From Desulfatibacillum alkenivorans DSM 16219 (GTDB taxonomy: Bacteria; Desulfobacterota; Desulfobacteria; Desulfobacterales; Desulfatibacillaceae), in assembly GCF_900142135.1 (NCBI RefSeq), contig NZ_FQZU01000002.1:62001-126000 (forward strand): a DNA stretch of 64,000 bases, written 5' to 3'. The notes below the pieces were generated by a model. That model had not been told where the DNA came from. It was given only the letters and a program-made list of their open reading frames with translations, and did not search any database. Every line of letters starts with the position of its first letter. Position 1 is the stretch's first letter. Positions 1 through 64,000 of the stretch are shown piece after piece. The position numbers were made by a program, and so were the translations under genes.

Positions 1-300
1 CGAAGGGGTTTTTTGAATCATTCTGACTGACATAAAAGATAATCCTTCCCTTGGATTCCCCCCGCATCTGATACGGGCAGTAAAAAATATGGTTGGTTGA
101 AACCCGGCAGACCATGCGGCCGCGGTGGAATTCCCCAAAACGGATTTCTTCGCGGTCTGCACCCCACTGGCTGCCTGATAATTGATAATTCCGCCGCCTT
201 GTAGGCCGTTCAGCGCCCCCAAAGTCTGCAATGAACGGTTAGCTGCGGCGCTTCCCCCTTAACCCCCCCGGGTTGCAAGGCTCTTCAATCCCCCGGAATT
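1..300. other. Window edge, no gene recognised
   Basis: I see no open frame with a plausible start and ribosome binding site here. The stretch lies downstream of the TetR gene (minus strand). A C/G run sits at about 264-272 and may belong to the 3' end of that transcript, but it lacks a clean terminator stem. Confidence 0.4.
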
Positions 301-993
301 CTATCCGGCTTGTTCCTTCTTTTCCTTCGCCGGAATTGTTTTATTGCGCAACCGCGCCTTGGTCCGGCGCCAATTGCTCCAGTGGGCGTCCTCATCAACT
401 TCCGGATTCAGGATGCCCTCCATGACCGCATCCACTATGGGATCCACGGTCTCCATCAGGTTGGTGCTCTTGCCCGACATGAGCCAGTTCACCGTCACCT
501 GGTCGATCGCCCCCATGATCAACGCCCGGACAATATAGGCGTCAACGTTAGGGCGAAATTCGCCGCTTTCTATTCCTTCGTTGATTATTTCCGTCAAAAA
601 CCTGAACCAATTCCGAATCGCCTGGTATCCCGGGGTCTGCCTGAAATTGGCGTTGCCCTTCAAGTACAAAAGCACAATGGTGGCGTAGTCGGGGTTTTCG
701 TGAAACAATTCCGTGTATATATACGCGTAGGCTCTCAATTTGTTGGCCGCGCCCTGGATCAACTTGAGATGGTATACGCCGATTCTCTGGCGCCGCTGGG
801 TGAAATGTTCGGGTATATGAAACAGAAGATTTTCCTTATTGGAAAAATGCTCGTATATGGTGCCTTCCGAAACTTTGGCTTCCTGAGCTATTTCAGACAC
901 GGTGGCTGCATGCACCCCCTTTTCGGCGAAAATCCGCCGAGCCGTGTCAATGATTCTTTCTTTGCGAAGTTCTGCCTTAGTGGGGCCGCTCAT
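301..993 (-). CDS. TetR/AcrR family transcriptional regulator
   Basis: A one-component repressor of about 230 residues. The N-terminal TetR helix-turn-helix covers about residues 10-60, including the family signature GTIYEHFSNKENLL. The C-terminal helical domain should bind an effector and dimerise. The ligand cannot be told; relatives with this HTH often control fatty acid or efflux genes. I chose the ATG at 993 because AGGAG lies just before it; the frame is open for 38 more codons to 1107, but that extension is Arg/Pro-rich and unlike the family. No gene lies within 1 kb upstream, so its target is not clear from position. It may regulate itself. Confidence 0.85.
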   Translation of the reverse strand: MSGPTKAELRKERIIDTARRIFAEKGVHAATVSEIAQEAKVSEGTIYEHFSNKENLLFHIPEHFTQRRQRIGVYHLKLIQGAANKLRAYAYIYTELFHENPDYATIVLLYLKGNANFRQTPGYQAIRNWFRFLTEIINEGIESGEFRPNVDAYIVRALIMGAIDQVTVNWLMSGKSTNLMETVDPIVDAVMEGILNPEVDEDAHWSNWRRTKARLRNKTIPAKEKKEQAG

Positions 994-1969
994 GGCATGG
1001 TCCTTTCTCCTGCGGGAATAGGATTGCAGCGAGGGGCCGGGGCGAGGTGGAGCTAACCCGCGCCCGGAACGTCTTTGCGTTGCTCCGGACGCGGGCCAAA
1101 AGCCCAACGCCGTAACTTGGTGAGCATGTTTTTATAGAGGTTCGCCGGTTGCGGCAAACCCGCCTGGGGGGGGGTCCTGGGGGGAACGAGGGTGCATCTC
1201 TGAAAACCTTGGCGGTCTGGCTTTCGGGCAATGCATCCAAGCATGCGGCCTGGTTAGGGCGCGGGCTGTTGTTACAAGACTTCACAGTAAACCGATCGTA
1301 AAAAGCTAATAATATCGGGTCCCGGACGGCGGACCCATGGTCGAAATGTTGTGACGCTTCATTTTCACCTTCAAAAATGAAGTCATTCAGTGTTGATCAT
1401 CGTTAGACGATTGCCCCGCTCCGTGTCAAGGGGAAAATTGCACCACCCGTAAAAAAATAGGCCCATAATTGAATGGGGTCTTTTGAAATATGCGACAAAA
1501 TGGGGCGGCTCTTGGCATAAAACGCCGCGCACCCTAAAATAATGCATATTTTCAAACGGTTATTCGGTTAAAAATACCGGCTCAATGGGGCAATGGCTGC
1601 CTATGCTTCAGGCCCTAAAATGGGCGGTCCGCCCGGAATTGGGCCTGTCCAGGCGTATTGTGCCTTTTGAAGGCATACATGGACTATGCGTTTTGGAGCA
1701 GGCCGGTGAGGGTTTTGAGGGGTAAAATTCGTCCAATTGCTGGAGCAGCGCCGCCCAAAAAATGGGGTTATGGGAGAAGGCGCCTTCCGCAAAAAACTTT
1801 TGCCGGGTCCGAAATCCACAAGCGTTTCCAGCGATGTGAAGCCCCAAGCCGGACTTCTTAACCCCCCCTGCGATCGCCTTATTAAAATGACAGGTTGGGT
1901 AGAGCCCCGTGAAACGCCACAACATAAAGTTATTATGTTCGGAATCGCTTTCCGGGAGGAGAAAGGAAC
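994..1969. other. Intergenic region with one hairpin, no gene supported
   Basis: About 1 kb between the TetR gene and the terminator of the surface-protein operon. Small frames on both strands lack ribosome binding sites and give low-complexity Pro/Arg/Gly-rich products, so I call none. The one clear structure is an inverted repeat: CTTCATTTT at 1357-1365 pairs with AAAATGAAG at 1374-1382 across an 8-nt loop. It may be an operator, about 370 bp upstream of the TetR start, or just a hairpin. Confidence 0.45.
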
Positions 1970-2002
1970 AAAAAAAAGGGGGAAGCCGTGAAGGCTTCCC
2001 CC
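1970..2002 (-). terminator. Rho-independent terminator of the surface-protein operon
   Basis: A perfect 10-bp stem (GGGGGAAGCC at 1978-1987 with GGCTTCCCCC at 1993-2002) closes a 5-nt loop. Read on the minus strand it is followed by eight T residues. It lies 27 bases past the stop codon of the 1560-residue protein. Confidence 0.9.
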
Positions 2003-2028
2003 TTGTAGGGTTTGACAGTTAAAAGCGC

Positions 2029-5000
2029 TTATGCGGCGTTTTTACGCGTCTTGACGGCCAGGGCGGCCAAAAGGGCGGCCATGGCAAGCACCAGTCCGGC
2101 AAAGCCGCTGCCGGTGGAAACGGTATCCACAAAGCAGTCGCTTTCGTCGTCATCGGCAACCGGGTTATCGTCACCGGCTGCTTGCTTGGCGGCAGGGGCG
2201 ATAACCGTCAGGTGGGGCAGTTCCAGGTACAGGACGCCCTTATCGGAGACGGAGAAGTCCAGGCTTTCGTAATGGAAGCCGGCGGTTCCGTCGCCGCGTT
2301 CGCTGACCTTGATGCCCAGTTTGCTTTCAGCGTCGGACATCTTCTTCAGCGAGGCGTAAACCTTGGAGTCCTTGTTCAGGAGCACCGGCAGGATGATATC
2401 CGGGGCGCCTTCAACCCTTGCCCGTTTGGTTCCGTCAAGCAGGATGGGGTTGTACCTGACAGGCGTGGTTCCATCGGAAGCCAGCACCAGCTTGATGCTT
2501 GCGCCTGCGCCGTAAGCGTCGCCGCCAAAGGTGTAGAACTTGGCTACGGCGCGCAGCATGGTGTTGGGCGTCAGCGGAATGGCGTTGGCCTTGTCTTCTT
2601 CGTAGTAGTCGCTTCCTGCGTTGGCCTTGGTGTCGCCGTACAGCAGGTTGTCGTTGCCGGCGCCCGCTATGTCGAAGTCATCCACGTACAGCAAGTTCAG
2701 CGGAAGGGCCGGAATGGTGATGGGAACCTCGTGCAGGACCCCGTCGGCGTCGGGCAAATTCACCAGGAAGGTGGCGCCCACGCCCGGCAGGAAGTCCGCC
2801 GTGCCTTCCGTCACGTACAGGGCTTTGCCGCCGTTCAGGGTTTCCAGCTCCGTCTGATCTTCGTCCAGGTCGTCTTCCCGGTTGTCATCGTTGGCGTACA
2901 CCGTGTAGGTGACCGTGTAGGTGTAAGGCACGTACTCAGCCTTGGTGTCGCGAGCGAAGTCAAAGTTCAGGGTGTATACCGCATCGCCGTTAGGCTGCAT
3001 GGCCGGGGTGATGTCCACGTTGGGATCGCTCGGGGTCCACTCGTAGGTGAACGGGCGGAAAGCCGAGCCGCTGCCGTCCATTTCGTCCGTGATGTCCGTG
3101 TTGTTCAACTCGGCCTCAAACTCGCCCAGGCTCCAGCCGGCGCCGGCCAGAACCACAAAGACCTTCACGCCGCCCTGGGTCACCTGATGATAGACTTCCA
3201 CTGCCGGAGCGTCGTTCACCAGAGTCATGGTGATGGCGGCGTCGGCCGTGAGGGAAATCACGTCGCTGCCGGACAGGTCCGTCCAGACCTGCGGCACGTA
3301 CCCTCCGCCTGAAACGCCGAAGGTGTACAGGCCGGCGGACAGGCCGGTCAGAAGCAGGTCGTCGTCGATCGCACCTTTAGAGGGCTCGGGATGTGTACCT
3401 TGACGAACCACGGCGCCGGTGTCCGCATTGGTCAGGGTGTAATCAATGCCGTTGCCGGTGTAGTCGCCGTTGAAGGTCACGTCCAGGCTGTAGGTGCCGG
3501 TGATCGGGGTGACTTCGGGGATCACCAGGTCCAGGACCGTGTCGCCGTCAATCTGCACCCGCTGTCTCACGTCAAAAGGCACGTAGTTGGCGCCGTCGCC
3601 TTCCAGGGACACGATGTACACGCCATTAGGCACGTTGTCGATCCGGTAGGTTCCGGTGATTACATTATTGTCGTCGTCAATCCACTGGCCGGTGGCGTAG
3701 TCGAACAGGTCCACTTCCACGTCAGCCAGGTCTACCAGGGGCTGATTGTTGGTGATGGCGCCGGAAAGGCTTCCAAAGCCGATCACGTCAACCCGCAGGC
3801 TGTCGGTAAAGGTCCCGTCCTGAGCGCTTACGGCCACAAGGCAGACGCCTTCGTTCAACGCATCCACCTGGAAGAAGCTCAGGGTGGAGGTAACCACTTC
3901 CTCAAGGACCAGGTCGTTTGCGGTTACGGGGTTCTGGATGTAGGTTACACTCAGGTTTTCGTCTTCCGCCAGGCCCTGGGCCCACAGGTAAATGGAATCC
4001 CCTTCGTAGGCGACGGGAGGCACGGCCTGCAAATTATCCACGCTGGGGCCGATCTTCCCGTAGTCGGGTTCGGCTGCCACCAGCTTGATGGGCGTGAAGA
4101 TGCTGAATGTGTCGGTGTAGCCGGAGCCGTCCATAACAACGATGGTATAGGTTCCCGCAAAGGCGCCGGTTTTCGGCGGAGTAAAGGCAAAGGACGTTCC
4201 GGTTCTGACAAAGGTAGTGGTCCCGTCAGGATAGGTGACCGTCCAGGTGTAGGTGGTTCCGTCGCCGCCCGTCACAGTGTAAAGCCCGGTGGATGTTCCG
4301 GCTTCCACGGTGGGCGTGTCGGCGGGTTTGTTGGTTACGGAAACAGGATCGTAAATTTCAGTCGTAACAGGCTGGCTGGTGACGGAGGTCGTGCTGTCCG
4401 TACCGGTCACCTTGACGGTTCCCTTGGCCAGGGCGGTCACGGTGAAAGTGTCGCCGGTTCCGGTGGAAGCGGAAACCAGGTCTGCGCCTTGGGTTACGTT
4501 CCAGGTGACCGTGCCGGTGGCGCCCAGAGCCGCGTAAGTCAGGCTGTCGCCGATCACGGCGTCTTCAGGCCCGGTGATGGTGAATTCCACGGTCTGAACG
4601 GTGACCGTGGCAGAGAAGACCATGCCGCCGTCAACCGGATCCTGCACCAGCAGGGTCTGGGTGCCGGTGAGGCCCACCGTGGCGGAAAGGGTCGTAACAG
4701 CGCCGATGGTTTGAGAAACCACCGTGGGAGTTGCGGGATTCAGGTTCCAGGTGTAGGTTCCCCAGGCTTCGGTTCCGCCGGTGACGGTGACGTCCACGTT
4801 ATTGCTGCCGTCGACGTTCGGTACGTAAATGGTTCCGCCGGTTACGTCCTGGCCGTTCACGGACAGAGCCAACTGGTCAGCGGAGAATACGTCGTGAGAG
4901 TCGGTCGTAATGTTGCCAGCCCAATCCGTTGCACGCACCGTAAGGGTGTTTGCGCCGGCGGCCAAGGTTGCAACGTAGGACCAGGAATAGCTGGGAATCT

Positions 5001-6711
5001 TGGAAGTGCTCTGCACCGTGGCGGCGTTCCAGGTGGATCCGCCGTCCAGGCTCACTTCCACGCTTTCAAGGTCGGACAGGCTGTCGTCTGCGTAGCCTTC
5101 CAGGGTGAAAGCGGTTCCCACGCAGTTGGTGACCGTGGTTGCGATGGTAAGATCGGGGTCCACCGTGTCCACGCTGAACTGGAAGGTGGGCGTGATGGCG
5201 TTTCCGGCCCAGTCGCTGAAGCCGGTCAGGGTTCCTTCCTGGGCGCCGTCGCAGCCGGTTCCAATGGTGGCGGTTCCCTGCCATGTGTCGCCGTCTGTCC
5301 AGGTTCCGGAGAACCCGTTGGAGCAGTCGGCCTTCTTGTCCACGTTAAAGGCCATGGTCAGTATTTGACTGGCGGCAAAACCGTAATTGTCAGACACATC
5401 CACGGTGGCGGTCAATGTGCCGGCCTTGGCCCAATTCGTCGTTCCGTCATTGGTCAGAGGCGAAATGGTGATCACGGCCTGCGGGTCCGTCGTATCGTAA
5501 AAGACGCTGTAAGTCCCGTTAAGCACGTTGGACTCATTGCCTGCTTCATCAATGGCGTAAACGTCCAAGGTGTTTTCGCCAAGCGTCAACGTGGCGTCAT
5601 AAGTCCAGTTGACCGAAGCCTTGCGGGCGGGCACTGTAGCGTCCACATAGGCGCCGCCGTTCAGGCTGACCTTGACGTACTCAATGGCCGAGCCGGTGTC
5701 CGAATCCGCCGTACCCTTAAACTGGTAGGTGTTGGTGTTCTGATACACATCGGCCGCCGGAGCCGTGATGGCTACGGAAGGCGCTGCAGTGTCAATCACA
5801 ATATCCTTGTTGCCGCTCAAAGAGCCCGCGCCGCCGACGGCGGGCAGGGTGAGAGCCGCATCAATAGCGGCGGCGTTTGCGCCGACGATGGTTCCGCCGT
5901 TCAGAGCCAAAGCGTCCGTGCCTGTGTAAGCCAGGTCGGAAGTGGCGTCGCCCGCTGCCACCGTGTAATTAAAGGTAAGGGTGGTTGTGCCGGTTCCGCT
6001 GGTGTAATTGACCACGCCTGTATCCAGTGTGAGTTGAGGCGTGCCCGTCACGTCAACCGCTTGGTCAAAGGTCACCTGAACCGGAATCACATCCCCGGCC
6101 TTGTAAGATCCGTCAGCAACGCTGGACGTGACGTCGGTTACCTTGGGGGCCTCGACTATGGTAACTACTGCAGGAGACACATCTTCCGTGTAGCCTGCAG
6201 CGTTCTGGTAAATATTTGAATTTACGTTGGTGGTTCCGGCAACTGCATCATTGTTGACGGAAAAATTTAAGGTGACCAACGTTGTAGGCATCACTTGATT
6301 AGGCCAGCCGCTGCCTACTGTTGTATTACTCCACAACATCTGGATCATTTTGTCAGTATCAGCATCACCGTCATTGAAAATAGCAACAGCAACTTCATCC
6401 GTGGATGCTGCTGGCTGCAACGTGTTGGTGGTGCTGGCGCTGTTAAAATTAGTAAAGCCCGTGTATGTCAGCTTACTGGAGTCGTAATGAACTGTAACAC
6501 TGACTCCTGTTAGAAGGGCGTTCCCATCAGAAGTGTTGTACAAAACATCTAATGAGAAGGCGCCCCCTTGAGCGGCTGTTGCTGTGGACGGGCTCAAAGT
6601 GATTATTTGATCTGCAGCAATTGCAGAACCGGCTCCACCAGCCACTAAAGCTGTGAGTGCTATTAGCACAAATAGAGTTCGAAATTTAAAAGAACGAAGA
6701 ATGGATCTCAT
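2029..6711 (-). CDS. Large secreted multi-domain protein with cohesin-like N-terminus and C-terminal sorting signal
   Basis: 1560 residues. A signal peptide covers about residues 1-33 (basic start, hydrophobic core, AIA-A cleavage site). Next come a cohesin-like beta-sandwich (about 34-190), an adhesin-type Ig-like repeat (about 195-310), two Ig/FN3-like segments with DxAGN motifs (about 315-610), several PKD/Ig-like segments and a carboxypeptidase-regulatory-like fold (about 1030-1120). The C-terminus has an acidic stretch, DCFVDTVSTGSG, one membrane helix and a basic tail (KTRKNAA), which is the layout of a tripartite surface-sorting signal. It likely ends up on or outside the outer membrane as an adhesin or scaffold. 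A GGAGG precedes the ATG. It is the last gene of an apparent operon, 75 bases after the dockerin-like gene. No catalytic domain was recognised. Confidence 0.82.
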   Translation of the reverse strand: MRSILRSFKFRTLFVLIALTALVAGGAGSAIAADQIITLSPSTATAAQGGAFSLDVLYNTSDGNALLTGVSVTVHYDSSKLTYTGFTNFNSASTTNTLQPAASTDEVAVAIFNDGDADTDKMIQMLWSNTTVGSGWPNQVMPTTLVTLNFSVNNDAVAGTTNVNSNIYQNAAGYTEDVSPAVVTIVEAPKVTDVTSSVADGSYKAGDVIPVQVTFDQAVDVTGTPQLTLDTGVVNYTSGTGTTTLTFNYTVAAGDATSDLAYTGTDALALNGGTIVGANAAAIDAALTLPAVGGAGSLSGNKDIVIDTAAPSVAITAPAADVYQNTNTYQFKGTADSDTGSAIEYVKVSLNGGAYVDATVPARKASVNWTYDATLTLGENTLDVYAIDEAGNESNVLNGTYSVFYDTTDPQAVITISPLTNDGTTNWAKAGTLTATVDVSDNYGFAASQILTMAFNVDKKADCSNGFSGTWTDGDTWQGTATIGTGCDGAQEGTLTGFSDWAGNAITPTFQFSVDTVDPDLTIATTVTNCVGTAFTLEGYADDSLSDLESVEVSLDGGSTWNAATVQSTSKIPSYSWSYVATLAAGANTLTVRATDWAGNITTDSHDVFSADQLALSVNGQDVTGGTIYVPNVDGSNNVDVTVTGGTEAWGTYTWNLNPATPTVVSQTIGAVTTLSATVGLTGTQTLLVQDPVDGGMVFSATVTVQTVEFTITGPEDAVIGDSLTYAALGATGTVTWNVTQGADLVSASTGTGDTFTVTALAKGTVKVTGTDSTTSVTSQPVTTEIYDPVSVTNKPADTPTVEAGTSTGLYTVTGGDGTTYTWTVTYPDGTTTFVRTGTSFAFTPPKTGAFAGTYTIVVMDGSGYTDTFSIFTPIKLVAAEPDYGKIGPSVDNLQAVPPVAYEGDSIYLWAQGLAEDENLSVTYIQNPVTANDLVLEEVVTSTLSFFQVDALNEGVCLVAVSAQDGTFTDSLRVDVIGFGSLSGAITNNQPLVDLADVEVDLFDYATGQWIDDDNNVITGTYRIDNVPNGVYIVSLEGDGANYVPFDVRQRVQIDGDTVLDLVIPEVTPITGTYSLDVTFNGDYTGNGIDYTLTNADTGAVVRQGTHPEPSKGAIDDDLLLTGLSAGLYTFGVSGGGYVPQVWTDLSGSDVISLTADAAITMTLVNDAPAVEVYHQVTQGGVKVFVVLAGAGWSLGEFEAELNNTDITDEMDGSGSAFRPFTYEWTPSDPNVDITPAMQPNGDAVYTLNFDFARDTKAEYVPYTYTVTYTVYANDDNREDDLDEDQTELETLNGGKALYVTEGTADFLPGVGATFLVNLPDADGVLHEVPITIPALPLNLLYVDDFDIAGAGNDNLLYGDTKANAGSDYYEEDKANAIPLTPNTMLRAVAKFYTFGGDAYGAGASIKLVLASDGTTPVRYNPILLDGTKRARVEGAPDIILPVLLNKDSKVYASLKKMSDAESKLGIKVSERGDGTAGFHYESLDFSVSDKGVLYLELPHLTVIAPAAKQAAGDDNPVADDDESDCFVDTVSTGSGFAGLVLAMAALLAALAVKTRKNAA

Positions 6712-6786
6712 AAAGTCCTCCCTGAAAGAAAGTTCCAGTAAAATATTTCACGCGTTGCCGTATTCACTATGTCAGGCCTTTCGAAA

Positions 6787-8448
6787 TTAAGGCGCTGGAG
6801 CCAGAGCATCAAGGTAATTCACCAGTTCGGGACCGGTATTCCGGACGTCACCGTTAACGGCGCCGTTAAACCAAGTAGTTGGGTAGCTGAAATGCGTATA
6901 TGCCAGATACCTGAATACCAAAATGCCGTCTGTAAGGCTGTTAAAGTTTCCGTCTCCATCAATGTCGAGAAGTCCGCTATCAATTCCGCCTTGGATGTAT
7001 GCTGCCAGCTCGGGTCCAGTTGTTCTAACATCGCCGTTAACAGCTCCACTGAACCAGGTGGTCGGGTAACTGAGGTGTGTATATGCCAGATACCTGAATA
7101 TCAAAATGCCGTCCGTAAGGCTGTTGTAGGAGCCGTCCCCATCCACATCCAGCGTAAAGGCCGGGCCGACGGTGTAGGTGATGGGCGCGGTATGGAATGC
7201 GTAGCCAGCGTTGGGCGTAGCGGTCAGGGTGACAACGCTGGTGTCGCCTTCATTCAGCGTTATGGCGGAGGTGAAGTTCACAACGCCCAGAGTCGCCGGC
7301 AGGGCGCCGCCGGTCCAGTCGCCTGCGCCGGTCCACGTAATGGTGTAGGTGGCGGAAGCGGGCGTGCTCACGTCCGTGGCGGTGACAACCGAACCGGAAG
7401 CGGCGATCAGGCTGCCGATGCTGTCTATGGTCAGTTCGGTGGAGTCGTAGTTGATCACCAGTTCCAGGCCGTTCAGGTCGACTGCACTGTCCGTGGTGTA
7501 GTATTCCAGGTTGACGGCAAAGGACTCGCCGGCCGGAGCGCGAGGCTCGGAGGGATCGCCGGTGACCACCTGATACGGTCCGCGGTTATCCGTGGCCGGA
7601 TCGTAGTTGTCCAGGGTCCAGGCTTGGTCCTGCACCTTGGGATTGGTATTGTTTTCGGAAGTCTGTTCGTATCTGTCCAGGTATCCGTCGTTGTCGTAGT
7701 CAGTTGTATCTGTAGCGGTGTCCAGATCGCCGAAATTGTCCATTTCCCACTGATCGTCAATGGAGTCGCCGTCCGTGGCCCACAGGCCGTCGTAGTCCTG
7801 AGCCGCGAAAGTGTTCAGGAGGACGGGGAATTCCTCCGGGCTGCCCGGCGTGTTGGCGCCAACCAGGACGGTCACGGCTTCGGGAGTCTGGCTTGCGTCC
7901 GAGGCGTCGCCGTATCCTGCGTCCGGGTTATACAGTTCGGTGGGCTTCAGGGTGACCTGAAAGGGGCCCAAAACCGCATCGTTGCGGACGGTGAACTTGG
8001 CGGTGAAGAGCTCCGGATCCGCGCTCTGAGGCGGGTAGGTTCCAGTGTCGCTGATGCCGGCGCCGGCGAAATACACCGTGCCCACGGTCCCGGAAACCAC
8101 CGTGTTCTGGCGGTGGGTGTCCGTGGTCACGCTGTCCTTGGTGATGCTGAAGCTGAAGGACGTGACAATGGAACTGTCAACGGCCACGCCGTCCGCGTCC
8201 ACCGCCGGGCCCGTGAGGACGTCGGCGGGGTATTGCAGGCTGAAAGCGGCGCCTGCGATTTCCTCATCGCCTGCGTCGTTGGAAGCCGAGATGGTCATGT
8301 ATACGGTTTCGCCGGGCAAAAAGGCCGATTTCGGCGTGACGCCGTCCGAGGTGACGGCCAGGTCCAGGCTGTAAGCAGCCATGGCGGAGCCGAGGCCCAG
8401 GGCCATGCACACTGCCAGTGCGAGGGCTATAATCTTGACTGATTTCAT
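6787..8448 (-). CDS. Secreted cohesin-like protein with tandem dockerin-like repeats
   Basis: 553 residues. A signal peptide (about 1-25, ending AMA-A) precedes a cohesin-like beta-sandwich (about 26-175). An acidic segment with calcium-loop-like DxDxDG patterns follows (about 215-270), then a second cohesin-like sandwich (about 285-430) and two near-identical 60-residue units (433-493 and 494-553). Each unit starts with a dockerin/EF-hand loop (DVDGDGSYNSLTDG or DIDGDGNFNSLTDG), then RYLAYTH and a weaker second loop (NGDVR-TGPEL). Dockerins bind cohesins with calcium, so self-assembly or docking onto the neighbouring cohesin-like protein is possible (inference). The ATG has GGGAGGAA upstream. 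It sits between a small lipoprotein gene and the 1560-residue protein. Confidence 0.82.
   Translation of the reverse strand: MKSVKIIALALAVCMALGLGSAMAAYSLDLAVTSDGVTPKSAFLPGETVYMTISASNDAGDEEIAGAAFSLQYPADVLTGPAVDADGVAVDSSIVTSFSFSITKDSVTTDTHRQNTVVSGTVGTVYFAGAGISDTGTYPPQSADPELFTAKFTVRNDAVLGPFQVTLKPTELYNPDAGYGDASDASQTPEAVTVLVGANTPGSPEEFPVLLNTFAAQDYDGLWATDGDSIDDQWEMDNFGDLDTATDTTDYDNDGYLDRYEQTSENNTNPKVQDQAWTLDNYDPATDNRGPYQVVTGDPSEPRAPAGESFAVNLEYYTTDSAVDLNGLELVINYDSTELTIDSIGSLIAASGSVVTATDVSTPASATYTITWTGAGDWTGGALPATLGVVNFTSAITLNEGDTSVVTLTATPNAGYAFHTAPITYTVGPAFTLDVDGDGSYNSLTDGILIFRYLAYTHLSYPTTWFSGAVNGDVRTTGPELAAYIQGGIDSGLLDIDGDGNFNSLTDGILVFRYLAYTHFSYPTTWFNGAVNGDVRNTGPELVNYLDALAPAP
6790..7152 (-). repeat. 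Tandem duplication encoding two dockerin-like units
   Basis: Units at 6970-7152 and 6790-6969 encode the last 121 residues of the preceding protein. They differ at only a few residues (HLSY/HFSY, RTTGPEL/RNTGPEL) and are similar at DNA level, so the duplication looks recent or kept alike by gene conversion. Confidence 0.8.
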
Positions 8449-8539
8449 GTTTCCTCCCCAAAATTACTGTGGACCGGCGGGCGCCGGCCGGGAACTGCAA
8501 AATAATATTAGAATTGATGTATGCGTTTTCTGGACGGAA

Positions 8540-8938
8540 TCAGGCCTTGGGCGGCCGGAACGGGGGGGCGATTGTCCGATTGGAAAACATGACGGGCTTT
8601 TCGGAAAAGGCGGCGGCGCCGCCGTCCACGCCCGGCTGAACGTCCGGGCCGGGTAAATAGAGCGCGTCGGCGTTCTGGACCCCGTGGGAAACTTCCCGGC
8701 CCTGCCTGCCGAGCTCGTGGGTCAGGCCCGCCGCCTTGGAAAGGGCTGTCAGGGCCTGGGTCAGGTCGTTTTTAAAATTGGTGGAGGTCTCGGCCGAGCG
8801 GGAAAGGCTGGCCACGGCCCGGATGGACTCCATGAGGTCGGTCCGGGAATCGGGTGCAAACCCGTCCTTATGAAGGGACGGGCACGCCGCCGCCAGAATG
8901 ACGAAGGAAAGCACTATGCTAAGGACATTGCGCAACAT
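8540..8938 (-). CDS. Small predicted lipoprotein, unknown function
   Basis: 132 residues. The N-terminus has a hydrophobic segment ending in LAAAC, a plausible lipobox that would be cut before Cys19. The rest is polar and not recognised; the last third is Pro/Gly-rich. The start has AAGG about five bases upstream. It is the first gene after a strong minus-strand promoter at 9017-9045 and lies 91 bases before the cohesin/dockerin-like gene, so it may be part of the same envelope system. A non-lipidated secreted protein is the alternative. Confidence 0.6.
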   Translation of the reverse strand: MLRNVLSIVLSFVILAAACPSLHKDGFAPDSRTDLMESIRAVASLSRSAETSTNFKNDLTQALTALSKAAGLTHELGRQGREVSHGVQNADALYLPGPDVQPGVDGGAAAFSEKPVMFSNRTIAPPFRPPKA

Positions 8939-9016
8939 AAAACCTTAGGCACGCTCATGCATAGACGGACGCAAATCGTGCGTTCGATGAAAATATTTAC
9001 CTGACTCCACCATCAT

Positions 9017-9045
9017 TATGTATCAGTCAACAAGACTATTGTCAA
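9017..9045 (-). promoter_or_regulatory. Sigma-70-type promoter for the lipoprotein / dockerin / surface-protein operon
   Basis: On the minus strand, TTGACA (9045-9040) is followed by exactly 17 bases and TACATA (9022-9017). It overlaps the stop codon of the upstream kinase gene and lies about 80 bases before the lipoprotein start. This gives the three secreted-protein genes their own transcription start. Confidence 0.7.
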
Positions 9046-10379
9046 GAATTCTGCGGCTGTTTGATGCTAATGTTTGGTTGTAACCGGCTGTCCCAGGGCG
9101 CTTTTTTCAAGGGTATTTCAAACCAGAATTCAGACCCGGAGTTCAACTCGCTCTTCACCCCCAGCGAGCCGCCCATGCCCGTGATGATCTGCCGGGTTAA
9201 AGTCAGGCCCAGTCCCGCCCCCATGTACGAGCGGGTGGCCGAGCCGTCCACCTGGGTGAAGGATTCGAAAATTTTCTCCAACATGTCTTTGGGAATGCCC
9301 ACCCCGGTGTCGGCGACGGAAAATCGGATAATGGCCGACTCGGCATGATCCGTGGACCGGACGTCCACCTGGATCCTTCCCCGGGAGGTGAACTTGATGG
9401 CGTTGCTCACCAGATTGATGAGGGCGCGGCGGATTAAAAGCGGGTCTCCGACCAAAGCGGGGGGGATATGGTCCGAAAAGCGGAGCCGGAAATCCAGGCC
9501 CCGTTTTTTGGCCCGGGCTTCCAGGGCTTCCAGCGCTTCGCTGATGTGGCTGCGAAGATTGAATTCCTCCGGGCTGATCTCCAGGTCCCCCTCCTGCATG
9601 CGCACGTAGTCCAGGATGGCCTGGATGATTTCCAGTTCGTTCATGGCGCTTTGATGCGCCACTTGGGCCAGCTCCTGCTGCTCGGCGTTCATGGCGGTCT
9701 CCAGCAAAAGCTCCAGCATGCCTTTCACCCCGTTCATGGGCGTTCGCAATTCGTGGCTGACGTTGGCCAGGAACTCGGCCTTGCACCGGTTCGCCTTTTC
9801 GGCGGCCTCCTTGGCCATGGCCAACTCCCGGGTGCGTTCCTCCACCAGCACTTCCAGCTCGCACTGCTTCAACTCGGCCTGCCTGGCGTTGCTCCACTTT
9901 TGCGTGAGCGCGGCCGCCAGTTGGGCCACTTCCATGCTTTCAAAGGGCTTTTTTAAAATCAATAACTGATGGGAGTCTCCCAGGCGTTTGCGGATGGCTT
10001 CCAGGGAGTAGTCCGAATAGGCTGTGCATATGACAACCTCCACTTTGGGGTCGATCTTCCAGATTTCCTGGATGGTTTCCAGGCCGTCAATGCCCGGGGG
10101 CATGCGCATGTCCACAAATGCCGCGGCGAAATAGGCGCCTTCCGTAACCGCCTGCCGGATTCTTTCCACTCCTTCCTCTCCCTGGAGGGCGTGTTCCAGG
10201 TCGTAGATCGGAGCGCTGGAAGCGGTTTTGGGCTGGGAGCCTAATATCATGGCTTTTCTGGCGTCCAGATCAGAGGTGTCAAGCGGCCTGGCCAGTATTT
10301 TTACGTAATCCCTGTGGATATCCGGACTGTCGTCAATAATAAGGATCCGCTTGTTAAAGGCGGCGGTCGGTTCAGGCAT
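9042..10379 (-). CDS. Hybrid sensor histidine kinase with N-terminal receiver domain
   Basis: About 445 residues. An N-terminal receiver domain (about 8-150) has the acidic pair in LIIDDSPD, the likely phospho-accepting Asp in AAFVDMRMP and Lys in ILKKPF. A short coiled linker follows, then HisKA with [10 protein letters not shown] (His near 215) and a C-terminal HATPase with N, G1 ([10 protein letters not shown]) and G2 (GAGLGL) boxes. It has no membrane segment, so it is cytosolic. I chose the ATG at 10379 because GGAGGAAGG sits four bases before it; ATG at 10397 is in frame but has no such site. It overlaps the end of the upstream membrane kinase by 8 bases, which suggests translational coupling and a relay: kinase to receiver to second kinase. 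No output regulator is adjacent. Confidence 0.9.
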
Positions 10380-12852
10380 CTTTCCTTCCTCCGTCATTGC
10401 TGGGTATTCTCATGGTGAACGAAGCTCCCCGGCCGGGTCCTTCGCTTTCGGCGAACAGGCTGCCTCCCATTTCCTGGGCCGCCAGGGCGCAGGAATGCAG
10501 GCCGAAGCCGTGGCCTTTTTTCTTGGTGGTGAATCCGTATCTGAATAAGCGGGACATGTTTTCCCTGGCAATCCCTTCTCCGTTGTCCGTCACCCGGACC
10601 GAGGTGAAGCCGGGGCTGTCGGAAAAGAGGCTTACGGTCAACGTGCGTTCCTCTTCCGCCGTGGAATTCAAGGCATGCCCGGCGTTGGCAACCAGGTTCA
10701 TCAAAATCTGGGTGAGTTTGTGCCTGTCCGCCGCAACCTCCGGGACCGGTTGATAGTTTCTGACCACTTGGATTTTGTTTCTTTTCAGGCCGGCCGCGTT
10801 GATGGTCAGGACCTCCTCCACCACGTCTTTCATTGAAAGGGGCTCCACAAGGCCGGGAACCTTGCTCCATTCCTGCTGGGTTTTGACGATTTCGGAAATA
10901 TGGGAGGTGTATCCTGAAAGCTCTTTGATCTCGTTGAGCAAGGCGCTGCGCTCCTCCGCAAGATGCAGGGAAAGATCATGTAAAAACGGAAGAATTTCCC
11001 GGCCGTGGCTGTCATGAAAGAGAAAGTGCGGCAAGGAGTCCTCATGCTGCTTCACCAGGTTCATGACCTCCCTCAAATCGTTAATGCGGGAATCCTTGAC
11101 CTTACGCTGCATCACTTCCGTGGAAATGTTCACGCTGTTAAGCACGTTGCCCACGTTGTGAAGCACGCCCGTGGCCACCTCGGCCATGCCGATCTGCCGG
11201 GCCGTCTCTATGAGCTTGGCATGGGTTTTTTTCAGCTCCGCCTCCGCCCGCTTCCGGTCCGAGATATCCCGCATGATGTGCACCGAAGCGGTGATGGCGC
11301 CCTCGGCGTCCCGGATGGGAGAGGTGCTCACGTGCAGGTGGGCGCCCAAATTGTCGTCGTACACTTCGGCGTCATGATATTTGCCGTCCGCCAGGGACAG
11401 GACGTGGGGGCAAAAGGCCGGCGGTCCGCTGGCGCCGTGAACCACCTGAGCGCAGGAAGCCCCCGCCATTTTGCCGGGGGTGGTTCCAAAGGCGGCGGCC
11501 ATGGCTTTGTTCACCCGGACTATCTTGTGGCTGCTGTCAATGATGGCGATGAGGTCCGGCACGGCGTCGAAGGTCCGCTCCCATTCCTTTTTGGCCCGAA
11601 TGATGTTTTCTTCCGTTCTTTTTCGTTCGCTGATGTCCCTGGCTACGCCCACCACAAAGGTTTTGGAGTCGGCCTCCCCCGAAGACAATGAAATCTCCAT
11701 GGGGAAAACCGCGCCGTCCCCCCGCATGGCGGGAAGCTCCAGGATTTTGCCCATGGCGGCGTCCGGTTTTCCCGTGGAAAAATAGGACCGGAGATACTGG
11801 GGATGGTTTTTCCGGAATTCCGGCGGCATGAGGGGCTCCAGAGGCTGCCCCAGCATTTCCTCCCGGGTCCGCTGGAACATTTTTTCTCCCGCGTGGTTGA
11901 ACAGCGTGATCCTGCCGGTCTGGTCAATGGCGATGATGGCGTCCCGGGTGGTGTTGATCAGCGTCTGGAGCAGATTCTCGCTTTTTCGGAGGGCCTCCTG
12001 GGCGGATTCCAACTCATCGATGTCAATGAGCCGCTTTTTGGATTCCTCCATGTTTTGAATCATCCTTGTCAGAGCCTCGCCCATGCGGACGATTTCCACG
12101 TCCCCCTTTTCCTCTATGGAGACATTCAGGTTGCCTTTGCCGATTTCCATGGCGGCCTTTACAAGATTGTCCAAGGGCTTGGAAATGGAACCGGAAACGA
12201 CGACGCCCTGGAAAACAGCGAAAATCAGAGCGCCAATGGCAATCGCCAGGATTAAAATCCTTGTTTTTGAGGCTATCCGTGCGGCGGACTCGGTGAAATT
12301 CCGGAGGTTGTCTTGCTCCATACGCGTCAGAGATTCAAGGCTGGTTATCAATTCCTGCTTGGCGATGCGCAGAGAGTTTTCCTGATCCATCACCGCTTGG
12401 GGCATGAAATCCGGACTGAAAGATCCCGACTCTTTCATCCGCTCCATGTGATACCCTTCGTTCATGGCCAGATAACTTCTCAGCGTCTGGTTAAAGGCGG
12501 CCGCCTTCTCCCGGACTTCCCTCTCCCGGCCCTTCGCCTTCTCCCTGTTCGGGTCGTTCTGGACTATCCCGGAATATTCCTGCAAACCCGACTGGATTTC
12601 ACCCAGCGCTTCCAGGGCTTTGATTCTGTTTGCTTCCTCTCCTCGAAGGGTGAAACGGAGCGCCTGAACGCAGGCCTCGTGGGACGAACCTGTGATGCGT
12701 TCAAGCAAAAGCGTGTGGGGAATATTATCGCGTTCGATTCTGCGTAAGGCTTCTCCCAATTTGTTGACGGCGTCCAATCCGATCAGGCCCACAAAGCCTG
12801 TCAGCAGCACCACGGAGAAAAAACCTATAAACAGCCTGTATATCAGTTTCAT
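10372..12852 (-). CDS. Membrane sensor histidine kinase with 4HB, HAMP and two PAS domains
   Basis: About 826 residues. TM1 (about 5-27) and TM2 (about 200-222) flank a periplasmic helical sensor like the four-helix-bundle MCP type. HAMP follows (about 223-275), then a coiled coil, PAS-1 (about 295-415) and PAS-2 (about 435-545). A dimerisation helix carries the likely phospho-His in [13 protein letters not shown], and a HATPase domain has the N box, DNGEGI and GHGFGLH. The HNVGN form of the H box marks a subgroup distinct from HELRTP kinases. I chose ATG at 12852, with GAGGACAGGA upstream; an in-frame TTG lies at 12864. It is co-transcribed with the receiver-kinase downstream (8-base overlap). 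The signal is unknown. Confidence 0.88.
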
Positions 12853-13103
12853 TCCTGTCCTCAATTTGTTGAGCCGGGCGGGATGCGGGAGTAAAGAAAA
12901 AGCCGCAGTCCGGTCCTGGAAATATCTTGTAATTAGGAAGCAATAATCATACCGAAAAGGTTTATGTGATTGTCATAACCGCCCGGTCCCATGCGCGCTT
13001 TGAACGAATCACACAAAACCCTGCTTGCATTCAGCCGGGTCCTGGTGTTATCGTGCGGGATGATATTAACGCCGCTTAATTTATTCTCGGAGCCGTAGCA
13101 ATC

Positions 13104-14762
13104 ATGCCGCAACCCCTTAAAGCCAAAAGGGTTGACACGACTAAGTCCAATAATCTTGGATGCCTGATCTTGCTTGCTTCCGGGGCCGGCGCCGGCTACC
13201 TGGCGTACTTGTGGTTTGCAGGAAGGCCTTTCGCCTATTCCTCCGCCCCGGCGAATTTCTTGGCCCACGCCCTTCTGGTGATCGTCCCCGGCCTCATGGT
13301 CTACAATCACCTGTCCATTCCGGTGGAGTTTGAAAATCCCCCAGGCGAAATTCTCATTGAAGACGCCACGTACCTGACCTCATTGAAAACCGACTGGTGG
13401 ATGTCCTTGATGCTGTGGCCGCCCGTGCTTTTGGGCGCATTGTTCACCGTCCTCCAATCCCTTGCCATCCTCAGCGGGGCGTCGTCCGATCTTCCCACGC
13501 AGCCCTATTCGGCGCTGTTCACGGCCTTTTTGTCCCTGGGGCTCTTCTTTTTCTTCGGAAATGTGATCAAGCTGAAAGCGCCTTTTTACGTTGGCGAGGA
13601 AGGCTTGCGGGCGGGCGTCTCCTTTTTTCTGGAATGGGATGAAATAGACCACATGCAGGAAAAGCAGGGCGTGTTCCTGGTGTATACCGTGTACAATCCC
13701 AAACTGCCCATCGCCTCCTTAAGGCCCTTTTCTTCCCAAGCCTTGCAAGCCTTGCTTGAAATGCTCAACCAAAAGCAGGTCAAAGGCATGGAGCAGACCC
13801 CGCCCGCTCTTGCGGCCGTGCAGGTTGTCATTTTTCTCGCCTTCTCCGCTATGACGGCCCTGGGCCTGGCTTTGTGGATGCTGTACGATTGGGATCCGCG
13901 ATGGGTGATCGTGTTCCTGTTCGTCCTGGGAGTTTTGTTCAGCCTGGCCTTGGAGAGGTTCCGGGGCGTCCATAAATTGACGCGCATCAAGCCGGAGGTC
14001 GGCGGAGAACTGCAGAACGCCCGGGCCGTGGCCCGCAGGGCGTTATGCCTGGCGGTCATGGTCAAACGGGGCAGGCTGGAAATTAAGCTGCGAAAATCCC
14101 AGGCAAGGGGCAACGAAAGCATCCATAAAGAGATTAACGAATTATACCAGTGGGTGAAGGACAACGCCCTTTATGAGGCCCTTGCCGACTCCGAATCCGC
14201 CCTCTTGCGCCGCATGGGCGGAACCTGGTCCCAGCAGGAAGCCGGCGCCGCATGCTGGCGGAACGAAGCTCTGGGGACGCTCTTGTGGGCCTTGGGCGCC
14301 GTGGAGGAAATCCCTCCCTACGACCATCCTTTTGAATGGGAGGACCTGTCCCAAAAGCTTCCCGTGCCGGCCGCCAAAGAGGATTTCCCGGCTCCGGACC
14401 CCGTGGGCCTGTTTCTGCATAAAGCCGTCATTAAGGACCCCGAGGAGATTGCTAACGCCCGGGAACTGGCGGAGCTTTGGCACTGGAGAGCCAGGACCAC
14501 GCAGATCATGGAGCAGGGCGTGGAAGCCCCGGAAGGTTTTTCCTTTGAGCAGATCATCAGCCAGGCGGCCAATGCGGCTTATACGCAAAACGAAATCCCC
14601 CAGCCCCTGGGCGGGGATTTTCCCGTTTTCGGCAAGGCCTACGCCAGCCTGGGGCCTGAGGAGCTTCAACTGGCGGCATCCATCGCCAGGGAGCGGCATC
14701 TGGCCTTAAACTGGCTATGCATGTACGCCGAGGATTGGGACTCCACCCCTACGGATACCTGA
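13104..14762 (+). CDS. Membrane protein with C-terminal DUF4272-like domain
   Basis: 552 residues. There are hydrophobic segments near 18-40, 50-67, 95-125, 135-155 and a pair near 245-300, so the N-terminal half is a membrane domain. The C-terminal half (about 320-552) is soluble and resembles DUF4272: WRNEALGTLLWALG in the middle and ERHLALNWL followed by an Asp-rich end are features I associate with that family, whose function is unknown. The ribosome binding site is weak (GGAGCC about nine bases before the ATG). It is divergent from the kinase pair, with 250 bases between. The fusion of membrane and DUF4272 parts is unusual to me. Confidence 0.65.
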   Translation: MPQPLKAKRVDTTKSNNLGCLILLASGAGAGYLAYLWFAGRPFAYSSAPANFLAHALLVIVPGLMVYNHLSIPVEFENPPGEILIEDATYLTSLKTDWWMSLMLWPPVLLGALFTVLQSLAILSGASSDLPTQPYSALFTAFLSLGLFFFFGNVIKLKAPFYVGEEGLRAGVSFFLEWDEIDHMQEKQGVFLVYTVYNPKLPIASLRPFSSQALQALLEMLNQKQVKGMEQTPPALAAVQVVIFLAFSAMTALGLALWMLYDWDPRWVIVFLFVLGVLFSLALERFRGVHKLTRIKPEVGGELQNARAVARRALCLAVMVKRGRLEIKLRKSQARGNESIHKEINELYQWVKDNALYEALADSESALLRRMGGTWSQQEAGAACWRNEALGTLLWALGAVEEIPPYDHPFEWEDLSQKLPVPAAKEDFPAPDPVGLFLHKAVIKDPEEIANARELAELWHWRARTTQIMEQGVEAPEGFSFEQIISQAANAAYTQNEIPQPLGGDFPVFGKAYASLGPEELQLAASIARERHLALNWLCMYAEDWDSTPTDT

Positions 14763-14869
14763 TAAATTCAGTTTGTCATTGCATTTTTGACGGCTTTTTG
14801 TGTAAATTCATCAAACACCCTTGTTCCCCTTGCACCATTTCCCCAGAACAAACCAAACGGAGGCCCATG

Positions 14870-16084
14870 ATGGAAGCCCTGCAGTTTTCCTTTTCCGTTC
14901 CCAGGTTCATCGCCCTGAAAGCCATCAGCCCATTGAACAAAAAGGCCTATTATGACGGCAAACTGGCGACCGTCAAATTGGTGGACGTTCCCGAACCCCG
15001 GCTGCCCGGCGAGTCCTGGGTGAAAATCCAGGTCAAGTATTGCGGATTTTGCGGCAGCGACATGAACTTGATTTTTCTGAAGGACTCCCCCTCGGCCAGC
15101 CCGTTCACCTCCATGCCCTGCATCATGGGGCACGAGTTTTGCGGCGAGATTGTGGAAAAAGGCGCGGACGTCAAAGGCTTTGATCTGGGCGACATCGTGG
15201 CCGTGGCGCCCCATCTTGGGTGCGAAGCCCGGAAGATCAGCCCCATTTGCCCCAATTGCCGGACGGGCAGGCCCGCCAATTGCCAGAACATGGCCAAAGG
15301 CGCCCTGGCGCCCGGCATGTTCAACGGCATCTGCCGGGACGTCCCCGGAGGATTCGCCCCCTTTGCCGCGGCCCACCAAAGCCAGTTGTTCAAGATGCCC
15401 GAAGGCCTGAGCCCCCGCCTGGGCGCCCTGACAGAGCCGGCGGCCGTGGCCGTGCAGGCCGTCCTGGATAACCTTCCCGGAAACAAGGACAAGGTCCTGG
15501 TCATCGGCGGCGGAGTCATAGGACAGATGATCGTGTGGGCCTTGCGCGCCATGGGCCTGGAATGCGACATCACGGTCTCCGAGCCCTTTCCCTTTGCCCA
15601 GGACATGGCCAAAAGGGCCGGGGCTGACCACATCATAAAGGACGGTAACCTCTTCACCGCCGCAGCACGCATTACGGACGCCGAGCGCTACTCGCCGGTC
15701 ATGGGCGACGACATCTGCATGGGCGGCTTCACCAAGATTTTCGACTGCGTGGGAACCGGCGCCACTATCAATATCGCCATGCGCTGTTTGGCCGGCCGGG
15801 GAGTTTTGTCCGTGGTCGGAATAGGGGACGACGTCAAGCTGGACCTCACGCCCCTGTGGCTGAAAATCCAGACGATCAAAGGGGTGTTCGCCTATGGATA
15901 CAACATGGTGGACGGCAAGCGCGAGCACGCCTTCACCACCTCCATGAGGCTGGCCCTGGACCATTCCGAATTCCTGGAAAGCATGATCACCCATACATTT
16001 TCTCTGGGGCAATACAAAGAGCTGATCCAAACCAACCTGGACAAAGGCAAAACCCGCGCCGTCAAAACCATGTTTGCCTTTTAA
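14870..16084 (+). CDS. Zinc-dependent alcohol dehydrogenase (MDR family)
   Basis: About 404 residues, a medium-chain dehydrogenase/reductase. The catalytic zinc ligands are visible as Cys in CGFCGSD and the His-Glu pair in GHEF. Structural-zinc cysteines cluster in a CPNC...NC segment. The Rossmann domain has VLVIGGGVIGQ. It should oxidise an alcohol or polyol with NAD(P); the substrate is not predictable. I chose ATG at 14870, six bases after GGAGG; ATG at 14867 is adjacent and equally in frame. A much longer frame back to 14717 overlaps the previous gene and is unlikely. It ends 45 bases before a hairpin repeat that may act as its 3' end. Confidence 0.85.
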   Translation: MEALQFSFSVPRFIALKAISPLNKKAYYDGKLATVKLVDVPEPRLPGESWVKIQVKYCGFCGSDMNLIFLKDSPSASPFTSMPCIMGHEFCGEIVEKGADVKGFDLGDIVAVAPHLGCEARKISPICPNCRTGRPANCQNMAKGALAPGMFNGICRDVPGGFAPFAAAHQSQLFKMPEGLSPRLGALTEPAAVAVQAVLDNLPGNKDKVLVIGGGVIGQMIVWALRAMGLECDITVSEPFPFAQDMAKRAGADHIIKDGNLFTAAARITDAERYSPVMGDDICMGGFTKIFDCVGTGATINIAMRCLAGRGVLSVVGIGDDVKLDLTPLWLKIQTIKGVFAYGYNMVDGKREHAFTTSMRLALDHSEFLESMITHTFSLGQYKELIQTNLDKGKTRAVKTMFAF

Positions 16085-16126
16085 CGGCCTGAAACGCAGA
16101 AAACATAGAGAAAGACATAAAAAAAA

Positions 16127-16190
16127 GGGCCTCCGGCGGCAAACTTTTAAAAAAGTTTGATCAAAATTTTTTAAAATGGCGCTTCGCGCA
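16127..16190 (+). repeat. CCTCCGGCGGC hairpin element, copy 1
   Basis: The unit reads GCCTCCGGCGGC, then a small palindrome AAACTTTT-AAAAAGTTT, then TGATCAAAA and GGCGCTTCGCGCA. Other copies lie at 31323-31383 (same strand) and 19877-19937 and, more diverged, 19798-19864 (opposite strand). Confidence 0.75.
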
Positions 16191-16420
16191 GGGGGATAAA
16201 GGGAAGATAAAACGACAATGGGTCAATTTTACCGTTGACGTTTCAAAACGCAATGTAGCTTCAGGGCTTGCCCTGCGGTTTTTCGGGGCTGCGCTCGGTT
16301 TTGGGGCGGCTCCGGCAGAGTGTTTTTGGGGGGACGTCTTTGCATAATCGACTAACTTATTTATCAGCCTCGGCGCCAAAGTGGTCGTCAAGAGCATGCT
16401 GGACAAACCATAGACCCTCC

Positions 16421-16464
16421 GGTTGGGGCGAAAGCGTCACGCTTCAACGCCCCGGCCTTTTTTT
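16421..16464 (+). terminator. Terminator-like hairpin inside a long dispersed repeat
   Basis: The stem GGGGCG / CGCCCC, extended by AAGCGT / ACGCTT, is followed by seven T residues. The surrounding 16351-16507 is repeated nearly exactly at 20022-20173 and, degenerate, near 31960-32060. Confidence 0.65.
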
Positions 16465-16529
16465 CTCCTTGAATATTTCCGCCCATCCAAATTATCATAC
16501 AAAAATAGGTTCGTAGTACCTTATTAAGG

Positions 16530-17492
16530 ATGTTCCCAAAAACATTGGTTAGGCAATTAATCAAAGACGTCCCCAAAAAACACGACGCCAATGGAAACGT
16601 GGGGCAATTGATAAGCGCCGCCGATGGTACGCTCCATGCCACATATGAATATGACCCCTTTGGACGCCTCATCAACGCACAAGGTTCCAAAGCCAACCTG
16701 AACCCCTACCGCTTCTCCACCAAGCCCATGGACCAGCAGACGGGCCTCTATTATTACGGCTACAGGTATCTTGATGTTGAACTTGGCAGGTGGGTGAATA
16801 GAGATCCAATTGAGGAAGAAGGCGGGTGGAACCTTTATGGATTTGTTGCAAATATGTGTACTAACACTTTAGATCCTTTGGGAAAGGTTTATGGTAAACA
16901 TCCCAATATCTCAACATACGACATTGATTACGGCGGCCCAGGAGCACGGCCGTCTCCTCCTAAAGGCGGTTTGCAGGACCAATGGGAAAGATACCAGAGA
17001 TGGAAGGAATGGTCGGAACAGTATATGGTCCCAAAAGAATGGGATTTTAAAGGTTCATGTATATATGCATCAGGAGGAATTGCAATTGCATATGGGGAAA
17101 TTATGTGCCTTGTATGGACACGTTGCATTAAAGGAAAACGACAAGCGGGATGGTTACACGGTCGCTTTTTGGGGCCTTCAGTTGGTCTTCCAGGAGTTAC
17201 TATTTTTGATATAACTCAGCATTATGGTGATGGAAACCAGTATTATCAAACTCCTATTGGAGGTCCAAAACTTAGAGACTTGGAAGGTTGGTCAAGAGTT
17301 TCCACAGCAAGCACCGCACTGTTTGGCCTTGGCCATTCTCTAACAATTTTGAAGTTTGGTAAGACATATACGAGCCTGGATTTCGATGAACAGCATTCAG
17401 AACAAGTTGGATTAGATTGGAGCATGGATGCATTATGGCTTGGAAGGACCTGGTTGGAAAAAGAATGGACAGATCCTTGTTGTGAAAACTAA
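16530..17492 (+). CDS. Orphan RHS-repeat core end with variable C-terminal tip (fragment)
   Basis: 320 residues. Residues about 20-118 match the end of an RHS core: DANGNVGQLIS, ATYEYDPFGRL, the TGLYYYGYRYLDVELGRWVNRDPI hallmark region and a DPLG boundary near 115. The rest (about 120-320) is a variable tip rich in Gly/aromatic residues and not recognised; in RHS and polymorphic toxin proteins this part is the toxin. The long RHS barrel that should precede it is missing. Its first 15 or so codons lie in GACGTCCCC repeat sequence, and no good ribosome binding site is present, so this is probably a displaced or truncated tip rather than a full gene. The AT-rich tip differs from its neighbours. 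The next gene could be its immunity protein. Confidence 0.75.
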   Translation: MFPKTLVRQLIKDVPKKHDANGNVGQLISAADGTLHATYEYDPFGRLINAQGSKANLNPYRFSTKPMDQQTGLYYYGYRYLDVELGRWVNRDPIEEEGGWNLYGFVANMCTNTLDPLGKVYGKHPNISTYDIDYGGPGARPSPPKGGLQDQWERYQRWKEWSEQYMVPKEWDFKGSCIYASGGIAIAYGEIMCLVWTRCIKGKRQAGWLHGRFLGPSVGLPGVTIFDITQHYGDGNQYYQTPIGGPKLRDLEGWSRVSTASTALFGLGHSLTILKFGKTYTSLDFDEQHSEQVGLDWSMDALWLGRTWLEKEWTDPCCEN

Positions 17493-17512
17493 CTTTAAAA
17501 AAAGGCTGACTA

Positions 17513-17941
17513 ATGAGAAAGAGAATTATACTGTTTGATGTTATTTGGATAATCGGTTTAATAACCATATATGTTACTGCATATATACGAGGGAATTTTA
17601 TGGAGATGTCTGGAGTATTATTTACTCTAATAAGCTGTACAATGATTTTTAGCAAAAAGTTATCTGAAAGTGACTCGAAAATTGGAAAGTTGCTATATTG
17701 GATTAGTTTAAATTTACTTCTTCCCAAAGATAGTTACAATTATATTAAATTTGGATGCGTGTTTTTGGTTTTAGGGATATTGGGTTTTATCAATGGTCGT
17801 TTTTATAATGAGCAAGGCTCTTCTTCAGTTCTTGAATTGACACCTCGGCAGTTAGCGGAAAGAGGATTTACAGACCCAATGGTTTGGTTAGTGTTTTTTC
17901 TGTTGATATTATTTGGTATTTATAATTCGAGGAAGGATTGA
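17513..17941 (+). CDS. Small membrane protein, candidate immunity protein for the RHS tip
   Basis: 142 residues with hydrophobic segments near 7-25, 32-48, 82-98 and 122-137, so probably four membrane helices. It starts 20 bases after the RHS fragment stop, with AAAAAGGCTGACTA upstream of the ATG. It is strongly AT-rich compared with flanking core genes, like the RHS tip, which suggests the two arrived together. RHS/polymorphic toxins are usually followed directly by their immunity gene, and a membrane immunity protein would fit a membrane-acting toxin. This is context inference only; no family was recognised. Confidence 0.6.
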   Translation: MRKRIILFDVIWIIGLITIYVTAYIRGNFMEMSGVLFTLISCTMIFSKKLSESDSKIGKLLYWISLNLLLPKDSYNYIKFGCVFLVLGILGFINGRFYNEQGSSSVLELTPRQLAERGFTDPMVWLVFFLLILFGIYNSRKD

Positions 17942-17954
17942 CTTCGGGACTCTC

Positions 17955-18526
17955 GGGACGTCCCTGATTAATCGACTAACTCCATGAGTGGTCTCGGGGA
18001 CGATGGTAAAAAGGAATAATTTGACTGGTTGGGCAAGCCTCCCAAGGGGGGCCTGAAACATAAAATTTTGGTTTTCGCCCGCACGCAGGGACGCGGTTTT
18101 GTTCCGATCCCTGTATTGGGCAGGGTCTTTGACATTCGAATAAAAATACGGAGATAAATGCGGATGGAGAGTTGCGCCGTTTGGTAGGACGGCGCCCCCT
18201 CCATCCGCTAATGATTGCCCCGTTGCCTGTCATCCTTAAGGGCGATCACGAGGATCTCCCCTACGCGGTCGCAGCAAGCAGCGCCCCTGCGGGAAATGTC
18301 GGACAGGCACGGACGTCTTGGGGACGTCCCTGATTAATCGACTAACTCCATGAGGGGTCTCTGGGACAATGGTAAAATAATAAAAATCTGAATAGTTGGG
18401 CAAACCCCCTGAAAGGGGCCTGAAACATAAATTTTCGGTTTTCACCCGCACGCAGGGAAGCGGTTTTTTTCCCGGTCCCTGTATTGGGCAAGGTCTTTGA
18501 CATTCGAATAAAAATACGGAGATAAA
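17955..18526 (+). repeat. Direct duplication of a 205-bp unit
   Basis: Units at 17955-18158 and 18321-18526 share order and most bases. Each starts with GGGACGTCCCTGATTAATCG, runs through ACTAACTCCATGAG and CCTGAAACATAAA, and ends with TTCGAATAAAAATACGG then AGATAAA. The differences are scattered substitutions, so the duplication is not very recent. Confidence 0.85.
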
Positions 18527-18841
18527 CCAGGCTGGGTATAACCGCGATCTGCCATTTTTTTCCCATAGGCAGGTTGAAGTTGCGCGGCGTTAATCAGCGA
18601 CAGGACGGAACCATGCATATGGACTTCGGATGCGCTGTAACACTTCTCCCCTCGTCACTGCGAAGTACGTAAAGTACGTCTCATTTCTCGGGGATCGTGC
18701 GCCTTGCATCTCATCGCTTTTACTCAGCCTGGAGATAGATAGCGAGAGGGCGCCGTTTGGTGGGACGGCGCCCTCTCCATCCGCTAATGATTGCTCCCGT
18801 CGCCCGTCATCCTCCAGGGCGATCACAAGGATCACCCCTAC
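18174..18841 (+). repeat. Two copies of a 90-bp unit beginning with a GCGCCGT hairpin
   Basis: Copies lie at 18174-18262 and 18750-18841. Each starts with GCGCCGTTTGGT, then GGACGGCGCC (a hairpin), then CTCCATCCGCTAATGATTG and GGGCGATCAC-AGGATC-CCCCTAC. The last part, GGCGATCACAAGGAT, also recurs at about 18931-18945. Confidence 0.75.
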
Positions 18842-18854
18842 AGAGGCGCATTAC

Positions 18855-18911
18855 GTAGGGTGCGAATCTTGTATTCGCCCAGGCAGTAGGGCGCGAATCT
18901 TGTATTCGCCC
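18855..18911 (+). repeat. Tandem 26-bp repeat, two units
   Basis: Units at 18855-18880 and 18886-18911 read GTAGGG-T/C-GCGAATCTTG followed by TATTCGCCC, separated by five bases. Confidence 0.8.
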
Positions 18912-19117
18912 CAACAACGGCGGTAATTTGTGCGATCACAAGGATCGCCCCTACGCGAGCGCGGCAAGCGCCAGCATTGTCAGTAGGGTGGCCGCGGCAG
19001 CGTCTTTGCTTTTTGCTGCCGGGGTCCGTAAGGACTCTTTTTTCATAAGGCAGGGGCTTGCATACATCCCGCAAAGCATGAACCACGGAACACACGGAAG
19101 CCACGGAGGGATCGTTT

Positions 19118-19151
19118 TCCGTGTCTTCCGTGTCTTCCGTGTCTTCCGTGG
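19118..19151 (+). repeat. Tandem 9-bp repeat (TCCGTGTCT, about 3.7 units)
   Basis: Four successive TCCGTG blocks lie in a row. A reverse-complement version (CCACGGAACACACGGAAG) lies just upstream at 19083-19100, so the segment can also fold back. Confidence 0.8.
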
Positions 19152-19797
19152 TTAACATTGTTGTTTTAATGGTCAGGGACGCTGGGTTCCCGATAAAGAC
19201 GCTCGGGAATGACGAGCCCCCCCATCCTGACCTTCCCCCGCCGGTGGGGAAGGGACTTTATAGGATGCCGCTTCGCGGCGTTTATTTGGGTAGGCGCGGC
19301 AAGCCGCACTGATGTCGGAGCGCCCAAGGATGATGGATGTTTGACGGCCGTATTTTTATTCGAATGGAGAATGGCGCCACGGTATGCATTCCCACGTGCA
19401 ACATGGGAACGAGAATAACGATGCATCCAAGGGACGCAAGGCATTTTTGGCGTTGGGAAAGAGATCCGGTCGCGCCTTTTGTGCTTCGCACCCAGGCAGG
19501 ATACTACTCTGCCAGGGGCGCCCAAAGACAAGGACAGGGACGCTGGATTCCCGATAAGGACGCTCGGGAATGACGGCGAAAGAATATGGATGCCGCTTCG
19601 CGGCGGTATTTGTTGGGTTTCGCAGGCTCTACCCAACCTGCGATGTCAATGGGGCGCCATGGGGACGTAAAATATTTTTGGCTCCGGAATTCAGCCTTGC
19701 CTGAAAAAAATATGCTTCGCACACTGGCAAGATACTGCTTTGCCAGGGGCGCCCAAACGAATTAGGGCGTTCGGGAATGACAAATTGAACTTCGCTC

Positions 19798-19937
19798 TTG
19801 CGCGGAGCGCATTTTAAAGTTCTTTGCGGAGCTTTCTTTCAAGAAAGCGACCCGCCGGAGGCATTTTTTTAAGTAGTGCGCGGAGCGCCATTGAGAAGTT
19901 TTGATCCAACTTTTTCAAAAGTTGGCCGCCGGAGGCA
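19798..19937 (-). repeat. CCTCCGGCGGC hairpin element, two copies in reverse orientation
   Basis: The copy at 19877-19937 is the clear reverse complement of the one at 16127-16190. The copy at 19798-19864 keeps both ends (CGCGGAGCGCATTTT and CCGCCGGAGGC) but has a different inner hairpin (CTTTCTTTCAAGAAAG). Confidence 0.7.
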
Positions 19938-20021
19938 ATCTTTTGCCGAAGGCATGCTTTTTATATTTTTTTCATGCAGTTGCAGCAGTTCGATTTTTTA
20001 TGTTTTTGGGGACGTCTTTAT

Positions 20022-20173
20022 TTATCAGCCTCGGCGCCAAAGTGGTCGTCAAAGGCATGCTGGACAAACCATAGACCCTCCGGCTGGGGCGAAAGCGTCA
20101 CGCTTCAACGCCCCGGCCGTTTTTTTTCTCCTTGAATATTTCCGCCCATCCCACAATTATCCTACAAAAATAG
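20022..20173 (+). repeat. Second copy of the long terminator-type repeat
   Basis: It matches about 16360-16507 over roughly 150 bp, starting TTATCAGCCTCGGCGCCAAA and ending ACAAAAATAG. It includes the hairpin CGGCTGGGGCG / CGCCCCGGCCG (20081-20119) followed by eight T residues. A GGGGACGTC unit precedes both copies. Confidence 0.85.
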
Positions 20174-20327
20174 CGATCCATGGCGAAAAGAACTTCTCCG
20201 GATGTTTGAGGAGACGTATCAAAAGAGGTAAGGATGTCCCCAAGTGTTAAAAGGCGCCCCATAAGCAGGGGCGCTGCTTGCCGCGCCCTCGTAGTGACAG
20301 GCCCTTGCGGCTGGCGAACTCCAATAG

Positions 20328-20360
20328 AAAAGGGGGCCCGCCGCCGACAGCGAGCCCCCC
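20328..20360 (-). terminator. Rho-independent terminator of the AttH/CrtC-like gene
   Basis: GGGGGCCCGC (20332-20341) pairs with GCGAGCCCCC (20350-20359) with one G-U pair. Read on the minus strand, TTTTCT follows. It is 65 bases beyond the stop codon. Confidence 0.8.
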
Positions 20361-20424
20361 TGAGGGGGATAGAACATGGTCCTATCCTTGCGAAAAAGGC
20401 CTGGCTTCCCTTTCCGCAAATCGG

Positions 20425-21729
20425 TTATTCGGGCATGGGATGGGAGAAGGTGCTGGTGAAGATGTTTTTCTTCACGTCCAGGCTGGGCTCGTTGGCGCAA
20501 AAGCTCCGCATGACCGAAAATTCTCCGCCGCCCTGGCCTTCAAAGGTTGCCACGACCTCGCCGGTCTCCGTTCTTTTGACCACGCCGGTAATCCAGGGCA
20601 TCTGGGCGAAGATGCAATAGGTTTCCACAATAAAGGTTACGTCCGAAAGCATGGGCGCGTAATTAGAGCCGATGTTCACGTAGGCTTCCACGGTGTACTG
20701 GTCGTTTTTGCCGACGACCGTCAAATCCGTGGGAAGGTATTGGCGGGCCTCTGCGTCCCACTGCCAGTCTCCGTGCACCCAGCCCAGCTCGCCGTCCTCC
20801 GCGTGAAAGCGTTGAACGACCGGATTGCCGTTGTCCAGAAAGTCCACGTCCACGTAGTCCAGGTTTTCCGTATTGAAATGATAGGTCTGGAAGGCCCACT
20901 GCACATGGGTGTCGGGGTCGGACATGAAGGCGAAGTCCCATCCGCCCAGGACGAAGGCCCATCTGCCGAAGGAATTTTCCCGGTATCCGTGGCCGTTGAT
21001 TTCCGTGGTTTCGCCCGTGGAAAGATCCGTAATGCTCCCATGGACCTCCGTGGTGGGCCACAGCATGTTGACCGTCCAGTGTTCGTCCGGCAGCAGGGCG
21101 TCGGTATCGTTGCCCACAACCCAGGTTTCGGGCTTTAACGGCGCGTAATCGGTGAATCCCTGGTTTACGGAAAAGTCCCAGGCGTAAGCTCCGTTATTTC
21201 CCCGAATGATCATGACGTCGGGCTCGCCGTTTTCTCCGGGGACCGGAATTTCTTCAATAAAAACTCCGTCCTCGCCCTCGGCGTACAGGGAGCGCTCGTT
21301 CACGCCCACTTCGTGGCCCAGGCCGAGAGGCGTGTAAATGGCCACCGGTTCTTTGCCGGGAAACTGGCCGTACAGGGCGAAATTGACCCCCGAAGGCATG
21401 AGGTTGAGGGCCGAAAAGGTTTCGTTGCCGCCCAGTTTCCCTTCCGGGTCCGCCACCACGATTCCGACCACGCCGGTGAACTTGCCGTCGTCGTCGTGAA
21501 AGGAGTAATAGTCCCATTCCAGGGAGAAGCCGTCCAGGGCGTTAAATTTCCGATAATCATCCTGCAGGATGTTCCAGCCGCCCAGGCCGTCCCGCATGAC
21601 GTGATTATAATCAATGGTGTGCTGCTCCGGCCAGGTTGGTTTGGGGCTCATGGCGTAGGCCCCGGATGCGGCCAGGATCAGGGTTGCAACAACCAGGCTC
21701 AGGACTTTAAATACGGATCTCTTTGTCAT
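20425..21729 (-). CDS. Secreted AttH/CrtC-like (lipocalin-type) protein
   Basis: About 434 residues with a signal peptide (about 1-26, ending AYA-M). The body resembles the AttH / hydroxyneurosporene synthase (CrtC) / tocopherol-cyclase-like beta-barrel families. The clearest hint is INGHGYRENSFGRWAFVLGG, which matches the GxGYxDHNWG-type signature, with Asn-Ser in place of His-Asn. In CrtC-type hydratases that region is near the active site, so catalysis is uncertain. Cys occurs twice near the C-terminus and could pair in the periplasm. I chose the ATG at 21729, six bases after GGAGGGG. It is a single gene with its own terminator. Its substrate, perhaps a lipid, is unknown. Confidence 0.65.
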   Translation of the reverse strand: MTKRSVFKVLSLVVATLILAASGAYAMSPKPTWPEQHTIDYNHVMRDGLGGWNILQDDYRKFNALDGFSLEWDYYSFHDDDGKFTGVVGIVVADPEGKLGGNETFSALNLMPSGVNFALYGQFPGKEPVAIYTPLGLGHEVGVNERSLYAEGEDGVFIEEIPVPGENGEPDVMIIRGNNGAYAWDFSVNQGFTDYAPLKPETWVVGNDTDALLPDEHWTVNMLWPTTEVHGSITDLSTGETTEINGHGYRENSFGRWAFVLGGWDFAFMSDPDTHVQWAFQTYHFNTENLDYVDVDFLDNGNPVVQRFHAEDGELGWVHGDWQWDAEARQYLPTDLTVVGKNDQYTVEAYVNIGSNYAPMLSDVTFIVETYCIFAQMPWITGVVKRTETGEVVATFEGQGGGEFSVMRSFCANEPSLDVKKNIFTSTFSHPMPE

Positions 21730-22619
21730 GCGTTTCCCCTCCATAGGTGTGTGTGCAAGGCCGGGAGGCGGGCGGCGTATCAAGGCGGGGCGCCGCGCAG
21801 CTCCCTTATTGACTAACCCGTCTAACATGCTCTTGACCATTAAGTCAATAGCCTTTGTTTGTAATGTTGATTAATTACCTTAAATTATATCCTTGTTTAT
21901 TATGTACGGCGTGGCTGAAATGAATAGATAGTAGGGGTATAATATATGGTTAAATAAGGGTGTATAGTTTCCCCTTTCCCCCGGCGGAAAACAGATTAAG
22001 AAAAATCAAGCCGCCGTCGGTCCACCCAAAACCCCCGTCCAAAACTCCACCCGTCCGGGCGCCTGGACATCCCTCCATGGGCTCCCAATCAAAAAATTTC
22101 CGGATCAAAATTCAGGTCCCGATCGCCCCGCGCGCCTCCTCCTTATAGGATGTCGCATCTGCTGAAAAAGCGGTTTGACGGGCATGATTATCCACCTGTT
22201 GTTCCCGCGGCCCTTCCCGAATCCGGACGGCCCGCCCCCTGTAAAAGCGCTTTGCGGGAGATTGTGAAAGCCTTCACTTAGCCGCCGGATTTTCTTAGGA
22301 TTGCGTAATTCTTTGGAATTTCACCATCCGTTCAAAAGTTATTTTTTTCACATGACTAGAAAGCAATTATTTGCTTGACACATAGGTCTGTTTTCCTGCA
22401 TATGAATGTTTCCAGCGCTTGATGGAAACGCTTTATTGGAACCATCTGCTTTGTTATTCCGTTTCGCCTGGTAATGCTGGCTTGCAAGAGCCCTTAAATG
22501 CGCCTTCCCCCCATCAATTCCCGTCCGGGAAAGGGAAGGCTTGAATTACTCTTCACTACAATAAAGGAGCAGAAACCCTGCTTACAGCATTAGAAAAAGC
22601 GCGCAAAGATCCGGACTCC
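21730..22619. other. Intergenic region upstream of the acyl-CoA cluster
   Basis: It divides the AttH-like gene from the TetR gene. A Pro-rich frame at about 21960-22148 has no ribosome binding site and is not called. The right third holds the likely promoter and operator elements of the TetR / acyl-CoA cluster. Confidence 0.5.
22375..22429 (+). promoter_or_regulatory. Candidate -35 box and TetR-type palindrome upstream of the acyl-CoA cluster
   Basis: A consensus TTGACA lies at 22375-22380, but the -10 at 17-bp spacing (GCATAT) is poor. Just downstream GTTTCC (22408-22413) and GGAAAC (22424-22429) form an inverted repeat with a 10-bp spacer, the size usual for TetR-family operators. It is about 190 bp before the TetR gene. 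Confidence 0.4.
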
Positions 22620-23225
22620 ATGAAAGGGAGAATTCTGCGCGACGCTCGCAAGATATTTGGAGAATACGGCTTCCACGGCACCACAACCCGCATGATCGCC
22701 CAAAAGGTGGGGATCGACATTTCCACCCTGTATTATCACTGGGGGGAAAAGGGCGACCTGTACGAAGCGGTCGTCCAGGACATCTTTGAGGATCTGCGGT
22801 CCAAGCTGGTGGAAATCGAGCACATCATTCACGGCAAGCCTTTGGCGGACAGGTTGACCATCGCCTTGGACATCATGACGGATTATCTTTTTGAGAATCC
22901 CGAAATTTCCAACCTGACGCTGTACCGTTATTTCACCAAAACCCGGCACGAGTCGGTCTTGGAAGTAAAAGTGCCTGAAACCATGGGGAATATAGCTTAT
23001 TCCATGGGGCTGGTGAATGACAAGAAGGCCTTGCCTGTGGATGCGAAAATGAAGATGTTGGCAATGATGAACTCAATCCATAATTTCATATCGGGGGAAG
23101 GGTTTTTCAAGGTTCTGTTGGATGTGGACCATGAGGACTATGTGAGGGTGGTGAAAGAAACTCTGGGTTTTGTGTTGATTCCTGCATTTACGCAAGCAAC
23201 GAAGGCTCAGGACTCCTCTGAATAG
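22620..23225 (+). CDS. TetR family regulator of the acyl-CoA degradation cluster
   Basis: 201 residues. The N-terminal HTH (about 3-50) includes ARKIFGEYGFHGTTTRMIAQ and IDISTLYYHWGEKGDLY. The helical C-terminal domain (about 60-190) would bind a ligand, probably an acyl-CoA given the neighbours. It lies 89 bases before the hydratase fusion gene on the same strand, so it likely controls that cluster and itself. The ATG at 22620 has no clear ribosome binding site. AAAGGAG at 22563-22569 lies eight bases before an in-frame CTG at 22578, so a protein 14 residues longer from a rare CTG start is possible. Confidence 0.85.
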   Translation: MKGRILRDARKIFGEYGFHGTTTRMIAQKVGIDISTLYYHWGEKGDLYEAVVQDIFEDLRSKLVEIEHIIHGKPLADRLTIALDIMTDYLFENPEISNLTLYRYFTKTRHESVLEVKVPETMGNIAYSMGLVNDKKALPVDAKMKMLAMMNSIHNFISGEGFFKVLLDVDHEDYVRVVKETLGFVLIPAFTQATKAQDSSE

Positions 23226-23271
23226 TTCCAGGTTCGCCTCCACAAATTTGCAGTTACGGCAGTCGATCAAA

Positions 23272-23297
23272 AGTGTAGCATTAGACGGACTTACACT
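23272..23297. promoter_or_regulatory. Inverted repeat AGTGTA-N14-TACACT before the fusion gene
   Basis: The arms are at 23272-23277 and 23292-23297, ending just before the AAAGGAGG ribosome binding site (23300-23307). It could be an operator or a hairpin that tunes translation of the hydratase-SDR-SCP2 gene. The arms do not match the palindrome at 22408-22429. Confidence 0.4.
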
Positions 23298-23314
23298 GTA
23301 AAGGAGGTAGTAAC

Positions 23315-25426
23315 ATGGCTCTAAACATGGATGCAATCGGCAAGAAAATCGGCCCGATAGAGAAGGATTACACCTGGAAGGATGTGGTCCTTTACGCATT
23401 GGGCGTTGGCGCCGGGTTCGATGAACTCGACTATGTGTACGAGAAAGACCTGAAGGTCATCCCCAGTTTCTCCATTGCGGCGGTTTTTGAGTTTTTAAGC
23501 CACATTGGAGCGAATTCCAACGTGAATCTGGCGGGTCTCCTTCACGGCGAACAGGATTTGATCTTTCACAGGCCCATCCCGACTTCGGGCAAGCTGGTGA
23601 GCGAAGGGGCGGTCACCAAGTATTACGACCTGGCCGCGGCCGGCAAAAAAGGCGCTATTATCGTCGGCGAAAGCGTGTCCAGGGACGCCAAGGGCAAAAA
23701 GCTCTTCACCGCCAAAACCACCTTGTTCGGCCGCCTGGACGGCGGATTCGGCGGCGAAGCTCCTCCCAAGGAAGTGGTGGAGTACCCGGACCGGGATCCC
23801 GACTTTGTGGTGGAAGAGCATCCCTCCAAGGACGCTCCCCTGCTGTACCGGATGTCCGGGGACGTGTTCGTGCTTCATATCGACCCGGAATTCGCCAAGA
23901 TGTCCGGCTTTGAAATGCCCATCATGCACGGCCTGTGCACCCACGGCTATGCATGCCGCGCACTGATCAACTCCTTGTGCCCCGGCGAACCCGAAAAGGT
24001 CCGCAGGCTCAAGTGCCGCTTCTCCAAGACCCTGTACCCCGGAATTCCCATCGCCATTAAAATCTGGAAGACCGGCGAAGGCACGGCCGTATGGCGCGTC
24101 ATCAATCAGGAAAACGGAGACGTGGTCATCGACCAGGGCATCTTCGAATACGGCGACGTGGTGGAAGAGCAAATCCGCTACGACGGCCGTGTGGCGGTCA
24201 TCACCGGCGCGGGCGCGGGCCTGGGCAAGGCTTACGCTCTGGAACTGGCCAAACGCGGCGCCAAAGTCGTCATCAACGACCTGGGCGGCTCCCGCGACGG
24301 CACAGGCGCAAGCTCCAGCGCAGCCGACGCCGTGGTGGACGAAATCAAGGCCGCCGGCGGCGAAGCGGTCGCCAACTACGACAACGTGGCCACGCCCGAA
24401 GGCGGCGCCAACGTGGTCAAGACCGCCATGGACGCCTTTGGGCGGGTGGACATTCTCATCAATAACGCGGGCATTCTCCGGGATAAATCCTTCCTCAAGA
24501 TGGAGCCCGAAAACTGGAACGCCGTCCTCAACGTGCATTTGAACGGCGCTTACAACGTGACCAAGGCCGCCTTCCCCATCATGAAGCAAAACGGGTTCGG
24601 CCGCATCGTCATGACCACCTCGGCCGCGGGCCTGTACGGCAACTTCGGCCAGACCAACTACTCGGCCGCCAAGATGGCCCTGGTGGGCTTCATGAACACC
24701 CTCAAGCTCGAGGGCAATAAGTACAATGTCAAGGTGAACACCGTGGCGCCTCTGGCCGCCTCCCGTCTCACCGAAGACATCATGCCCGAGGAAATCTTCA
24801 ACAAGGCCAAACCCGAATACGTGGTTCCCATGACCTTGTATCTCTGCACCGACGAATGCGACGTAACCGGCCGCATTTACAATGTGGGCATGGGCTTCTT
24901 CAACCGCGCCGCCGTGGTTACCGGCCCGGGCGCCGTTCTGGGACAGGGCGACGACATCCCCACCTGCGACGACGTGAAAGCCGCCATGCCTAAGATCGGT
25001 TCGCTCAAGGACGGCAAGGAGTACTTTGAGCTCAACGCCCAGGTAGGCGACGTCATGATGGCTTTCCAGGCGCCTCCGTCCGGCGGCGGAGCTGCAGCGG
25101 CGGGCCCGGCCACTCCGGCCGACGCATTCGCCATGCTGGAAAGCACATTCCAGCCCGATGCAGCCGACGGCGTGGACGTTGTGTTCCAGTACAGCATTTC
25201 CGGCGCAACCGGCGGGGAATGGAATGCCGTGATCAAGGACAAGACCTGCAAGGTCTCCGAGGGCAAACACGACAAGCCCACCACCGTCATCATCATGGAA
25301 GACAAAGACTTCATGGCCATGACGGCCGGAACCCTGAATCCCATGCAGGCTTATACTTCCGGTAAGCTGAAAATCGAGGGAGACGTCATGAAATCCCAGC
25401 TTCTTGAAAAGCTGTTCAAGGCGTAG
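23315..25426 (+). CDS. Three-domain fusion: MaoC-type hydratase, SDR dehydrogenase, SCP2
   Basis: 703 residues. A double-hotdog hydratase-2/MaoC-like domain (1-285) is followed by a short-chain dehydrogenase (about 290-580) with TGAGAGLG (297-304), NNAG and YSAAK, and by an SCP2 lipid-binding domain (about 605-703). Peroxisomal MFE-2 has the same parts in the order SDR-hydratase-SCP2, so this is a rearranged version. Predicted role: hydrate a trans-2-enoyl-CoA and oxidise the 3-hydroxyacyl-CoA on one chain. The hydratase-2 motif usually reads SGDxNPLH; here it is SGDVFVLH (181-188), keeping Asp183 and His188 but with Phe at the Asn place. Strong ribosome binding site AAAGGAGG. First enzyme gene of a cluster with a condensing-enzyme fusion, thiolase and acyl-CoA dehydrogenase. 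Confidence 0.88.
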   Translation: MALNMDAIGKKIGPIEKDYTWKDVVLYALGVGAGFDELDYVYEKDLKVIPSFSIAAVFEFLSHIGANSNVNLAGLLHGEQDLIFHRPIPTSGKLVSEGAVTKYYDLAAAGKKGAIIVGESVSRDAKGKKLFTAKTTLFGRLDGGFGGEAPPKEVVEYPDRDPDFVVEEHPSKDAPLLYRMSGDVFVLHIDPEFAKMSGFEMPIMHGLCTHGYACRALINSLCPGEPEKVRRLKCRFSKTLYPGIPIAIKIWKTGEGTAVWRVINQENGDVVIDQGIFEYGDVVEEQIRYDGRVAVITGAGAGLGKAYALELAKRGAKVVINDLGGSRDGTGASSSAADAVVDEIKAAGGEAVANYDNVATPEGGANVVKTAMDAFGRVDILINNAGILRDKSFLKMEPENWNAVLNVHLNGAYNVTKAAFPIMKQNGFGRIVMTTSAAGLYGNFGQTNYSAAKMALVGFMNTLKLEGNKYNVKVNTVAPLAASRLTEDIMPEEIFNKAKPEYVVPMTLYLCTDECDVTGRIYNVGMGFFNRAAVVTGPGAVLGQGDDIPTCDDVKAAMPKIGSLKDGKEYFELNAQVGDVMMAFQAPPSGGGAAAAGPATPADAFAMLESTFQPDAADGVDVVFQYSISGATGGEWNAVIKDKTCKVSEGKHDKPTTVIIMEDKDFMAMTAGTLNPMQAYTSGKLKIEGDVMKSQLLEKLFKA
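24182..25426 (+). repeat. SDR-SCP2 coding duplication, copy 1
   Basis: The 1.25-kb segment coding for SDR plus SCP2 closely matches 26999-28246 in the next gene. Long stretches are identical, for example RDKSFLKMEPENWNAV and SAAGLYGNFGQTNY, and both end GKLKIEGDVMKSQL. Confidence 0.85.
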
Positions 25427-25513
25427 AGTTCCCAACCTGAACAAGGCTCCTTTTTAAAGAAAGGGCCGGAACAACCAAGATTACGAAACACCAAAGATAT
25501 AAGGAGAGGAACT

Positions 25514-28246
25514 ATGATAGGCATCACCTCATATGGAGCATACATTCCTCGCTTGAGGTTGGACCGTATGGCCATTTTCCAGAGCATGGGCTGGTTTGCA
25601 CCGGCCATCATGGTGGTGGCCCAGGGCGAAAGGTCCATGTGCAACTGGGACGAAGACGCCCTCACCATGGCTGTGTCCGCTTCCCAAGACTGCCTCAAGG
25701 GGATGGATAAATCGAAACTGGACGCCGTTTACCTGGCTTCCACCACCCTGCCTTTCGCCGACAGGCAGAATGCGGGCGTTATTAAGGAAGCCCTGAACCT
25801 GTCCGACGGCCTTCTGGCCACCGACGTTGTGGGCTCCCAAAAAGCAGGCACTTCCGCCCTGATTACGGCCCTGGACGCCGTTTCCGGCGGAAACAAGAAA
25901 AATATCCTGGTCACCGCTTCCGACAAGCGGGAAACCAAGGGCGCCTATTTTTACGAAATGTGGTTCGGCGATGGCGCGGCTTCCGTGGCCGTCGGAAACG
26001 GCGACGACGTCATCGCCGAATTCCTGGGCTCCTATTCCGAATCCCACGACTTCAACGATCACTACCGCGGCGCATCCAACCGCTTTGACTATGTGTGGGA
26101 AGAACGCTGGGCCAGAGACATGGGCTACAGCAACTTCATCCCCAAGGCCATCAACGGCGCCATGGAAAAAGCCGGCGTGGCCATCGGCGACGTCAGCAAG
26201 CTGGTTTACCCCTGCTTCTTCGGCGCGGAACACAAAAAGATCGCCAAAAAACTGGGCGCAACTCCAGAACAGGTCGTCGGCAACCTGCATAAGGAATGCG
26301 GCGAGTGCGGAGTGGCCCATCCCTTTGTGATGCTGGCCTCCGCCCTGGACGGCGCCAAAGCCGGCGACATCATCGTGGTGGCCGGCTACGGCCACGGCGT
26401 GGACGCCCTGGTCTTCAAGGTCACGGACAAAATCGCCGACCTGGCGGAGCGCGACGGATTTGCAGGAACCATCGCCAACAAAAAGATCGTGGACAACTAC
26501 GCCAAGTACCTGATCTTCCGCGGCCTCCTGGAAAATGAAATGGGCATTCGCGCCGAAGCGGAAACCCAGACCGCCATGACCGTCCTGTGGCGCAAACGCA
26601 AAATGCTCCTGGGCCTGGTGGGCGGCAAGTGCCGCGAGTGCGGAACCAAGCAGTTCCCCAAAATGGATATCTGCGTGAATCCCGAGTGCGGCGCCTTTCA
26701 CAGCCAGGACGAGCAGGAATTCATCAATACTCCGGCCAAGGTCAAGACCTTTACCGCGGACATGCTGTCCGTGTCCTTTGAGCCCCCCAACAAATACGGC
26801 CTCATCCAGTTTGAGGGCGGCGGCCGCATGATGGCCGACTTCACCGACTGCGATCAGGAAGAAATCCGCGTGGGCCTGCCCATGAAGATGGTCTTCCGCC
26901 TCCGCTGCTGGGACAAGGATCGCGGCTTCCGCAATTATTTCTGGAAGGCGACCCCGGTTCCGGGCGCAGCCGCGGAAATGGATAAAATCAACTTCAACGA
27001 TCGCGTGGCCGTCATCACCGGCGCCGGCGGCGGCCTGGGCAGAACCTACGCCCTGGAACTGGCCTCCCGGGGCTGCAAAGTGGTGGTCAACGACCTGGGC
27101 GGCGCCCGCGACGGCTCCGGCGGCGGCAGCGCCAGCCCGGCGGACAACGTGGTCGAGGAAATCAAGCAAATGGGCGGCGAAGCCGTCGCCAACTACGACA
27201 ACGTGGCGACCCCCGAAGGCGGCGCAGCCATCATCCAGAGCGCCATCGACGCATTCGGACGCGTGGACATCGTCATCAACAATGCGGGCATCCTCCGGGA
27301 CAAGTCCTTCCTCAAGATGGAGCCCGAAAACTGGAACGCCGTCATGGCCGTGCATTTGCACGGCGCCTACAATGTGACCAAGCCCGCCTTCTCCATCATG
27401 AAGCAGCAGGGTTTCGGCCGCATCATCATGACCACCTCCGCCGCAGGCCTGTACGGCAATTTCGGCCAGACCAACTACTCCAGCGCCAAAATGGCCCTGG
27501 TGGGCTTCATGAACACCCTGAAGCTGGAAGGCGGCAAGTACAATATCAAGGTTAACACCGTGGCGCCTCTGGCGGCCTCCCGTCTCACCGAAGACATCAT
27601 GCCGCCCGAGATTTTCGCCAAGATGAAGCCTGAGTTCGTGTCTCCCATGGTGCTGTACCTCTGCTCCGAAGACTGCAAGGAAACCGGCCAGATCTTCAAC
27701 GCAGGCATGGGCTACTTCAACCGGGCCGCGGTCATGACCGGGCCTTCCGTACAACTGGGCGAAGGCGATACGCCTCCGACCCTGGAAGACATCGCCGATA
27801 ACTGGGAAGCCATCAACAGCATGGAAGGCGCCAAGGAGCTTAACGACCTGAACTCCGCCATGTTTGATATGCTCTCCCCGCCGGCTCCGGCCGCCGAAGC
27901 CGCAGCTCCCGCTGCAGGCGGCGAAATCAAACCCGCCGACATCTTCGCCGGCATGGCCGACACATTCAATCCCGATAAGGCCGAAGGCGTGGACGTGGTG
28001 TTCCAGTTCAACATTTCCGGCGGCAATGGCGGAGAATGGAACGTGACGGTCAAGGATAAGACCTGCACGGTGGCTGAAGGCAAGGCCGGCAAGGCGACCT
28101 GCACGATTATCATGGAAGACGCCGATTTTGTGGGCATGATTTCCGGAACCCTGAACCCCATGACGGCGTTCAACTCCGGCAAGCTCAAGATCGAAGGCGA
28201 CGTCATGAAATCCCAGCTCATCGACAAACTGTTCACCGCCAAATAA
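25514..28246 (+). CDS. Four-domain fusion: HMG-CoA-synthase-like, DUF35, SDR, SCP2
   Basis: 910 residues. A thiolase-fold domain like HMG-CoA synthase (about 1-345) is followed by a DUF35 zinc ribbon with four cysteines (CREC...CVNPEC, about 378-397) and OB-fold (to about 470). An SDR follows (about 495-775, TGAGGGLG, NNAG, YSSAK) and then SCP2 (about 810-910). In archaea HMG-CoA synthase, thiolase and DUF35 are separate proteins of one complex; here two are fused and the thiolase is the next gene. By eye, the nucleophile site (ACKAGTA-type) reads GSQKAGTSAL, so Cys is replaced by Gln109, and the usual Glu near 79 is not evident. The domain may therefore be a scaffold, or a decarboxylase like KSQ domains (inference). 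RBS AAGGAGAGG. Confidence 0.87.
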   Translation: MIGITSYGAYIPRLRLDRMAIFQSMGWFAPAIMVVAQGERSMCNWDEDALTMAVSASQDCLKGMDKSKLDAVYLASTTLPFADRQNAGVIKEALNLSDGLLATDVVGSQKAGTSALITALDAVSGGNKKNILVTASDKRETKGAYFYEMWFGDGAASVAVGNGDDVIAEFLGSYSESHDFNDHYRGASNRFDYVWEERWARDMGYSNFIPKAINGAMEKAGVAIGDVSKLVYPCFFGAEHKKIAKKLGATPEQVVGNLHKECGECGVAHPFVMLASALDGAKAGDIIVVAGYGHGVDALVFKVTDKIADLAERDGFAGTIANKKIVDNYAKYLIFRGLLENEMGIRAEAETQTAMTVLWRKRKMLLGLVGGKCRECGTKQFPKMDICVNPECGAFHSQDEQEFINTPAKVKTFTADMLSVSFEPPNKYGLIQFEGGGRMMADFTDCDQEEIRVGLPMKMVFRLRCWDKDRGFRNYFWKATPVPGAAAEMDKINFNDRVAVITGAGGGLGRTYALELASRGCKVVVNDLGGARDGSGGGSASPADNVVEEIKQMGGEAVANYDNVATPEGGAAIIQSAIDAFGRVDIVINNAGILRDKSFLKMEPENWNAVMAVHLHGAYNVTKPAFSIMKQQGFGRIIMTTSAAGLYGNFGQTNYSSAKMALVGFMNTLKLEGGKYNIKVNTVAPLAASRLTEDIMPPEIFAKMKPEFVSPMVLYLCSEDCKETGQIFNAGMGYFNRAAVMTGPSVQLGEGDTPPTLEDIADNWEAINSMEGAKELNDLNSAMFDMLSPPAPAAEAAAPAAGGEIKPADIFAGMADTFNPDKAEGVDVVFQFNISGGNGGEWNVTVKDKTCTVAEGKAGKATCTIIMEDADFVGMISGTLNPMTAFNSGKLKIEGDVMKSQLIDKLFTAK
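26999..28246 (+). repeat. SDR-SCP2 coding duplication, copy 2
   Basis: Second copy of the segment at 24182-25426. The SDR core is the most alike; the linker before SCP2 differs in length and sequence. Confidence 0.85.
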
Positions 28247-28261
28247 CAGGAGGGACGCATC

Positions 28262-29473
28262 ATGGCTACTGGAATTAAAGATAAAGTCGCTATCATCGGC
28301 ATGGGATGCACCCGTTTCGGCGAACGCTGGGACGTGGGCGCCGAAGAACTGATGGTGGAAGCTTTTCAAGAATGTATACAAGACGCTGGAATTGATAAAA
28401 AAGAAATCCAGGCCGCATGGTTCGGCACCTGCCTGGATGAAGTCAACGTAGGCAAGTCCGCAGTGCCGCTGTCCACAACCCTGCGCCTGCCTTTCATCCC
28501 CTGCACCAGGGTGGAAAACTACTGCGCCACCGGTACGGAAGCCTTCCGCGGCGCCGTATACGCGGTCGCTTCCGGGGCTTATGACATCTGCCTGGCCCTG
28601 GGCGTGGAAAAGCTGAAAGACACCGGTTACGGCGGACTGCCCGGCGGCGGCTCCAACGCCGGCTCCCTCATGTGGCAGTGGTGGCCCATGCTGACGGCTC
28701 CGGGCTCCTTCGCCCAACTCGCCAGCGCCTACGCCGCCAAGTACAAGATCCCCGACGGAGACCTCAAACGCGCCATGGCGCACGTCTCCGCCAAAAGCCA
28801 CGACAACGGCGTCTTGAACCCCAAGGCTCACCTGCAAAAGAAAGTCACCGAAGACCAGATCATGGCGGCGCCCATCATCGCCCATCCCCTGGGACTCTTT
28901 GACTGCTGCGGCGTGTCCGACGGTTCGGCGTGCGCCATTGTCACCACGCCTGAAATCGCCAAGAAATTGGGCAAAAAGGATTTCATCACGGTCAAGGCCC
29001 TGCAGCTTGCCTTGTCCTCCGGCGAGGAAGTGGGATACAATGACTGGGACGGCGATCATTTCATGACCACCAGTCGCGCCAGCGTCAAGGCTTACGAAGA
29101 AGCCGGCATCACCAACCCCAGGGAGGAAATCTCCATGATGGAAGTGCATGACTGCTTCTCCATCACCGAGTTGGTGACCATGGAAGACCTCCATATCTCC
29201 GAAAGGGGCCAGGCGGTCAAGGACATCATGGACGGCTTCTATGACCTCAAAGGCGGCGGAGTCCCCTGCCAGGTGGACGGCGGCCTCAAGTGCTTCGGCC
29301 ACCCCATCGGCGCTTCCGGACTTCGCATGCTGTACGAAATGTACCTGCAACTCCATGGAAAGGCCGGGGAACGCCAGATTGACAATCCCAGGCTGGGCCT
29401 TACGCACAACCTGGGCGGCTTCCCGTTCCAGAACGTTTGCGCCATTTCCATAGTCGGAAAATACGACGGATAA
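28262..29473 (+). CDS. SCP-x-type thiolase / acyl-CoA acyltransferase
   Basis: 403 residues of thiolase fold. The nucleophile Cys88 is in ENYCATGTEAF. A His motif (HDCFSITEL, about 294-302) and GHPIGASG (about 343-350) are present; the second active-site Cys of classical thiolases (CxG near the C-terminus) is not obvious, as in SCP-x-type enzymes. Relatives with a DUF35 partner include BbsB of the toluene pathway (with BbsA) and the Ltp2 retro-aldolase (with ChsH2). Here the DUF35 part is fused into the upstream protein, 15 bases away. It likely cleaves a 3-ketoacyl-CoA, or a beta-hydroxy acyl-CoA by retro-aldol. RBS AGGAGG. Confidence 0.88.
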   Translation: MATGIKDKVAIIGMGCTRFGERWDVGAEELMVEAFQECIQDAGIDKKEIQAAWFGTCLDEVNVGKSAVPLSTTLRLPFIPCTRVENYCATGTEAFRGAVYAVASGAYDICLALGVEKLKDTGYGGLPGGGSNAGSLMWQWWPMLTAPGSFAQLASAYAAKYKIPDGDLKRAMAHVSAKSHDNGVLNPKAHLQKKVTEDQIMAAPIIAHPLGLFDCCGVSDGSACAIVTTPEIAKKLGKKDFITVKALQLALSSGEEVGYNDWDGDHFMTTSRASVKAYEEAGITNPREEISMMEVHDCFSITELVTMEDLHISERGQAVKDIMDGFYDLKGGGVPCQVDGGLKCFGHPIGASGLRMLYEMYLQLHGKAGERQIDNPRLGLTHNLGGFPFQNVCAISIVGKYDG

Positions 29474-29481
29474 CCCATCCG

Positions 29482-29516
29482 CGGCCCCGGACCGCCTTGG
29501 CGGCCCGGGGCCGTTT
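29482..29516 (+). terminator. Strong GC hairpin after the thiolase gene
   Basis: CGGCCCCGG (29482-29490) pairs with CCGGGGCCG (29505-29513), with an inner CCGCC-TT-GGCGG stem. Only three T residues follow, so it may pause or attenuate rather than fully stop transcription into the small gene at 29534. Confidence 0.5.
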
Positions 29517-29533
29517 ACCCAGAGGCATTGGGC

Positions 29534-29851
29534 ATGCTCGAAGTCAAGGCCATCATGAATTCCAGCGTTGAGGACGTCATCGGGTTCAAATGCTGCAACC
29601 TGCCCGACCAAAACCTGGAAATCCATGTGAAAAACGCCGGCGAAAAACCGGTTAAAGCGCTCAGCCGCTTTGTCCTGGATGCGGGCGAAAAACAGGTGGA
29701 GCTTACCACCGTGTATCCGCCCGGAGGCCAGGTGATTCAGCCCGGAGAGGCGGCGGCCTTTTACTGCAACATGGATGATGAGGAATGGAAGCTGTATTCT
29801 TCCATCACCGCCTTTGACGATCAGGGAGGGTCGTTCACCGCCGCTCTGTAA
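29534..29851 (+). CDS. Small conserved-looking protein in the acyl-CoA cluster, unknown
   Basis: 105 residues, no signal peptide or membrane segment. The composition suggests a small beta-sandwich (EIHVKNAGEKPVKALSRFVL, then PGGQVIQPGEAAAFYC). No family was recognised. ATG at 29534 has AGAGG about nine bases upstream; a TTG two codons earlier is in frame. It sits between the thiolase and the acyl-CoA dehydrogenase on the same strand, so a role linked to that pathway, perhaps structural, is the best guess. Confidence 0.6.
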   Translation: MLEVKAIMNSSVEDVIGFKCCNLPDQNLEIHVKNAGEKPVKALSRFVLDAGEKQVELTTVYPPGGQVIQPGEAAAFYCNMDDEEWKLYSSITAFDDQGGSFTAAL

Positions 29852-29899
29852 TGGGGTCAAATCTACGTTTGACGTTTGAGGATCGGGTCTTTTCGAAAA

Positions 29900-29929
29900 G
29901 ATTTCAGGAGTATGATCTTATCTGAAATC
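29900..29929. promoter_or_regulatory. Inverted repeat GATTTCAG-N14-CTGAAATC
   Basis: Perfect 8-bp arms at 29900-29907 and 29922-29929, 70 bp before the acyl-CoA dehydrogenase start. The 14-bp spacer equals that of the repeat at 23272-23297, but the arm sequence differs. An operator for this gene is possible. Confidence 0.4.
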
Positions 29930-29998
29930 GCCTGATAACGGCGAGCAGGCCTAAGACGCAAAGCATGCCCAGCCCGAGGTTTTTCTGGAGAATATAAT

Positions 29999-31141
29999 AT
30001 GGAAATCTTGCAATACACCCCGGAGCACCACGCGTTTCGCGAGCAGTTTCGGGCTTATTTGGCCGAGAATGTGATTCCGCACATCCCGCAATGGGAAGCG
30101 GACCACATCGTGCCTCCCGAAGTATGGCGGGATTTGGGGCGCAACGGCTATCTGTGCACGGCCACGCCCAAGGAATACGGCGGCCACGGCATGGATTTTC
30201 TGTACTCGGTCATCATCACCGAAGAAATCGGCAAGACCGGCTTCTGCGGCCTGACCTTGGGGCTGCACAGCGATATCGTGGTGCCCTATATCGAAACTTT
30301 CGGCACCGAAGAGCAGAAAAAGAAATTCCTGCCCGGCTGCGTGACCGGCGAGACCATTACTTCCGTGGCCATGACCGAACCGGGCACAGGGTCCGACCTT
30401 TCCTCCATGTCCACCACGGCCGTCGAGGACGGGGACGACATTATTATCGACGGCACCAAAACCTTTATTTCCAACGGCATCAACACCAACCTGTGCGTGG
30501 TGGCGGCCAGGGACCCCAACGTGGAAAATCCCTACGAAGCCATTTCCCTGTATCTGGTGGAAGGGGATCGCCCGGGATTCGAGCGCGGCCGTCATCTGGA
30601 CAAGATGGGCTTCAACAGCCAGGATACGTCGGAGCTCTTTTTCTCCAAATGCCGCATTCCCAAGGAAAACCTCCTGGGCCAAAAAGGCGGCGGATTCATC
30701 ATCCTCATGCAGAAATTGCAGCAGGAAAGGCTCATTTGCGCCATCGGCGCGGTCGTCGCCGCGGAAATGATGACCGAAAGAATGATTCAGTACTGCAAGG
30801 AGACCACCCGCAACGGCAAGCCGTTGAGCAAGTTCCAGGCCATCCAGTTTGAACTGGTGGAAATGGCCACGGAAGCCAAACTCGGCCGCGCATTCCTGGA
30901 TAAGCTCATCGCCGAGCACGTGGCCGGTGAGCAGGTGGTGGTGGAGGTTTCCATGGCCAAATACTGGACCACGGACCTGGCCAAACGCACCATTGACAGG
31001 GCCATCAGCATCGTGGGCGAACCCGCCATGGCGGAAAGCCTCGGCCTGGCGCAGGCCATGCGGGACATCCGCATCCTGCCTATTTTTGCTGGAACCAACG
31101 AAGTCATGAAGATAGTGGCGGCAAGATTTATGGGGCTGTAA
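29999..31141 (+). CDS. Acyl-CoA dehydrogenase (LCAD/IVD-like catalytic layout)
   Basis: 380 residues, the usual family length. N-terminal helices, the FAD/substrate motif AMTEPGTGSD (about 124-133) and the C-terminal helical domain are present. It makes 2-enoyl-CoA and passes electrons to ETF. The C-terminal signature reads IFAGTNEVMK; medium-chain enzymes have the catalytic Glu where Ala is here. Long-chain and isovaleryl enzymes have Gly there and a Glu in an earlier helix; Glu260 (in AAEMMTERM) matches that place by eye, so activity is likely kept. It is the last gene of the cluster, followed by a terminator. CTGGAG precedes the ATG. Confidence 0.9.
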   Translation: MEILQYTPEHHAFREQFRAYLAENVIPHIPQWEADHIVPPEVWRDLGRNGYLCTATPKEYGGHGMDFLYSVIITEEIGKTGFCGLTLGLHSDIVVPYIETFGTEEQKKKFLPGCVTGETITSVAMTEPGTGSDLSSMSTTAVEDGDDIIIDGTKTFISNGINTNLCVVAARDPNVENPYEAISLYLVEGDRPGFERGRHLDKMGFNSQDTSELFFSKCRIPKENLLGQKGGGFIILMQKLQQERLICAIGAVVAAEMMTERMIQYCKETTRNGKPLSKFQAIQFELVEMATEAKLGRAFLDKLIAEHVAGEQVVVEVSMAKYWTTDLAKRTIDRAISIVGEPAMAESLGLAQAMRDIRILPIFAGTNEVMKIVAARFMGL

Positions 31142-31254
31142 ATGATGGGGCTTCGGAGGCCTCCCGCGTTCGCCATGATAGGCGCCGAAGCCGTCAAGTC
31201 CTGGGGGGGACTGCAGCAGCTTTAAAACATTGCAAAAAAGCTATTTTCGGGATC

Positions 31255-31300
31255 ACAGGGCCGGACGCCTAAACCAGGCGTTACGGCCCTGTTTTCTTTT
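31255..31300 (+). terminator. Rho-independent terminator of the acyl-CoA cluster
   Basis: CAGGGCCG (31256-31263) pairs with CGGCCCTG (31284-31291), with an inner ACGCCT / AGGCGT stem. TTTTCTTTT follows. It lies about 115 bases after the acyl-CoA dehydrogenase. Confidence 0.85.
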
Positions 31301-31322
31301 CGCCAGAAAAGCAAGAGAACGT

Positions 31323-31383
31323 GCCTCCGGCGGCAAACTTTTGAAAAAGTTTGATCAAAACGTTTCAATGGCGCTCCGCGCAA
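31323..31383 (+). repeat. CCTCCGGCGGC hairpin element, copy
   Basis: Nearly the same as 16127-16190: GCCTCCGGCGGCAAACTTTT, then GAAAAAGTTTGATCAAAA, then GGCGCTCCGCGCA. Confidence 0.8.
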
Positions 31384-31780
31384 AGGCAGTTTATTTTTTT
31401 TCGCCGTCATTCCCGAATGTCACTCTCGGGAATCCGGAATCCTGGTCATTGGGTAGTCCTGGCAAAGCAGTATCTTGCCAGGGTTGCGAAGCAACATTTT
31501 GTTCGACCACGCAGGCAATCAAGGCCTTGGGCCTTGTACGGACCTGTAACCTTTTAATGCTCCTAAATATTCTCGTTGACTGAGGGGATTTTAGAATGTC
31601 CTCGACGTTGTCCATTCGAGCATTTTCCACCGTGTTCTAAAACCATAGCCTATTACATGCCGCCTGGAAGGATTACTGAAATCCATAATGGAGGCGATAT
31701 ATGCCCGCTTTGATTTTAATACGGGGTCCACCCTGTCTGTTAGAAGTAAAAGATACTTACCATCAAGTGAAAAAGATTCG

Positions 31781-31866
31781 TGATTTTCGGGGACGTCCCT
31801 TAATAACGTGATTTTCGGGGACGTCCCTTAATAAGATAGTGATTTTCGGGGACGTCTCTTAATAAG
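31781..31866 (+). repeat. Triple 27-bp repeat with GGGACGTCCC core
   Basis: Units start at 31781, 31809 and 31840. Each reads GTGATTTTCGGGGACGTCCC then TTAATAA; the third has one change (GTCTC). The spacers are 1 and 4 bases. GGGACGTCCC is a perfect palindrome. Confidence 0.9.
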
Positions 31867-31959
31867 ATAGTAAGTTGATAACATATTGAAATCAAGCATA
31901 AATTTTGAATAATAACTTGAGTTTAATTTAGTTAAATATTAATTGAAGCCCTTGTCAAG

Positions 31960-32060
31960 GCCATGCCGGACACACTCCAAGACCCCCGGCTGGGGTCAAG
32001 GTTCCAAGCCTCAACGCTCCGGCCGTTTTATCCTTTGGAATGTTTCCGCCAAATCCGCCT
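31960..32060 (+). repeat. Degraded third copy of the long terminator-type repeat
   Basis: It keeps GACCCCCGGCTGGGG, CTCAACGCTCCGGCCGTTTT and GGAATGTTTCCGCC, which match the order in 16410-16490 and 20075-20150 with many changes. Confidence 0.6.
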
Positions 32061-32313
32061 GCGATATTCTCTAAAAAGCTGTTTTTGGAATTTTAAAAGA
32101 TCATGGTGTTAAGAATTATTCGTGATTCATGCATTAACTCTATCCCTTCGGGGTAATTTCTGATAGCCTGCCTGCATAATATGATATCGCTTCTCTGTTT
32201 TTGATTTGCCGGTCGCACCAAAGGACGCATCGCTGCGGCCATATTTCCCTATGCTATTGCCGGTTAAAGTCCTTGCTGCATCATCTCCGTATTTGGTTAC
32301 AGGGGGAAAAACC

Positions 32314-33345
32314 ATGATAACCGACCCTTCCAAAGACCGTTTTTTTGCCAAGTGGAAACGCAGGTGCATTTCAATAACGCTCTATTTTTTATTGTGGGGT
32401 TTAATGACCGGGACTCTGCCCCTCATCCTGATTATTACGGGCGTCATGGATTGGCTCCGGCCGCTGAGAAAGGCCGGTGCGAGGTCCCGCTGCATTCTGT
32501 TTTTCGTGCTGTATTTGAATTGCGAGATATTGGGCTTGGCCGCTGCTTTTTTAATTTGGCTGTTCAGCGGCGTCTGGCTGGGAAGAAACAGGGATTTTTT
32601 CGTCAAAGCGAATTACGCTCTCCAGTCCACCTGGGCTTCAGCGCTCCTTCAGGGCGCCTTTTTCATATTCTCCGTCAAGCTGAAAACCCAAGGCGCGGAG
32701 TGCGCCTTTCCCGGCCCCGTGGTCCTTATGATACGCCATGCCAGCACCGCCGACACCGTGCTGGCATCGGTGCTGGTGGCCAAAAGGTTTAAAATGCGCT
32801 TACGATTCGTTTTAAAGCAGGAGTTGCTTTGGGATCCCTGCCTGGATGTGGTTGGAAATCGGATTCCAAACGTGTTTGTGCAAAGAGACGGCAAGACCAC
32901 GGAACGGGAATTGGCGGCGATCAAGGACCTGTCCAGGGATATGTCCTCCCGGGACGGCATCCTGATCTATCCCGAAGGCACCCGCTTTCAACAGCATAAG
33001 CTGGAAAAAATTCAAAAGCGCTTCAAACAAGAAGAGACGCCCGTCATATCAAGCATGGCGGCGAAGTTCACCCATGTCCTCCCTCCCCGGATTGGAGGCT
33101 TTTCCGCCATAACCGAGACGGCCCGGGAGGCTGACATCGTCGTCTGCGTCCACACGGGGTTTGAAGGCTCGGCCAATTTCAGCGAGTTCTGGCAAGGCGC
33201 CCTCATAGGCAAAACCGTTAAAGCGGCCTTTTGGAGAATACCCGCCGGCGAGATTCCGTCCGGGCGGCAAGAGCGCAGGATATGGCTTTTTAATCAATGG
33301 ATGAAAGTGGATGAATGGGTGGCTCAAAATTTTTCCGGCGAATAG
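32314..33345 (+). CDS. PlsC-family acyltransferase (1-acyl-glycerol-3-phosphate acyltransferase-like)
   Basis: About 343 residues. Two or three membrane segments occur in the first 120 residues. The PlsC-type motif I HxxxxD is seen as RHASTAD (about 140-146) and motif III as YPEGTRF (about 220-226). It likely moves an acyl group to a lysophospholipid or similar acceptor at the inner membrane. I chose ATG at 32314, seven bases after AGGGGG; the frame is open back to 32206 without support. It is longer than typical PlsC (about 240) because of the N-terminal helices and a C-terminal tail. It is a single gene with its own terminator, 5 kb from the fadR ether-lipid-like operon. Confidence 0.82.
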   Translation: MITDPSKDRFFAKWKRRCISITLYFLLWGLMTGTLPLILIITGVMDWLRPLRKAGARSRCILFFVLYLNCEILGLAAAFLIWLFSGVWLGRNRDFFVKANYALQSTWASALLQGAFFIFSVKLKTQGAECAFPGPVVLMIRHASTADTVLASVLVAKRFKMRLRFVLKQELLWDPCLDVVGNRIPNVFVQRDGKTTERELAAIKDLSRDMSSRDGILIYPEGTRFQQHKLEKIQKRFKQEETPVISSMAAKFTHVLPPRIGGFSAITETAREADIVVCVHTGFEGSANFSEFWQGALIGKTVKAAFWRIPAGEIPSGRQERRIWLFNQWMKVDEWVAQNFSGE

Positions 33346-33360
33346 AAACTTGTGCGCTGA

Positions 33361-33379
33361 AACGCAGATGCGTTTTTTT
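33361..33379 (+). terminator. Short terminator after the acyltransferase gene
   Basis: AACGC-AGAT-GCGTT is followed directly by five further T residues. The stem is only five bp but is well placed, 15 bases after the stop. Confidence 0.55.
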
Positions 33380-33403
33380 ACAATACAATCGCCGGCGAGT
33401 CTG

Positions 33404-33428
33404 AAAAACCTCCATGACAACCGAGGTT
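33404..33428 (-). terminator. Terminator-like hairpin of the HAD phosphatase gene
   Basis: On the minus strand AACCTC (33428-33423) pairs with GAGGTT (33412-33407), followed by TTT. It lies just past the stop at 33431, between convergent genes. Confidence 0.5.
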
Positions 33429-33430
33429 AG

Positions 33431-34093
33431 TCATGACTCTGGCAAAATGGGCTCCAATCTATCAGCAACTTTCACAATATCCGAGGGCTTTGAAAACAAA
33501 TGGAGCGGAGCCTGGGCTTCCAGCTCAGCGCGGGAGCCGTACCCCCAAAGAACCCCGGCGGACCGGATGCCGTTTTTATGGGCCGCCGTCAGGTCAATGT
33601 CCCTGTCGCCGATCATGACGGCGTTAGGGTTTATGGCGTCCTGTGCAAGCAGGGACTTAATTTGACGCCATTTTTGAATTCCCACGTCCCCGCCGCTGAC
33701 AAATTGAAAATGGCCCCGGATTTCGAAAAGATCCAATATTTTTTCCGCCATGTCCCGTCTTTTGGACGTGCAGATCGCCATGGAAACGTTCCGGCCGGCA
33801 AGTTCTTCCAGAGACTCTTTTATCCCGGGATACAGCTCGTTTTCGGAAAAGCCCACCTCAATATAGCGCTCCCGGAATTTGGTTATGAAGGCGCCTATTT
33901 CTGCATCATCTTCAATGCCTGTTTCGACCTTAAAGGACTCATCCAGCGGAGGGCCGATGTATTGCGCAAAGTCGGCGATGGGCTTTTCTTCGTATCCTAA
34001 AGAAGAAAGGGCGTAATTGAATGACCGGGCGATGCCTTCAAGGGGATCGCTTAACGTGCCGTCCAGATCGAATAACAGAAAGGGTTTGTTCAT
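33431..34093 (-). CDS. HAD-superfamily phosphatase (phosphoglycolate phosphatase-like)
   Basis: About 220 residues. HAD motif I is FDLDGTLSD (about 8-16), motif II is ICTSKRR (about 106-112), the motif III Lys is in IQKWRQIK and motif IV is MIGDRDIDL (about 160-168). An alpha-helical C1 cap lies between motifs I and II, as in Gph and PpaX. Small phosphorylated metabolites are the expected substrates. I chose ATG at 34093 because motif I then starts at residue 8 as usual; the ribosome binding site is weak. An upstream extension to 34174 is not family-like. Transcribed toward the acyltransferase gene. Confidence 0.85.
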   Translation of the reverse strand: MNKPFLLFDLDGTLSDPLEGIARSFNYALSSLGYEEKPIADFAQYIGPPLDESFKVETGIEDDAEIGAFITKFRERYIEVGFSENELYPGIKESLEELAGRNVSMAICTSKRRDMAEKILDLFEIRGHFQFVSGGDVGIQKWRQIKSLLAQDAINPNAVMIGDRDIDLTAAHKNGIRSAGVLWGYGSRAELEAQAPLHLFSKPSDIVKVADRLEPILPES

Positions 34094-35163
34094 GATTTTT
34101 TTGAGGATGCCCCGGAAATTTTGGCTGAAATTATTCGAAAAAGTGCAACCTGGCATGGAACGCTCAAATTGCACCGTGGCTATCCATGGCGCCTCAGCGG
34201 GATCAGATCAAGGGAAAATTGCCCTGGCGCCGCCGAATGTTTTCAGCCCATGTGATATTAACCGCGGAAGGCGCGGACAACACGGAATTGAGAAGCTCTC
34301 TGACTTCCGTGGTTCAGAAACGTTGTTCCATTACCTTGTTTTACGCGGGTGATGGATACGGGCTATGACTTGGCTCCGCTTCATTTGGTAACGACAGGGG
34401 GGCATTGTGCGGCGCAGCGGCAGGGCTTGCCCTCCAAATCACAGCGCATCAGTTGCATTTGATCCGTAGTTTCAGGGCTTGCCCTGCCGCAATTTTGGCG
34501 GATAAAAAGTTATTGAGTTTTTGAGAGACGTCCCCGAGAATTTGAGAGACGTCCCCGAGAATTCCTGAGAGACGTCCCCGAGAATTCGAGAATTCCAGAT
34601 TTCCACCGATTTTGAGATTTTATAATGGTCGCGTTTGTTTGCCGAGCCCCCCGTCACTGCATGCCGAGGTTGACTTTTAATCGCGCCGCATTGGCTGCAT
34701 TTTATTCGTAGTTTCAGGGCTTGCCCTGCTCGCACGCCGCCTTAAATCACACCCGGCGATGGTGTGCAGGCCCCCGTGCCAGGGCGCGGAGCACACTTGC
34801 TTTACGCAGGGGGAAGACAGGATTCCCGCAGTATGAGAATGACCGAGGCCCTGCCCTAAGTCATGGACTCGTGTTCCCATTCTTTTAAGCCATCCGCCCG
34901 ACGGACAGTCCCAATTTTGAATGCCGCTCCAGTCCGCGCCTTTTGTTGCCGGCGCAACCCGGGCAGCAAACTACGCTGCCCGGGTTGCCCAGCCCCTTTG
35001 TCACGCGCAACGACCTATTTTTTCCACGTCGTTCAAAAAAAATGCACGTCCGTGAAAACCTTCCTTGACTTTGGGTATCCCAATGTGGATGATTTCATGT
35101 TATACACAGACGTAGCTAATTAACCTGGATGTTATGTCTCTTTCACCCTTTGGAGGACCCATA
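34094..35163. other. Repeat-bearing intergenic region, no gene supported
   Basis: About 1 kb. It holds a triple GAGAGACGTCCCC repeat and two copies of CGTAGTTTCAGGGCTTGCCC (34465-34487 and 34707-34729; a relative lies near 16257), each with an AGGGC-TT-GCCCT hairpin. TTGACT at about 35066 and a TATACA near 35102 precede the universal stress gene but are not well spaced. Confidence 0.55.
34523..34586 (+). repeat. Triple GAGAGACGTCCCCGAGAATT repeat
   Basis: Units at 34523-34542, 34544-34563 and 34567-34586 are identical 20-mers. The core GACGTCCCC is the half of the GGGGACGTCCC family seen elsewhere, here read in the opposite sense. Confidence 0.9.
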
Positions 35164-35559
35164 ATGAAGATTCTGGTCGGATACGAGAGAAGTAGAGAAA
35201 GTAAAAACGTCATGGACATCGCCATCAAGCACGCCAAGGCGTGGGATGGCAAGATTTTCCTGGCCACCTCCCTGTTCGGGGGCGTGGAAATGGAAAAGGA
35301 TGAGCTGGAAAAGGCGGAGAAGATCCTCAAGGAAGCCAAGGAAACCCTGGACGCCGAAGGCATTGAGTGCGAAACCCACGTGCTGGTCCGCGGCCTGGAG
35401 CCCGGCGAGGATCTGGTGAATTTCGCCAAGGAAAAGGAAGTGGATGAAATCATTATCGGCGTGAAGAGCAAGTCCAAGGTCGGCAAGCTGCTGTTCGGCT
35501 CCAACGCCCAGTTCGTCATTTTGAACGCCCCCTGTCCGGTCATGACAGTGAAGAAATAA
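35164..35559 (+). CDS. Universal stress protein (UspA family)
   Basis: 131 residues, close to the usual 140. It opens with ILVGYERSRES (strand 1 and nucleotide-binding start) and ends with the UspA nucleotide motif in GVKSKSKVGKLLFGSNAQ followed by CPVMTVK. The G-2x-G-9x-G pattern is only partly kept (GVKSKSKVG...GS), so ATP binding is likely but not sure. Expected cytosolic stress or energy-state role. ATG at 35164 lies eight bases after GGAGG. It is followed at about 100 bases by a phosphoesterase gene on the same strand. Confidence 0.9.
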   Translation: MKILVGYERSRESKNVMDIAIKHAKAWDGKIFLATSLFGGVEMEKDELEKAEKILKEAKETLDAEGIECETHVLVRGLEPGEDLVNFAKEKEVDEIIIGVKSKSKVGKLLFGSNAQFVILNAPCPVMTVKK

Positions 35560-35655
35560 AGGCCGTATGCACGCCATCACGTCTCAGGGATTGCTCCCCT
35601 GTTCCAAAATCCGTTTTATGCCGAACCAAGGCCGGTCTTTTATCCGGAGGATTGG

Positions 35656-36285
35656 ATGAAGGACCGGAGTTTACTGGTCGGCATCATGGCGGACAGCCAC
35701 GGCAGGTCCGAACCCATTGGGGCGGCCTTGGAGGCCTTTCGATCCCTGGGATGCGAAAGAGTGTACCACCTGGGAGACGTTTGCGACTCCATGATTCCCC
35801 AGACGGCGAACGCATGCGTGGATCTTCTGGCCCAGGCCAACGTTTTTGTGGTAAAAGGAAACAACGATCATGCCGTGGTTGTAAACCAGTGGGGCATGAA
35901 CACAGGGTTGGTGAGGGAGGACGTCCTTCAGTATTTGAAGGATCTTCCCAAAAGCCTGGAATGGCGGGGGGCGGATTTCGCCCATTCCCTGCCGTTCACC
36001 AAGGAGATGGGACTTTCGGCCATGGTGGGCCCCATGACCGACGCCCAGACCCTTCGGTATTTTTCCCTGAAAAAAAACGGCTTGTTCTTTCGAGGACACA
36101 GCCACGACCCGGCCGCGGCCTATTTGGCGAACGGCCGGGTGCACTCCCAGTCCCTTGAGCCCGGTAGAACCCTCCCTCTGGAGGATCGCCTGCCCTGCGT
36201 TGTCACATGCGGGGCTTTAACCCGTGGGTACGCCACGCTGTGGAATCCCGACGCCTGCACCATCACATGTCTCTCCATTGGCTGA
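35656..36285 (+). CDS. YfcE-like metallophosphoesterase
   Basis: 209 residues. Calcineurin-like metal motifs appear in order: GIMADSHG (Asp, His), YHLGDVCD, VKGNND, a His in AHSLPF and GHSH near 151-154. YfcE-type enzymes are small phosphodiesterases binding two Mn or similar metals; true substrates are mostly unknown. GGAGG lies about ten bases before the ATG. It has a likely terminator downstream, and sits between usp and the cheR pair. Confidence 0.87.
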   Translation: MKDRSLLVGIMADSHGRSEPIGAALEAFRSLGCERVYHLGDVCDSMIPQTANACVDLLAQANVFVVKGNNDHAVVVNQWGMNTGLVREDVLQYLKDLPKSLEWRGADFAHSLPFTKEMGLSAMVGPMTDAQTLRYFSLKKNGLFFRGHSHDPAAAYLANGRVHSQSLEPGRTLPLEDRLPCVVTCGALTRGYATLWNPDACTITCLSIG

Positions 36286-36327
36286 GTCCTTCCTGCAGCC
36301 AACAAATTGCTTGAGCCGCTAAGGCGG

Positions 36328-36362
36328 CCTCGCCGCAGACCTCATGCGGCGGGGAGTATTTT
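36328..36362 (+). terminator. Terminator-like hairpin after the phosphoesterase gene
   Basis: CTCGCCGCA pairs with TGCGGCGGG over a 7-nt loop, followed by GAGTATTTTG. It separates the phosphoesterase from cheR. Confidence 0.55.
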
Positions 36363-36390
36363 GTAGCGCCGATTTTTCTAGGATGGTATT

Positions 36391-37266
36391 ATGGATTTTG
36401 GACGGAAACAAAAAACAAGCAGGCTCCAATTAAGGGAGATTTCGCCTGACGAGGCGCGGCGCGTATGCCGGTTTGTACTTCAAATAGCTGGAATCTCCCT
36501 CAATTCCAGTAAAAACCGGTTCCTGGAGACCCGGTTGAACCCCTTGCTCGAAAAATATGGAATCCCCGATTACTGGTCCTTGCTTACGGAGGCCAAGGCA
36601 GACGCCTCCGGAGTCATGGCTCAGGATATTATCGACGCGGTGGCCACCAACGAAACCCGTTTTTTTCGCGATGCAGGCCCGTTCGAGCTGTTTCAGTACA
36701 AGATAATTCCTTACCTGACGGCCAATCGGCTCCCGGACTCAACAGGCAAGATTCCCATTCGCATATGGAGCGCGGCCTGCTCCACCGGCCAGGAAGTATA
36801 CAGCCTGGCCATGTGCCTCAAGGAAAGCCTGTCGAATTTGAGAAATTACAAAATCACCCTGTTGGGGTCTGACATTTCCCAGCGGGCCCTGGACCGGGCC
36901 AAGGAAGGCGTATATTCCAAATTCGAAACTGCACGGGGGCTGGATGAAGCCCGTTTAAAAAAGTTCTTTACCCCGGAGGGGAACGCCTATAGAATTCGCG
37001 CCGAAATCCGCGAGATGGTGAGTTTTAAATCGGTGAACCTGCTGGAGCCCGTCAACGGTTTTAAAGAGTGGGACCTTATTCTCTGCCGCAATGTGGCGAT
37101 CTATTTTCGGCAGGATCACCGCAAATGGCTGTTTAACCAGTTGGCCAACGCCCTGGAGCCCGACGGCTTCCTGGTGGCCGGCGCCTCCGAGTCCCTGGCG
37201 GCCATGTGCTCCCGGTTTATCCCTAAAATGTTTTCCAGCTGCACCTATTATCAAAGGAGATTCTGA
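36391..37266 (+). CDS. cheR: CheR-type protein glutamate methyltransferase
   Basis: 291 residues. An N-terminal helical CheR domain (about 15-75) has SKNRFLETRL. The SAM-binding domain (about 95-290) has TNETRFFRD, RIWSAACSTGQE (motif I), DISQRALDRA and LILCRNVAIYF (motif IV). It should methylate glutamates of chemoreceptors or other signal proteins using S-adenosylmethionine. CRNV is usual for the family. No receptor or CheB gene is nearby, so the target is elsewhere. Its stop overlaps the response regulator start by one base (TGATG), so the two are translationally coupled. Confidence 0.92.
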   Translation: MDFGRKQKTSRLQLREISPDEARRVCRFVLQIAGISLNSSKNRFLETRLNPLLEKYGIPDYWSLLTEAKADASGVMAQDIIDAVATNETRFFRDAGPFELFQYKIIPYLTANRLPDSTGKIPIRIWSAACSTGQEVYSLAMCLKESLSNLRNYKITLLGSDISQRALDRAKEGVYSKFETARGLDEARLKKFFTPEGNAYRIRAEIREMVSFKSVNLLEPVNGFKEWDLILCRNVAIYFRQDHRKWLFNQLANALEPDGFLVAGASESLAAMCSRFIPKMFSSCTYYQRRF

Positions 37267-37838
37267 TGTGCGCCTTACATGCCTTGGTTGTGGATGACGA
37301 AACCAGCGCCCGTATGCTCTTGGAGCGCGGCGTGGCTAACGCCGGCTTCTCTGTGGAATCCGCCGAAGACGGAGTCCAGGCAGCCAACATGATCCGGAAA
37401 AAGCTCTACGACCTGGTGGTCACCGACCTCATGATGCCCGGCGAAGTGGACGGCGTCGGAGTTCTGGAAGCAGCCAAGGCCCGCTCTCCCCGCACCTCCG
37501 TGGTGCTCATTACCGGCCACGCCTCCGTGGAAACCGCCGTGGAAGCCATGAAAAAAGGCGCGGACGACTACCTGCAAAAACCCATTCACCTGGACGAACT
37601 GGCCATTAAAATAGGACGGGTGCGCGACCTGAACCTGCTGGTCAGAGACTCCCAGGAACTCCAGGAAGCCATGGACGTCACCGAATCCTCCGCCGCGGAA
37701 ACCATTCGCGAACTGGACGCCAAAGTGAGCGAACTCCAGCTTGTCCTGGATTCGGTGCGAGGCATTCTGTCCAGCGAGGCCCCCCACGACCGAAAGATCG
37801 TCAAGGCTCTGGAGGCCTTGGCCGAGCCCAACACCTGA
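37266..37838 (+). CDS. CheY-like response regulator with C-terminal coiled coil
   Basis: 190 residues. A receiver domain (about 5-122) has the acidic pair in VVDDETS, phospho-accepting Asp55 in VVTDLMMPG, Thr in LITGHAS and Lys in LQKPIH. The C-terminal 65 residues are helical, with heptad-like spacing, and hold no known output domain. It most likely acts by protein contact. Coupled to the CheR gene by the one-base overlap; together they look like an orphan adaptation or signalling pair. Confidence 0.9.
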   Translation: MCALHALVVDDETSARMLLERGVANAGFSVESAEDGVQAANMIRKKLYDLVVTDLMMPGEVDGVGVLEAAKARSPRTSVVLITGHASVETAVEAMKKGADDYLQKPIHLDELAIKIGRVRDLNLLVRDSQELQEAMDVTESSAAETIRELDAKVSELQLVLDSVRGILSSEAPHDRKIVKALEALAEPNT

Positions 37839-37876
37839 TCCTTGTGTAAATAATCAAACGCATGGTAAAAAAAGTA

Positions 37877-37914
37877 TTGACATGGGCGCCGAAACTGGTA
37901 TGACCTCTTACCAG
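37877..37914 (+). promoter_or_regulatory. fadR promoter overlapped by a FadR-type operator
   Basis: TTGACA (37877-37882), 16 bases, then TATGAC (37899-37904). The 17-mer AACTGGTATGACCTCTT (37893-37909) matches the E. coli FadR consensus AGCTGGTCCGACCTGTT at 13 of 17 positions. Perfect arms CTGGTA / TACCAG (37895-37900 and 37909-37914) enclose it. The site covers the -10 box, as expected for self-repression. The mRNA leader would be only about 13 bases and carries AGGAG. Confidence 0.72.
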
Positions 37915-37923
37915 GAGACGCCC

Positions 37924-38631
37924 ATGGAAGACGCTAAATTGCTCAAGCCGGCGCAATACGCCGAAAATCAAATCCTCACCGCCATCCTGGAAGGGAAGTA
38001 TCCCCCAGGCGCGTGCCTCCCCGGAGAACGCGCCCTGGCCCAGGAACTAGGGGTGACAAGGCCCACCCTCCGGGAAACCCTGCACCGCCTGGCCGCGGAA
38101 GGCTGGATCGCCATCCGCCACGGCAAGCCCACCATCGTCAACGATTACTGGACCAAGGGCGGGCTGGGCCTGCTTTCCACCATGGCCAGATACGGCCGGT
38201 TTTTGCCCAAGAATTTTATAGTGCACTTATTGGAACTGCGTGTGGTGCTCATACCCAGCGTGGCGGCCATGGCCAGCGAACGCAATCCCGAGGATTTAGC
38301 CAGGCATCTGGCCTTGGCCAAAAGCCTGGAGGACGATCCCGAGGCTTTCGCCCAATATGACTGGAGCCTGCAGGAATTGATGGCCAAGGCCTCCAAAAAC
38401 TTTACCTTTCCCATGATTTTGAACGATTTCGGCCCCCTGTTTAAAAACCTCGCTCACACGTATTTTTCTTTGGCAAGGGGCAGGGCGGCCTCAAAAAAAT
38501 ATTACTCAAGCCTGGCTCAAGCCTTGGAACTGGGGCCGGAGGCGGTCAAAGAGGCGGCCCGAGCCGCCATGCAGGACAGCATTGCAATCTGGAACGATTT
38601 GCACCAGAAGGAAGGGGGATTACATGATTAG
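37924..38631 (+). CDS. fadR: FadR-type fatty-acid-responsive regulator (GntR family)
   Basis: About 235 residues (E. coli FadR has 239). The winged helix (about 8-75) includes PPGACLPGERALAQELGVTR and LRETLHRLAAEGWIAIRHGK, very like E. coli FadR, including the HGKPT-V-N-W wing. The C-terminal helical domain (about 80-230) would bind long-chain acyl-CoA, which releases DNA in the E. coli protein. I chose ATG at 37924, six bases after AGGAG; it gives the same N-terminal length as E. coli FadR. Upstream ATGs at 37882 and 37900 lie inside the promoter. It overlaps the next gene by 8 bases, forming an operon with lipid/glycerol-phosphate genes. Self-regulation is likely. Confidence 0.88.
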   Translation: MEDAKLLKPAQYAENQILTAILEGKYPPGACLPGERALAQELGVTRPTLRETLHRLAAEGWIAIRHGKPTIVNDYWTKGGLGLLSTMARYGRFLPKNFIVHLLELRVVLIPSVAAMASERNPEDLARHLALAKSLEDDPEAFAQYDWSLQELMAKASKNFTFPMILNDFGPLFKNLAHTYFSLARGRAASKKYYSSLAQALELGPEAVKEAARAAMQDSIAIWNDLHQKEGGLHD

Positions 38632-40219
38632 GTATAATGGATGGGGAGACGAGTCCGTCACCATGGAAACGGCCAAAAAGGGCCTTGAAATGCTCAAGGA
38701 CGTTGTAGGACCGGGCCAGCCGGGCGAAGATTGCCCTTTAGCGAAGATGTTGGCCAAGGTCGGCCCCTCGCGCCTCCCCGAGCACAGCCTGCTGAGCCGG
38801 GAGCCCATGGACCGCTATACTCACGCCCACGGTCAGAGCCTGCCGGATTGGATCGCCATGCGCGGGGGAACGCTGGAAAACTTTCCCGACGCCGTGGCTT
38901 ATCCCACGTCTTCCCAGGAAGTGGAGGACGTCATGGAATTCGCCCAGGACAACGACTGCCTTGTCATTCCCTACGGCGGCGGCACCAGCGTGGTGGGGCA
39001 TTTGAACGTCCCCAAGTCGAACCGGCCGGTATTGTCCCTTTCCCTGGAGCGCATGACCCGGCTGGTCGACCTGGACCGGTACAGCAGCCTGGCCAATTTT
39101 GAAGCCGGAGTGCGGGGCGTGGATCTGGAGGCGCAGCTTCGGGCTCTTGGCTACACCCTGGGGCACTATCCCCAGTCCTTTGAATACTCCACCCTGGGCG
39201 GTTGGGTGGTCACCCGGTCCAGCGGCCAGCAGTCCATGCATTTCGGCAGGATCGATCAGTTGTTTTTAGGCGGCGAGATGATTACCCCCCGGGGGACGAT
39301 GAAACTCCCGGCGCTTCCCGCTTCCGCGGCGGGCCCGGACCTGCGCCAGTTGGTCCTGGGCTCCGAAGGCCGCATGGGCGTGCTCACCAACGCCTCGGTC
39401 AAGGTCCAGCCCTTGCCTGAGATGGACCAGGTTTACGGCATGGTCTTTCCCACGTGGAATCACGGCGTGGACGCGGTGCGCGAGTTGGCCTCGGCCAGCC
39501 TGCCGTTGTCCATGATGCGCCTTTCCAATCCCAAGGAAACCAAGACCAACCTGGCTTTGTCCGGGCACGAAACCCAGACCAAGCTGTTGAACCAATATCT
39601 TTCCATGCGGGGGATCGATCCCGAAAAAGCCTGTATGGCTTTGGTGGGCGTCATCGGCGCCAAAAAGGTCGCCCGGGCCGGCAAGTCCAAGGCCTGGAGC
39701 ATCGCGAAAAAACACCGGGGCGTGATCATAGGAAAGACCATGGGCGAGTCCTGGGAGAAAAAACGCTTTCTTATCCCGTACCTGCGGAACACCCTATGGG
39801 AGCAAGGCTACGTGGTGGACACCCTGGAAACCGCCGTCACCTGGGACAAGGTGACCAACCTCCTGCAATCCATAGACGGCGCCGTCACCGAGGCCATGGC
39901 CGGATTTGACGAAAAGATCCATGTCTTCACCCATCTGTCCCATATCTATCCCACCGGGTCCAGCATCTACACCAGCTACGTCTTTAGGCTGGGGGAAAAC
40001 CCGGCCCAGACCTACGAACGCTTTCTGGCCCTGAAGACCGCGGCCAGCAAGGAGATCGTCAAGGCCGGCGGAACCATCACCCATCAGCACGGGGTGGGTG
40101 TGGATCATAAGGCTTATCTGCCCGCGGAAAAAGGCCCTCTTGGCATGGAAATTCTGCAGGACGTCGTCAAATTGTGCGACCCGGACCAGAGGATGAACAC
40201 GGGCAAGCTGCTGGACTAA
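38624..40219 (+). CDS. FAD-linked oxidase family, alkyl-dihydroxyacetonephosphate synthase (AGPS)-like
   Basis: About 531 residues. A PCMH-type FAD domain (about 75-255) has IPYGGGTSVVGHL, STLGGWVVTRSSGQ and LGSEGRMGV. The C-terminal FAD-oxidase domain ends with TITHQHGVGVDHKAYL, matching the His-rich active-site loop of AGPS (SHHHGVG), and SSIYTSYVF resembles the AGPS active-site Tyr region. AGPS swaps the acyl of acyl-DHAP for a fatty alcohol, making an ether bond; it uses FAD without net redox. D-lactate or other hydroxyacid dehydrogenases share the fold and are the alternative. Neighbours producing or using DHAP and glycerol 3-phosphate favour AGPS. ATG at 38624 follows AAGGGGG and overlaps fadR by 8 bases. 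Confidence 0.78.
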   Translation: MIRYNGWGDESVTMETAKKGLEMLKDVVGPGQPGEDCPLAKMLAKVGPSRLPEHSLLSREPMDRYTHAHGQSLPDWIAMRGGTLENFPDAVAYPTSSQEVEDVMEFAQDNDCLVIPYGGGTSVVGHLNVPKSNRPVLSLSLERMTRLVDLDRYSSLANFEAGVRGVDLEAQLRALGYTLGHYPQSFEYSTLGGWVVTRSSGQQSMHFGRIDQLFLGGEMITPRGTMKLPALPASAAGPDLRQLVLGSEGRMGVLTNASVKVQPLPEMDQVYGMVFPTWNHGVDAVRELASASLPLSMMRLSNPKETKTNLALSGHETQTKLLNQYLSMRGIDPEKACMALVGVIGAKKVARAGKSKAWSIAKKHRGVIIGKTMGESWEKKRFLIPYLRNTLWEQGYVVDTLETAVTWDKVTNLLQSIDGAVTEAMAGFDEKIHVFTHLSHIYPTGSSIYTSYVFRLGENPAQTYERFLALKTAASKEIVKAGGTITHQHGVGVDHKAYLPAEKGPLGMEILQDVVKLCDPDQRMNTGKLLD

Positions 40220-40290
40220 GGGCCTGGAACAAGGTATGAATAACGACTAATTACCGTTTTGGCCTTGTTGAGGGAAAAGGAGCAACGACA

Positions 40291-41847
40291 ATGAGTTTTA
40301 AGGATTTGCCCAAGGAATTCGATCTGATTGTTATTGGCGGGGGAATCACCGGCGCCGGCATCCTGCGGGAAGCCGTCAGATGCGGCCTGCGCACCCTTTT
40401 GGTGGAAAAACAGGATTTCGCCCAGGGAACCTCCAGCCGCAGTTCCAAGATGGTGCACGGCGGCTTGAGATATTTGAAGGAAGGCAAGATTTTTCTCACC
40501 AAAGCGGCGGTGGAGGAGCGCTGCCGCCTTTTGAACGAAGCGCCGGGCCTGGTGGAGAAAATGGGCTTCTTATGGCCCATCTACAAAGGCGAGTCTCCGG
40601 GCAAGCATTCGTTGGAAATCGGCCTGACCTTGTACGATTTTATGGCTCGGGAAAAGCAGCACGAATATTTTCACTCCGGCAAATTTCTTTTGCTTACGCC
40701 CCATGTGCGGCAGGACAAACTTATCGGCGGCTTTAAGTTTTTTGACGCCCAGGTGGACGACGCCCGGCTGGTCATGCGTCTGATCACCGAATCCAGGGAC
40801 CTGGGGGGGACCGCCCTGAACTATACGGCCGCAACGCAAATTCTGCGGGACGAAGAAAACTGCGCTGTCGGCGTCGCCATCCAAGACGTGGAAACCGGGG
40901 AGACCTTCACTGCGGCCTCCCGGGCGGTCATCAACGCCACGGGCTGGTGGGCCGAGCGCTTGTATCCCTCCCCGGTGGAAGGGCTGCATATCCGCCCCCT
41001 GCGCGGCAGCCACATCCTGTTTCCGGCCCACAAGCTGCCCGCCGCCCAGGCAGTGGCCTTCGCCCATCCCGTGGACAAACGGCCGATTTTCGTCCTGCCC
41101 TGGGAAGGCGCCACCATGGTGGGCACCACGGACCTGGACCACAAGGACGATCCCTGGCAGGAGCCCGCCATGAGCCGGCGCGAGCTGGACTACATCATGG
41201 ACGGCATCCACGGGGTCTATCCTTCCTTGCAAATTGGCGAATCGGACATTATTTCCAGCTTTGCAGGCGTGCGTCCGGTGCTCAGCCGGGGCAAAAAGGA
41301 CCCGTCCCAGGAATCCCGCGAGCACGTGGTGTGGGTGGACAAGGGGCTGGTCACCATCATCGGCGGCAAGCTCACCACCTTCAGGCTCATGGCCCTGGAC
41401 GCTCTGGAAGCGGCCGAACCCTTTATGGAGCGCATTCCCCAGCACAAGCCGGGCGAGCCCATATTCGCGCCCGTTCCCGCACAAAAACCGGCGGACGACA
41501 AAGGCCTCACCGCCCAGGCGTGGCGCAGGCTGTACGGCAGGTACGGGGTCAAGGCCCCTCAGTTGGTTGAGGAAGCCCCGGAAGGCGCCCTGGAAGCCGT
41601 GGGCGACACCGAAACCCTGTATGCGGAGCTGCCCTGGGCCGCCAAAAATGAAACCATCCGGCGCCTTTCAGACCTCATGCTCAGGAGAACCCGCCTGGGC
41701 CTGTTGACGCCCAAAGGCGGCGAGGAGTTTTTGGACCGCATCATCGAGTACTGCAAGCCGTTCCTGGATTGGGACGACGAGCGCTGGGAAGAGGAGCGGG
41801 AAGCCTACCTGGAAATAGTTAAAAAAGCCTATTCCATTCCGGCCTGA
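40291..41847 (+). CDS. glpD: FAD-dependent glycerol-3-phosphate dehydrogenase (GlpD/GlpA-like)
   Basis: 518 residues. N-terminal FAD-binding GGGITGAGILREA (about 16-28), then the family signature GTSSRSSKMVHGGLRYL, the substrate/FAD region LPWEGATMVGTTD and C-terminal GGKLTTFRLMA; a DAO C-terminal helical domain follows. It oxidises glycerol 3-phosphate to DHAP at the membrane and feeds electrons to quinone. The GGLRYL and GTTD motifs are the hallmark of GlpD. It starts 71 bases after the AGPS-like gene, with AAAAGGAG upstream of ATG, in the fadR operon. It would link G3P to DHAP for the neighbouring gene. Confidence 0.9.
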   Translation: MSFKDLPKEFDLIVIGGGITGAGILREAVRCGLRTLLVEKQDFAQGTSSRSSKMVHGGLRYLKEGKIFLTKAAVEERCRLLNEAPGLVEKMGFLWPIYKGESPGKHSLEIGLTLYDFMAREKQHEYFHSGKFLLLTPHVRQDKLIGGFKFFDAQVDDARLVMRLITESRDLGGTALNYTAATQILRDEENCAVGVAIQDVETGETFTAASRAVINATGWWAERLYPSPVEGLHIRPLRGSHILFPAHKLPAAQAVAFAHPVDKRPIFVLPWEGATMVGTTDLDHKDDPWQEPAMSRRELDYIMDGIHGVYPSLQIGESDIISSFAGVRPVLSRGKKDPSQESREHVVWVDKGLVTIIGGKLTTFRLMALDALEAAEPFMERIPQHKPGEPIFAPVPAQKPADDKGLTAQAWRRLYGRYGVKAPQLVEEAPEGALEAVGDTETLYAELPWAAKNETIRRLSDLMLRRTRLGLLTPKGGEEFLDRIIEYCKPFLDWDDERWEEEREAYLEIVKKAYSIPA

Positions 41848-41880
41848 CAGCCGCAACGCTCATAAAAAGGGGGGAGCATT

Positions 41881-43440
41881 GTGAGCGCAAAGGATCTGCT
41901 GCTTGCCATAGACAACGGAACCCAGAGCATCAAAGCCCTGCTTTTCGACCCGGAGGGAAACCTCCTGGCCAAGGAGCAGGTGCATTTTGAGCCGTACTTT
42001 TCCCAAAAACCGGGCTGGACCGAGCAGGACCCGTTGGTCTACTGGAACTCGTTGTGCACGGCCTGCCAGAGGTTGTGGAAACGGGAAGGGGTGGATAAAT
42101 CCCGCATTGCCGGGGTTTCCCTGACCACCCAGCGGTCCAGCGTCATCAACGTGGACGGCAAGGGAAATCCGCTCCGGCCCGCCATGCTGTGGCTGGATCA
42201 GCGCAAGACGGAAAACCATCCGGGCGCCGGACCTTTCTGGAACGCCCTGTTCACCGTCGCCGGCGCCAAGTCCACGGTGGATCATTTTCTTTCCGAGGCG
42301 CAGTCCTCCTGGATCATGACCCGGCAGCCGGAAATCTGGAAGAACACCCACAAATACCTGCTTTTGTCAGGCTACCTGACCTTCAAGCTGCTGGACAAAT
42401 TCGTGGATTCCACGTCCAGCCAGGTGGGGTACATTCCCTTCAACTATCGCAAGCTCAAATGGGCCAATTCCCTGGACTTCCGGTGGAGAGCCCAAGGCTT
42501 GAAGCCCCGGCAAATGCCGGAGCTCATCGAGGCGGCCAAGGTTTTGGGAGAGATTACTTCCCAGGCCTCGGAGGCCACGGGCATTCCCAAAGGGCTGCCG
42601 CTCATAGCGGGCGCTGCGGACAAGGCCTGCGAGGTGCTCGGCTCGGGAGGCCTGGAGCCCTCCCTGGGCTGCCTCAGCTACGGCACGACGGCCACCATCA
42701 ACGTGGCCAGCAAAAAGCCGGTCTCGCCGTTTTGGCTGGCGCCGCCGTATCCCGCCGCCATACCCGGCGCCTACAATATCGAGGTGGAAATTTTTCGCGG
42801 ATATTGGATGGTAAGCTGGTTCAAAAAGGAGTTCGGCTTTGAAGAGCGCATGGAAGCCATGGAAAAAGGCACGGAGCCGGAAATCCTGTTCGAAAAGCTG
42901 GTGAAGGAAGCCCCGCCCGGCTCCATGGGATTGATGCTTCAGCCTTACTGGACCCCGGGCATCAAGCATCCGGGACCGGAGGGCAAGGGCGCGATCATCG
43001 GGTTCGGCGACGTGCACACCAGGGCTCACGTCTACCGCTCCATCCTGGAAGGGCTGGCCTACGCCTTGCGGGAGGGCAAGGAACGCTTGGAAAAACGCAC
43101 CGGGACTCCCATCAACCGGCTGGCGGTCTCCGGCGGAGGATCCCAGAGCGACAGCGCCATGCAGATTACGGCCGACGTGTTCGGCCTGCCTGCGGTGCGG
43201 CCCCATTTGTACGAAACCTCGGGCCTTGGCGCGGCCATGATCGCCGCCGTGGGGCTTGGCCTGCACAAGGATTTTGATCAGGCCGTCTCCGCCATGACAA
43301 GGCCCGGCGCCGAGTTTCTTCCCATTGAGGAAAACCGTCAACTTTACCATCGCCTGTACAAGGAAGTCTTTCTTAAAATGTACAAAAGGCTGGGCCCCAT
43401 TTACAAAAGCATCCGGGACATCACGGGATATCCTTCTTGA
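41881..43440 (+). CDS. FGGY-family carbohydrate kinase (glycerol kinase-like)
   Basis: 519 residues, the FGGY length. The N-terminal domain starts AIDNGTQSIKALLFD (phosphate 1) and has WTEQDP; the middle has AGAADKACEVLG and LSYGTTATINVAS (phosphate 2); the C-terminal domain has RSILEGLAYALR and SGGGSQSDSAMQI (adenosine). The GWTEQDP motif is common in glycerol and xylulose kinases. Glycerol is a fair guess from its neighbours (glpD), but other polyols are not excluded. The start is GTG at 41881, preceded by GGGGGGAG. It is the last gene of the fadR operon. No terminator seen; repeats follow. Confidence 0.85.
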   Translation: MSAKDLLLAIDNGTQSIKALLFDPEGNLLAKEQVHFEPYFSQKPGWTEQDPLVYWNSLCTACQRLWKREGVDKSRIAGVSLTTQRSSVINVDGKGNPLRPAMLWLDQRKTENHPGAGPFWNALFTVAGAKSTVDHFLSEAQSSWIMTRQPEIWKNTHKYLLLSGYLTFKLLDKFVDSTSSQVGYIPFNYRKLKWANSLDFRWRAQGLKPRQMPELIEAAKVLGEITSQASEATGIPKGLPLIAGAADKACEVLGSGGLEPSLGCLSYGTTATINVASKKPVSPFWLAPPYPAAIPGAYNIEVEIFRGYWMVSWFKKEFGFEERMEAMEKGTEPEILFEKLVKEAPPGSMGLMLQPYWTPGIKHPGPEGKGAIIGFGDVHTRAHVYRSILEGLAYALREGKERLEKRTGTPINRLAVSGGGSQSDSAMQITADVFGLPAVRPHLYETSGLGAAMIAAVGLGLHKDFDQAVSAMTRPGAEFLPIEENRQLYHRLYKEVFLKMYKRLGPIYKSIRDITGYPS

Positions 43441-43580
43441 CGCCAAATCGGGTTAAGGCGGGAGTAGGGCAACTGGTGAATCTCAAGGCGCCTATTTTGT
43501 TGGGTTTCGCGGCATGATATCGGCCTTTTATTGCGCCTGAACAAGATGCATTTAAAGTTATTTCAGCATCCTTTTTCATC

Positions 43581-43630
43581 GCTCTACCCAACCTACGTCC
43601 TATCCTTGTGCGACGTAGGTTGGGTAGAGC
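43581..43630. repeat. CGTAGGTTGGGTAGAGC inverted repeat
   Basis: A perfect 19-bp inverted repeat (GCTCTACCCAACCTACGTC at 43581-43599 with its complement at 43612-43630) with a 12-base loop. GTTGGGTTTCG (43499-43509) and GCGAAACCCAACA (43700-43712) flank it, the usual surround of this widely spread intergenic repeat. The gap 43441-43777 holds little else. Confidence 0.9.
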
Positions 43631-43742
43631 TTGAACAATGCTTCATAGGAAGCCTGTCTATGTTGCGCCGGATTAATGGTCAAAACCGGAAACCTATGTG
43701 CGAAACCCAACAAAAATAATGCCTTGGAATTCAATTACTTGT

Positions 43743-43771
43743 TTGAACGCAACTTGGGATTATAGTATAAA
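43743..43771 (+). promoter_or_regulatory. Promoter placed for a leaderless transcript
   Basis: TTGAAC (43743-43748), 17 bases, TATAAA (43766-43771). The ATG of the next gene lies at 43778, seven bases past the -10 box, where transcription would start. No ribosome binding site exists before the ATG. Confidence 0.55.
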
Positions 43772-43777
43772 CGCCTT

Positions 43778-45385
43778 ATGCAAAACAGTCGCGCCCTCAT
43801 ACTTTGGGCTATTGGCCTTGGACTGATTTCATTCGGGTTGTATTGGCAGACGATTCATTTCGGCGCCGTCAATCTGGACGATCCCTGGTATCTGGTTTCC
43901 AACCCCCAGGTCAACCAGGGCTTGAGCTGGCAGGCCGTCAAGCATGCTTTCGGCCCGGAGCAGGCCACATACTGGCATCCCTTGGCCACCCTTTCGGCCA
44001 TGACCGACTTTTCCCTGTTCGGGCCCCGCCCCGGGGGGCACCACTTTTCCAGCGCACTCATTCATGCGGCGACCGCCGCCCTTTTTTTTCTGGCCCTTCA
44101 CGCCATGACCCGCCAGCTCTGGCCCAGCCTTTTGGCGGCCTTGCTGTTCGCCGTGCATCCCATCAATGTGGAGGCCGTGTGCTGGCTGACGCAGCGCAAA
44201 ACCATCCTGACCGGATTGTTTTGTGCAGCGGCCCTTTTATCCTACGCCCATTACGCCCGCAAGCCAGGCTTCTTAAGATATTTGTGGGTATTCGTACTCT
44301 CCGGATTTTGCGTCATGTCCAAGCCTTCGGCTGCGCCCCTGCCCATCGCCTTGCTTTTGATCGATTATTGGCCTTTGCGCCGGCTTCCCCAATCCGGCCC
44401 GGGGCGGCTGATCCTGGAAAAAATCCCCCTGCTTTGCCTGAGCCTGTTAACCATGATCATGACCTATATTACCGGCCTGCCTTACGGCGGCTTAAATCTG
44501 GTCCACGGCGTTCCCATGTTGCTGAGGCTGGAAAACGCGTTCGTTGCGACGATCGTGTATCTGGGCAAGTTTTTTTACTCCACGGGCCCCACGGTGTACG
44601 TGCCGTTCCCCGGCGCCCTCCCTTGGTGGAAGCCGGTCTTAGCCCTATTGCTGATTGCCGCCATGACGGCCCTGGCGCTCCGATTTTGCAAAAAGGCCCC
44701 GCAGTTGATCGTGGGCCTGCTTTGGTTCTTGGTTTTTTTAACCCCGGTCATCGGGGTGATTCAGGCGGGCGTGTTTCCTGCCTGGGCGGATCGTTACGCC
44801 TATTTGCCTTATTGGGGATTGTACATCGCCGCCGCCTGGACCATATTCTCCCTAAAAAAGGCCGACTTCGGGTTCGAAAAATGGGCCACCGCCCTGGCTG
44901 CGGTCTGGGTTTGCCTGCTGGGCTTCTCAGCCTGGACCCAGGCCGGGGCGTGGGCCAATGACGTCGCCCTGTTCAGCCGGGCCGTCCGGAATGTTCCCAA
45001 CAGCCTGATGCTGCGGCATAATTACGGGGTCGCCCTTATGGGGGACGGACGATACGGCGAGGCAGTGGATCAATATGAAAAAGCCCTGGCTCTTATTTCC
45101 CCAAAAGACGGGCCGGGGTATCCGGCGTATCTTCGTTTCAGCCTGGGCAACGCGCATTTGGGAAACAAGGACGCCGCCTCGGCCGAGCGGGAATATAAGG
45201 CGGCCATCGCCCTGGCGCCCCGGTTTTTTCAGGCGTACAATAACCTGGGCCTTGTTTATTGGGGCAGGGGGCTGGAAAATAAAGCGCAAGCGTGTTTTAA
45301 CAAGGCCTTGGAGATAAACCCAAATTTTCAGGACGCTAAAAATAACCTGGAAGACATGGGGCGAAGCAGGGAAGCGCCGAATTAG
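43778..45385 (+). CDS. TMTC-like membrane glycosyltransferase-type protein with TPR repeats
   Basis: 535 residues. About ten membrane segments (about 8-400) and then TPR repeats (about 410-530). The GT-C layout is visible: acidic pair in the first loop (VNLDDPWYL, about 30-38), HPINVEAVCWLTQRK (about 127-141) and IDYWPL. This is the arrangement of TMTC-type O-mannosyltransferases and related bacterial PMT/TPR proteins, which use polyprenyl-phosphate sugars. Transfer to extracytoplasmic protein is a reasonable guess. It ends 14 bases before a paralogous gene. The promoter is placed so that the mRNA may have no leader. Confidence 0.78.
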   Translation: MQNSRALILWAIGLGLISFGLYWQTIHFGAVNLDDPWYLVSNPQVNQGLSWQAVKHAFGPEQATYWHPLATLSAMTDFSLFGPRPGGHHFSSALIHAATAALFFLALHAMTRQLWPSLLAALLFAVHPINVEAVCWLTQRKTILTGLFCAAALLSYAHYARKPGFLRYLWVFVLSGFCVMSKPSAAPLPIALLLIDYWPLRRLPQSGPGRLILEKIPLLCLSLLTMIMTYITGLPYGGLNLVHGVPMLLRLENAFVATIVYLGKFFYSTGPTVYVPFPGALPWWKPVLALLLIAAMTALALRFCKKAPQLIVGLLWFLVFLTPVIGVIQAGVFPAWADRYAYLPYWGLYIAAAWTIFSLKKADFGFEKWATALAAVWVCLLGFSAWTQAGAWANDVALFSRAVRNVPNSLMLRHNYGVALMGDGRYGEAVDQYEKALALISPKDGPGYPAYLRFSLGNAHLGNKDAASAEREYKAAIALAPRFFQAYNNLGLVYWGRGLENKAQACFNKALEINPNFQDAKNNLEDMGRSREAPN

Positions 45386-45399
45386 GCGCCGGAGCGACT

Positions 45400-47403
45400 A
45401 TGCTGGAGGGGGGCGTGAAAAAGCTGAGCCGGGAGTGGGGGATAGGGCTGGGACTGATCGCCCTGGCCGTCCTGTTGGTCTATTATCCCGTATTCGACTT
45501 CAGCCTGATATCCGCGGGGGATTACCAGGTTATATTCGGCAATCCCATCGTGCGCTCCGGCCTCTCCATGGAGGATTGGCCTCAAATTCTCGGCCTGGAA
45601 AGCGGCAAGCCCTGGGGGCCTTTGGCCGCATTAGTCCACGCCGCCGTGTTCAGGCTTTTCAAAGACTCTGCGGCCGCCCACCATCTGGTCAATGTGGGCG
45701 TGCATTTGATCAATTCCTGGCTTGTGCTGCTTATTTTAAGCCTCTCCACCGGGGATAAAAGGAAAAGCATCCTGACCGCCCTGTTTTTCGCCATCCTGCC
45801 GGTCAGCGTGGGCGCGGCCGCCTGGATCGCCCAATTGCGGGCCTTGCTTTGCGCCATGTTCTGCTTGGCCGGCGTTTTTATTTACGTCCTCAAAAAAGGG
45901 GTGGGCGGCCGGCTGTGGCCGGCCGCCGTGTTGTTGTGCCATGTCATCGCCCTGTTATGCGGCCCTGAAGCCATTGCCTTTCCCTTCATGCTTGTCATCC
46001 TGGATTACTGGCCGCTGGGCCGGATGGATGATGGCGCCGGATCAAAAACCTCTTTCCGGGGAAAAATTCCTCTGCTGATTGCTTCCGCCATGGGCATGGC
46101 CTTGGCCTTAATCCCTTATCGCTCCCTTGAGTGGAATGCCGGAATAACGGACCTTTTTTACAGTCAGCTCGGCCATATTTTCTATTGCCTGAAAATGATT
46201 TTCTCCCCGGAAGGGATGACGATTTTTTACCCTTACTTCGTCGAACCAATTCCTTACGCCCTGAAGATTTTTCAATCCGTGATCCTGTTGATGACCTGGC
46301 TCATATACAAGGCGCGGGAAAAGCGCCCGGCCCTTTGGGCGGGCTGGCTTTGGTTTCTGTTCGTTCAGTTTGGAACGCCTTTTTGGCTGCAAAGCCCGGC
46401 CGAGTTCATTTTTGCGGATTGGCACGTCTACCTGCCGTCCATCGGGCTTATTTGGGCGGTGGTCTGGCTGTTTCCCTCTTATGAAAAGACGGCCCATTTC
46501 AGAACCAAGGTTCTCGCCTTGGTCTTGGTCGCCGCCCTGGTCCCCAACTATCTGGCGGCCCGCGATTACCTGAACTCCTGGAGGAGCGACAGGGAGGCTT
46601 TTATGCGGAATCTCCGTTTTTATCTGGATTATCCGCCCTCTCTGGTCGGCCTGGCAAATTGGCTTAATGCCAATGGATATGAAGAGCTTGCCTTTTCACG
46701 ATTTTATAAGGCGGTGGAGGTTGATCCCGGCTACGCGCCGGCCCATTATTATCTGGCCAACGCCCTGGCCGCCAAGGGCGACTATGCCGGAGCCGAAGCC
46801 CACTATCGGGAAGCCCTCCGCTTGAAGCCCGGCAACCTGCGCGCTTTAAGCCGCCTGGGCGCTCTGCTGACCCGCATGGGGAGGCCTGACGAGGCGGTTC
46901 CCCTATTGGAGAAGGCGCTCCGCGCCGACCCGGCGGGAGAAGAGCCGCTGACCACCCTGGCCGGAGCGCTGGCGTCCCTGGACATGCTCCATCAGGCGGA
47001 AAAATATTATAGGACGGCCTTGGGTCTGCATCCAAACTCCGGGGCGGCCGCCCAGGGATTGGCCGGAGTGCTGGTTCGCACAGGACGTCCGGAGGAAGCC
47101 GCGCCCTTATTGGAAAAGAATCTCGCCATGGGCTTTAACAAGGCCGAAACCCATTTCTCCCTGGGGGACGTCTACCTGCAAGTGCGGGACTATCCCCAGG
47201 CAGCCTCCCAGTTTCGCATGGCCATAGCCGAAGATCCCGGCCTGGCCAAGGCCCATAACAGCCTGGGTGCGGTCCTGCTTGTGATGGGCAGGAAGCAGGA
47301 AGCCATGGAGCAGTTCTCCAAAGCCCTGGACCTGGACCCCAACTACGCCATGGCCCGGAAAAACCTGGAGTATGTGCAAAAGCTGATCTCCAGCGGAAAA
47401 TGA
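45400..47403 (+). CDS. TMTC-like membrane TPR protein, paralog with degenerate acidic motif
   Basis: 667 residues. The same layout as the previous gene: membrane segments (about 15-390) followed by a longer TPR array (about 410-660, at least six repeats). ILDYWPLGR and the WIAQLRALL region match HPINVEAVCWLTQRK by position, but His and the acidic DD pair are not kept: the first loop reads LISAGDYQV. It may be an inactive or changed partner, or act on a different donor. Start ATG at 45400 lies 14 bases after the previous stop, with GGCGCCGGAG upstream. An operon with its paralog is likely. Confidence 0.75.
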   Translation: MLEGGVKKLSREWGIGLGLIALAVLLVYYPVFDFSLISAGDYQVIFGNPIVRSGLSMEDWPQILGLESGKPWGPLAALVHAAVFRLFKDSAAAHHLVNVGVHLINSWLVLLILSLSTGDKRKSILTALFFAILPVSVGAAAWIAQLRALLCAMFCLAGVFIYVLKKGVGGRLWPAAVLLCHVIALLCGPEAIAFPFMLVILDYWPLGRMDDGAGSKTSFRGKIPLLIASAMGMALALIPYRSLEWNAGITDLFYSQLGHIFYCLKMIFSPEGMTIFYPYFVEPIPYALKIFQSVILLMTWLIYKAREKRPALWAGWLWFLFVQFGTPFWLQSPAEFIFADWHVYLPSIGLIWAVVWLFPSYEKTAHFRTKVLALVLVAALVPNYLAARDYLNSWRSDREAFMRNLRFYLDYPPSLVGLANWLNANGYEELAFSRFYKAVEVDPGYAPAHYYLANALAAKGDYAGAEAHYREALRLKPGNLRALSRLGALLTRMGRPDEAVPLLEKALRADPAGEEPLTTLAGALASLDMLHQAEKYYRTALGLHPNSGAAAQGLAGVLVRTGRPEEAAPLLEKNLAMGFNKAETHFSLGDVYLQVRDYPQAASQFRMAIAEDPGLAKAHNSLGAVLLVMGRKQEAMEQFSKALDLDPNYAMARKNLEYVQKLISSGK

Positions 47404-47487
47404 CAATGTAAAAACATGGCTTCCGGCATTGGTTCCGGCTTGTTTGACGAGACCCATATTTTTTGGGAAGATAAAGGTTGAAGGGGG

Positions 47488-48843
47488 ATGCGTCGCAAAA
47501 AAAAGGAGGATTTGCTCCCCCAAAGCGGAAACCTTTATGTGATCAGGCGAGAGGCGAATAAACCCATGGCAGTATACCCGCAGCATCAAATAACCATCAA
47601 CGGCGAAAAAAAGGGCCTCCAGGCCAAAGGAAAGCCCGGGTTCGACCTTAGATACGGAAAGTATTCGGAAATTATCACCCCGGAGTATGAATTTGCATTC
47701 AACCTGAACGGCGAGATTAAATTCATCAAGGGCAGAACCATGGAGTGGCCCCATCCCTTTGAGCAGTTAAAGCGGACCGACGGCAACGACTGGGTTTACT
47801 ACTCCTGCGGAAAAGAGGGCGGAGAACGGGGCGTCATATTCTGGCTGGGCGAGTATTACCTGCCCTGCCTGCCCTATCCCAACAATTCCCTGGACCGGGC
47901 TGAGTATTTTTCCAATCCCGTTGTGATGAAGGCCCTGGGCGCCTGGTCCATGCTGTTCGGAACCCTTTACGAACTCCAGGCCAACGGCCTCCAGCCCGGA
48001 GACAAGGACCTGGTGGAGCGCATTCTGGCCCACGACGACAATACTCTGTACCAGCGCTCCAAGCGCCTTCAGGAGATTATCGGCGGCAGGGTGAGCGTGC
48101 TTCCCCCGGACACCCGGCACGTGGATTACGAAGTCGTTCCCCTTTCCATATCCCAGGGATGCCTGTACCATTGCGATTTCTGCTGCGTGAAGTCTTCCAA
48201 CAAGTTTCAGGTGCGGGAAAAAGAGGATATCCTCAAGCAAATCAAAAGCCTCAAGGAGTTTTTCGGCCGCAACCTGGAAAATTACCGCGGGTTGTTTTTA
48301 GGAGATCATGACGCTCTGGCAGCCGGCGAGGAAGCGATCACCTTCGCCGTCAAGGAAGCCAAGGAAGTCCTGGACATTGGGGGGAGCGGAGCGCAACAGC
48401 CTTTGCTGTTTTTCTTCGGAAGCGTGGGCGCCTTCCTCAAATCAAAGCCCACGCTCATGGACGCCCTGAACCGGTCCGGCTTTCGCGTCTATATCAACCT
48501 GGGCTTCGAATCCGTAGACCCGGAAACCCTCAAGTTCATCAAAAAGCCCATCACCCGGGAAAAGGTGTTGGAAGCCTTTGAAAAAATGCATGCCGTGAAT
48601 GCCCGGTATGAAAATGTTGAAGTCACCGGCAATTTTCTCATGGGGGAACGGTTGCCCCAAGGCCATTTTCCGGCCCTGGAGGATCTGCTGAAAAACGCTC
48701 CGGGCCCTTCGCGGGGCAAGGGGGCGGTGTATCTTTCCCCCTTGAAAAACAGGGGGGAGGACGAGCAATTGCTGGACCGCTATTTTGATTTGAAAAGCAT
48801 CAGCCGACTGCCGGTGTTCGTGTACCTGATCCAAAGGCTTTAA
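47488..48843 (+). CDS. Radical SAM protein, unknown substrate
   Basis: 451 residues. The iron-sulfur motif CLYHCDFC (about 224-231) gives CxxxCxxC. An N-terminal domain of about 210 residues with many aromatic residues comes before it and is not recognised. After the cluster come the radical SAM barrel (YRGLFLGDHDALA, INLGFESVDPETLKFIKKP) and no clear SPASM cysteines. GFESVDPETLKFI is like B12-free oxidoreductase-type family members. ATG at 47488 follows GAAGGGGG with a very short gap. It is 85 bases after the TMTC-like pair, so a joint role in modifying envelope proteins or glycans can be proposed but not shown. Confidence 0.8.
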   Translation: MRRKKKEDLLPQSGNLYVIRREANKPMAVYPQHQITINGEKKGLQAKGKPGFDLRYGKYSEIITPEYEFAFNLNGEIKFIKGRTMEWPHPFEQLKRTDGNDWVYYSCGKEGGERGVIFWLGEYYLPCLPYPNNSLDRAEYFSNPVVMKALGAWSMLFGTLYELQANGLQPGDKDLVERILAHDDNTLYQRSKRLQEIIGGRVSVLPPDTRHVDYEVVPLSISQGCLYHCDFCCVKSSNKFQVREKEDILKQIKSLKEFFGRNLENYRGLFLGDHDALAAGEEAITFAVKEAKEVLDIGGSGAQQPLLFFFGSVGAFLKSKPTLMDALNRSGFRVYINLGFESVDPETLKFIKKPITREKVLEAFEKMHAVNARYENVEVTGNFLMGERLPQGHFPALEDLLKNAPGPSRGKGAVYLSPLKNRGEDEQLLDRYFDLKSISRLPVFVYLIQRL

Positions 48844-48938
48844 AAGGGGAGAGGCGAAAAAAAAGAAGGGGTATACAAGAACTTATGAACGTTGGATTCA
48901 TTATCTATGCAACTACCTGAAAAGGTTAATGTAAATCC

Positions 48939-49679
48939 ATGGAATGCTTTGATGACTACATTGTTTATGTTGATGAAAGCGGTGACCATGGACTGGAGTC
49001 TATTGATAAGAACTATCCGGTATTCGTCTTGGCTTTTTGTATTTTTAAAAAAAATTCGTATGCTGAATGCATTGCTCCCAACATAGTCAAATTTAAGTTT
49101 AAATACTTTGGACACGATCAGGTTGTTTTACATGAACGTGACATAAGGAAATCAAAAGATTGTTTTCGAATTTTACAAAATAGTCAAATAAGACAATCAT
49201 TTATGGCCGATCTCAATACCTTGGTGGAAACCTGTGAGTTTGTACTTATTGCGAGTGCGATAGACAAAAAACGCCTTCTCGATAGATACAGTTTTCCAAA
49301 CAATCCTTATGACATAGCTTTAACCTTTGGGTTGGAACGAGTATTTCTATTTCTGCAAAGCAACGTGAAATCCGAAACTGGAAAAACCCACTTGGTTTTT
49401 GAAAGTAGAGGACGAAAGGAAGACAAAGATTTGGAGTTAGAGTTTCGGCGTGTATGCAGTCGAAACGCCACGGGCAAAGCGCTTCCTTTCGAAATTATTC
49501 TAGCCGATAAAAAAACCAATTCTGCGGGGTTGCAACTAGCTGATTTGATAGCAAGACCCATTGGCAGGCACATCTTGAAACCCAAACAGGAAAATAGAGC
49601 ATACGACGTCATTAAAAAGAAATTTAACTGCAATCAAAGGGGAGATTTCCTTGGCTGGGGACTGAAAGTGTTTCCCTAA
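48939..49679 (+). CDS. DUF3800 domain protein
   Basis: 246 residues. The family signature is clear: YVDESGDHG near the start (about 9-17), a middle acidic site and LQLADLIARPIGR near the end (about 207-219). The conserved acids and fold suggest a nuclease-like (RNase H-type) enzyme; function is not settled, and members are often found in mobile or defence-related regions. It is AT-rich relative to its neighbours and ends a non-core patch. The ribosome binding site is weak (AAAAGG 14 bases before ATG). It stands alone. Confidence 0.85.
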   Translation: MECFDDYIVYVDESGDHGLESIDKNYPVFVLAFCIFKKNSYAECIAPNIVKFKFKYFGHDQVVLHERDIRKSKDCFRILQNSQIRQSFMADLNTLVETCEFVLIASAIDKKRLLDRYSFPNNPYDIALTFGLERVFLFLQSNVKSETGKTHLVFESRGRKEDKDLELEFRRVCSRNATGKALPFEIILADKKTNSAGLQLADLIARPIGRHILKPKQENRAYDVIKKKFNCNQRGDFLGWGLKVFP

Positions 49680-50077
49680 AAAAGCGAAAAGCCCCGGTAT
49701 TCACCGAAGCCAAGCGCCGACCGAGCATTCCCAGTCCATTTATATCCATATTAGTATTCATGATTTTATGGCTTGTCAATAAAAATGAATTTAGGGGATG
49801 TCATATTTATTAATAGATCTCCCGAGATCGTATCCATACTGAACCTCCCAAACATTTTTCAATTCACTTGATTAACGCCTTTTCTCGCCGCTTGTTTTGT
49901 CCCAGAGCCTTGCACCGGAAATGTCGGGTTGCTGCGCACGGGCTTGCCATACTTCGGGTTCGGATGCGGCATACCAGCGTTTTTGTGATTCAAATTTCAT
50001 TGCGCCGCTTCGCGTAACCCGACCTTCATAATGTCTTGAAATCATGCATATTACAGCAGTCTGGAAGGCGTCTCCGA
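49680..50077. other. Short intergenic gap, nothing recognised
   Basis: About 400 bases between converging genes. I see no good hairpin terminator, repeat copy or frame with a start. The left part is AT-rich like the DUF3800 gene. Confidence 0.5.
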
Positions 50078-53000
50078 TTATTCCTTTTTCCCCACGTCCT
50101 TCAACCCCAGTTTGTACATGCGGGAGTACAGGGTGGAGCGCTTCATGCCTAAAATTTCGGCAGCGCCGCCAGGGCCGTCGATGCGGCCTTTGGTTTTTTC
50201 CAGCACCTTGGTGATGTACCGGCGCTGCACCTCTTCCATGGTGGGCGCTCCGCTGAAAAAATCCCGGCCTTCGGCCTGGACTCCGCCCCGGATGTCCAGG
50301 GCGGGCCTGCGGCCTCCGGATAGAATCACGGCCCGTTCGATGACGTTTTTCAACTCCCTTACATTGCCCGGCCAGGTGTAGCCGGTCAGCATGTCTTCGT
50401 CCCGTCCGCTGAAGTTCAGGGGCTTGAAGCCGTATTTGGAGCAGTAATGGTCCAGAAAATGGCGGGCCAGCACAATCACGTCGTCCCCCCGCTCCCGTAA
50501 CGGGGGCAAAACCAGGTGGATGACGTTCAGCCGGTAATACAAATCCTGGCGGAACCGGCCCTGCTCCACCTCTTTTGCCAGGCTCCGGTTTGTGGCGGCC
50601 ACCAGCCGGAAGTCGGATTTGACGGCCTGGGCGCCTCCGACCCGGTGGAAGGTCCGGGACTCCAAAGCGCGGAGCAGCTTCACCTGGGTCTGGGGAGGCA
50701 GCTCGCCGATTTCGTCAATGAACAAGGTGCCTTCGTGGGCCATTTCGATCAAGCCCAACTTGCGGGAGTCCGCGCCGGTGAAAGCCCCTTTTTCGTGGCC
50801 GAAGAGCTCGCTTTCCACCAGGTTTTCCGGGATGGTGGTGGAGTCCACGGTCACCATGGGGCCTTTGGACCGGTTGCTGAAATGGTGAATGCGTTTGACC
50901 AGCAGCTCCTTGCCCGTGCCCGTCTCGCCGGTCACCAGGAGGGTGGCTTCTGACCGGGCCGCCATTTCCGCCTGCTCCAAAACTTGGAACATGGCTCTGG
51001 ACCGGGTGATGATGGAATCGTCCTTGCGCTGGCCGAACCGGATTTCCTTGAACGAGGCCAGGCGGCTGGCCTCCTGGCGCAGCCGGATGCACTCCACCAG
51101 ATTATGGACGTACCGGGCCAGGTGCTCCGCGCCCAGCTTGAGCAGGGAGTGGGGAACCAGGTCAAAGGCGTCGTTCACGTACATGCTTTCCAGGTATATG
51201 ACTCCCCGCAGATGTCCGGGGGCTATGATGGGCAGGGCCAGAGCCCGCCGGCGCCCGAGTTCGGCCGGGGCGTCCGGGTCCTGGGGAAGCCCCTCCACGA
51301 TCACCGCGTCCTCATGAAACGCCCTAACGGCCAGATCCAGGCTGGCGCGGAAGGACGGGGACCCGGTTTCCTGCCGGGACAGGTTGCAGCCCGTACGGAA
51401 AATCAGGGAGGCTTCGTCGTTGGGATCGGGGACGAACAGCACGCCCCGTTCGGCGATCAAAAGCAGCAGTTGCCTGCGGATGACCTCGTACAGCAGCTCC
51501 TCCTCGTCTTGGATTTGATCCAATACGTTGAGGGCGTTCATGTATCTGGCGATAAAATTCTCCAGGCTGTCTTCGGCTTCTTGCCAGCGCCCTTGCTCAT
51601 CCAGCAGACGTTGCAACTCCACGGGCAGCAGGTCCTTGTCCAGGCCCATGCCCCGGATTCTCTGCCAGACCTTGAAGGCCACGTCAGCAGCCTGCCCTTG
51701 GTTTCCTTCCGCAAGGTGCAGCATGGCCGCGGCGATGAAGGTTTTGTTTTGGGCGAACACCGCGCCGACCTTCTGAAATTGGCGAATGCTGGATTCAAAA
51801 TCCTCCATGGCCAATAGTGGGCTTTCCCCGTTGCGCAGCCGCTGCTCTCCCCGCAGACGCAGGCCCACGCCGTTTGAAAGCACTCCTTCCTGCTTCATGG
51901 CCCGTTCCATTTGCCGTTGATAATTCCATTTGCCCGGCGAGGCGTCCCGCTCCTGCCGGTTGAACTCGGGCAGCATGTCCACGATGAACAAACTGGAGAG
52001 CATGGGAGCGGTGGCGGCCTGCCGGCCCTCCACCAGGGCCTGGTGCAAAATGGCGAAGGATTCCTGGTTCCGGTCCTCGTAATAAGCGTGGATCGCCATG
52101 CCGGCCCGGGCGATGAACAGGGCGTATTCGTTGTTGGCTTGGGCTGCGTCCTTAAGCGCCTCCTGCAGGTGATGCAGGGCCTGGGGGTTTTTACGGGCCG
52201 TGGCCAGGGCCAGGCCCAGCAAAGCCCGGGCGATGCAAGCCACGGCGGACCACCCCATGTCGCGGGCGAGAATCCAGTAGGAGTGGAAAAAGCCCAGGGC
52301 CCGGGGAACCTGGCCGTTGAAAAACAGGGTAATGCCCAGGTTCCATAGGATGGTGGGGTAAAAAAGCAGCCGGTCCTGGTTTTGGGCGAAAGATTGCTCC
52401 GCCGTCTGAAAGTACCCGACGGCCTCCAAAAATTTTCCCTGGTGGATGCTGCAAAGCCCCAAAAATTCAGCCGCAGCCTTGTGGATGTCCGAATCCCCCA
52501 GGCGCTCCACTTCCTCCTTGCCCTGGATGAGCAAGGCCATGGCTTCGCCCGGCCGGCCGTAATAGGCCATGAGCCGCCCCATGTGCAGGCAGGCCAGAGC
52601 GTGGGAACGGTCGTCGCCCGAGTTTCTCGCCACGCCTATGGCGGTTTTCAGATAGGCGGACAACACCCGCATGCCCCGTCCCACGGCGTAGGAAAGGTTG
52701 GATAGCTCCAGGGTGGATTCGGTGTACAGCCGATCCACGCCGATTCGTCCCATGGTTATGTGGCTGTGGAGCATGGCCACGCCCCGGCTCAACCGCCGGT
52801 AGGCCTCGTCATGATCCTTTCTGGTCAGAGACTGGTGAGCCCGCTCCACCTCGATCTCTCCGGCCTTGTCCATCCTGCCCGCCCGGGCCTGAATCCGGGC
52901 CATGATTTCCGGCCCCAGGGATTCGGTCAGACCCAGATCTTCGATCTTGTCCGCCAGAAGTCCGTTCAGCCTGTCCGTGTTGCGCACTTCCAGGTCCAGC

Positions 53001-53221
53001 CGAATCTTCTCCGGCAGGCGGGAGCTCAAACGCAGCAACCCTTCCCCGGCTTCCTGTATCCATCCTTTTTCCCGGCAATGGGCCAGGAGCCGGTCCAGGG
53101 ACCGGGAGTCCACGGGCGCCAGAGCCTGGGCCACGGACTGGCTGACCGGGGCGCCCAATGTTTCCAGGGCGGTGAGGAATTGCCATTGGTTTTCCTGAAA
53201 CGGGGGCGGGGACGGGGGCAT
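50078..53221 (-). CDS. Sigma-54-dependent activator with TPR-like and GAF sensory domains
   Basis: 1047 residues. The N-terminal region (about 1-560) is helical with TPR-like repeats similar to MalT-type signal domains; a GAF-like domain follows (about 565-715). Next is a sigma-54 AAA+ domain with Walker A GETGTGKE, GAFTGA in the sigma-54 contact loop and Walker B LFIDEIGEL, then a Fis-type HTH (about 995-1040). GAFTGA is intact, so it should open sigma-54 promoters. The AAA+ part is switched on by ligand or protein contact, since no receiver domain is seen. ATG at 53221 has GGAG seven bases upstream. It is divergent from the AtuA operon, which has a perfect sigma-54 promoter. Confidence 0.9.
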   Translation of the reverse strand: MPPSPPPFQENQWQFLTALETLGAPVSQSVAQALAPVDSRSLDRLLAHCREKGWIQEAGEGLLRLSSRLPEKIRLDLEVRNTDRLNGLLADKIEDLGLTESLGPEIMARIQARAGRMDKAGEIEVERAHQSLTRKDHDEAYRRLSRGVAMLHSHITMGRIGVDRLYTESTLELSNLSYAVGRGMRVLSAYLKTAIGVARNSGDDRSHALACLHMGRLMAYYGRPGEAMALLIQGKEEVERLGDSDIHKAAAEFLGLCSIHQGKFLEAVGYFQTAEQSFAQNQDRLLFYPTILWNLGITLFFNGQVPRALGFFHSYWILARDMGWSAVACIARALLGLALATARKNPQALHHLQEALKDAAQANNEYALFIARAGMAIHAYYEDRNQESFAILHQALVEGRQAATAPMLSSLFIVDMLPEFNRQERDASPGKWNYQRQMERAMKQEGVLSNGVGLRLRGEQRLRNGESPLLAMEDFESSIRQFQKVGAVFAQNKTFIAAAMLHLAEGNQGQAADVAFKVWQRIRGMGLDKDLLPVELQRLLDEQGRWQEAEDSLENFIARYMNALNVLDQIQDEEELLYEVIRRQLLLLIAERGVLFVPDPNDEASLIFRTGCNLSRQETGSPSFRASLDLAVRAFHEDAVIVEGLPQDPDAPAELGRRRALALPIIAPGHLRGVIYLESMYVNDAFDLVPHSLLKLGAEHLARYVHNLVECIRLRQEASRLASFKEIRFGQRKDDSIITRSRAMFQVLEQAEMAARSEATLLVTGETGTGKELLVKRIHHFSNRSKGPMVTVDSTTIPENLVESELFGHEKGAFTGADSRKLGLIEMAHEGTLFIDEIGELPPQTQVKLLRALESRTFHRVGGAQAVKSDFRLVAATNRSLAKEVEQGRFRQDLYYRLNVIHLVLPPLRERGDDVIVLARHFLDHYCSKYGFKPLNFSGRDEDMLTGYTWPGNVRELKNVIERAVILSGGRRPALDIRGGVQAEGRDFFSGAPTMEEVQRRYITKVLEKTKGRIDGPGGAAEILGMKRSTLYSRMYKLGLKDVGKKE

Positions 53222-53288
53222 GGGGCTTCTCCATGGTTAGGGTTGGGGGGATTATGGCCGGAAAAGGGGGTTTCGGTCAAGGAAATTC

Positions 53289-53322
53289 GCCGATATATCG
53301 GCAATTACGCCGATATACCGGC
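53289..53322. promoter_or_regulatory. Paired palindromes, likely activator-binding sites (UAS)
   Basis: GCCGATATATCGGC (53289-53302) is a perfect palindrome and GCCGATATACCGGC (53309-53322) differs by one base. Centres are 20 bp apart, about two helical turns. They lie about 75-110 bp upstream of the sigma-54 promoter and about 70-100 bp from the activator start, the usual place for enhancer sites of such activators. Confidence 0.72.
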
Positions 53323-53396
53323 ATGAAGGGGGCGGCTCAAGGATGAATACTTTTAGAATTAATCATTAAATCAAACCGTTAAAAAATTGGCAGCCC

Positions 53397-53413
53397 CTGG
53401 CACGCTCCTTGCT
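53397..53413 (+). promoter_or_regulatory. Sigma-54 promoter of the AtuA operon
   Basis: CTGGCACG-CTCC-TTGCT matches the -24/-12 consensus at all key bases: GG at 53399-53400 and GC at 53411-53412, exactly ten bases apart. Transcription should start near 53424, about 110 bases before the AtuA-like ATG. Confidence 0.88.
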
Positions 53414-53532
53414 CAAATAAAAAAGCACCGGATCGTCCCCCCGGGCGATTGCTGTACCGCCGGGCCGGTCAAACCCGGCGCTGTCAGGCCTTATCCATAA
53501 ATTCAAACAATCTAATTATTGAGGTGCACATT

Positions 53533-55308
53533 ATGGCCGAGCCAAAGACGTTATTTGACGATAAACTCATCATCGCCAATTGCAGCGGCTTCTTCGGAGA
53601 CCGTTTTTCCGCAGCCAGGGAAATGGTGGAAGGGGGCCCCATTGACATCCTGAGCGGCGACTATCTGGCGGAGCTCACCATGGCCATCCTGGTGCGCCAG
53701 ACCATGAAAGACCCCACCAAAGGCTACGCCCATACCTTCCTGAAGCAAATGGAGCAGATCATGGGCCAATGCCTGGATAAAAACATCCGGGTGGTCTCCA
53801 ACGCCGGAGGCCTGAACCCCAAAGGCCTGGCCGACGAGCTGCAGAGGGTGGCGGGCGAATTGGGGCTGCACCCCAAAATCGCTTATATTGAAGGGGATAA
53901 CATTCTTCCCCGCATCGCCGAGTTGCAGGAGCAGGGCGAAAATTTCGCCCACCTGGACAAAGGCGTTCATTTGAAAGACGCCGGCGCCATGCCCATCACC
54001 GCCAACGCCTATTTCGGCGGCTGGGGAGTGGTGGAAGCCCTGTCCCAGGGCGCGGACATCGTGGTGGGCGGCCGCCTGGCCGACGCCGCCGTGGTCATGG
54101 GGCCCGCCGCCTGGAAATTCGGATGGAAACGGGACGACTGGGACAAACTGGCCGGCGCCGCCGTGGCCGGGCACATCATCGAGTGCAGCGGCCAGGCCAC
54201 CGGAGGCAATTACTCCTTTATCGACGAAGTCCCTTCCTACGACAACGTGGGCTTTCCCATCGCCGAAATGCACGAGGACGGCTCCTTCGTCATCACCAAG
54301 CATCCCAACACCGGCGGCCTGGTTTCCGTGGGCACGGTTACGGCCCAGCTTCTTTATGAAGTCCGCGAGCCCAGATACCTGACTCCGGATGTGGGCGCCC
54401 GGTTCGATACCATCCGGATCAAGCAGCAGGGCCAGGATCGGGTGGAAGTCTCCGGCGTATGCGGCGAGCCTCCCCCGGACACCACCAAGGTCTGCATCAA
54501 CAACCTGGACGGCCACACCAACTCATTCACCGTGTTGTTGACGGGCCTGGATATTGAGAAAAAGGCGAAAATTCTGGAAAACGCCCTGTTCAACAGCATC
54601 GGCGGCAAGGAGCAGTTCCGCAAGGCCGAGGTTCAGCTCATCCGCACGGACCGTGAAAACCCGGCCTCCAACGAAGAGGCCTTCGCCTACCTGCGCCTGT
54701 CCGTCCTGGACCCGGACCCGAAAAAAGTCGGGCTGTTCTCGGCCAAGCTCGTGGAACTGGCCTTGTGCAACATTCCCGGATTCACCGGAACCGCGCCCCC
54801 GGCCAAGGGCCGTCCGGTAATCCAGCATTGGCCTACCCTGGTCTCCAGGGACAAGGTGGTCCAGAAGCTCTTTTTTGACGGCAAGGAAATGGAGATCGAG
54901 CCCGCGCCCATGGGCCGGGAATTCCCTCCGGTGAAAAGCCTGGAAGTCTCCATCCCGCCCGTCCCTTCGGACGAAAAGGTCGCGGCCCCTCTGGGCCGGG
55001 TGTTCGCCACGCGGTCCGGCGACAAAGGCGGAAACGCCAACCTGGGCGTGTGGGGCAAAACCCCCGAGGCCTATGCGTTTTTGCAGGATTTTCTCACCGT
55101 GGACAAGCTGAAGGAAATCCTGACCGACATGGCCGGGTATGAAATCGAACGTTACGAGCTGCCAAACCTGTTGGCGCTCAATTTTTATATCATTGGCGTG
55201 CTTGGGGACGGAGTATCCGCGTCCCTGCGAATGGATCCGCAGGCTAAAACCCTCGGGGAGTATCTGCGGGCGAAAACCGCGGACATTCCCCGATCATTGT
55301 TACCATGA
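53533..55308 (+). CDS. AtuA-like (DUF1446) protein
   Basis: 591 residues. An N-terminal DUF1446 core (about 8-455) starts IIANCSGFFGDRFSAA and has VVSNAGGLNPKGLADEL and IVVGGRLADAAVVMGPAAW. A C-terminal AtuA-type domain (about 480-590) has VFATRSGDKGGNANLGVWG. AtuA is needed for acyclic terpene (citronellol/geraniol) breakdown in Pseudomonas but its reaction is unknown. It is followed by acyl-CoA ligases and a crotonase, so a similar route for a branched or isoprenoid acid is a fair inference. ATG at 53533 follows GAGGTG. It is the first gene after the sigma-54 promoter; 14 bases separate it from the ligase. Confidence 0.85.
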   Translation: MAEPKTLFDDKLIIANCSGFFGDRFSAAREMVEGGPIDILSGDYLAELTMAILVRQTMKDPTKGYAHTFLKQMEQIMGQCLDKNIRVVSNAGGLNPKGLADELQRVAGELGLHPKIAYIEGDNILPRIAELQEQGENFAHLDKGVHLKDAGAMPITANAYFGGWGVVEALSQGADIVVGGRLADAAVVMGPAAWKFGWKRDDWDKLAGAAVAGHIIECSGQATGGNYSFIDEVPSYDNVGFPIAEMHEDGSFVITKHPNTGGLVSVGTVTAQLLYEVREPRYLTPDVGARFDTIRIKQQGQDRVEVSGVCGEPPPDTTKVCINNLDGHTNSFTVLLTGLDIEKKAKILENALFNSIGGKEQFRKAEVQLIRTDRENPASNEEAFAYLRLSVLDPDPKKVGLFSAKLVELALCNIPGFTGTAPPAKGRPVIQHWPTLVSRDKVVQKLFFDGKEMEIEPAPMGREFPPVKSLEVSIPPVPSDEKVAAPLGRVFATRSGDKGGNANLGVWGKTPEAYAFLQDFLTVDKLKEILTDMAGYEIERYELPNLLALNFYIIGVLGDGVSASLRMDPQAKTLGEYLRAKTADIPRSLLP

Positions 55309-55322
55309 CATAAGGAGGGAGT

Positions 55323-56900
55323 ATGAGCGAGATTATCCAAGCCAACACCGTAGGCGAAGCCCTGGAAACGGCCGCATCCAAACGGCCCGGCAGCCCCATG
55401 TTTTATTACGAGGACAAGGAGTATTCCTACGCCTCAGTGAATGAAACCGCGGATCGGGTTGCCATGGCTCTGTTGAAGATGGGGTTTGTCCGCGGGGATA
55501 AAATAGGCATCATCGGCCTTAATCAGCCGGAGTGGCTGTACATGTACTTCGGCGCGGTGAAAATCGGCGTGGTAATCACCGGGCTCAGCGTGCGGTATCG
55601 GGATACGGAGTTGGAATACATCCTGAACCAGAGCGAAACCCGGGCCGTGCTTACGCTCGCCTCCCTCGGCGAAATGAATTACGTCAGCTTTTTCGAAGGA
55701 TTCAAGCCCCGCATTCCCAAGGTCAAGGAGTTCATATTCATGGGCGGGCCGGGCTTTAAAGGGAGTTTCTCCTTTGAAGACATGCTGGAAACCGAAATCG
55801 ACAAAACCAGGCTGGACCAGGCAAAAGCCGCCGTGGAGCCGGACGACGCCATCATGATCATCTACACTTCCGGCACCACGGGCGTTCCCAAGGGCGCGGT
55901 GTTAAGCCACAAAAGCCAGTTGGCTTCCGCGCGGGGACAGGCCGTGCACACCTCCACCTGCCCGGACGACAACGTGGCCCTGGCTTTGCCCTTCAACCAC
56001 GTGGGCGGCATTACCTGCGGCGCGATCACCAGCCTTTTGGGCATGGGCAAGTACATACTCATCCCCATGTTCAGCCCGGACCACATTGCAGCCCAGATTA
56101 AAAAATACGGATTCACCACCGCCAGCGGCGTTCCGACCATGCATGCCCTGGTGTTGATGAACGAAGCCTATCAGGCCCTGGATCTTTCCCAGTGCCGCAT
56201 GGCCATTGTGGGCGGCTCCAACGCCGACGACACGCTTCTTAAAAAGATGTACGACTCCTATCCCAACGCAAGGGTCATGAACCTTTACGGCCTGAGCGAA
56301 ACCTCCGGCGCCGTGGTTTTAAGCCCCTGGGACGGAGACTTTGAAACCACCCTCAAATCCATCGGCAAGCCCATTGCGGATTTTGAAGTCAAGGTGGTGG
56401 ACGAGTTGGGAAAGGAAGTCGCCCTGGGAGAAACCGGCGAACTGTGCTTCAAAGGCGACGCCGTAACCAAAGGCTATTACAACATGCCGGAGAAAACCGC
56501 CGAAACCTTCAGGGACGGCTGGCTGCACACCGGCGACATGGGATACCTGGACGAAGAAGGCTTCATCTACCTGAGGGGCCGCAAAAAGGAAATGTACATC
56601 CAGGGCGGATTCAACGTCTATCCCGTGGAAGTGGAAAACCTCATAGCACGCCATCCCAAAGTGGCCATGGTGGCCGGAATCGGCGTGCCCGACGAATACC
56701 TGGGAGAGGTGGGGCGCTACTACATTGTACCGTACCCGGACGCCAATCCCACGGAAGAGGAGATCAAGGCCTTCTGCAAGGAGCATTTGGCGGATTACAA
56801 GGTCCCCAGGGAGATCGTTTTCAGGGCGGAGCTGCCGTTGACGCCCGCCGGAAAAATTCAGAAGTCCAAGTTGGAGGAAGAAGCAAAAGAAGGGAAATAA
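55323..56900 (+). CDS. Acyl-CoA ligase (AMP-forming), AtuA operon
   Basis: 525 residues. The ANL adenylate domain has the P-loop-like YTSGTTGVPKG (181-191), a Tyr-Gly motif in NLYGLSET (about 319-326), TGDMGYLD (about 404-411), GRKKEMYIQGG and a C-terminal catalytic Lys in PAGKIQK. It would activate a carboxylic acid as its CoA thioester with ATP. The substrate is probably medium or branched chain by context. It follows AtuA by 14 bases, with AAGGAGGG before ATG. An inverted repeat directly follows its stop. Confidence 0.9.
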   Translation: MSEIIQANTVGEALETAASKRPGSPMFYYEDKEYSYASVNETADRVAMALLKMGFVRGDKIGIIGLNQPEWLYMYFGAVKIGVVITGLSVRYRDTELEYILNQSETRAVLTLASLGEMNYVSFFEGFKPRIPKVKEFIFMGGPGFKGSFSFEDMLETEIDKTRLDQAKAAVEPDDAIMIIYTSGTTGVPKGAVLSHKSQLASARGQAVHTSTCPDDNVALALPFNHVGGITCGAITSLLGMGKYILIPMFSPDHIAAQIKKYGFTTASGVPTMHALVLMNEAYQALDLSQCRMAIVGGSNADDTLLKKMYDSYPNARVMNLYGLSETSGAVVLSPWDGDFETTLKSIGKPIADFEVKVVDELGKEVALGETGELCFKGDAVTKGYYNMPEKTAETFRDGWLHTGDMGYLDEEGFIYLRGRKKEMYIQGGFNVYPVEVENLIARHPKVAMVAGIGVPDEYLGEVGRYYIVPYPDANPTEEEIKAFCKEHLADYKVPREIVFRAELPLTPAGKIQKSKLEEEAKEGK

Positions 56901-56906
56901 CCGGTT

Positions 56907-56989
56907 AGGGGGCATGATTCGAGATCGGAAGGCCCGGGCTTTTTTCCGGGGGGATAGGCGTCCCGGCCCCGTCTGAATCATGCTCCCCT
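56907..56989. repeat. Imperfect 83-bp inverted repeat after the ligase gene
   Basis: Arms AGGGGGCATGATTC (56907-56920) and GAATCATGCTCCCCT (56975-56989) differ by a one-base gap. Within is CCCGGGC-TTTTTT-CCGGGG. It may be an operon-end structure or a small inserted element. Confidence 0.6.
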
Positions 56990-57103
56990 ACTTAATCCCC
57001 GCCATGCGCTTCCCCCAAAATTTAAACGTATTTTCGCTTGCCGGAATCTTTATATCCTGTTAATATTTAATCTCTTGTTTTAATTTAAGATTTCATTTTA
57101 CAT

Positions 57104-57132
57104 TTTCCCGCAAAGGGCGTGGGTGCGGGAAA
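57104..57132. promoter_or_regulatory. Inverted repeat TTTCCCGCA-N11-TGCGGGAAA
   Basis: Perfect 9-bp arms at 57104-57112 and 57124-57132, 75 bases before the second ligase gene. The upstream 50 bases are AT-rich. Probably an operator or leader hairpin for that gene. The only promoter-like boxes here (TTGTTT, 17 bases, TTACAT) are weak. Confidence 0.5.
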
Positions 57133-57206
57133 GTTTTCCTTTCGTCATTACAGACCGTTAGACCAAGTTCTCTCACAAAAACCTACAGACGTATTCGGGG
57201 GGAAGT

Positions 57207-59072
57207 ATGCAGGAAATCAGGATTGCTTCGGTTGCAGACGTGGAGGAACTGGAAAAAGTTCCTTTTGAACAAAGGCTTAAGGCGAAAAACACCTACGAAA
57301 TGCTTAAACTGGGAGCAGAGGTCGATCCCAATGCTCCGGCCATGAGCTTTATGCTTTCCGGGGAGACGTACAACAGCCCCATGACCGTGAACTACGCCGA
57401 GTTCTGGCGCAAAATCAACCAGACGGCCAACATGTTCCACGACTTGGGCATTGGCCCTACGGACGTCATTACCTACCTGCTGCCCAACCTGCCCCACACC
57501 CATTACATCCTATGGGGCGGAGAGGCCGCGGGCGTGGTCAACCCCATCAATCCCATGCTGGAGGCGCACACCATAGCCGACATCTGCGAAGCCGCCGGAA
57601 CCAAGGTCCTGGTGGCCCTGGGCGAGGTTCCCGGTTCCGACATCTGGGAGAAGGCGGAAATGGTCCGGGAGAAAGTGTCCGGCATCCAAAAGATCGTGCG
57701 GGTGTTCGGCGCCGGCGATGAAGCCAACAATATCGTGGGCTTTGATGAAGTGATCGAAAACTACAACGGAGACTCCCTGGACTCGGGCCGGGAAATTCAG
57801 CCCCAGGACATCGCCTCGCTCTTCCATACCGGAGGCACCACGGGCACGCCCAAGCTGGCGCCCCACACCCATTACAACGAAGTCGCCATGGCAACCATGA
57901 TGACCATGAGCGGCATCATGAAAAGCTCCGACACCCTGCTGTGCGGCCTGCCTTTGTTTCATGTAAACGGGGTGATGGTCACGGGCGGAGCTCCCTTTTC
58001 CATAGGCGCCCACGTGGTTCTGCTTTCCCCCCAGGGATACCGGGATCCCGGCGTGCTCATGAATTTTTTCAAGATCGTGGAATTCTACAAAGCCGCGTTC
58101 TTCTCCTGCGTGCCCACGGTCCTGTCCGTCCTTTTGGACATCCCAACCGGCGATGCGGACATATCGTCCCTCCAGTTCGCCCTGTGCGGCGCCGCGCCCC
58201 TGTCCGTGGAGCTGATTCAGCGCTTCGAGGCTCACACCAAGATGAAAGTCCTGGAAGGCTACGGCCTCACCGAAGGCACCACCGCCTCCTGCGTCAACCC
58301 GCCCGAGGGCGAGCAGCGGGTGGGCTCCATCGGCATCCGCCTGCCGTACCAGGAAATGAAAATCATGATCCCCACCTCCACCGGCGCCAAGGAAGCCGCG
58401 CCCAATGAAATCGGCGCCGTGTGCATCAAGGGCCCCAACGTGTTCACCGGATACCTGGACCAAACCAAAAACACGGATATCTGGATGAAGGAAGGCTGGT
58501 TCAACACCGGCGACCTGGGCCGTCAGGACGAGGACGGCTATTTTTGGCTCACCGGCCGGCAAAAGGACCTGATCATCCGCGGCGGGCATAATATCGACCC
58601 GGCCGCCATCGAAGAGCCCCTGTACCGCCTCATGGGCGTCCAGGTGGCTGCGGCCGTGGGCAGGCCCGACGCCCATGCAGGCGAGGTGCCCGTGGCTTTC
58701 GTCCAACTCCAGCAAGGCTCCGAGCTGACCAAAGAGGAAATCGAGGCCCACCTGCAAAAGGAAATCGGGGAGCGGGCCGCCATTCCCAAGGAAGTCTACA
58801 TTCTGGAGGAAATTCCTCTCACCCCGGTGGGCAAAATATTCAAGCCCAGCCTGCGCCACGAAGCCGTTCGTCTGGCCTATTTGGATGAAGTCCAAAAAAT
58901 CGAAAACATGTTCGAATCCGTGGACGTGACCGTCAATGAGGACAAGGTCCATGGAACCAAGGCCCTCATTAAGGTGAAGCCCATGGCCGGAGTGACCGAG
59001 GATCAAGCCTGGAAGGCGGTCAACGACGCCCTGGCCCGGTTCACCGTGCGTTACGACATTCAAACGGAGTAG
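57207..59072 (+). CDS. Acyl-CoA synthetase (AMP-forming)
   Basis: 621 residues, an ANL enzyme a little longer than the first. Motifs: FHTGGTTGTPKLAPH (about 206-220), EGYGLTEGT (about 349-357), TGDLGRQDEDGY (about 434-445) and the C-terminal Lys in PVGKIFK (about 545-551). The C-terminus runs about 60 residues past the usual end. Like the first ligase it would make an acyl-CoA; its substrate may differ because the two share only general motifs. It lies 306 bases after the first ligase with its own likely control region. GGGGGG precedes the ATG. Confidence 0.88.
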   Translation: MQEIRIASVADVEELEKVPFEQRLKAKNTYEMLKLGAEVDPNAPAMSFMLSGETYNSPMTVNYAEFWRKINQTANMFHDLGIGPTDVITYLLPNLPHTHYILWGGEAAGVVNPINPMLEAHTIADICEAAGTKVLVALGEVPGSDIWEKAEMVREKVSGIQKIVRVFGAGDEANNIVGFDEVIENYNGDSLDSGREIQPQDIASLFHTGGTTGTPKLAPHTHYNEVAMATMMTMSGIMKSSDTLLCGLPLFHVNGVMVTGGAPFSIGAHVVLLSPQGYRDPGVLMNFFKIVEFYKAAFFSCVPTVLSVLLDIPTGDADISSLQFALCGAAPLSVELIQRFEAHTKMKVLEGYGLTEGTTASCVNPPEGEQRVGSIGIRLPYQEMKIMIPTSTGAKEAAPNEIGAVCIKGPNVFTGYLDQTKNTDIWMKEGWFNTGDLGRQDEDGYFWLTGRQKDLIIRGGHNIDPAAIEEPLYRLMGVQVAAAVGRPDAHAGEVPVAFVQLQQGSELTKEEIEAHLQKEIGERAAIPKEVYILEEIPLTPVGKIFKPSLRHEAVRLAYLDEVQKIENMFESVDVTVNEDKVHGTKALIKVKPMAGVTEDQAWKAVNDALARFTVRYDIQTE

Positions 59073-59091
59073 CCTCGGATTATAGTCCGGT

Positions 59092-59120
59092 TTGGCATAA
59101 GCGCGTTGGGGGTATATAAT
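59092..59120 (+). promoter_or_regulatory. Strong sigma-70-type promoter of the crotonase gene
   Basis: TTGGCA (59092-59097), exactly 17 bases, consensus TATAAT (59115-59120). Transcription would start near 59127, giving a leader of about 104 bases. So this gene can be read without the sigma-54 promoter upstream. Confidence 0.75.
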
Positions 59121-59230
59121 AGCCGGTGAATTGGACCGGATATTTACCCTCAATGCGCTTTGTTTTCAGCAAAGCAGGTTTTTTACAAGCAGCTCTCTGC
59201 AAGGGGCTGTTTAATTTAAGGAGCAAGATC

Positions 59231-60007
59231 ATGAGCGACACAGTCCTCCAGGATTTTAATGACGGAGTTTTAACCCTGACCCTCAACCGCCCCGCCAAAA
59301 AGAACGCCTTCAACACCGAGCAGTGGCTCGCCCTGGCCGACGCATTCGACCAGGCCCGGGAGAATGAAGACGTGGGCGTGGTGGTGATGACCGGCGCGGG
59401 TAACGATTTCTCCTCGGGCCAGGACCTGGGGGAGCTGGCCGCCGGCCGGCCCGAGGGCGAATCTCCCTATCGCACCCTGGAGCGCTCCATGATGGCCTTT
59501 GACAAACCCCTCATCGGCGCGGCCAAAGGCATCGCCGTGGGCGGCGGCGCCACCACCCTGTTTTTCAGCGACGTTCTGTACGTGGGCGAAAGCCTGCGCA
59601 TGCGCCTGCCTTTTGTGAGCCTGGGCATGGCGCCGGAATTCGCCAGCAGCTTTTTGCTCCAGCAAAACATAGGCGCCCAGCGCGCCGCCGAGCTCATGCT
59701 CACCGCCGAATGGATCGATGCGGATAAAGCATTGGAATTCGGCATTGCCCGGGCCAAATTCTCCGACGACGAACTGCTGGCCAAAGCCCAGGAAAAAGCC
59801 GCTGAAATGGCCCAATGGCCGGTGAACGGGCTGCGGGAAACCAAAAAATGCCTCATGGTCTGGCGCCAGGCCCACATCCAGGCCACCCTGGAGCAGGAGC
59901 ACGAAGCCATGACCAAACAGGCGGGCAGCCCGGAAAACGTGGAAGCCATTATGGCCTTCATCGAAAAGCGTAAGCCGAACTTCAAAAATCTTAAAAAGAA
60001 CAAGTAG
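59231..60007 (+). CDS. Enoyl-CoA hydratase/isomerase (crotonase family)
   Basis: About 258 residues, the normal family size. It has the oxyanion-hole pieces NDFSSGQDL (about 59-67) and KGIAVGGGATTLFFSD (about 99-114) and the SLGMAPEF helix (about 131-138), with a Glu in the position used for isomerase/hydratase chemistry in some members. The Lys-rich end is unusual but matches no targeting signal. It would hydrate or isomerise an enoyl-CoA formed after the ligases. I chose ATG at 59231, six bases after AAGGAGC. It has a strong promoter of its own. Confidence 0.88.
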   Translation: MSDTVLQDFNDGVLTLTLNRPAKKNAFNTEQWLALADAFDQARENEDVGVVVMTGAGNDFSSGQDLGELAAGRPEGESPYRTLERSMMAFDKPLIGAAKGIAVGGGATTLFFSDVLYVGESLRMRLPFVSLGMAPEFASSFLLQQNIGAQRAAELMLTAEWIDADKALEFGIARAKFSDDELLAKAQEKAAEMAQWPVNGLRETKKCLMVWRQAHIQATLEQEHEAMTKQAGSPENVEAIMAFIEKRKPNFKNLKKNK

Positions 60008-60564
60008 CCTATAAAGGGCGTCTGCTGGAATTCGGCTCATGAGCGCCTGCGCCTTGCGGCCGGACTTCTTAACCCAACCTACGGCCTTGCTTGCTGCGGC
60101 GTAGGTTGGGTTGAGCTTGCGAAACCCAACAACCAAGGGCGAAAACAGCGTTTAAACCCTGATGTTTTGCCCTGCAGCTATGTAACGAGTCAGGCGCTTT
60201 TTTGTTGGGTTCGAAGTCCAAAATCAGCGAAGGCTGTGCGATGCTTGGAAGCCGGACTTCTTAACCCAACCTACGACCTTACTTGTTGCGGCGTAGGTTG
60301 GGTTGAGCTTGCGAAACCCAACAAAAAGGAATGATTATATGCGGCTGCGTAGGTCGGGTCACGCGGAGCGGCGAAATTGAATGGGACGCCCAAACGCGCC
60401 TCCTCGCCCTACCCGAACTTGAAATTTGACAAGCTCGTGCGCAGCGACCCGACAATCCCAACCCGCAAAGATTCCAACCAACCAAGCCAATATCAATACA
60501 AGTAGACGTTTTTTCGGGAGTTCATTGGGCGCTATAGGTCAGTTTTTGGGGATGTCCCCTATGA
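60008..60564. other. Repeat-rich gap, no gene
   Basis: It holds two copies of the CGTAGGTTGGGTT repeat, GAAACCCAAC units, a GTCGGGTCACGCGGAGCGGC unit (about 60354-60373) and a GGGGATGTCCCC palindrome (60548-60559) just before the accessory gene. Confidence 0.6.
60071..60304. repeat. Two copies of the CGTAGGTTGGGTT inverted repeat
   Basis: Copy 1: AACCCAACCTACG at 60071-60083 with CGTAGGTTGGGTT at 60100-60112. Copy 2: 60263-60275 with 60292-60304. Both are followed by GAGCTTGCGAAACCCAACA and preceded by GCCGGACTTCTT. A related copy is at 43581-43630 and a fragment at 19605-19650. Confidence 0.9.
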
Positions 60565-61404
60565 TCACAAGCACCTTTGTACCTCATCAAGATATGCGTA
60601 GAATGCGTCGTGCTGATCCTGGATACCGGACAATTCGCTGATAAGATCATGGAGAGCGTTAACCACTTTTACATGGGTAAATGCGATACCTTGTTTTTTG
60701 GGAAGCCCTGTCTCTGTGAATAATTCGGTCTCATCCCATTTCCAGGAAGTTTTCAGCAGCTTCTGTATCGGAACTTCTGATTCTTTTCCATCATCAAACT
60801 TTGTAATAAAGCTCTTGATGCTCGGGTATCTAAAGTTAAAGCCCTGCGGATCAATTTCTGACAGTTCTTGAAGGATCTTTTGGGATCGTTCTGAAAGCAA
60901 CCATCCGTCATCTTCGAGCGGCTCCCCTAGGATGTCGGTGCCCCAGTTTTGCATTAACTTTTTCACTTTCTTGTCGTACTTGGAATACAATCCTGATATG
61001 TTATGGTCATTATCGATTTTTTCAATCTCTGCCTTGTAGCCGTTCGTTAGCGGTTTTGTCAGCAGTTCTTCATACCACGTCACATAAAGGATACATCCTT
61101 TCAGGGATAGCTCTACTGCATGTCGTGAATTGAAAAGCCAGGGTTCAAGAAAGCCTGCGCCGGCCTCTACAAACGCTCTGCTGAATCCAGCAAAATAGAT
61201 GCAAAGAGCCCCGCGCCAGTACCTATCTGATAATGCAAAATAGCCGAAATCCGGGCATGGGTATAAACCCAAGGCTGCCGAATCAAGATCGTGCCCATGA
61301 GCTTCAATTAGCGTCCAAAGTTTTTCAATCAAAGGCTTTTCGTTAAGCCCAAGAGTAGAAGTATCCAGTCTCAAGGATCTGTCGTCAAGCGTGAAGAAAG
61401 CCAT
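60565..61404 (-). CDS. Accessory protein, unknown, possible HEPN-like
   Basis: 279 residues, no signal peptide or membrane helix. Around residues 91-105, SRHAVELSLKGCILY looks like the helix-2 region of some HEPN-like families, with a later DHN motif (about 132-134), but the resemblance is by eye only. If so it could be RNA-directed. A GAGG lies seven bases before the ATG. Codon use is more AT-rich than core genes. Its stop is six bases from a GGGGATGTCCCC palindrome, and another repeat (61437-61492) lies upstream of its start, so it sits between repeats like a cassette. Confidence 0.6.
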   Translation of the reverse strand: MAFFTLDDRSLRLDTSTLGLNEKPLIEKLWTLIEAHGHDLDSAALGLYPCPDFGYFALSDRYWRGALCIYFAGFSRAFVEAGAGFLEPWLFNSRHAVELSLKGCILYVTWYEELLTKPLTNGYKAEIEKIDNDHNISGLYSKYDKKVKKLMQNWGTDILGEPLEDDGWLLSERSQKILQELSEIDPQGFNFRYPSIKSFITKFDDGKESEVPIQKLLKTSWKWDETELFTETGLPKKQGIAFTHVKVVNALHDLISELSGIQDQHDAFYAYLDEVQRCL

Positions 61405-61436
61405 GCGAAAACCTCATTATTAATCCTGAAAAGGAA

Positions 61437-61492
61437 TTTTTAGGGACATCCGTTACTTCAAGACTAACTCTCTGATTCTTGAAGATTGCCCC
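61437..61492 (+). repeat. GGGACATCCGTTACTTCA repeat, copy 1
   Basis: A 55-bp unit: TTTTTAGGGACATCCGTTAC, TTCAAGACTAACTCTCTGAT and a TTGCCCC end. It matches 62251-62305 closely. Copies flank the small gene at 61596-61979. Confidence 0.85.
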
Positions 61493-61595
61493 AAAATGGA
61501 ACTGGCCGATAAAATATTAATGAACCACATTAAGTTTACATCATTCTGAAATAATTTCCATGTTATTTCAGAACGATATAAAGTTGGTGGATTAG

Positions 61596-61979
61596 TCAGG
61601 GACATCCCCTTGAACACATCCCGTTTTTCCTTTTAAAAAACACAACAACTGTGGCTAACTGGGAACGATCCTCTGAGTGGTTCAAAAGGATTTCCGCCAT
61701 GCGCATCGACTCATCGTGCAGCCATTGATCGGCGATTTCGTCGAATTCCTTTATGCCGTTCACATCAGGCTTCAGGCGGCGTGCGCAAGCATCGTGGACG
61801 GTCTTTTCAGCCGAATTCATTGACACATACCTGCCCGCCCGAAATTCACGTTCGGCAAATTCCTTCACCGCGTCTCTGCGCAGTTCAGAAGTGTCGCTAT
61901 ATGGCTTTTTGCCAAACTCATGCTTCATGACCATTAGGACGGAAATGATATCGCTGACTTTGTCTTTTTGATAATACAT
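61596..61979 (-). CDS. Small accessory protein, unknown
   Basis: 127 residues. A good ribosome binding site (AAGGAG) lies six bases before the ATG, so translation is likely. The sequence is mostly helical, with no family recognised. The last seven residues (MCSRGCP) and the stop are read from a GGGGATGTCCC repeat unit next to the gene, so the original C-terminus may have been cut by repeat insertion. It is flanked by two copies of the GGGACATCCGTTACTTCA repeat. Upstream DNA (61980-62150) is AT-rich. Confidence 0.6.
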   Translation of the reverse strand: MYYQKDKVSDIISVLMVMKHEFGKKPYSDTSELRRDAVKEFAEREFRAGRYVSMNSAEKTVHDACARRLKPDVNGIKEFDEIADQWLHDESMRMAEILLNHSEDRSQLATVVVFFKRKNGMCSRGCP

Positions 61980-62433
61980 GGCTGATCTCCTTCCTAGTTT
62001 TTAATAGCTTGGTTTCTTATAGATGCTCTAGTTAAAAAACTATTACACGTTAATTCAGATTTGAACTAGAAAGTAACTAGTTCAACTTTCTGAATTTATT
62101 GATTATTATGATCGTATAGCGGGCCCTTGTCAAGGGCCTTTTTCGAGGCAGTCAAATTTTTTCAAAATGACATTATCGGAAGTAAAACCAGTCAAAAAAA
62201 CGGCGTCTTTCGTAAAAAGACTCTTGGGGACGACTCGGAGGAGTAGTGAGTTTTTGGAGACATCCGTTACTTCAAAACTAACTCTCTGATTCCGGAAAAT
62301 GTCCCGGAAAACCCTGGGTCCGTCCTCCTTGACAAAAGCCCGCCGCCGCTTAGATTTTAGGGGTCAGGTTTAACAAATTACCCGTGCGCCCGATCAGGGC
62401 CATTTTTTTCTGTCCCCTTACTTCAAGGTAACC
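61980..62433. other. AT-rich gap with repeat, upstream of plsY
   Basis: No gene. It contains inverted ACTAGTT / AACTAGAA-like tracts near 62065-62090, the GGGACATCC-type repeat copy at 62251-62305 and a GGGGACG fragment at 62226-62232. Confidence 0.5.
62251..62305 (+). repeat. GGGACATCCGTTACTTCA repeat, copy 2
   Basis: It reads TTTTTGGAGACATCCGTTAC, TTCAAAACTAACTCTCTGAT, then TCCGGAAAATGTCCC. The end, ATGTCCC, differs from copy 1. Confidence 0.85.
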
Positions 62434-63033
62434 ATGTATTTTCCCTTTTTTCTGGCATTGGCTTATGCGCTGGGCTCCGTGCCCTTTGGTGCGGTGCTTT
62501 CCCGCTGGCGCGCCGGCATGGACATCACCAAGGCGGGAAGCGGCAACATCGGCGCCACCAATGTGCTGAGGCAGGCGGGGCCTGCTTTGGGCGTCGCCAC
62601 TCTGGCCTGCGACATGGCCAAGGGCGCCTTGCCCGTATTGGGCGCGGTTCTGGTTTTGGGGACGGACGGCTTTTGGACCCAGACGGCCGTCGCCCTGACG
62701 GCCCTGGCCGCTTTTCTGGGGCATTTGTTTCCCCTGTACTCCTTGTTCAAAAAGGGCGGTAAGGGCGTGGCCACTGCAGCGGGGTGCGTGCTTATATTGT
62801 CGCCCGCCGCCCTGGTCTGCGCGCTTGCGGTCTTCGCCGCCGTGGTGGGGATTTTCAGGCGCGTTTCCCTGGGCTCCCTGATTTCCGCCGCCTCCCTGGC
62901 GCCTTTGGTCTATTGGCAAACCCACTCCCTGCCCTACACCGGGGCGGCCCTGGCCGTCACGGTTCTGGTCTGGTTCAAGCACGAGGCTAACATCAAACGC
63001 CTGATCGCAGGCGAGGAGTCCGCCATTTTTTGA
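62434..63033 (+). CDS. plsY: Glycerol-3-phosphate acyltransferase PlsY
   Basis: 199 residues with five membrane helices. The three PlsY motifs are seen: GSVPFGAVLSR (about 14-24) with SGNIGATNVLR (about 36-46), GHLFPLYSLFKKGGKGVATAAG (about 94-115, glycine-rich phosphate loop) and a C-terminal FKHEANIKRL (about 182-191). It makes lysophosphatidic acid from acyl phosphate and glycerol 3-phosphate at the inner membrane, the first step of phospholipid synthesis. CAAGG lies five bases before the ATG. Size and motifs are standard. Core gene next to rpsB. Confidence 0.95.
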   Translation: MYFPFFLALAYALGSVPFGAVLSRWRAGMDITKAGSGNIGATNVLRQAGPALGVATLACDMAKGALPVLGAVLVLGTDGFWTQTAVALTALAAFLGHLFPLYSLFKKGGKGVATAAGCVLILSPAALVCALAVFAAVVGIFRRVSLGSLISAASLAPLVYWQTHSLPYTGAALAVTVLVWFKHEANIKRLIAGEESAIF

Positions 63034-63050
63034 GGCTGCAAGGCCCGCGG

Positions 63051-63078
63051 TTGTGCGAAAGGGAGCCTTTTTGCACAA
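63051..63078 (+). terminator. Hairpin after plsY, terminator or rpsB leader element
   Basis: TTGTGC pairs with GCACAA (63051-63056 and 63073-63078) and AAAGG with CCTTT inside, loop GAG. No T run follows, so termination is doubtful. The 63079-63351 stretch holds no gene and is probably the rpsB promoter and leader. Confidence 0.4.
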
Positions 63079-63351
63079 TTATAGCCTTCCCGAAAAGGGG
63101 AAAAAAACCTTGCAGGCCCAGGCCTGGTGTGTTAAACAGTATCGCTTTTGGCGTTGGGGAGCGTTTCGCACAAAATTCCCTGCGCCGGAAGTCCGGCTTT
63201 AATAGCCTGTATTTGCGCGGAATATTTTTTTCGCGCACTTTTTATCAATTTATTTCGCACGTCTCCGGACTGGATTCTTGGTGCTGCGGGTGGGCCGCGG
63301 TGGGAATTCGGGACGATGGGGGCGAAGGAAAGACAACCAAAGGAGAACACT

Positions 63352-64000
63352 ATGGTAAAGATTTCGATGAAGGAACTCCTGGAAGCCGGAGTCCACTTTG
63401 GTCACCAGACCAAACGCTGGAACCCCAAGATGAAACCTTATATCTTCGGCGCCAGGAACGGCATCTACATTGTGGACCTGCAGAAGACCGTCCGCATGTT
63501 CCGCACCGCCTGCGAATTCGTGAGCGACGTGGTGGCCAACGGCGGCTCCGTGCTGTTCGTGGGCACCAAAAAGCAGGCTCGGGAATCCATCTACGAAGAA
63601 GCCAACCGCGCCGAGGCTTACTACGTTCACAATCGTTGGCTGGGCGGCATGCTCACCAACTTCCAGACCATCAAAAAAGGCATCGACAGGCTTAATTATC
63701 TGAACGAAATCAAGCTCAACGAGACCATCAACCTGTTCCCCAAAAAGGAACGTTTGAAGCTGGAAAAAGAGCGCATCAAGCTGGACGCCAACTTGGGCGG
63801 CATCCGCACCATGACTAAGCTGCCTAGCGTGATCTTCATCATCGACCCGAAAAACGAAGCCATCGCCGTGCGGGAAGCCAAAAGGCTGAACATCCCCATC
63901 GTGGCCGTAGTTGACACCAATTGCGACCCGGATGACATCGATTACGTCATCCCCGGCAATGACGACGCTATTCGGGCCATTCGCCTGATGACATCCCGGA
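63352..64000 (+). CDS. rpsB: 30S ribosomal protein S2, 3' end outside window
   Basis: The first 216 codons are present and the frame runs off the window edge. The start is typical S2: [20 protein letters not shown] at about 7-26, then [17 protein letters not shown] and [31 protein letters not shown] near the edge is also typical. It is part of the small ribosomal subunit. AAAGGAG lies six bases before the ATG. In many bacteria tsf follows, probably so here beyond the window. Confidence 0.97.

Follow-up and report, generated by a model that had tools for sequence, protein, structure and literature searches.

In the window analysed here, a 64,000-nucleotide stretch from Desulfatibacillum alkenivorans DSM 16219, a single plus-strand ORF of 910 amino acids (25514-28246) encodes, in this order, an HMG-CoA synthase (HMGCS)-like domain, a DUF35 domain, a (3R)-hydroxyacyl-CoA dehydrogenase of the peroxisomal MFE-2 type and an SCP2 domain. 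We consider it likely that the N-terminal half acts as a catalytically silent docking module and the C-terminal half as an active dehydrogenase, the two being assembled with the thiolase encoded next to them. The four-domain fusion had been proposed by a sequence-only reading and was borne out by Pfam and HMGCS-model matches. Computation establishes the domain identities, the intact active-site residues of the dehydrogenase (SDR), hydratase and thiolase, and the close linkage of the genes.

The fusion gene and its cluster

The genes are ordered TetR regulator, MFE-2, fusion, thiolase and acyl-CoA dehydrogenase (Table 1), and with its acyl-CoA dehydrogenase and MFE-2 the cluster looks catabolic. 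The 910-aa protein is not a chance product, since 80 loci hold relatives at 93-51% identity. These loci, the best 80 of 563 confirmed relatives, formed the sample of the contig scan (the best-80 sample below), and the counts taken from it thus describe the closest relatives; contig ends touch 13 of its 81 N-domain ORFs. TetR homologues 5' of the cluster and acyl-CoA dehydrogenase homologues 3' of the fusion are found in many of the best 80 loci. At E 0.01 neither Pfam nor NCBIfam matched the 107-aa protein; a homologue (E 1e-8) was present in 7 of the best 80 loci, many of which are incomplete. In the MFE-2-like neighbour, the hydratase residues Asp190 and His205 are conserved in 42 and 43 of 43 homologues, respectively, and the SDR Ser, Tyr and Lys in all 43. 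Promoter and terminator scans stayed near chance (7 promoters vs 5.5, 17 terminators vs 14.4), and a 1443-aa ORF on the minus strand (25529-29860) is taken as a putative frame shadow.

Table 1. Features of the cluster (positions are those of the window).
Feature	Position	Strand	Evidence
TetR-family regulator, first gene of the cluster	22620..23225	+	PF00440, E 6.6e-15
MFE-2-like enzyme: MaoC/hydratase-2, (3R)-hydroxyacyl-CoA dehydrogenase (SDR), SCP2	23315..25426	+	Pfam; PDB matches to peroxisomal MFE-2
HMGCS-like domain, residues 1-345; Thr77, Gln109 and Pro233 replace HMGCS Glu, Cys and His	25514..26548	+	
DUF35, made up of zinc ribbon and OB fold; residues ~346-482, with Cys 373, 376, 387, 392	26549..26959	+	
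(3R)-hydroxyacyl-CoA dehydrogenase SDR domain, residues ~489-740; Asp527, Asn589, Ser642, Tyr655, Lys659	26978..27733	+	
SCP2 domain, residues ~801-910	27914..28243	+	PF02036 at 820-907, E 1e-19
Thiolase of NCBIfam PRK06157, candidate for the catalytic partner; Cys88, His296, Cys344, His347	28262..29473	+	
107-aa protein, family not assigned by Pfam/NCBIfam	29528..29851	+	
Acyl-CoA dehydrogenase, last gene of the cluster	29999..31141	+	Pfam

An HMGCS fold that has lost the catalytic triad

Archaeal-type HMGCS models hit residues 1-339 with scores under their curated cut-offs: searched with residues 1-482, PRK04262 gave 188 bits vs 244, TIGR00748 127 vs 353 and TIGR01835 45 vs 360. The predicted structure agrees on an HMGCS fold (pLDDT of at least 90 in 24 of the 30 ten-residue blocks of residues 1-300), and its top fold match is 6esq_I, with Z 47.2, an rmsd of 1.6 over 335 residues and a TM-score of 0.91 by target; by sequence, 6esq_I comes second, behind a PhlA chain.

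As the sequence-only reading had proposed, Gln109 stands opposite the nucleophile Cys of HMGCS in both phmmer and MAFFT alignments; the catalytic Glu and His of HMGCS correspond to Thr77 and Pro233. In the 81 ORFs of the best-80 sample, position 109 holds nine different residues (Gln in 41, Leu in 30 and others in 10: Ile, Met and Thr twice each, Glu, Val, Ser and Asn once each), position 77 is Thr in 76 and Leu in 4 with one gap, never Glu, and Pro fills position 233 in 80, with Ala in the remaining one and His nowhere. Cys was absent from position 109 in all 81, in the 27 filled rows of a 29-row alignment (window protein counted), in three Pseudomonadota orthologues and in the paralogue of the same genome, sets that partly overlap; no close homologue in the sample thus carries the Cys that the earlier reading had named as counter-evidence. 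None of the HMGCS Cys, Glu and His was found at its own site in any homologue examined, and the loss of the triad holds across the family as sampled. A true HMG-CoA synthase was rejected, since the triad is gone and the scores stay under the NCBIfam cut-offs; the domain is predicted to be catalytically inactive.

The sequence-only reading had pointed to a decarboxylase of the KSQ type, which here would act on malonyl- or methylmalonyl-CoA via Gln109 and feed the thiolase biosynthetically. Gln109 does sit at the nucleophile position, the FabH C112Q structure 9ka5 is among the fold matches of the domain, and position 264, opposite an HMGCS Asn and presumably the Asn site of KAS III, is Asn in two of the three Pseudomonadota orthologues. 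However, all 81 ORFs of the best-80 sample carry an acidic residue (Glu or Asp) at position 264, Gln109 shares its column with eight other residues, and the catalytic His, the retention of which defines KSQ-type decarboxylating ketosynthases, is replaced throughout; the catabolic appearance of the cluster also speaks against a biosynthetic role. The decarboxylase was dropped on the conservation pattern at positions 109, 233 and 77, and we regard it as highly improbable.

Cys234, directly beside the old catalytic His position in sequence, and His269 are invariant in the same 81 ORFs (best 80 of 563 relatives), which is why another role for the pocket is possible. A relocated active site made of these two residues might carry out a novel acyl-CoA reaction or hold a thioester during transfer. 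This seems improbable: in the three Pseudomonadota orthologues, which lie by the same kind of thiolase, His269 is kept in all three but position 234 is Leu, Glu or Ala, which weakens the proposal, and in the 29-row alignment Cys234 is missing from two rows and His269 from six.

Alternatively, the domain could be non-catalytic and yet bind CoA or acyl-CoA, gating or sensing the substrate for the thiolase instead of serving as a plain scaffold. The well-retained fold and numerous invariant polar residues would fit, as would 6ESQ, in which CoA lies at the subunit interface and is contacted by residues from all three proteins (PMC6392133), and the thiolase/HMGCS site, described as shared (PMC12329534). 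The triad-less PhlABC, however, has no CoA-binding residues at this interface site (PMC6392133), and we hold this alternative to be unlikely, if less so than the two above.

The DUF35 domain and the neighbouring thiolase

Residues 409-462 match OB_ChsH2_C (DUF35, PF01796) above the cut-off, and residues 368-394 match zf-ChsH2 (PF12172) under it (E 0.002); the four zinc-ribbon Cys (373, 376, 387 and 392) are invariant in 81/81 homologues of the best-80 sample. The first PDB match of this part is 6esq_E.

The thiolase gene starts 15 bases 3' of the fusion. Its product scores 707 bits against NF004810 (cut-off 403) and has 6esq_A as best PDB match. The catalytic Cys and His are intact and invariant in every filled column: with the window copy counted, the best-80 sample gives Cys88 in 68/68 sequences, His296 in 67 with one gap, and Cys344 and His347 in 66 with two gaps. 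A thiolase gene lies 3' of 69 of the 71 testable N-domain ORFs (best 80 of 563 relatives), testable meaning at least 300 bases downstream or a thiolase present, which applied to 71 of the 81; at locus L053, 8.6 kb follow the N-domain ORF and contain no thiolase. Conversely, 39 of 41 PRK06157 thiolases over the cut-off in 59 relatives (own genome included) lie behind an N-domain gene, and the other two are near contig ends; one of these two, in relative G012, has as its 5' neighbour an SDR-SCP2 tail interrupted by the contig end. The linkage count among the 59 relatives drew on 45 of 47 rows, second gene fragments in G035 and G010 being excluded. In a mirror-tree comparison of 20 loci, N-domain distances correlated with those of the thiolase at r 0.72 and with those of the MFE-2 hydratase at 0.76; since the former is not above the latter, there is no sign here of special co-evolution between N domain and thiolase.

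The HMGCS-like domain, DUF35 and the thiolase each match a chain of one complex, 6ESQ, and all three components of thiolase/DUF35/HMGCS-like complexes are present as homologues in adjacent genes. The single complex with the thiolase that had been suggested from the sequence is therefore supported in its homology and gene linkage, from which we infer that physical association of the two proteins is plausible.

The dehydrogenase and SCP2 half

Pfam places the SDR domain at residues 494-738, with SCP2 following. The top PDB sequence matches of the SDR domain (2et6, 1gz6 and 1zbq) are all among its fold matches as well, where identity to MFE-2 structures is 39-51%. Asp527, Asn589, Ser642, Tyr655 and Lys659 are kept in 50/50 homologues; we take Ser-Tyr-Lys and the Asp of the NDLGG motif to be functional sites of the SDR. 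Both its nearest solved relatives and its active-site residues identify this domain as an MFE-2-type (3R)-hydroxyacyl-CoA dehydrogenase. The protein is not a whole MFE-2: no MaoC/hydratase match was found in the 910 residues at E 0.01, and hydratase-2 is encoded by the neighbour at 23315-25426 instead. The VIA-align rows span mainly residues 1-478 and so are uninformative on SDR and SCP2. The dehydrogenase appears intact and is likely to be active, probably with NAD as cofactor.

Distribution and descent

The fusion is common in the sampled Desulfobacterota relatives. The two-domain module had no match at E 1e-10 in 33 of the 59 relatives. Stand-alone two-domain genes adjoin thiolases 65-71% identical to that of the window, a range that covers Variovorax, Azoarcus and Novosphingobium plasmids as well as a second cluster of the D. 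alkenivorans genome itself. A quick tree suggests that the fusion descended from a stand-alone two-domain protein; the SDR and N-domain trees were both of this quick kind. L053, with a partial SDR, was grouped with the two-domain proteins by a score threshold. There seems to be an evolutionary series from stand-alone module through fusion without SCP2 to full fusion, in which an enzyme turned into a structural part.

Comparison with known systems

The closest systems are PhlABC (PpATase of Pseudomonas protegens, PDB 5M3K, 5MG5), CsATase (9SKH) and MucABC (9VBO), and the nearest analogue of the N-terminal module is PhlA, about 29% identical to the N domain in the structural alignment. According to PMC6392133, only residues of PhlC, the thiolase, act, PhlA is without Cys and Glu, and all three genes are required. 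Common to PhlABC and the window are an HMGCS-like part without catalytic Cys and Glu (as shown for PhlA), DUF35, a catalytic thiolase and adjacent genes; PhlABC-type enzymes differ in having separate subunits, in transferring acyl groups to phenols without CoA, and in that SDR and SCP2 are not described for them. The archaeal acetoacetyl-CoA thiolase/DUF35/HMG-CoA synthase complex 6ESQ, to which the N domain shows its best structural match, belongs to the mevalonate pathway and is unfused, with an active HMGCS (Cys114 and Glu82; PMC6392133), whereas the window protein has lost the triad.

Peroxisomal MFE-2 (PDB 1GZ6, 1ZBQ, 2ET6, 3OML) has a similar SDR, of which the fusion retains Ser-Tyr-Lys and the NDLGG Asp, but hydratase-2 sits here in the neighbouring gene. 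Animal MFE-2 has an SCP2 domain; we know of no MFE-2 with HMGCS-like and DUF35 domains, nor, to our knowledge, is there an HMGCS-like subunit in BbsAB, Ltp2/ChsH2 or Sal/Shy. The Ltp2/ChsH2 and Sal/Shy aldolases perform retro-aldol cleavage with their thiolase-fold subunit. In these aldolases and in the benzoylsuccinyl-CoA thiolase BbsAB (PDB 7PXP), the partner of the thiolase-fold enzyme is a DUF35 protein (PMC12329534). According to PMC11321319, Shy is a DUF35 joined to a MaoC hydratase, and Sal copurifies with that DUF35, an instance of DUF35 as a tether.

The sequence-only reading knew of no described enzyme with this architecture. PhlABC (PMC6392133) already shares its logic; the addition of an MFE-2-type dehydrogenase and SCP2 was not found described among the matches listed in open-licence PubMed Central papers. 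The fusion combines parts that are already known in a new way, the thiolase/DUF35/HMGCS-like complex itself having been described.

A possible role in beta-oxidation

In the model that we favour, the HMGCS-like and DUF35 domains would form a silent docking module, like PhlA and PhlB, which with the downstream thiolase would build a thiolase/DUF35/HMGCS-like complex whose chemistry is done by the thiolase only. The C-terminal half would provide the (3R)-hydroxyacyl-CoA dehydrogenase with an acyl-binding SCP2 domain. With docking in one half and dehydrogenation in the other, the fusion would therefore tie step three of beta-oxidation (dehydrogenation) to step four (thiolysis); the neighbouring MFE-2 would supply the hydratase and a second dehydrogenase, and the acyl-CoA dehydrogenase step one. 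The 3-oxoacyl-CoA may be handed over from dehydrogenase to thiolase. Tethering need not mean channelling, since DUF35-tethered Shy-Sal releases 93% of its intermediate (PMC12329534). No clue to the substrate came from PMC5109826 or, among the matches listed, from open-licence PubMed Central papers; a branched acyl-CoA is our guess, made from the SCP2-type thiolase and the resemblance to MFE-2.

More tentatively, the system might represent a third multienzyme architecture of beta-oxidation, unrelated to FadB/FadA, in which a dead condensing enzyme has been recruited as the docking platform. It would keep an MFE-2-type (3R)-dehydrogenase and an SCP2 carrier attached to an SCP2-type thiolase, and an anaerobe could thereby process its D-hydroxyacyl-CoA intermediates within a single particle.

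Several sulfate reducers degrade fatty acids and alkanes. If the favoured model is right, the thiolase/DUF35/HMGCS-like triad of archaeal mevalonate synthesis and PhlABC would be a general scaffold also used in bacterial acyl-CoA breakdown. The fusion hints at which enzyme that scaffold serves, and would connect dehydrogenation and thiolysis in sulfate reducers physically, in a way that is open to experiment.

Domain architecture and gene neighbourhood

The 910-amino-acid ORF bears out the four-part architecture claimed in the sequence-only reading, an HMG-CoA synthase (HMGCS)-like N domain with DUF35, SDR and SCP2 parts. It sits in a single-strand gene cluster of the 6.47-Mb genome; the nearest named relative, among the best 80 of 563 relatives, is a Desulfatibacillum MAG (93% identity). 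Homologues of the 107-aa protein were found at E 1e-8 in 7 of the 80 related loci (prefixed L) from that set. In several related clusters, two unlike genes for acyl-CoA dehydrogenases are adjacent; their identities to that of the window are about 26-28% and 56-61%, and they possibly encode a heteromeric dehydrogenase. Elsewhere in the window, a sigma-54-type activator (minus strand) has two AMP-binding ligases and a protein of the AtuA family as neighbours, and this group may be a second cluster for acyl-CoA degradation. The 471-aa protein, which by eye appears to have a signal stretch close to the N terminus, had no match in Pfam or NCBIfam at E 0.01.

Features of the window and of related loci
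Feature	Location	Strand	Remark
471-aa protein	20425-21840	-
TetR	22620-23225	+
MFE-2-like enzyme	23315-25426	+	MaoC hydratase, SDR, SCP2
Fusion	25514-28246	+	910 aa
HMGCS-like domain	fusion residues 1-339		archaeal-type
DUF35 zinc ribbon	fusion residues 368-394		score under Pfam cut-off
DUF35 OB fold	fusion residues 409-462
SDR	fusion residues 494-738
SCP2	fusion residues 820-907
Thiolase	28262-29473	+	starts 15 bases past fusion end
107-aa protein	29528-29851	+	no Pfam or NCBIfam match
Acyl-CoA dehydrogenase	29999-31141	+	cluster end
Activator, AtuA-family protein, two ligases	50078-59072
Second cluster, own genome	L123:5918-11946 (G000:C34)		separate genes; mostly by eye
MFE-2 and fusion pairs, homogenised-looking SDRs	L072:3812-8855, L068:6796-11727
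Paired acyl-CoA dehydrogenases	L044:14688-17072, L052:13120-15481, L078:13044-15533, L112:5367-7700

In phmmer searches against the PDB, the N domain matched PhlA (9skh, E 4e-31), archaeal HMGCS (6esq_I, 2e-30), PhlA again (5m3k) and 9vbo, a further acyltransferase subunit; DUF35 matched 6esq_E first and PhlB next. An AlphaFold2 model of the fusion (47-row alignment) reached pLDDT 83.3 and pTM 0.70, with 24 of the 30 ten-residue blocks of residues 1-300 at pLDDT of at least 90. Foldseek aligned its N domain with 6esq_J/I (TM-score 0.91 by target) and PhlA 5mg5_A (0.87), and VIA-align ranked 6esq_I (Z 47.2), 9skh_C (45.5), 5mg5_A (44.7) and 9vbo_B (42.7) ahead of HMGCS and FabH-type chains (about 36-39). 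For the SDR part, Foldseek returned Candida 2et6 (51% identity, rmsd 3.0) and the rat and human MFE-2 (3R)-hydroxyacyl-CoA dehydrogenases (1gz6, 47%; 1zbq, 45%; rmsd about 13 A). Because several SDR blocks are modelled at low pLDDT (46-53), its assignment as a predicted MFE-2-type (3R)-hydroxyacyl-CoA dehydrogenase leans mainly on sequence (2et6, E 1.7e-137).

Active sites

Thr77, Gln109 and Pro233 of the fusion align with HMGCS Glu, Cys and His, respectively, confirming Gln in place of the nucleophile Cys. Position 109, filled in 27 of 29 alignment rows (window included), is Q8, I8, L6, A2, M2 and V1; in the 81 ORFs of the 80 loci, a second set that overlaps in part with the first, it is Q41, L30, I2, M2, T2, E1, V1, S1 and N1. 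In the latter set, position 77 is Thr in 76 ORFs and Leu in four, with one gap, and position 233 is Pro in 80 and Ala in one. Within this sample, the alignments indicate that the HMGCS triad is gone from the family and that Gln is one filler among several. This argues against a decarboxylase like KSQ (ketosynthase with Gln for Cys), the role earlier proposed for Gln109 and here left unsupported.

The active site could instead have been relocated, with Cys234 as nucleophile: Cys234 and His269 are invariant in all 81 ORFs. However, the Variovorax, Azoarcus and Novosphingobium orthologues, which adjoin the same kind of thiolase, carry Leu, Glu and Ala at position 234 and retain His269 alone, and Cys234 and His269 are missing from 2 and 6 of the 29 rows, respectively. 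We consider a relocated Cys nucleophile unlikely, though conceivable for the Desulfobacterota clade. At position 264, facing the HMGCS Asn, all 81 ORFs carry Glu or Asp, but two of the three orthologues from Pseudomonadota carry Asn.

Unlike the HMGCS-like domain, the fused SDR, the MFE-2 and the thiolase have intact active-site residues. Ser642, Tyr655, Lys659, Asn589 and Asp527 of the fused SDR are each present in 50/50 homologues. In the adjoining MFE-2, the SDR Ser, Tyr and Lys are kept in 43/43, and hydratase Asp190 and His205 in 42/43 and 43/43. In the thiolase (window copy counted), Cys88 is found in 68/68, His296 in 67 with one gap, and Cys344 and His347 in 66 with two gaps. The thiolase scored 707 bits against PRK06157 (cut-off 403), and in the PDB it best matches the thiolase chain of the archaeal thiolase/DUF35/HMGCS complex 6ESQ.

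Linkage to the thiolase

A thiolase of this kind follows 69 of the 71 N-domain ORFs in the 80 loci that have a thiolase or at least 300 bases downstream. The two others are L057, with room of 304 bases, and L053, with none in 8.6 kb downstream; the 611-aa N-domain ORF of L053 (8989-10821) terminates within the SDR, reflecting either a decayed cluster or a sequence error. Among 59 related genomes (prefixed G; own genome counted), 26 contain the module of HMGCS-like domain and DUF35 at E 1e-10, and 39 of the 41 thiolases above the PRK06157 cut-off lie no more than 2 kb downstream of a same-strand N-domain gene. One exception (G008) sits at base 279 of its contig; the other (G012) has an SDR-SCP2 tail just upstream, cut by the contig end. 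Conversely, six of the 45 N-domain places entered lack a thiolase above the cut-off: four of them (G008, G039, G002, G004) reach or come close to a contig end, in G013 the nearby thiolase scores less (298 bits), and a stop interrupts G010.

Descent of the fusion

Of the 81 ORFs, 39 are full fusions, 12 have the SDR and lack SCP2, and 30 encode two-domain proteins; the score threshold places L053 among the last despite its partial SDR. Without the 13 ORFs touching contig ends, the numbers are 37, 6 and 25. In a quick N-domain tree, the earliest branches are stand-alone proteins, and the fusions form a single group with support 87, in which many inner forks are weak; its 58 rows are 52 fusions, 4 stand-alone proteins and 2 of unknown type. 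This pattern fits a single gain with few losses, without proving it, as well-supported branches require at least five label changes. Stand-alone clusters frequently contain a separate SDR gene (60-64% identity in eight of the 80 loci; 40-46% in Pseudomonadota). The second cluster of the own genome holds two acyl-CoA dehydrogenases, a different SDR (by eye), a stand-alone HMGCS-like/DUF35 protein whose nucleophile site is occupied by Ile, and a thiolase; an apparent sigma-54-type activator adjoins it.

The fused SDR and that of the neighbouring MFE-2 are paralogues, and the two tails in the window have 68% of residues in common. In a quick tree, the two SDRs of one locus are mutual sisters in L068 (support 100), L072 (97) and L088 (99). 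In L072, three successive 40-codon blocks are identical in protein and codon choice whereas the ends differ, which looks like the mark of recent gene conversion between neighbouring copies.

A proposed thiolase-docked module

The thiolase/DUF35/HMGCS-like complex is already known as a kind, as is the silent HMGCS-like subunit, from PhlA of the Pseudomonas acyltransferase PhlABC, in which PhlB is the DUF35 protein and PhlC the thiolase. In our alignment, PhlA has Gly, Cys and Gln at the HMGCS Cys, Glu and His sites. The published account describes PhlA as without the key Cys and Glu, with PhlC residues alone participating and activity requiring the entire operon (PMC6392133); in a 2026 paper, formylation activity was reportedly absent in PhlC C88S of a related enzyme (PMC12955522). 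Among the matches listed in the open-licence literature, no description was found of the module fused to an MFE-2-type dehydrogenase and SCP2, of the thiolase closely linked to this fusion or of the distribution of both among Desulfobacterota; the arrangement appears new with respect to that literature. In a study of Shy-Sal, which has a DUF35 tether, a competing enzyme trapped 93% of the intermediate (PMC12329534), which argues against full channelling. From homology and linkage, it is most likely that the thiolase provides the docking site for the HMGCS-like/DUF35 module, as PhlC does for PhlA and PhlB, and that this module bears both the SCP2 carrier and the (3R)-hydroxyacyl-CoA dehydrogenase; 3-oxoacyl-CoA would thus be formed beside, and handed over to, the thiolase that cleaves it.
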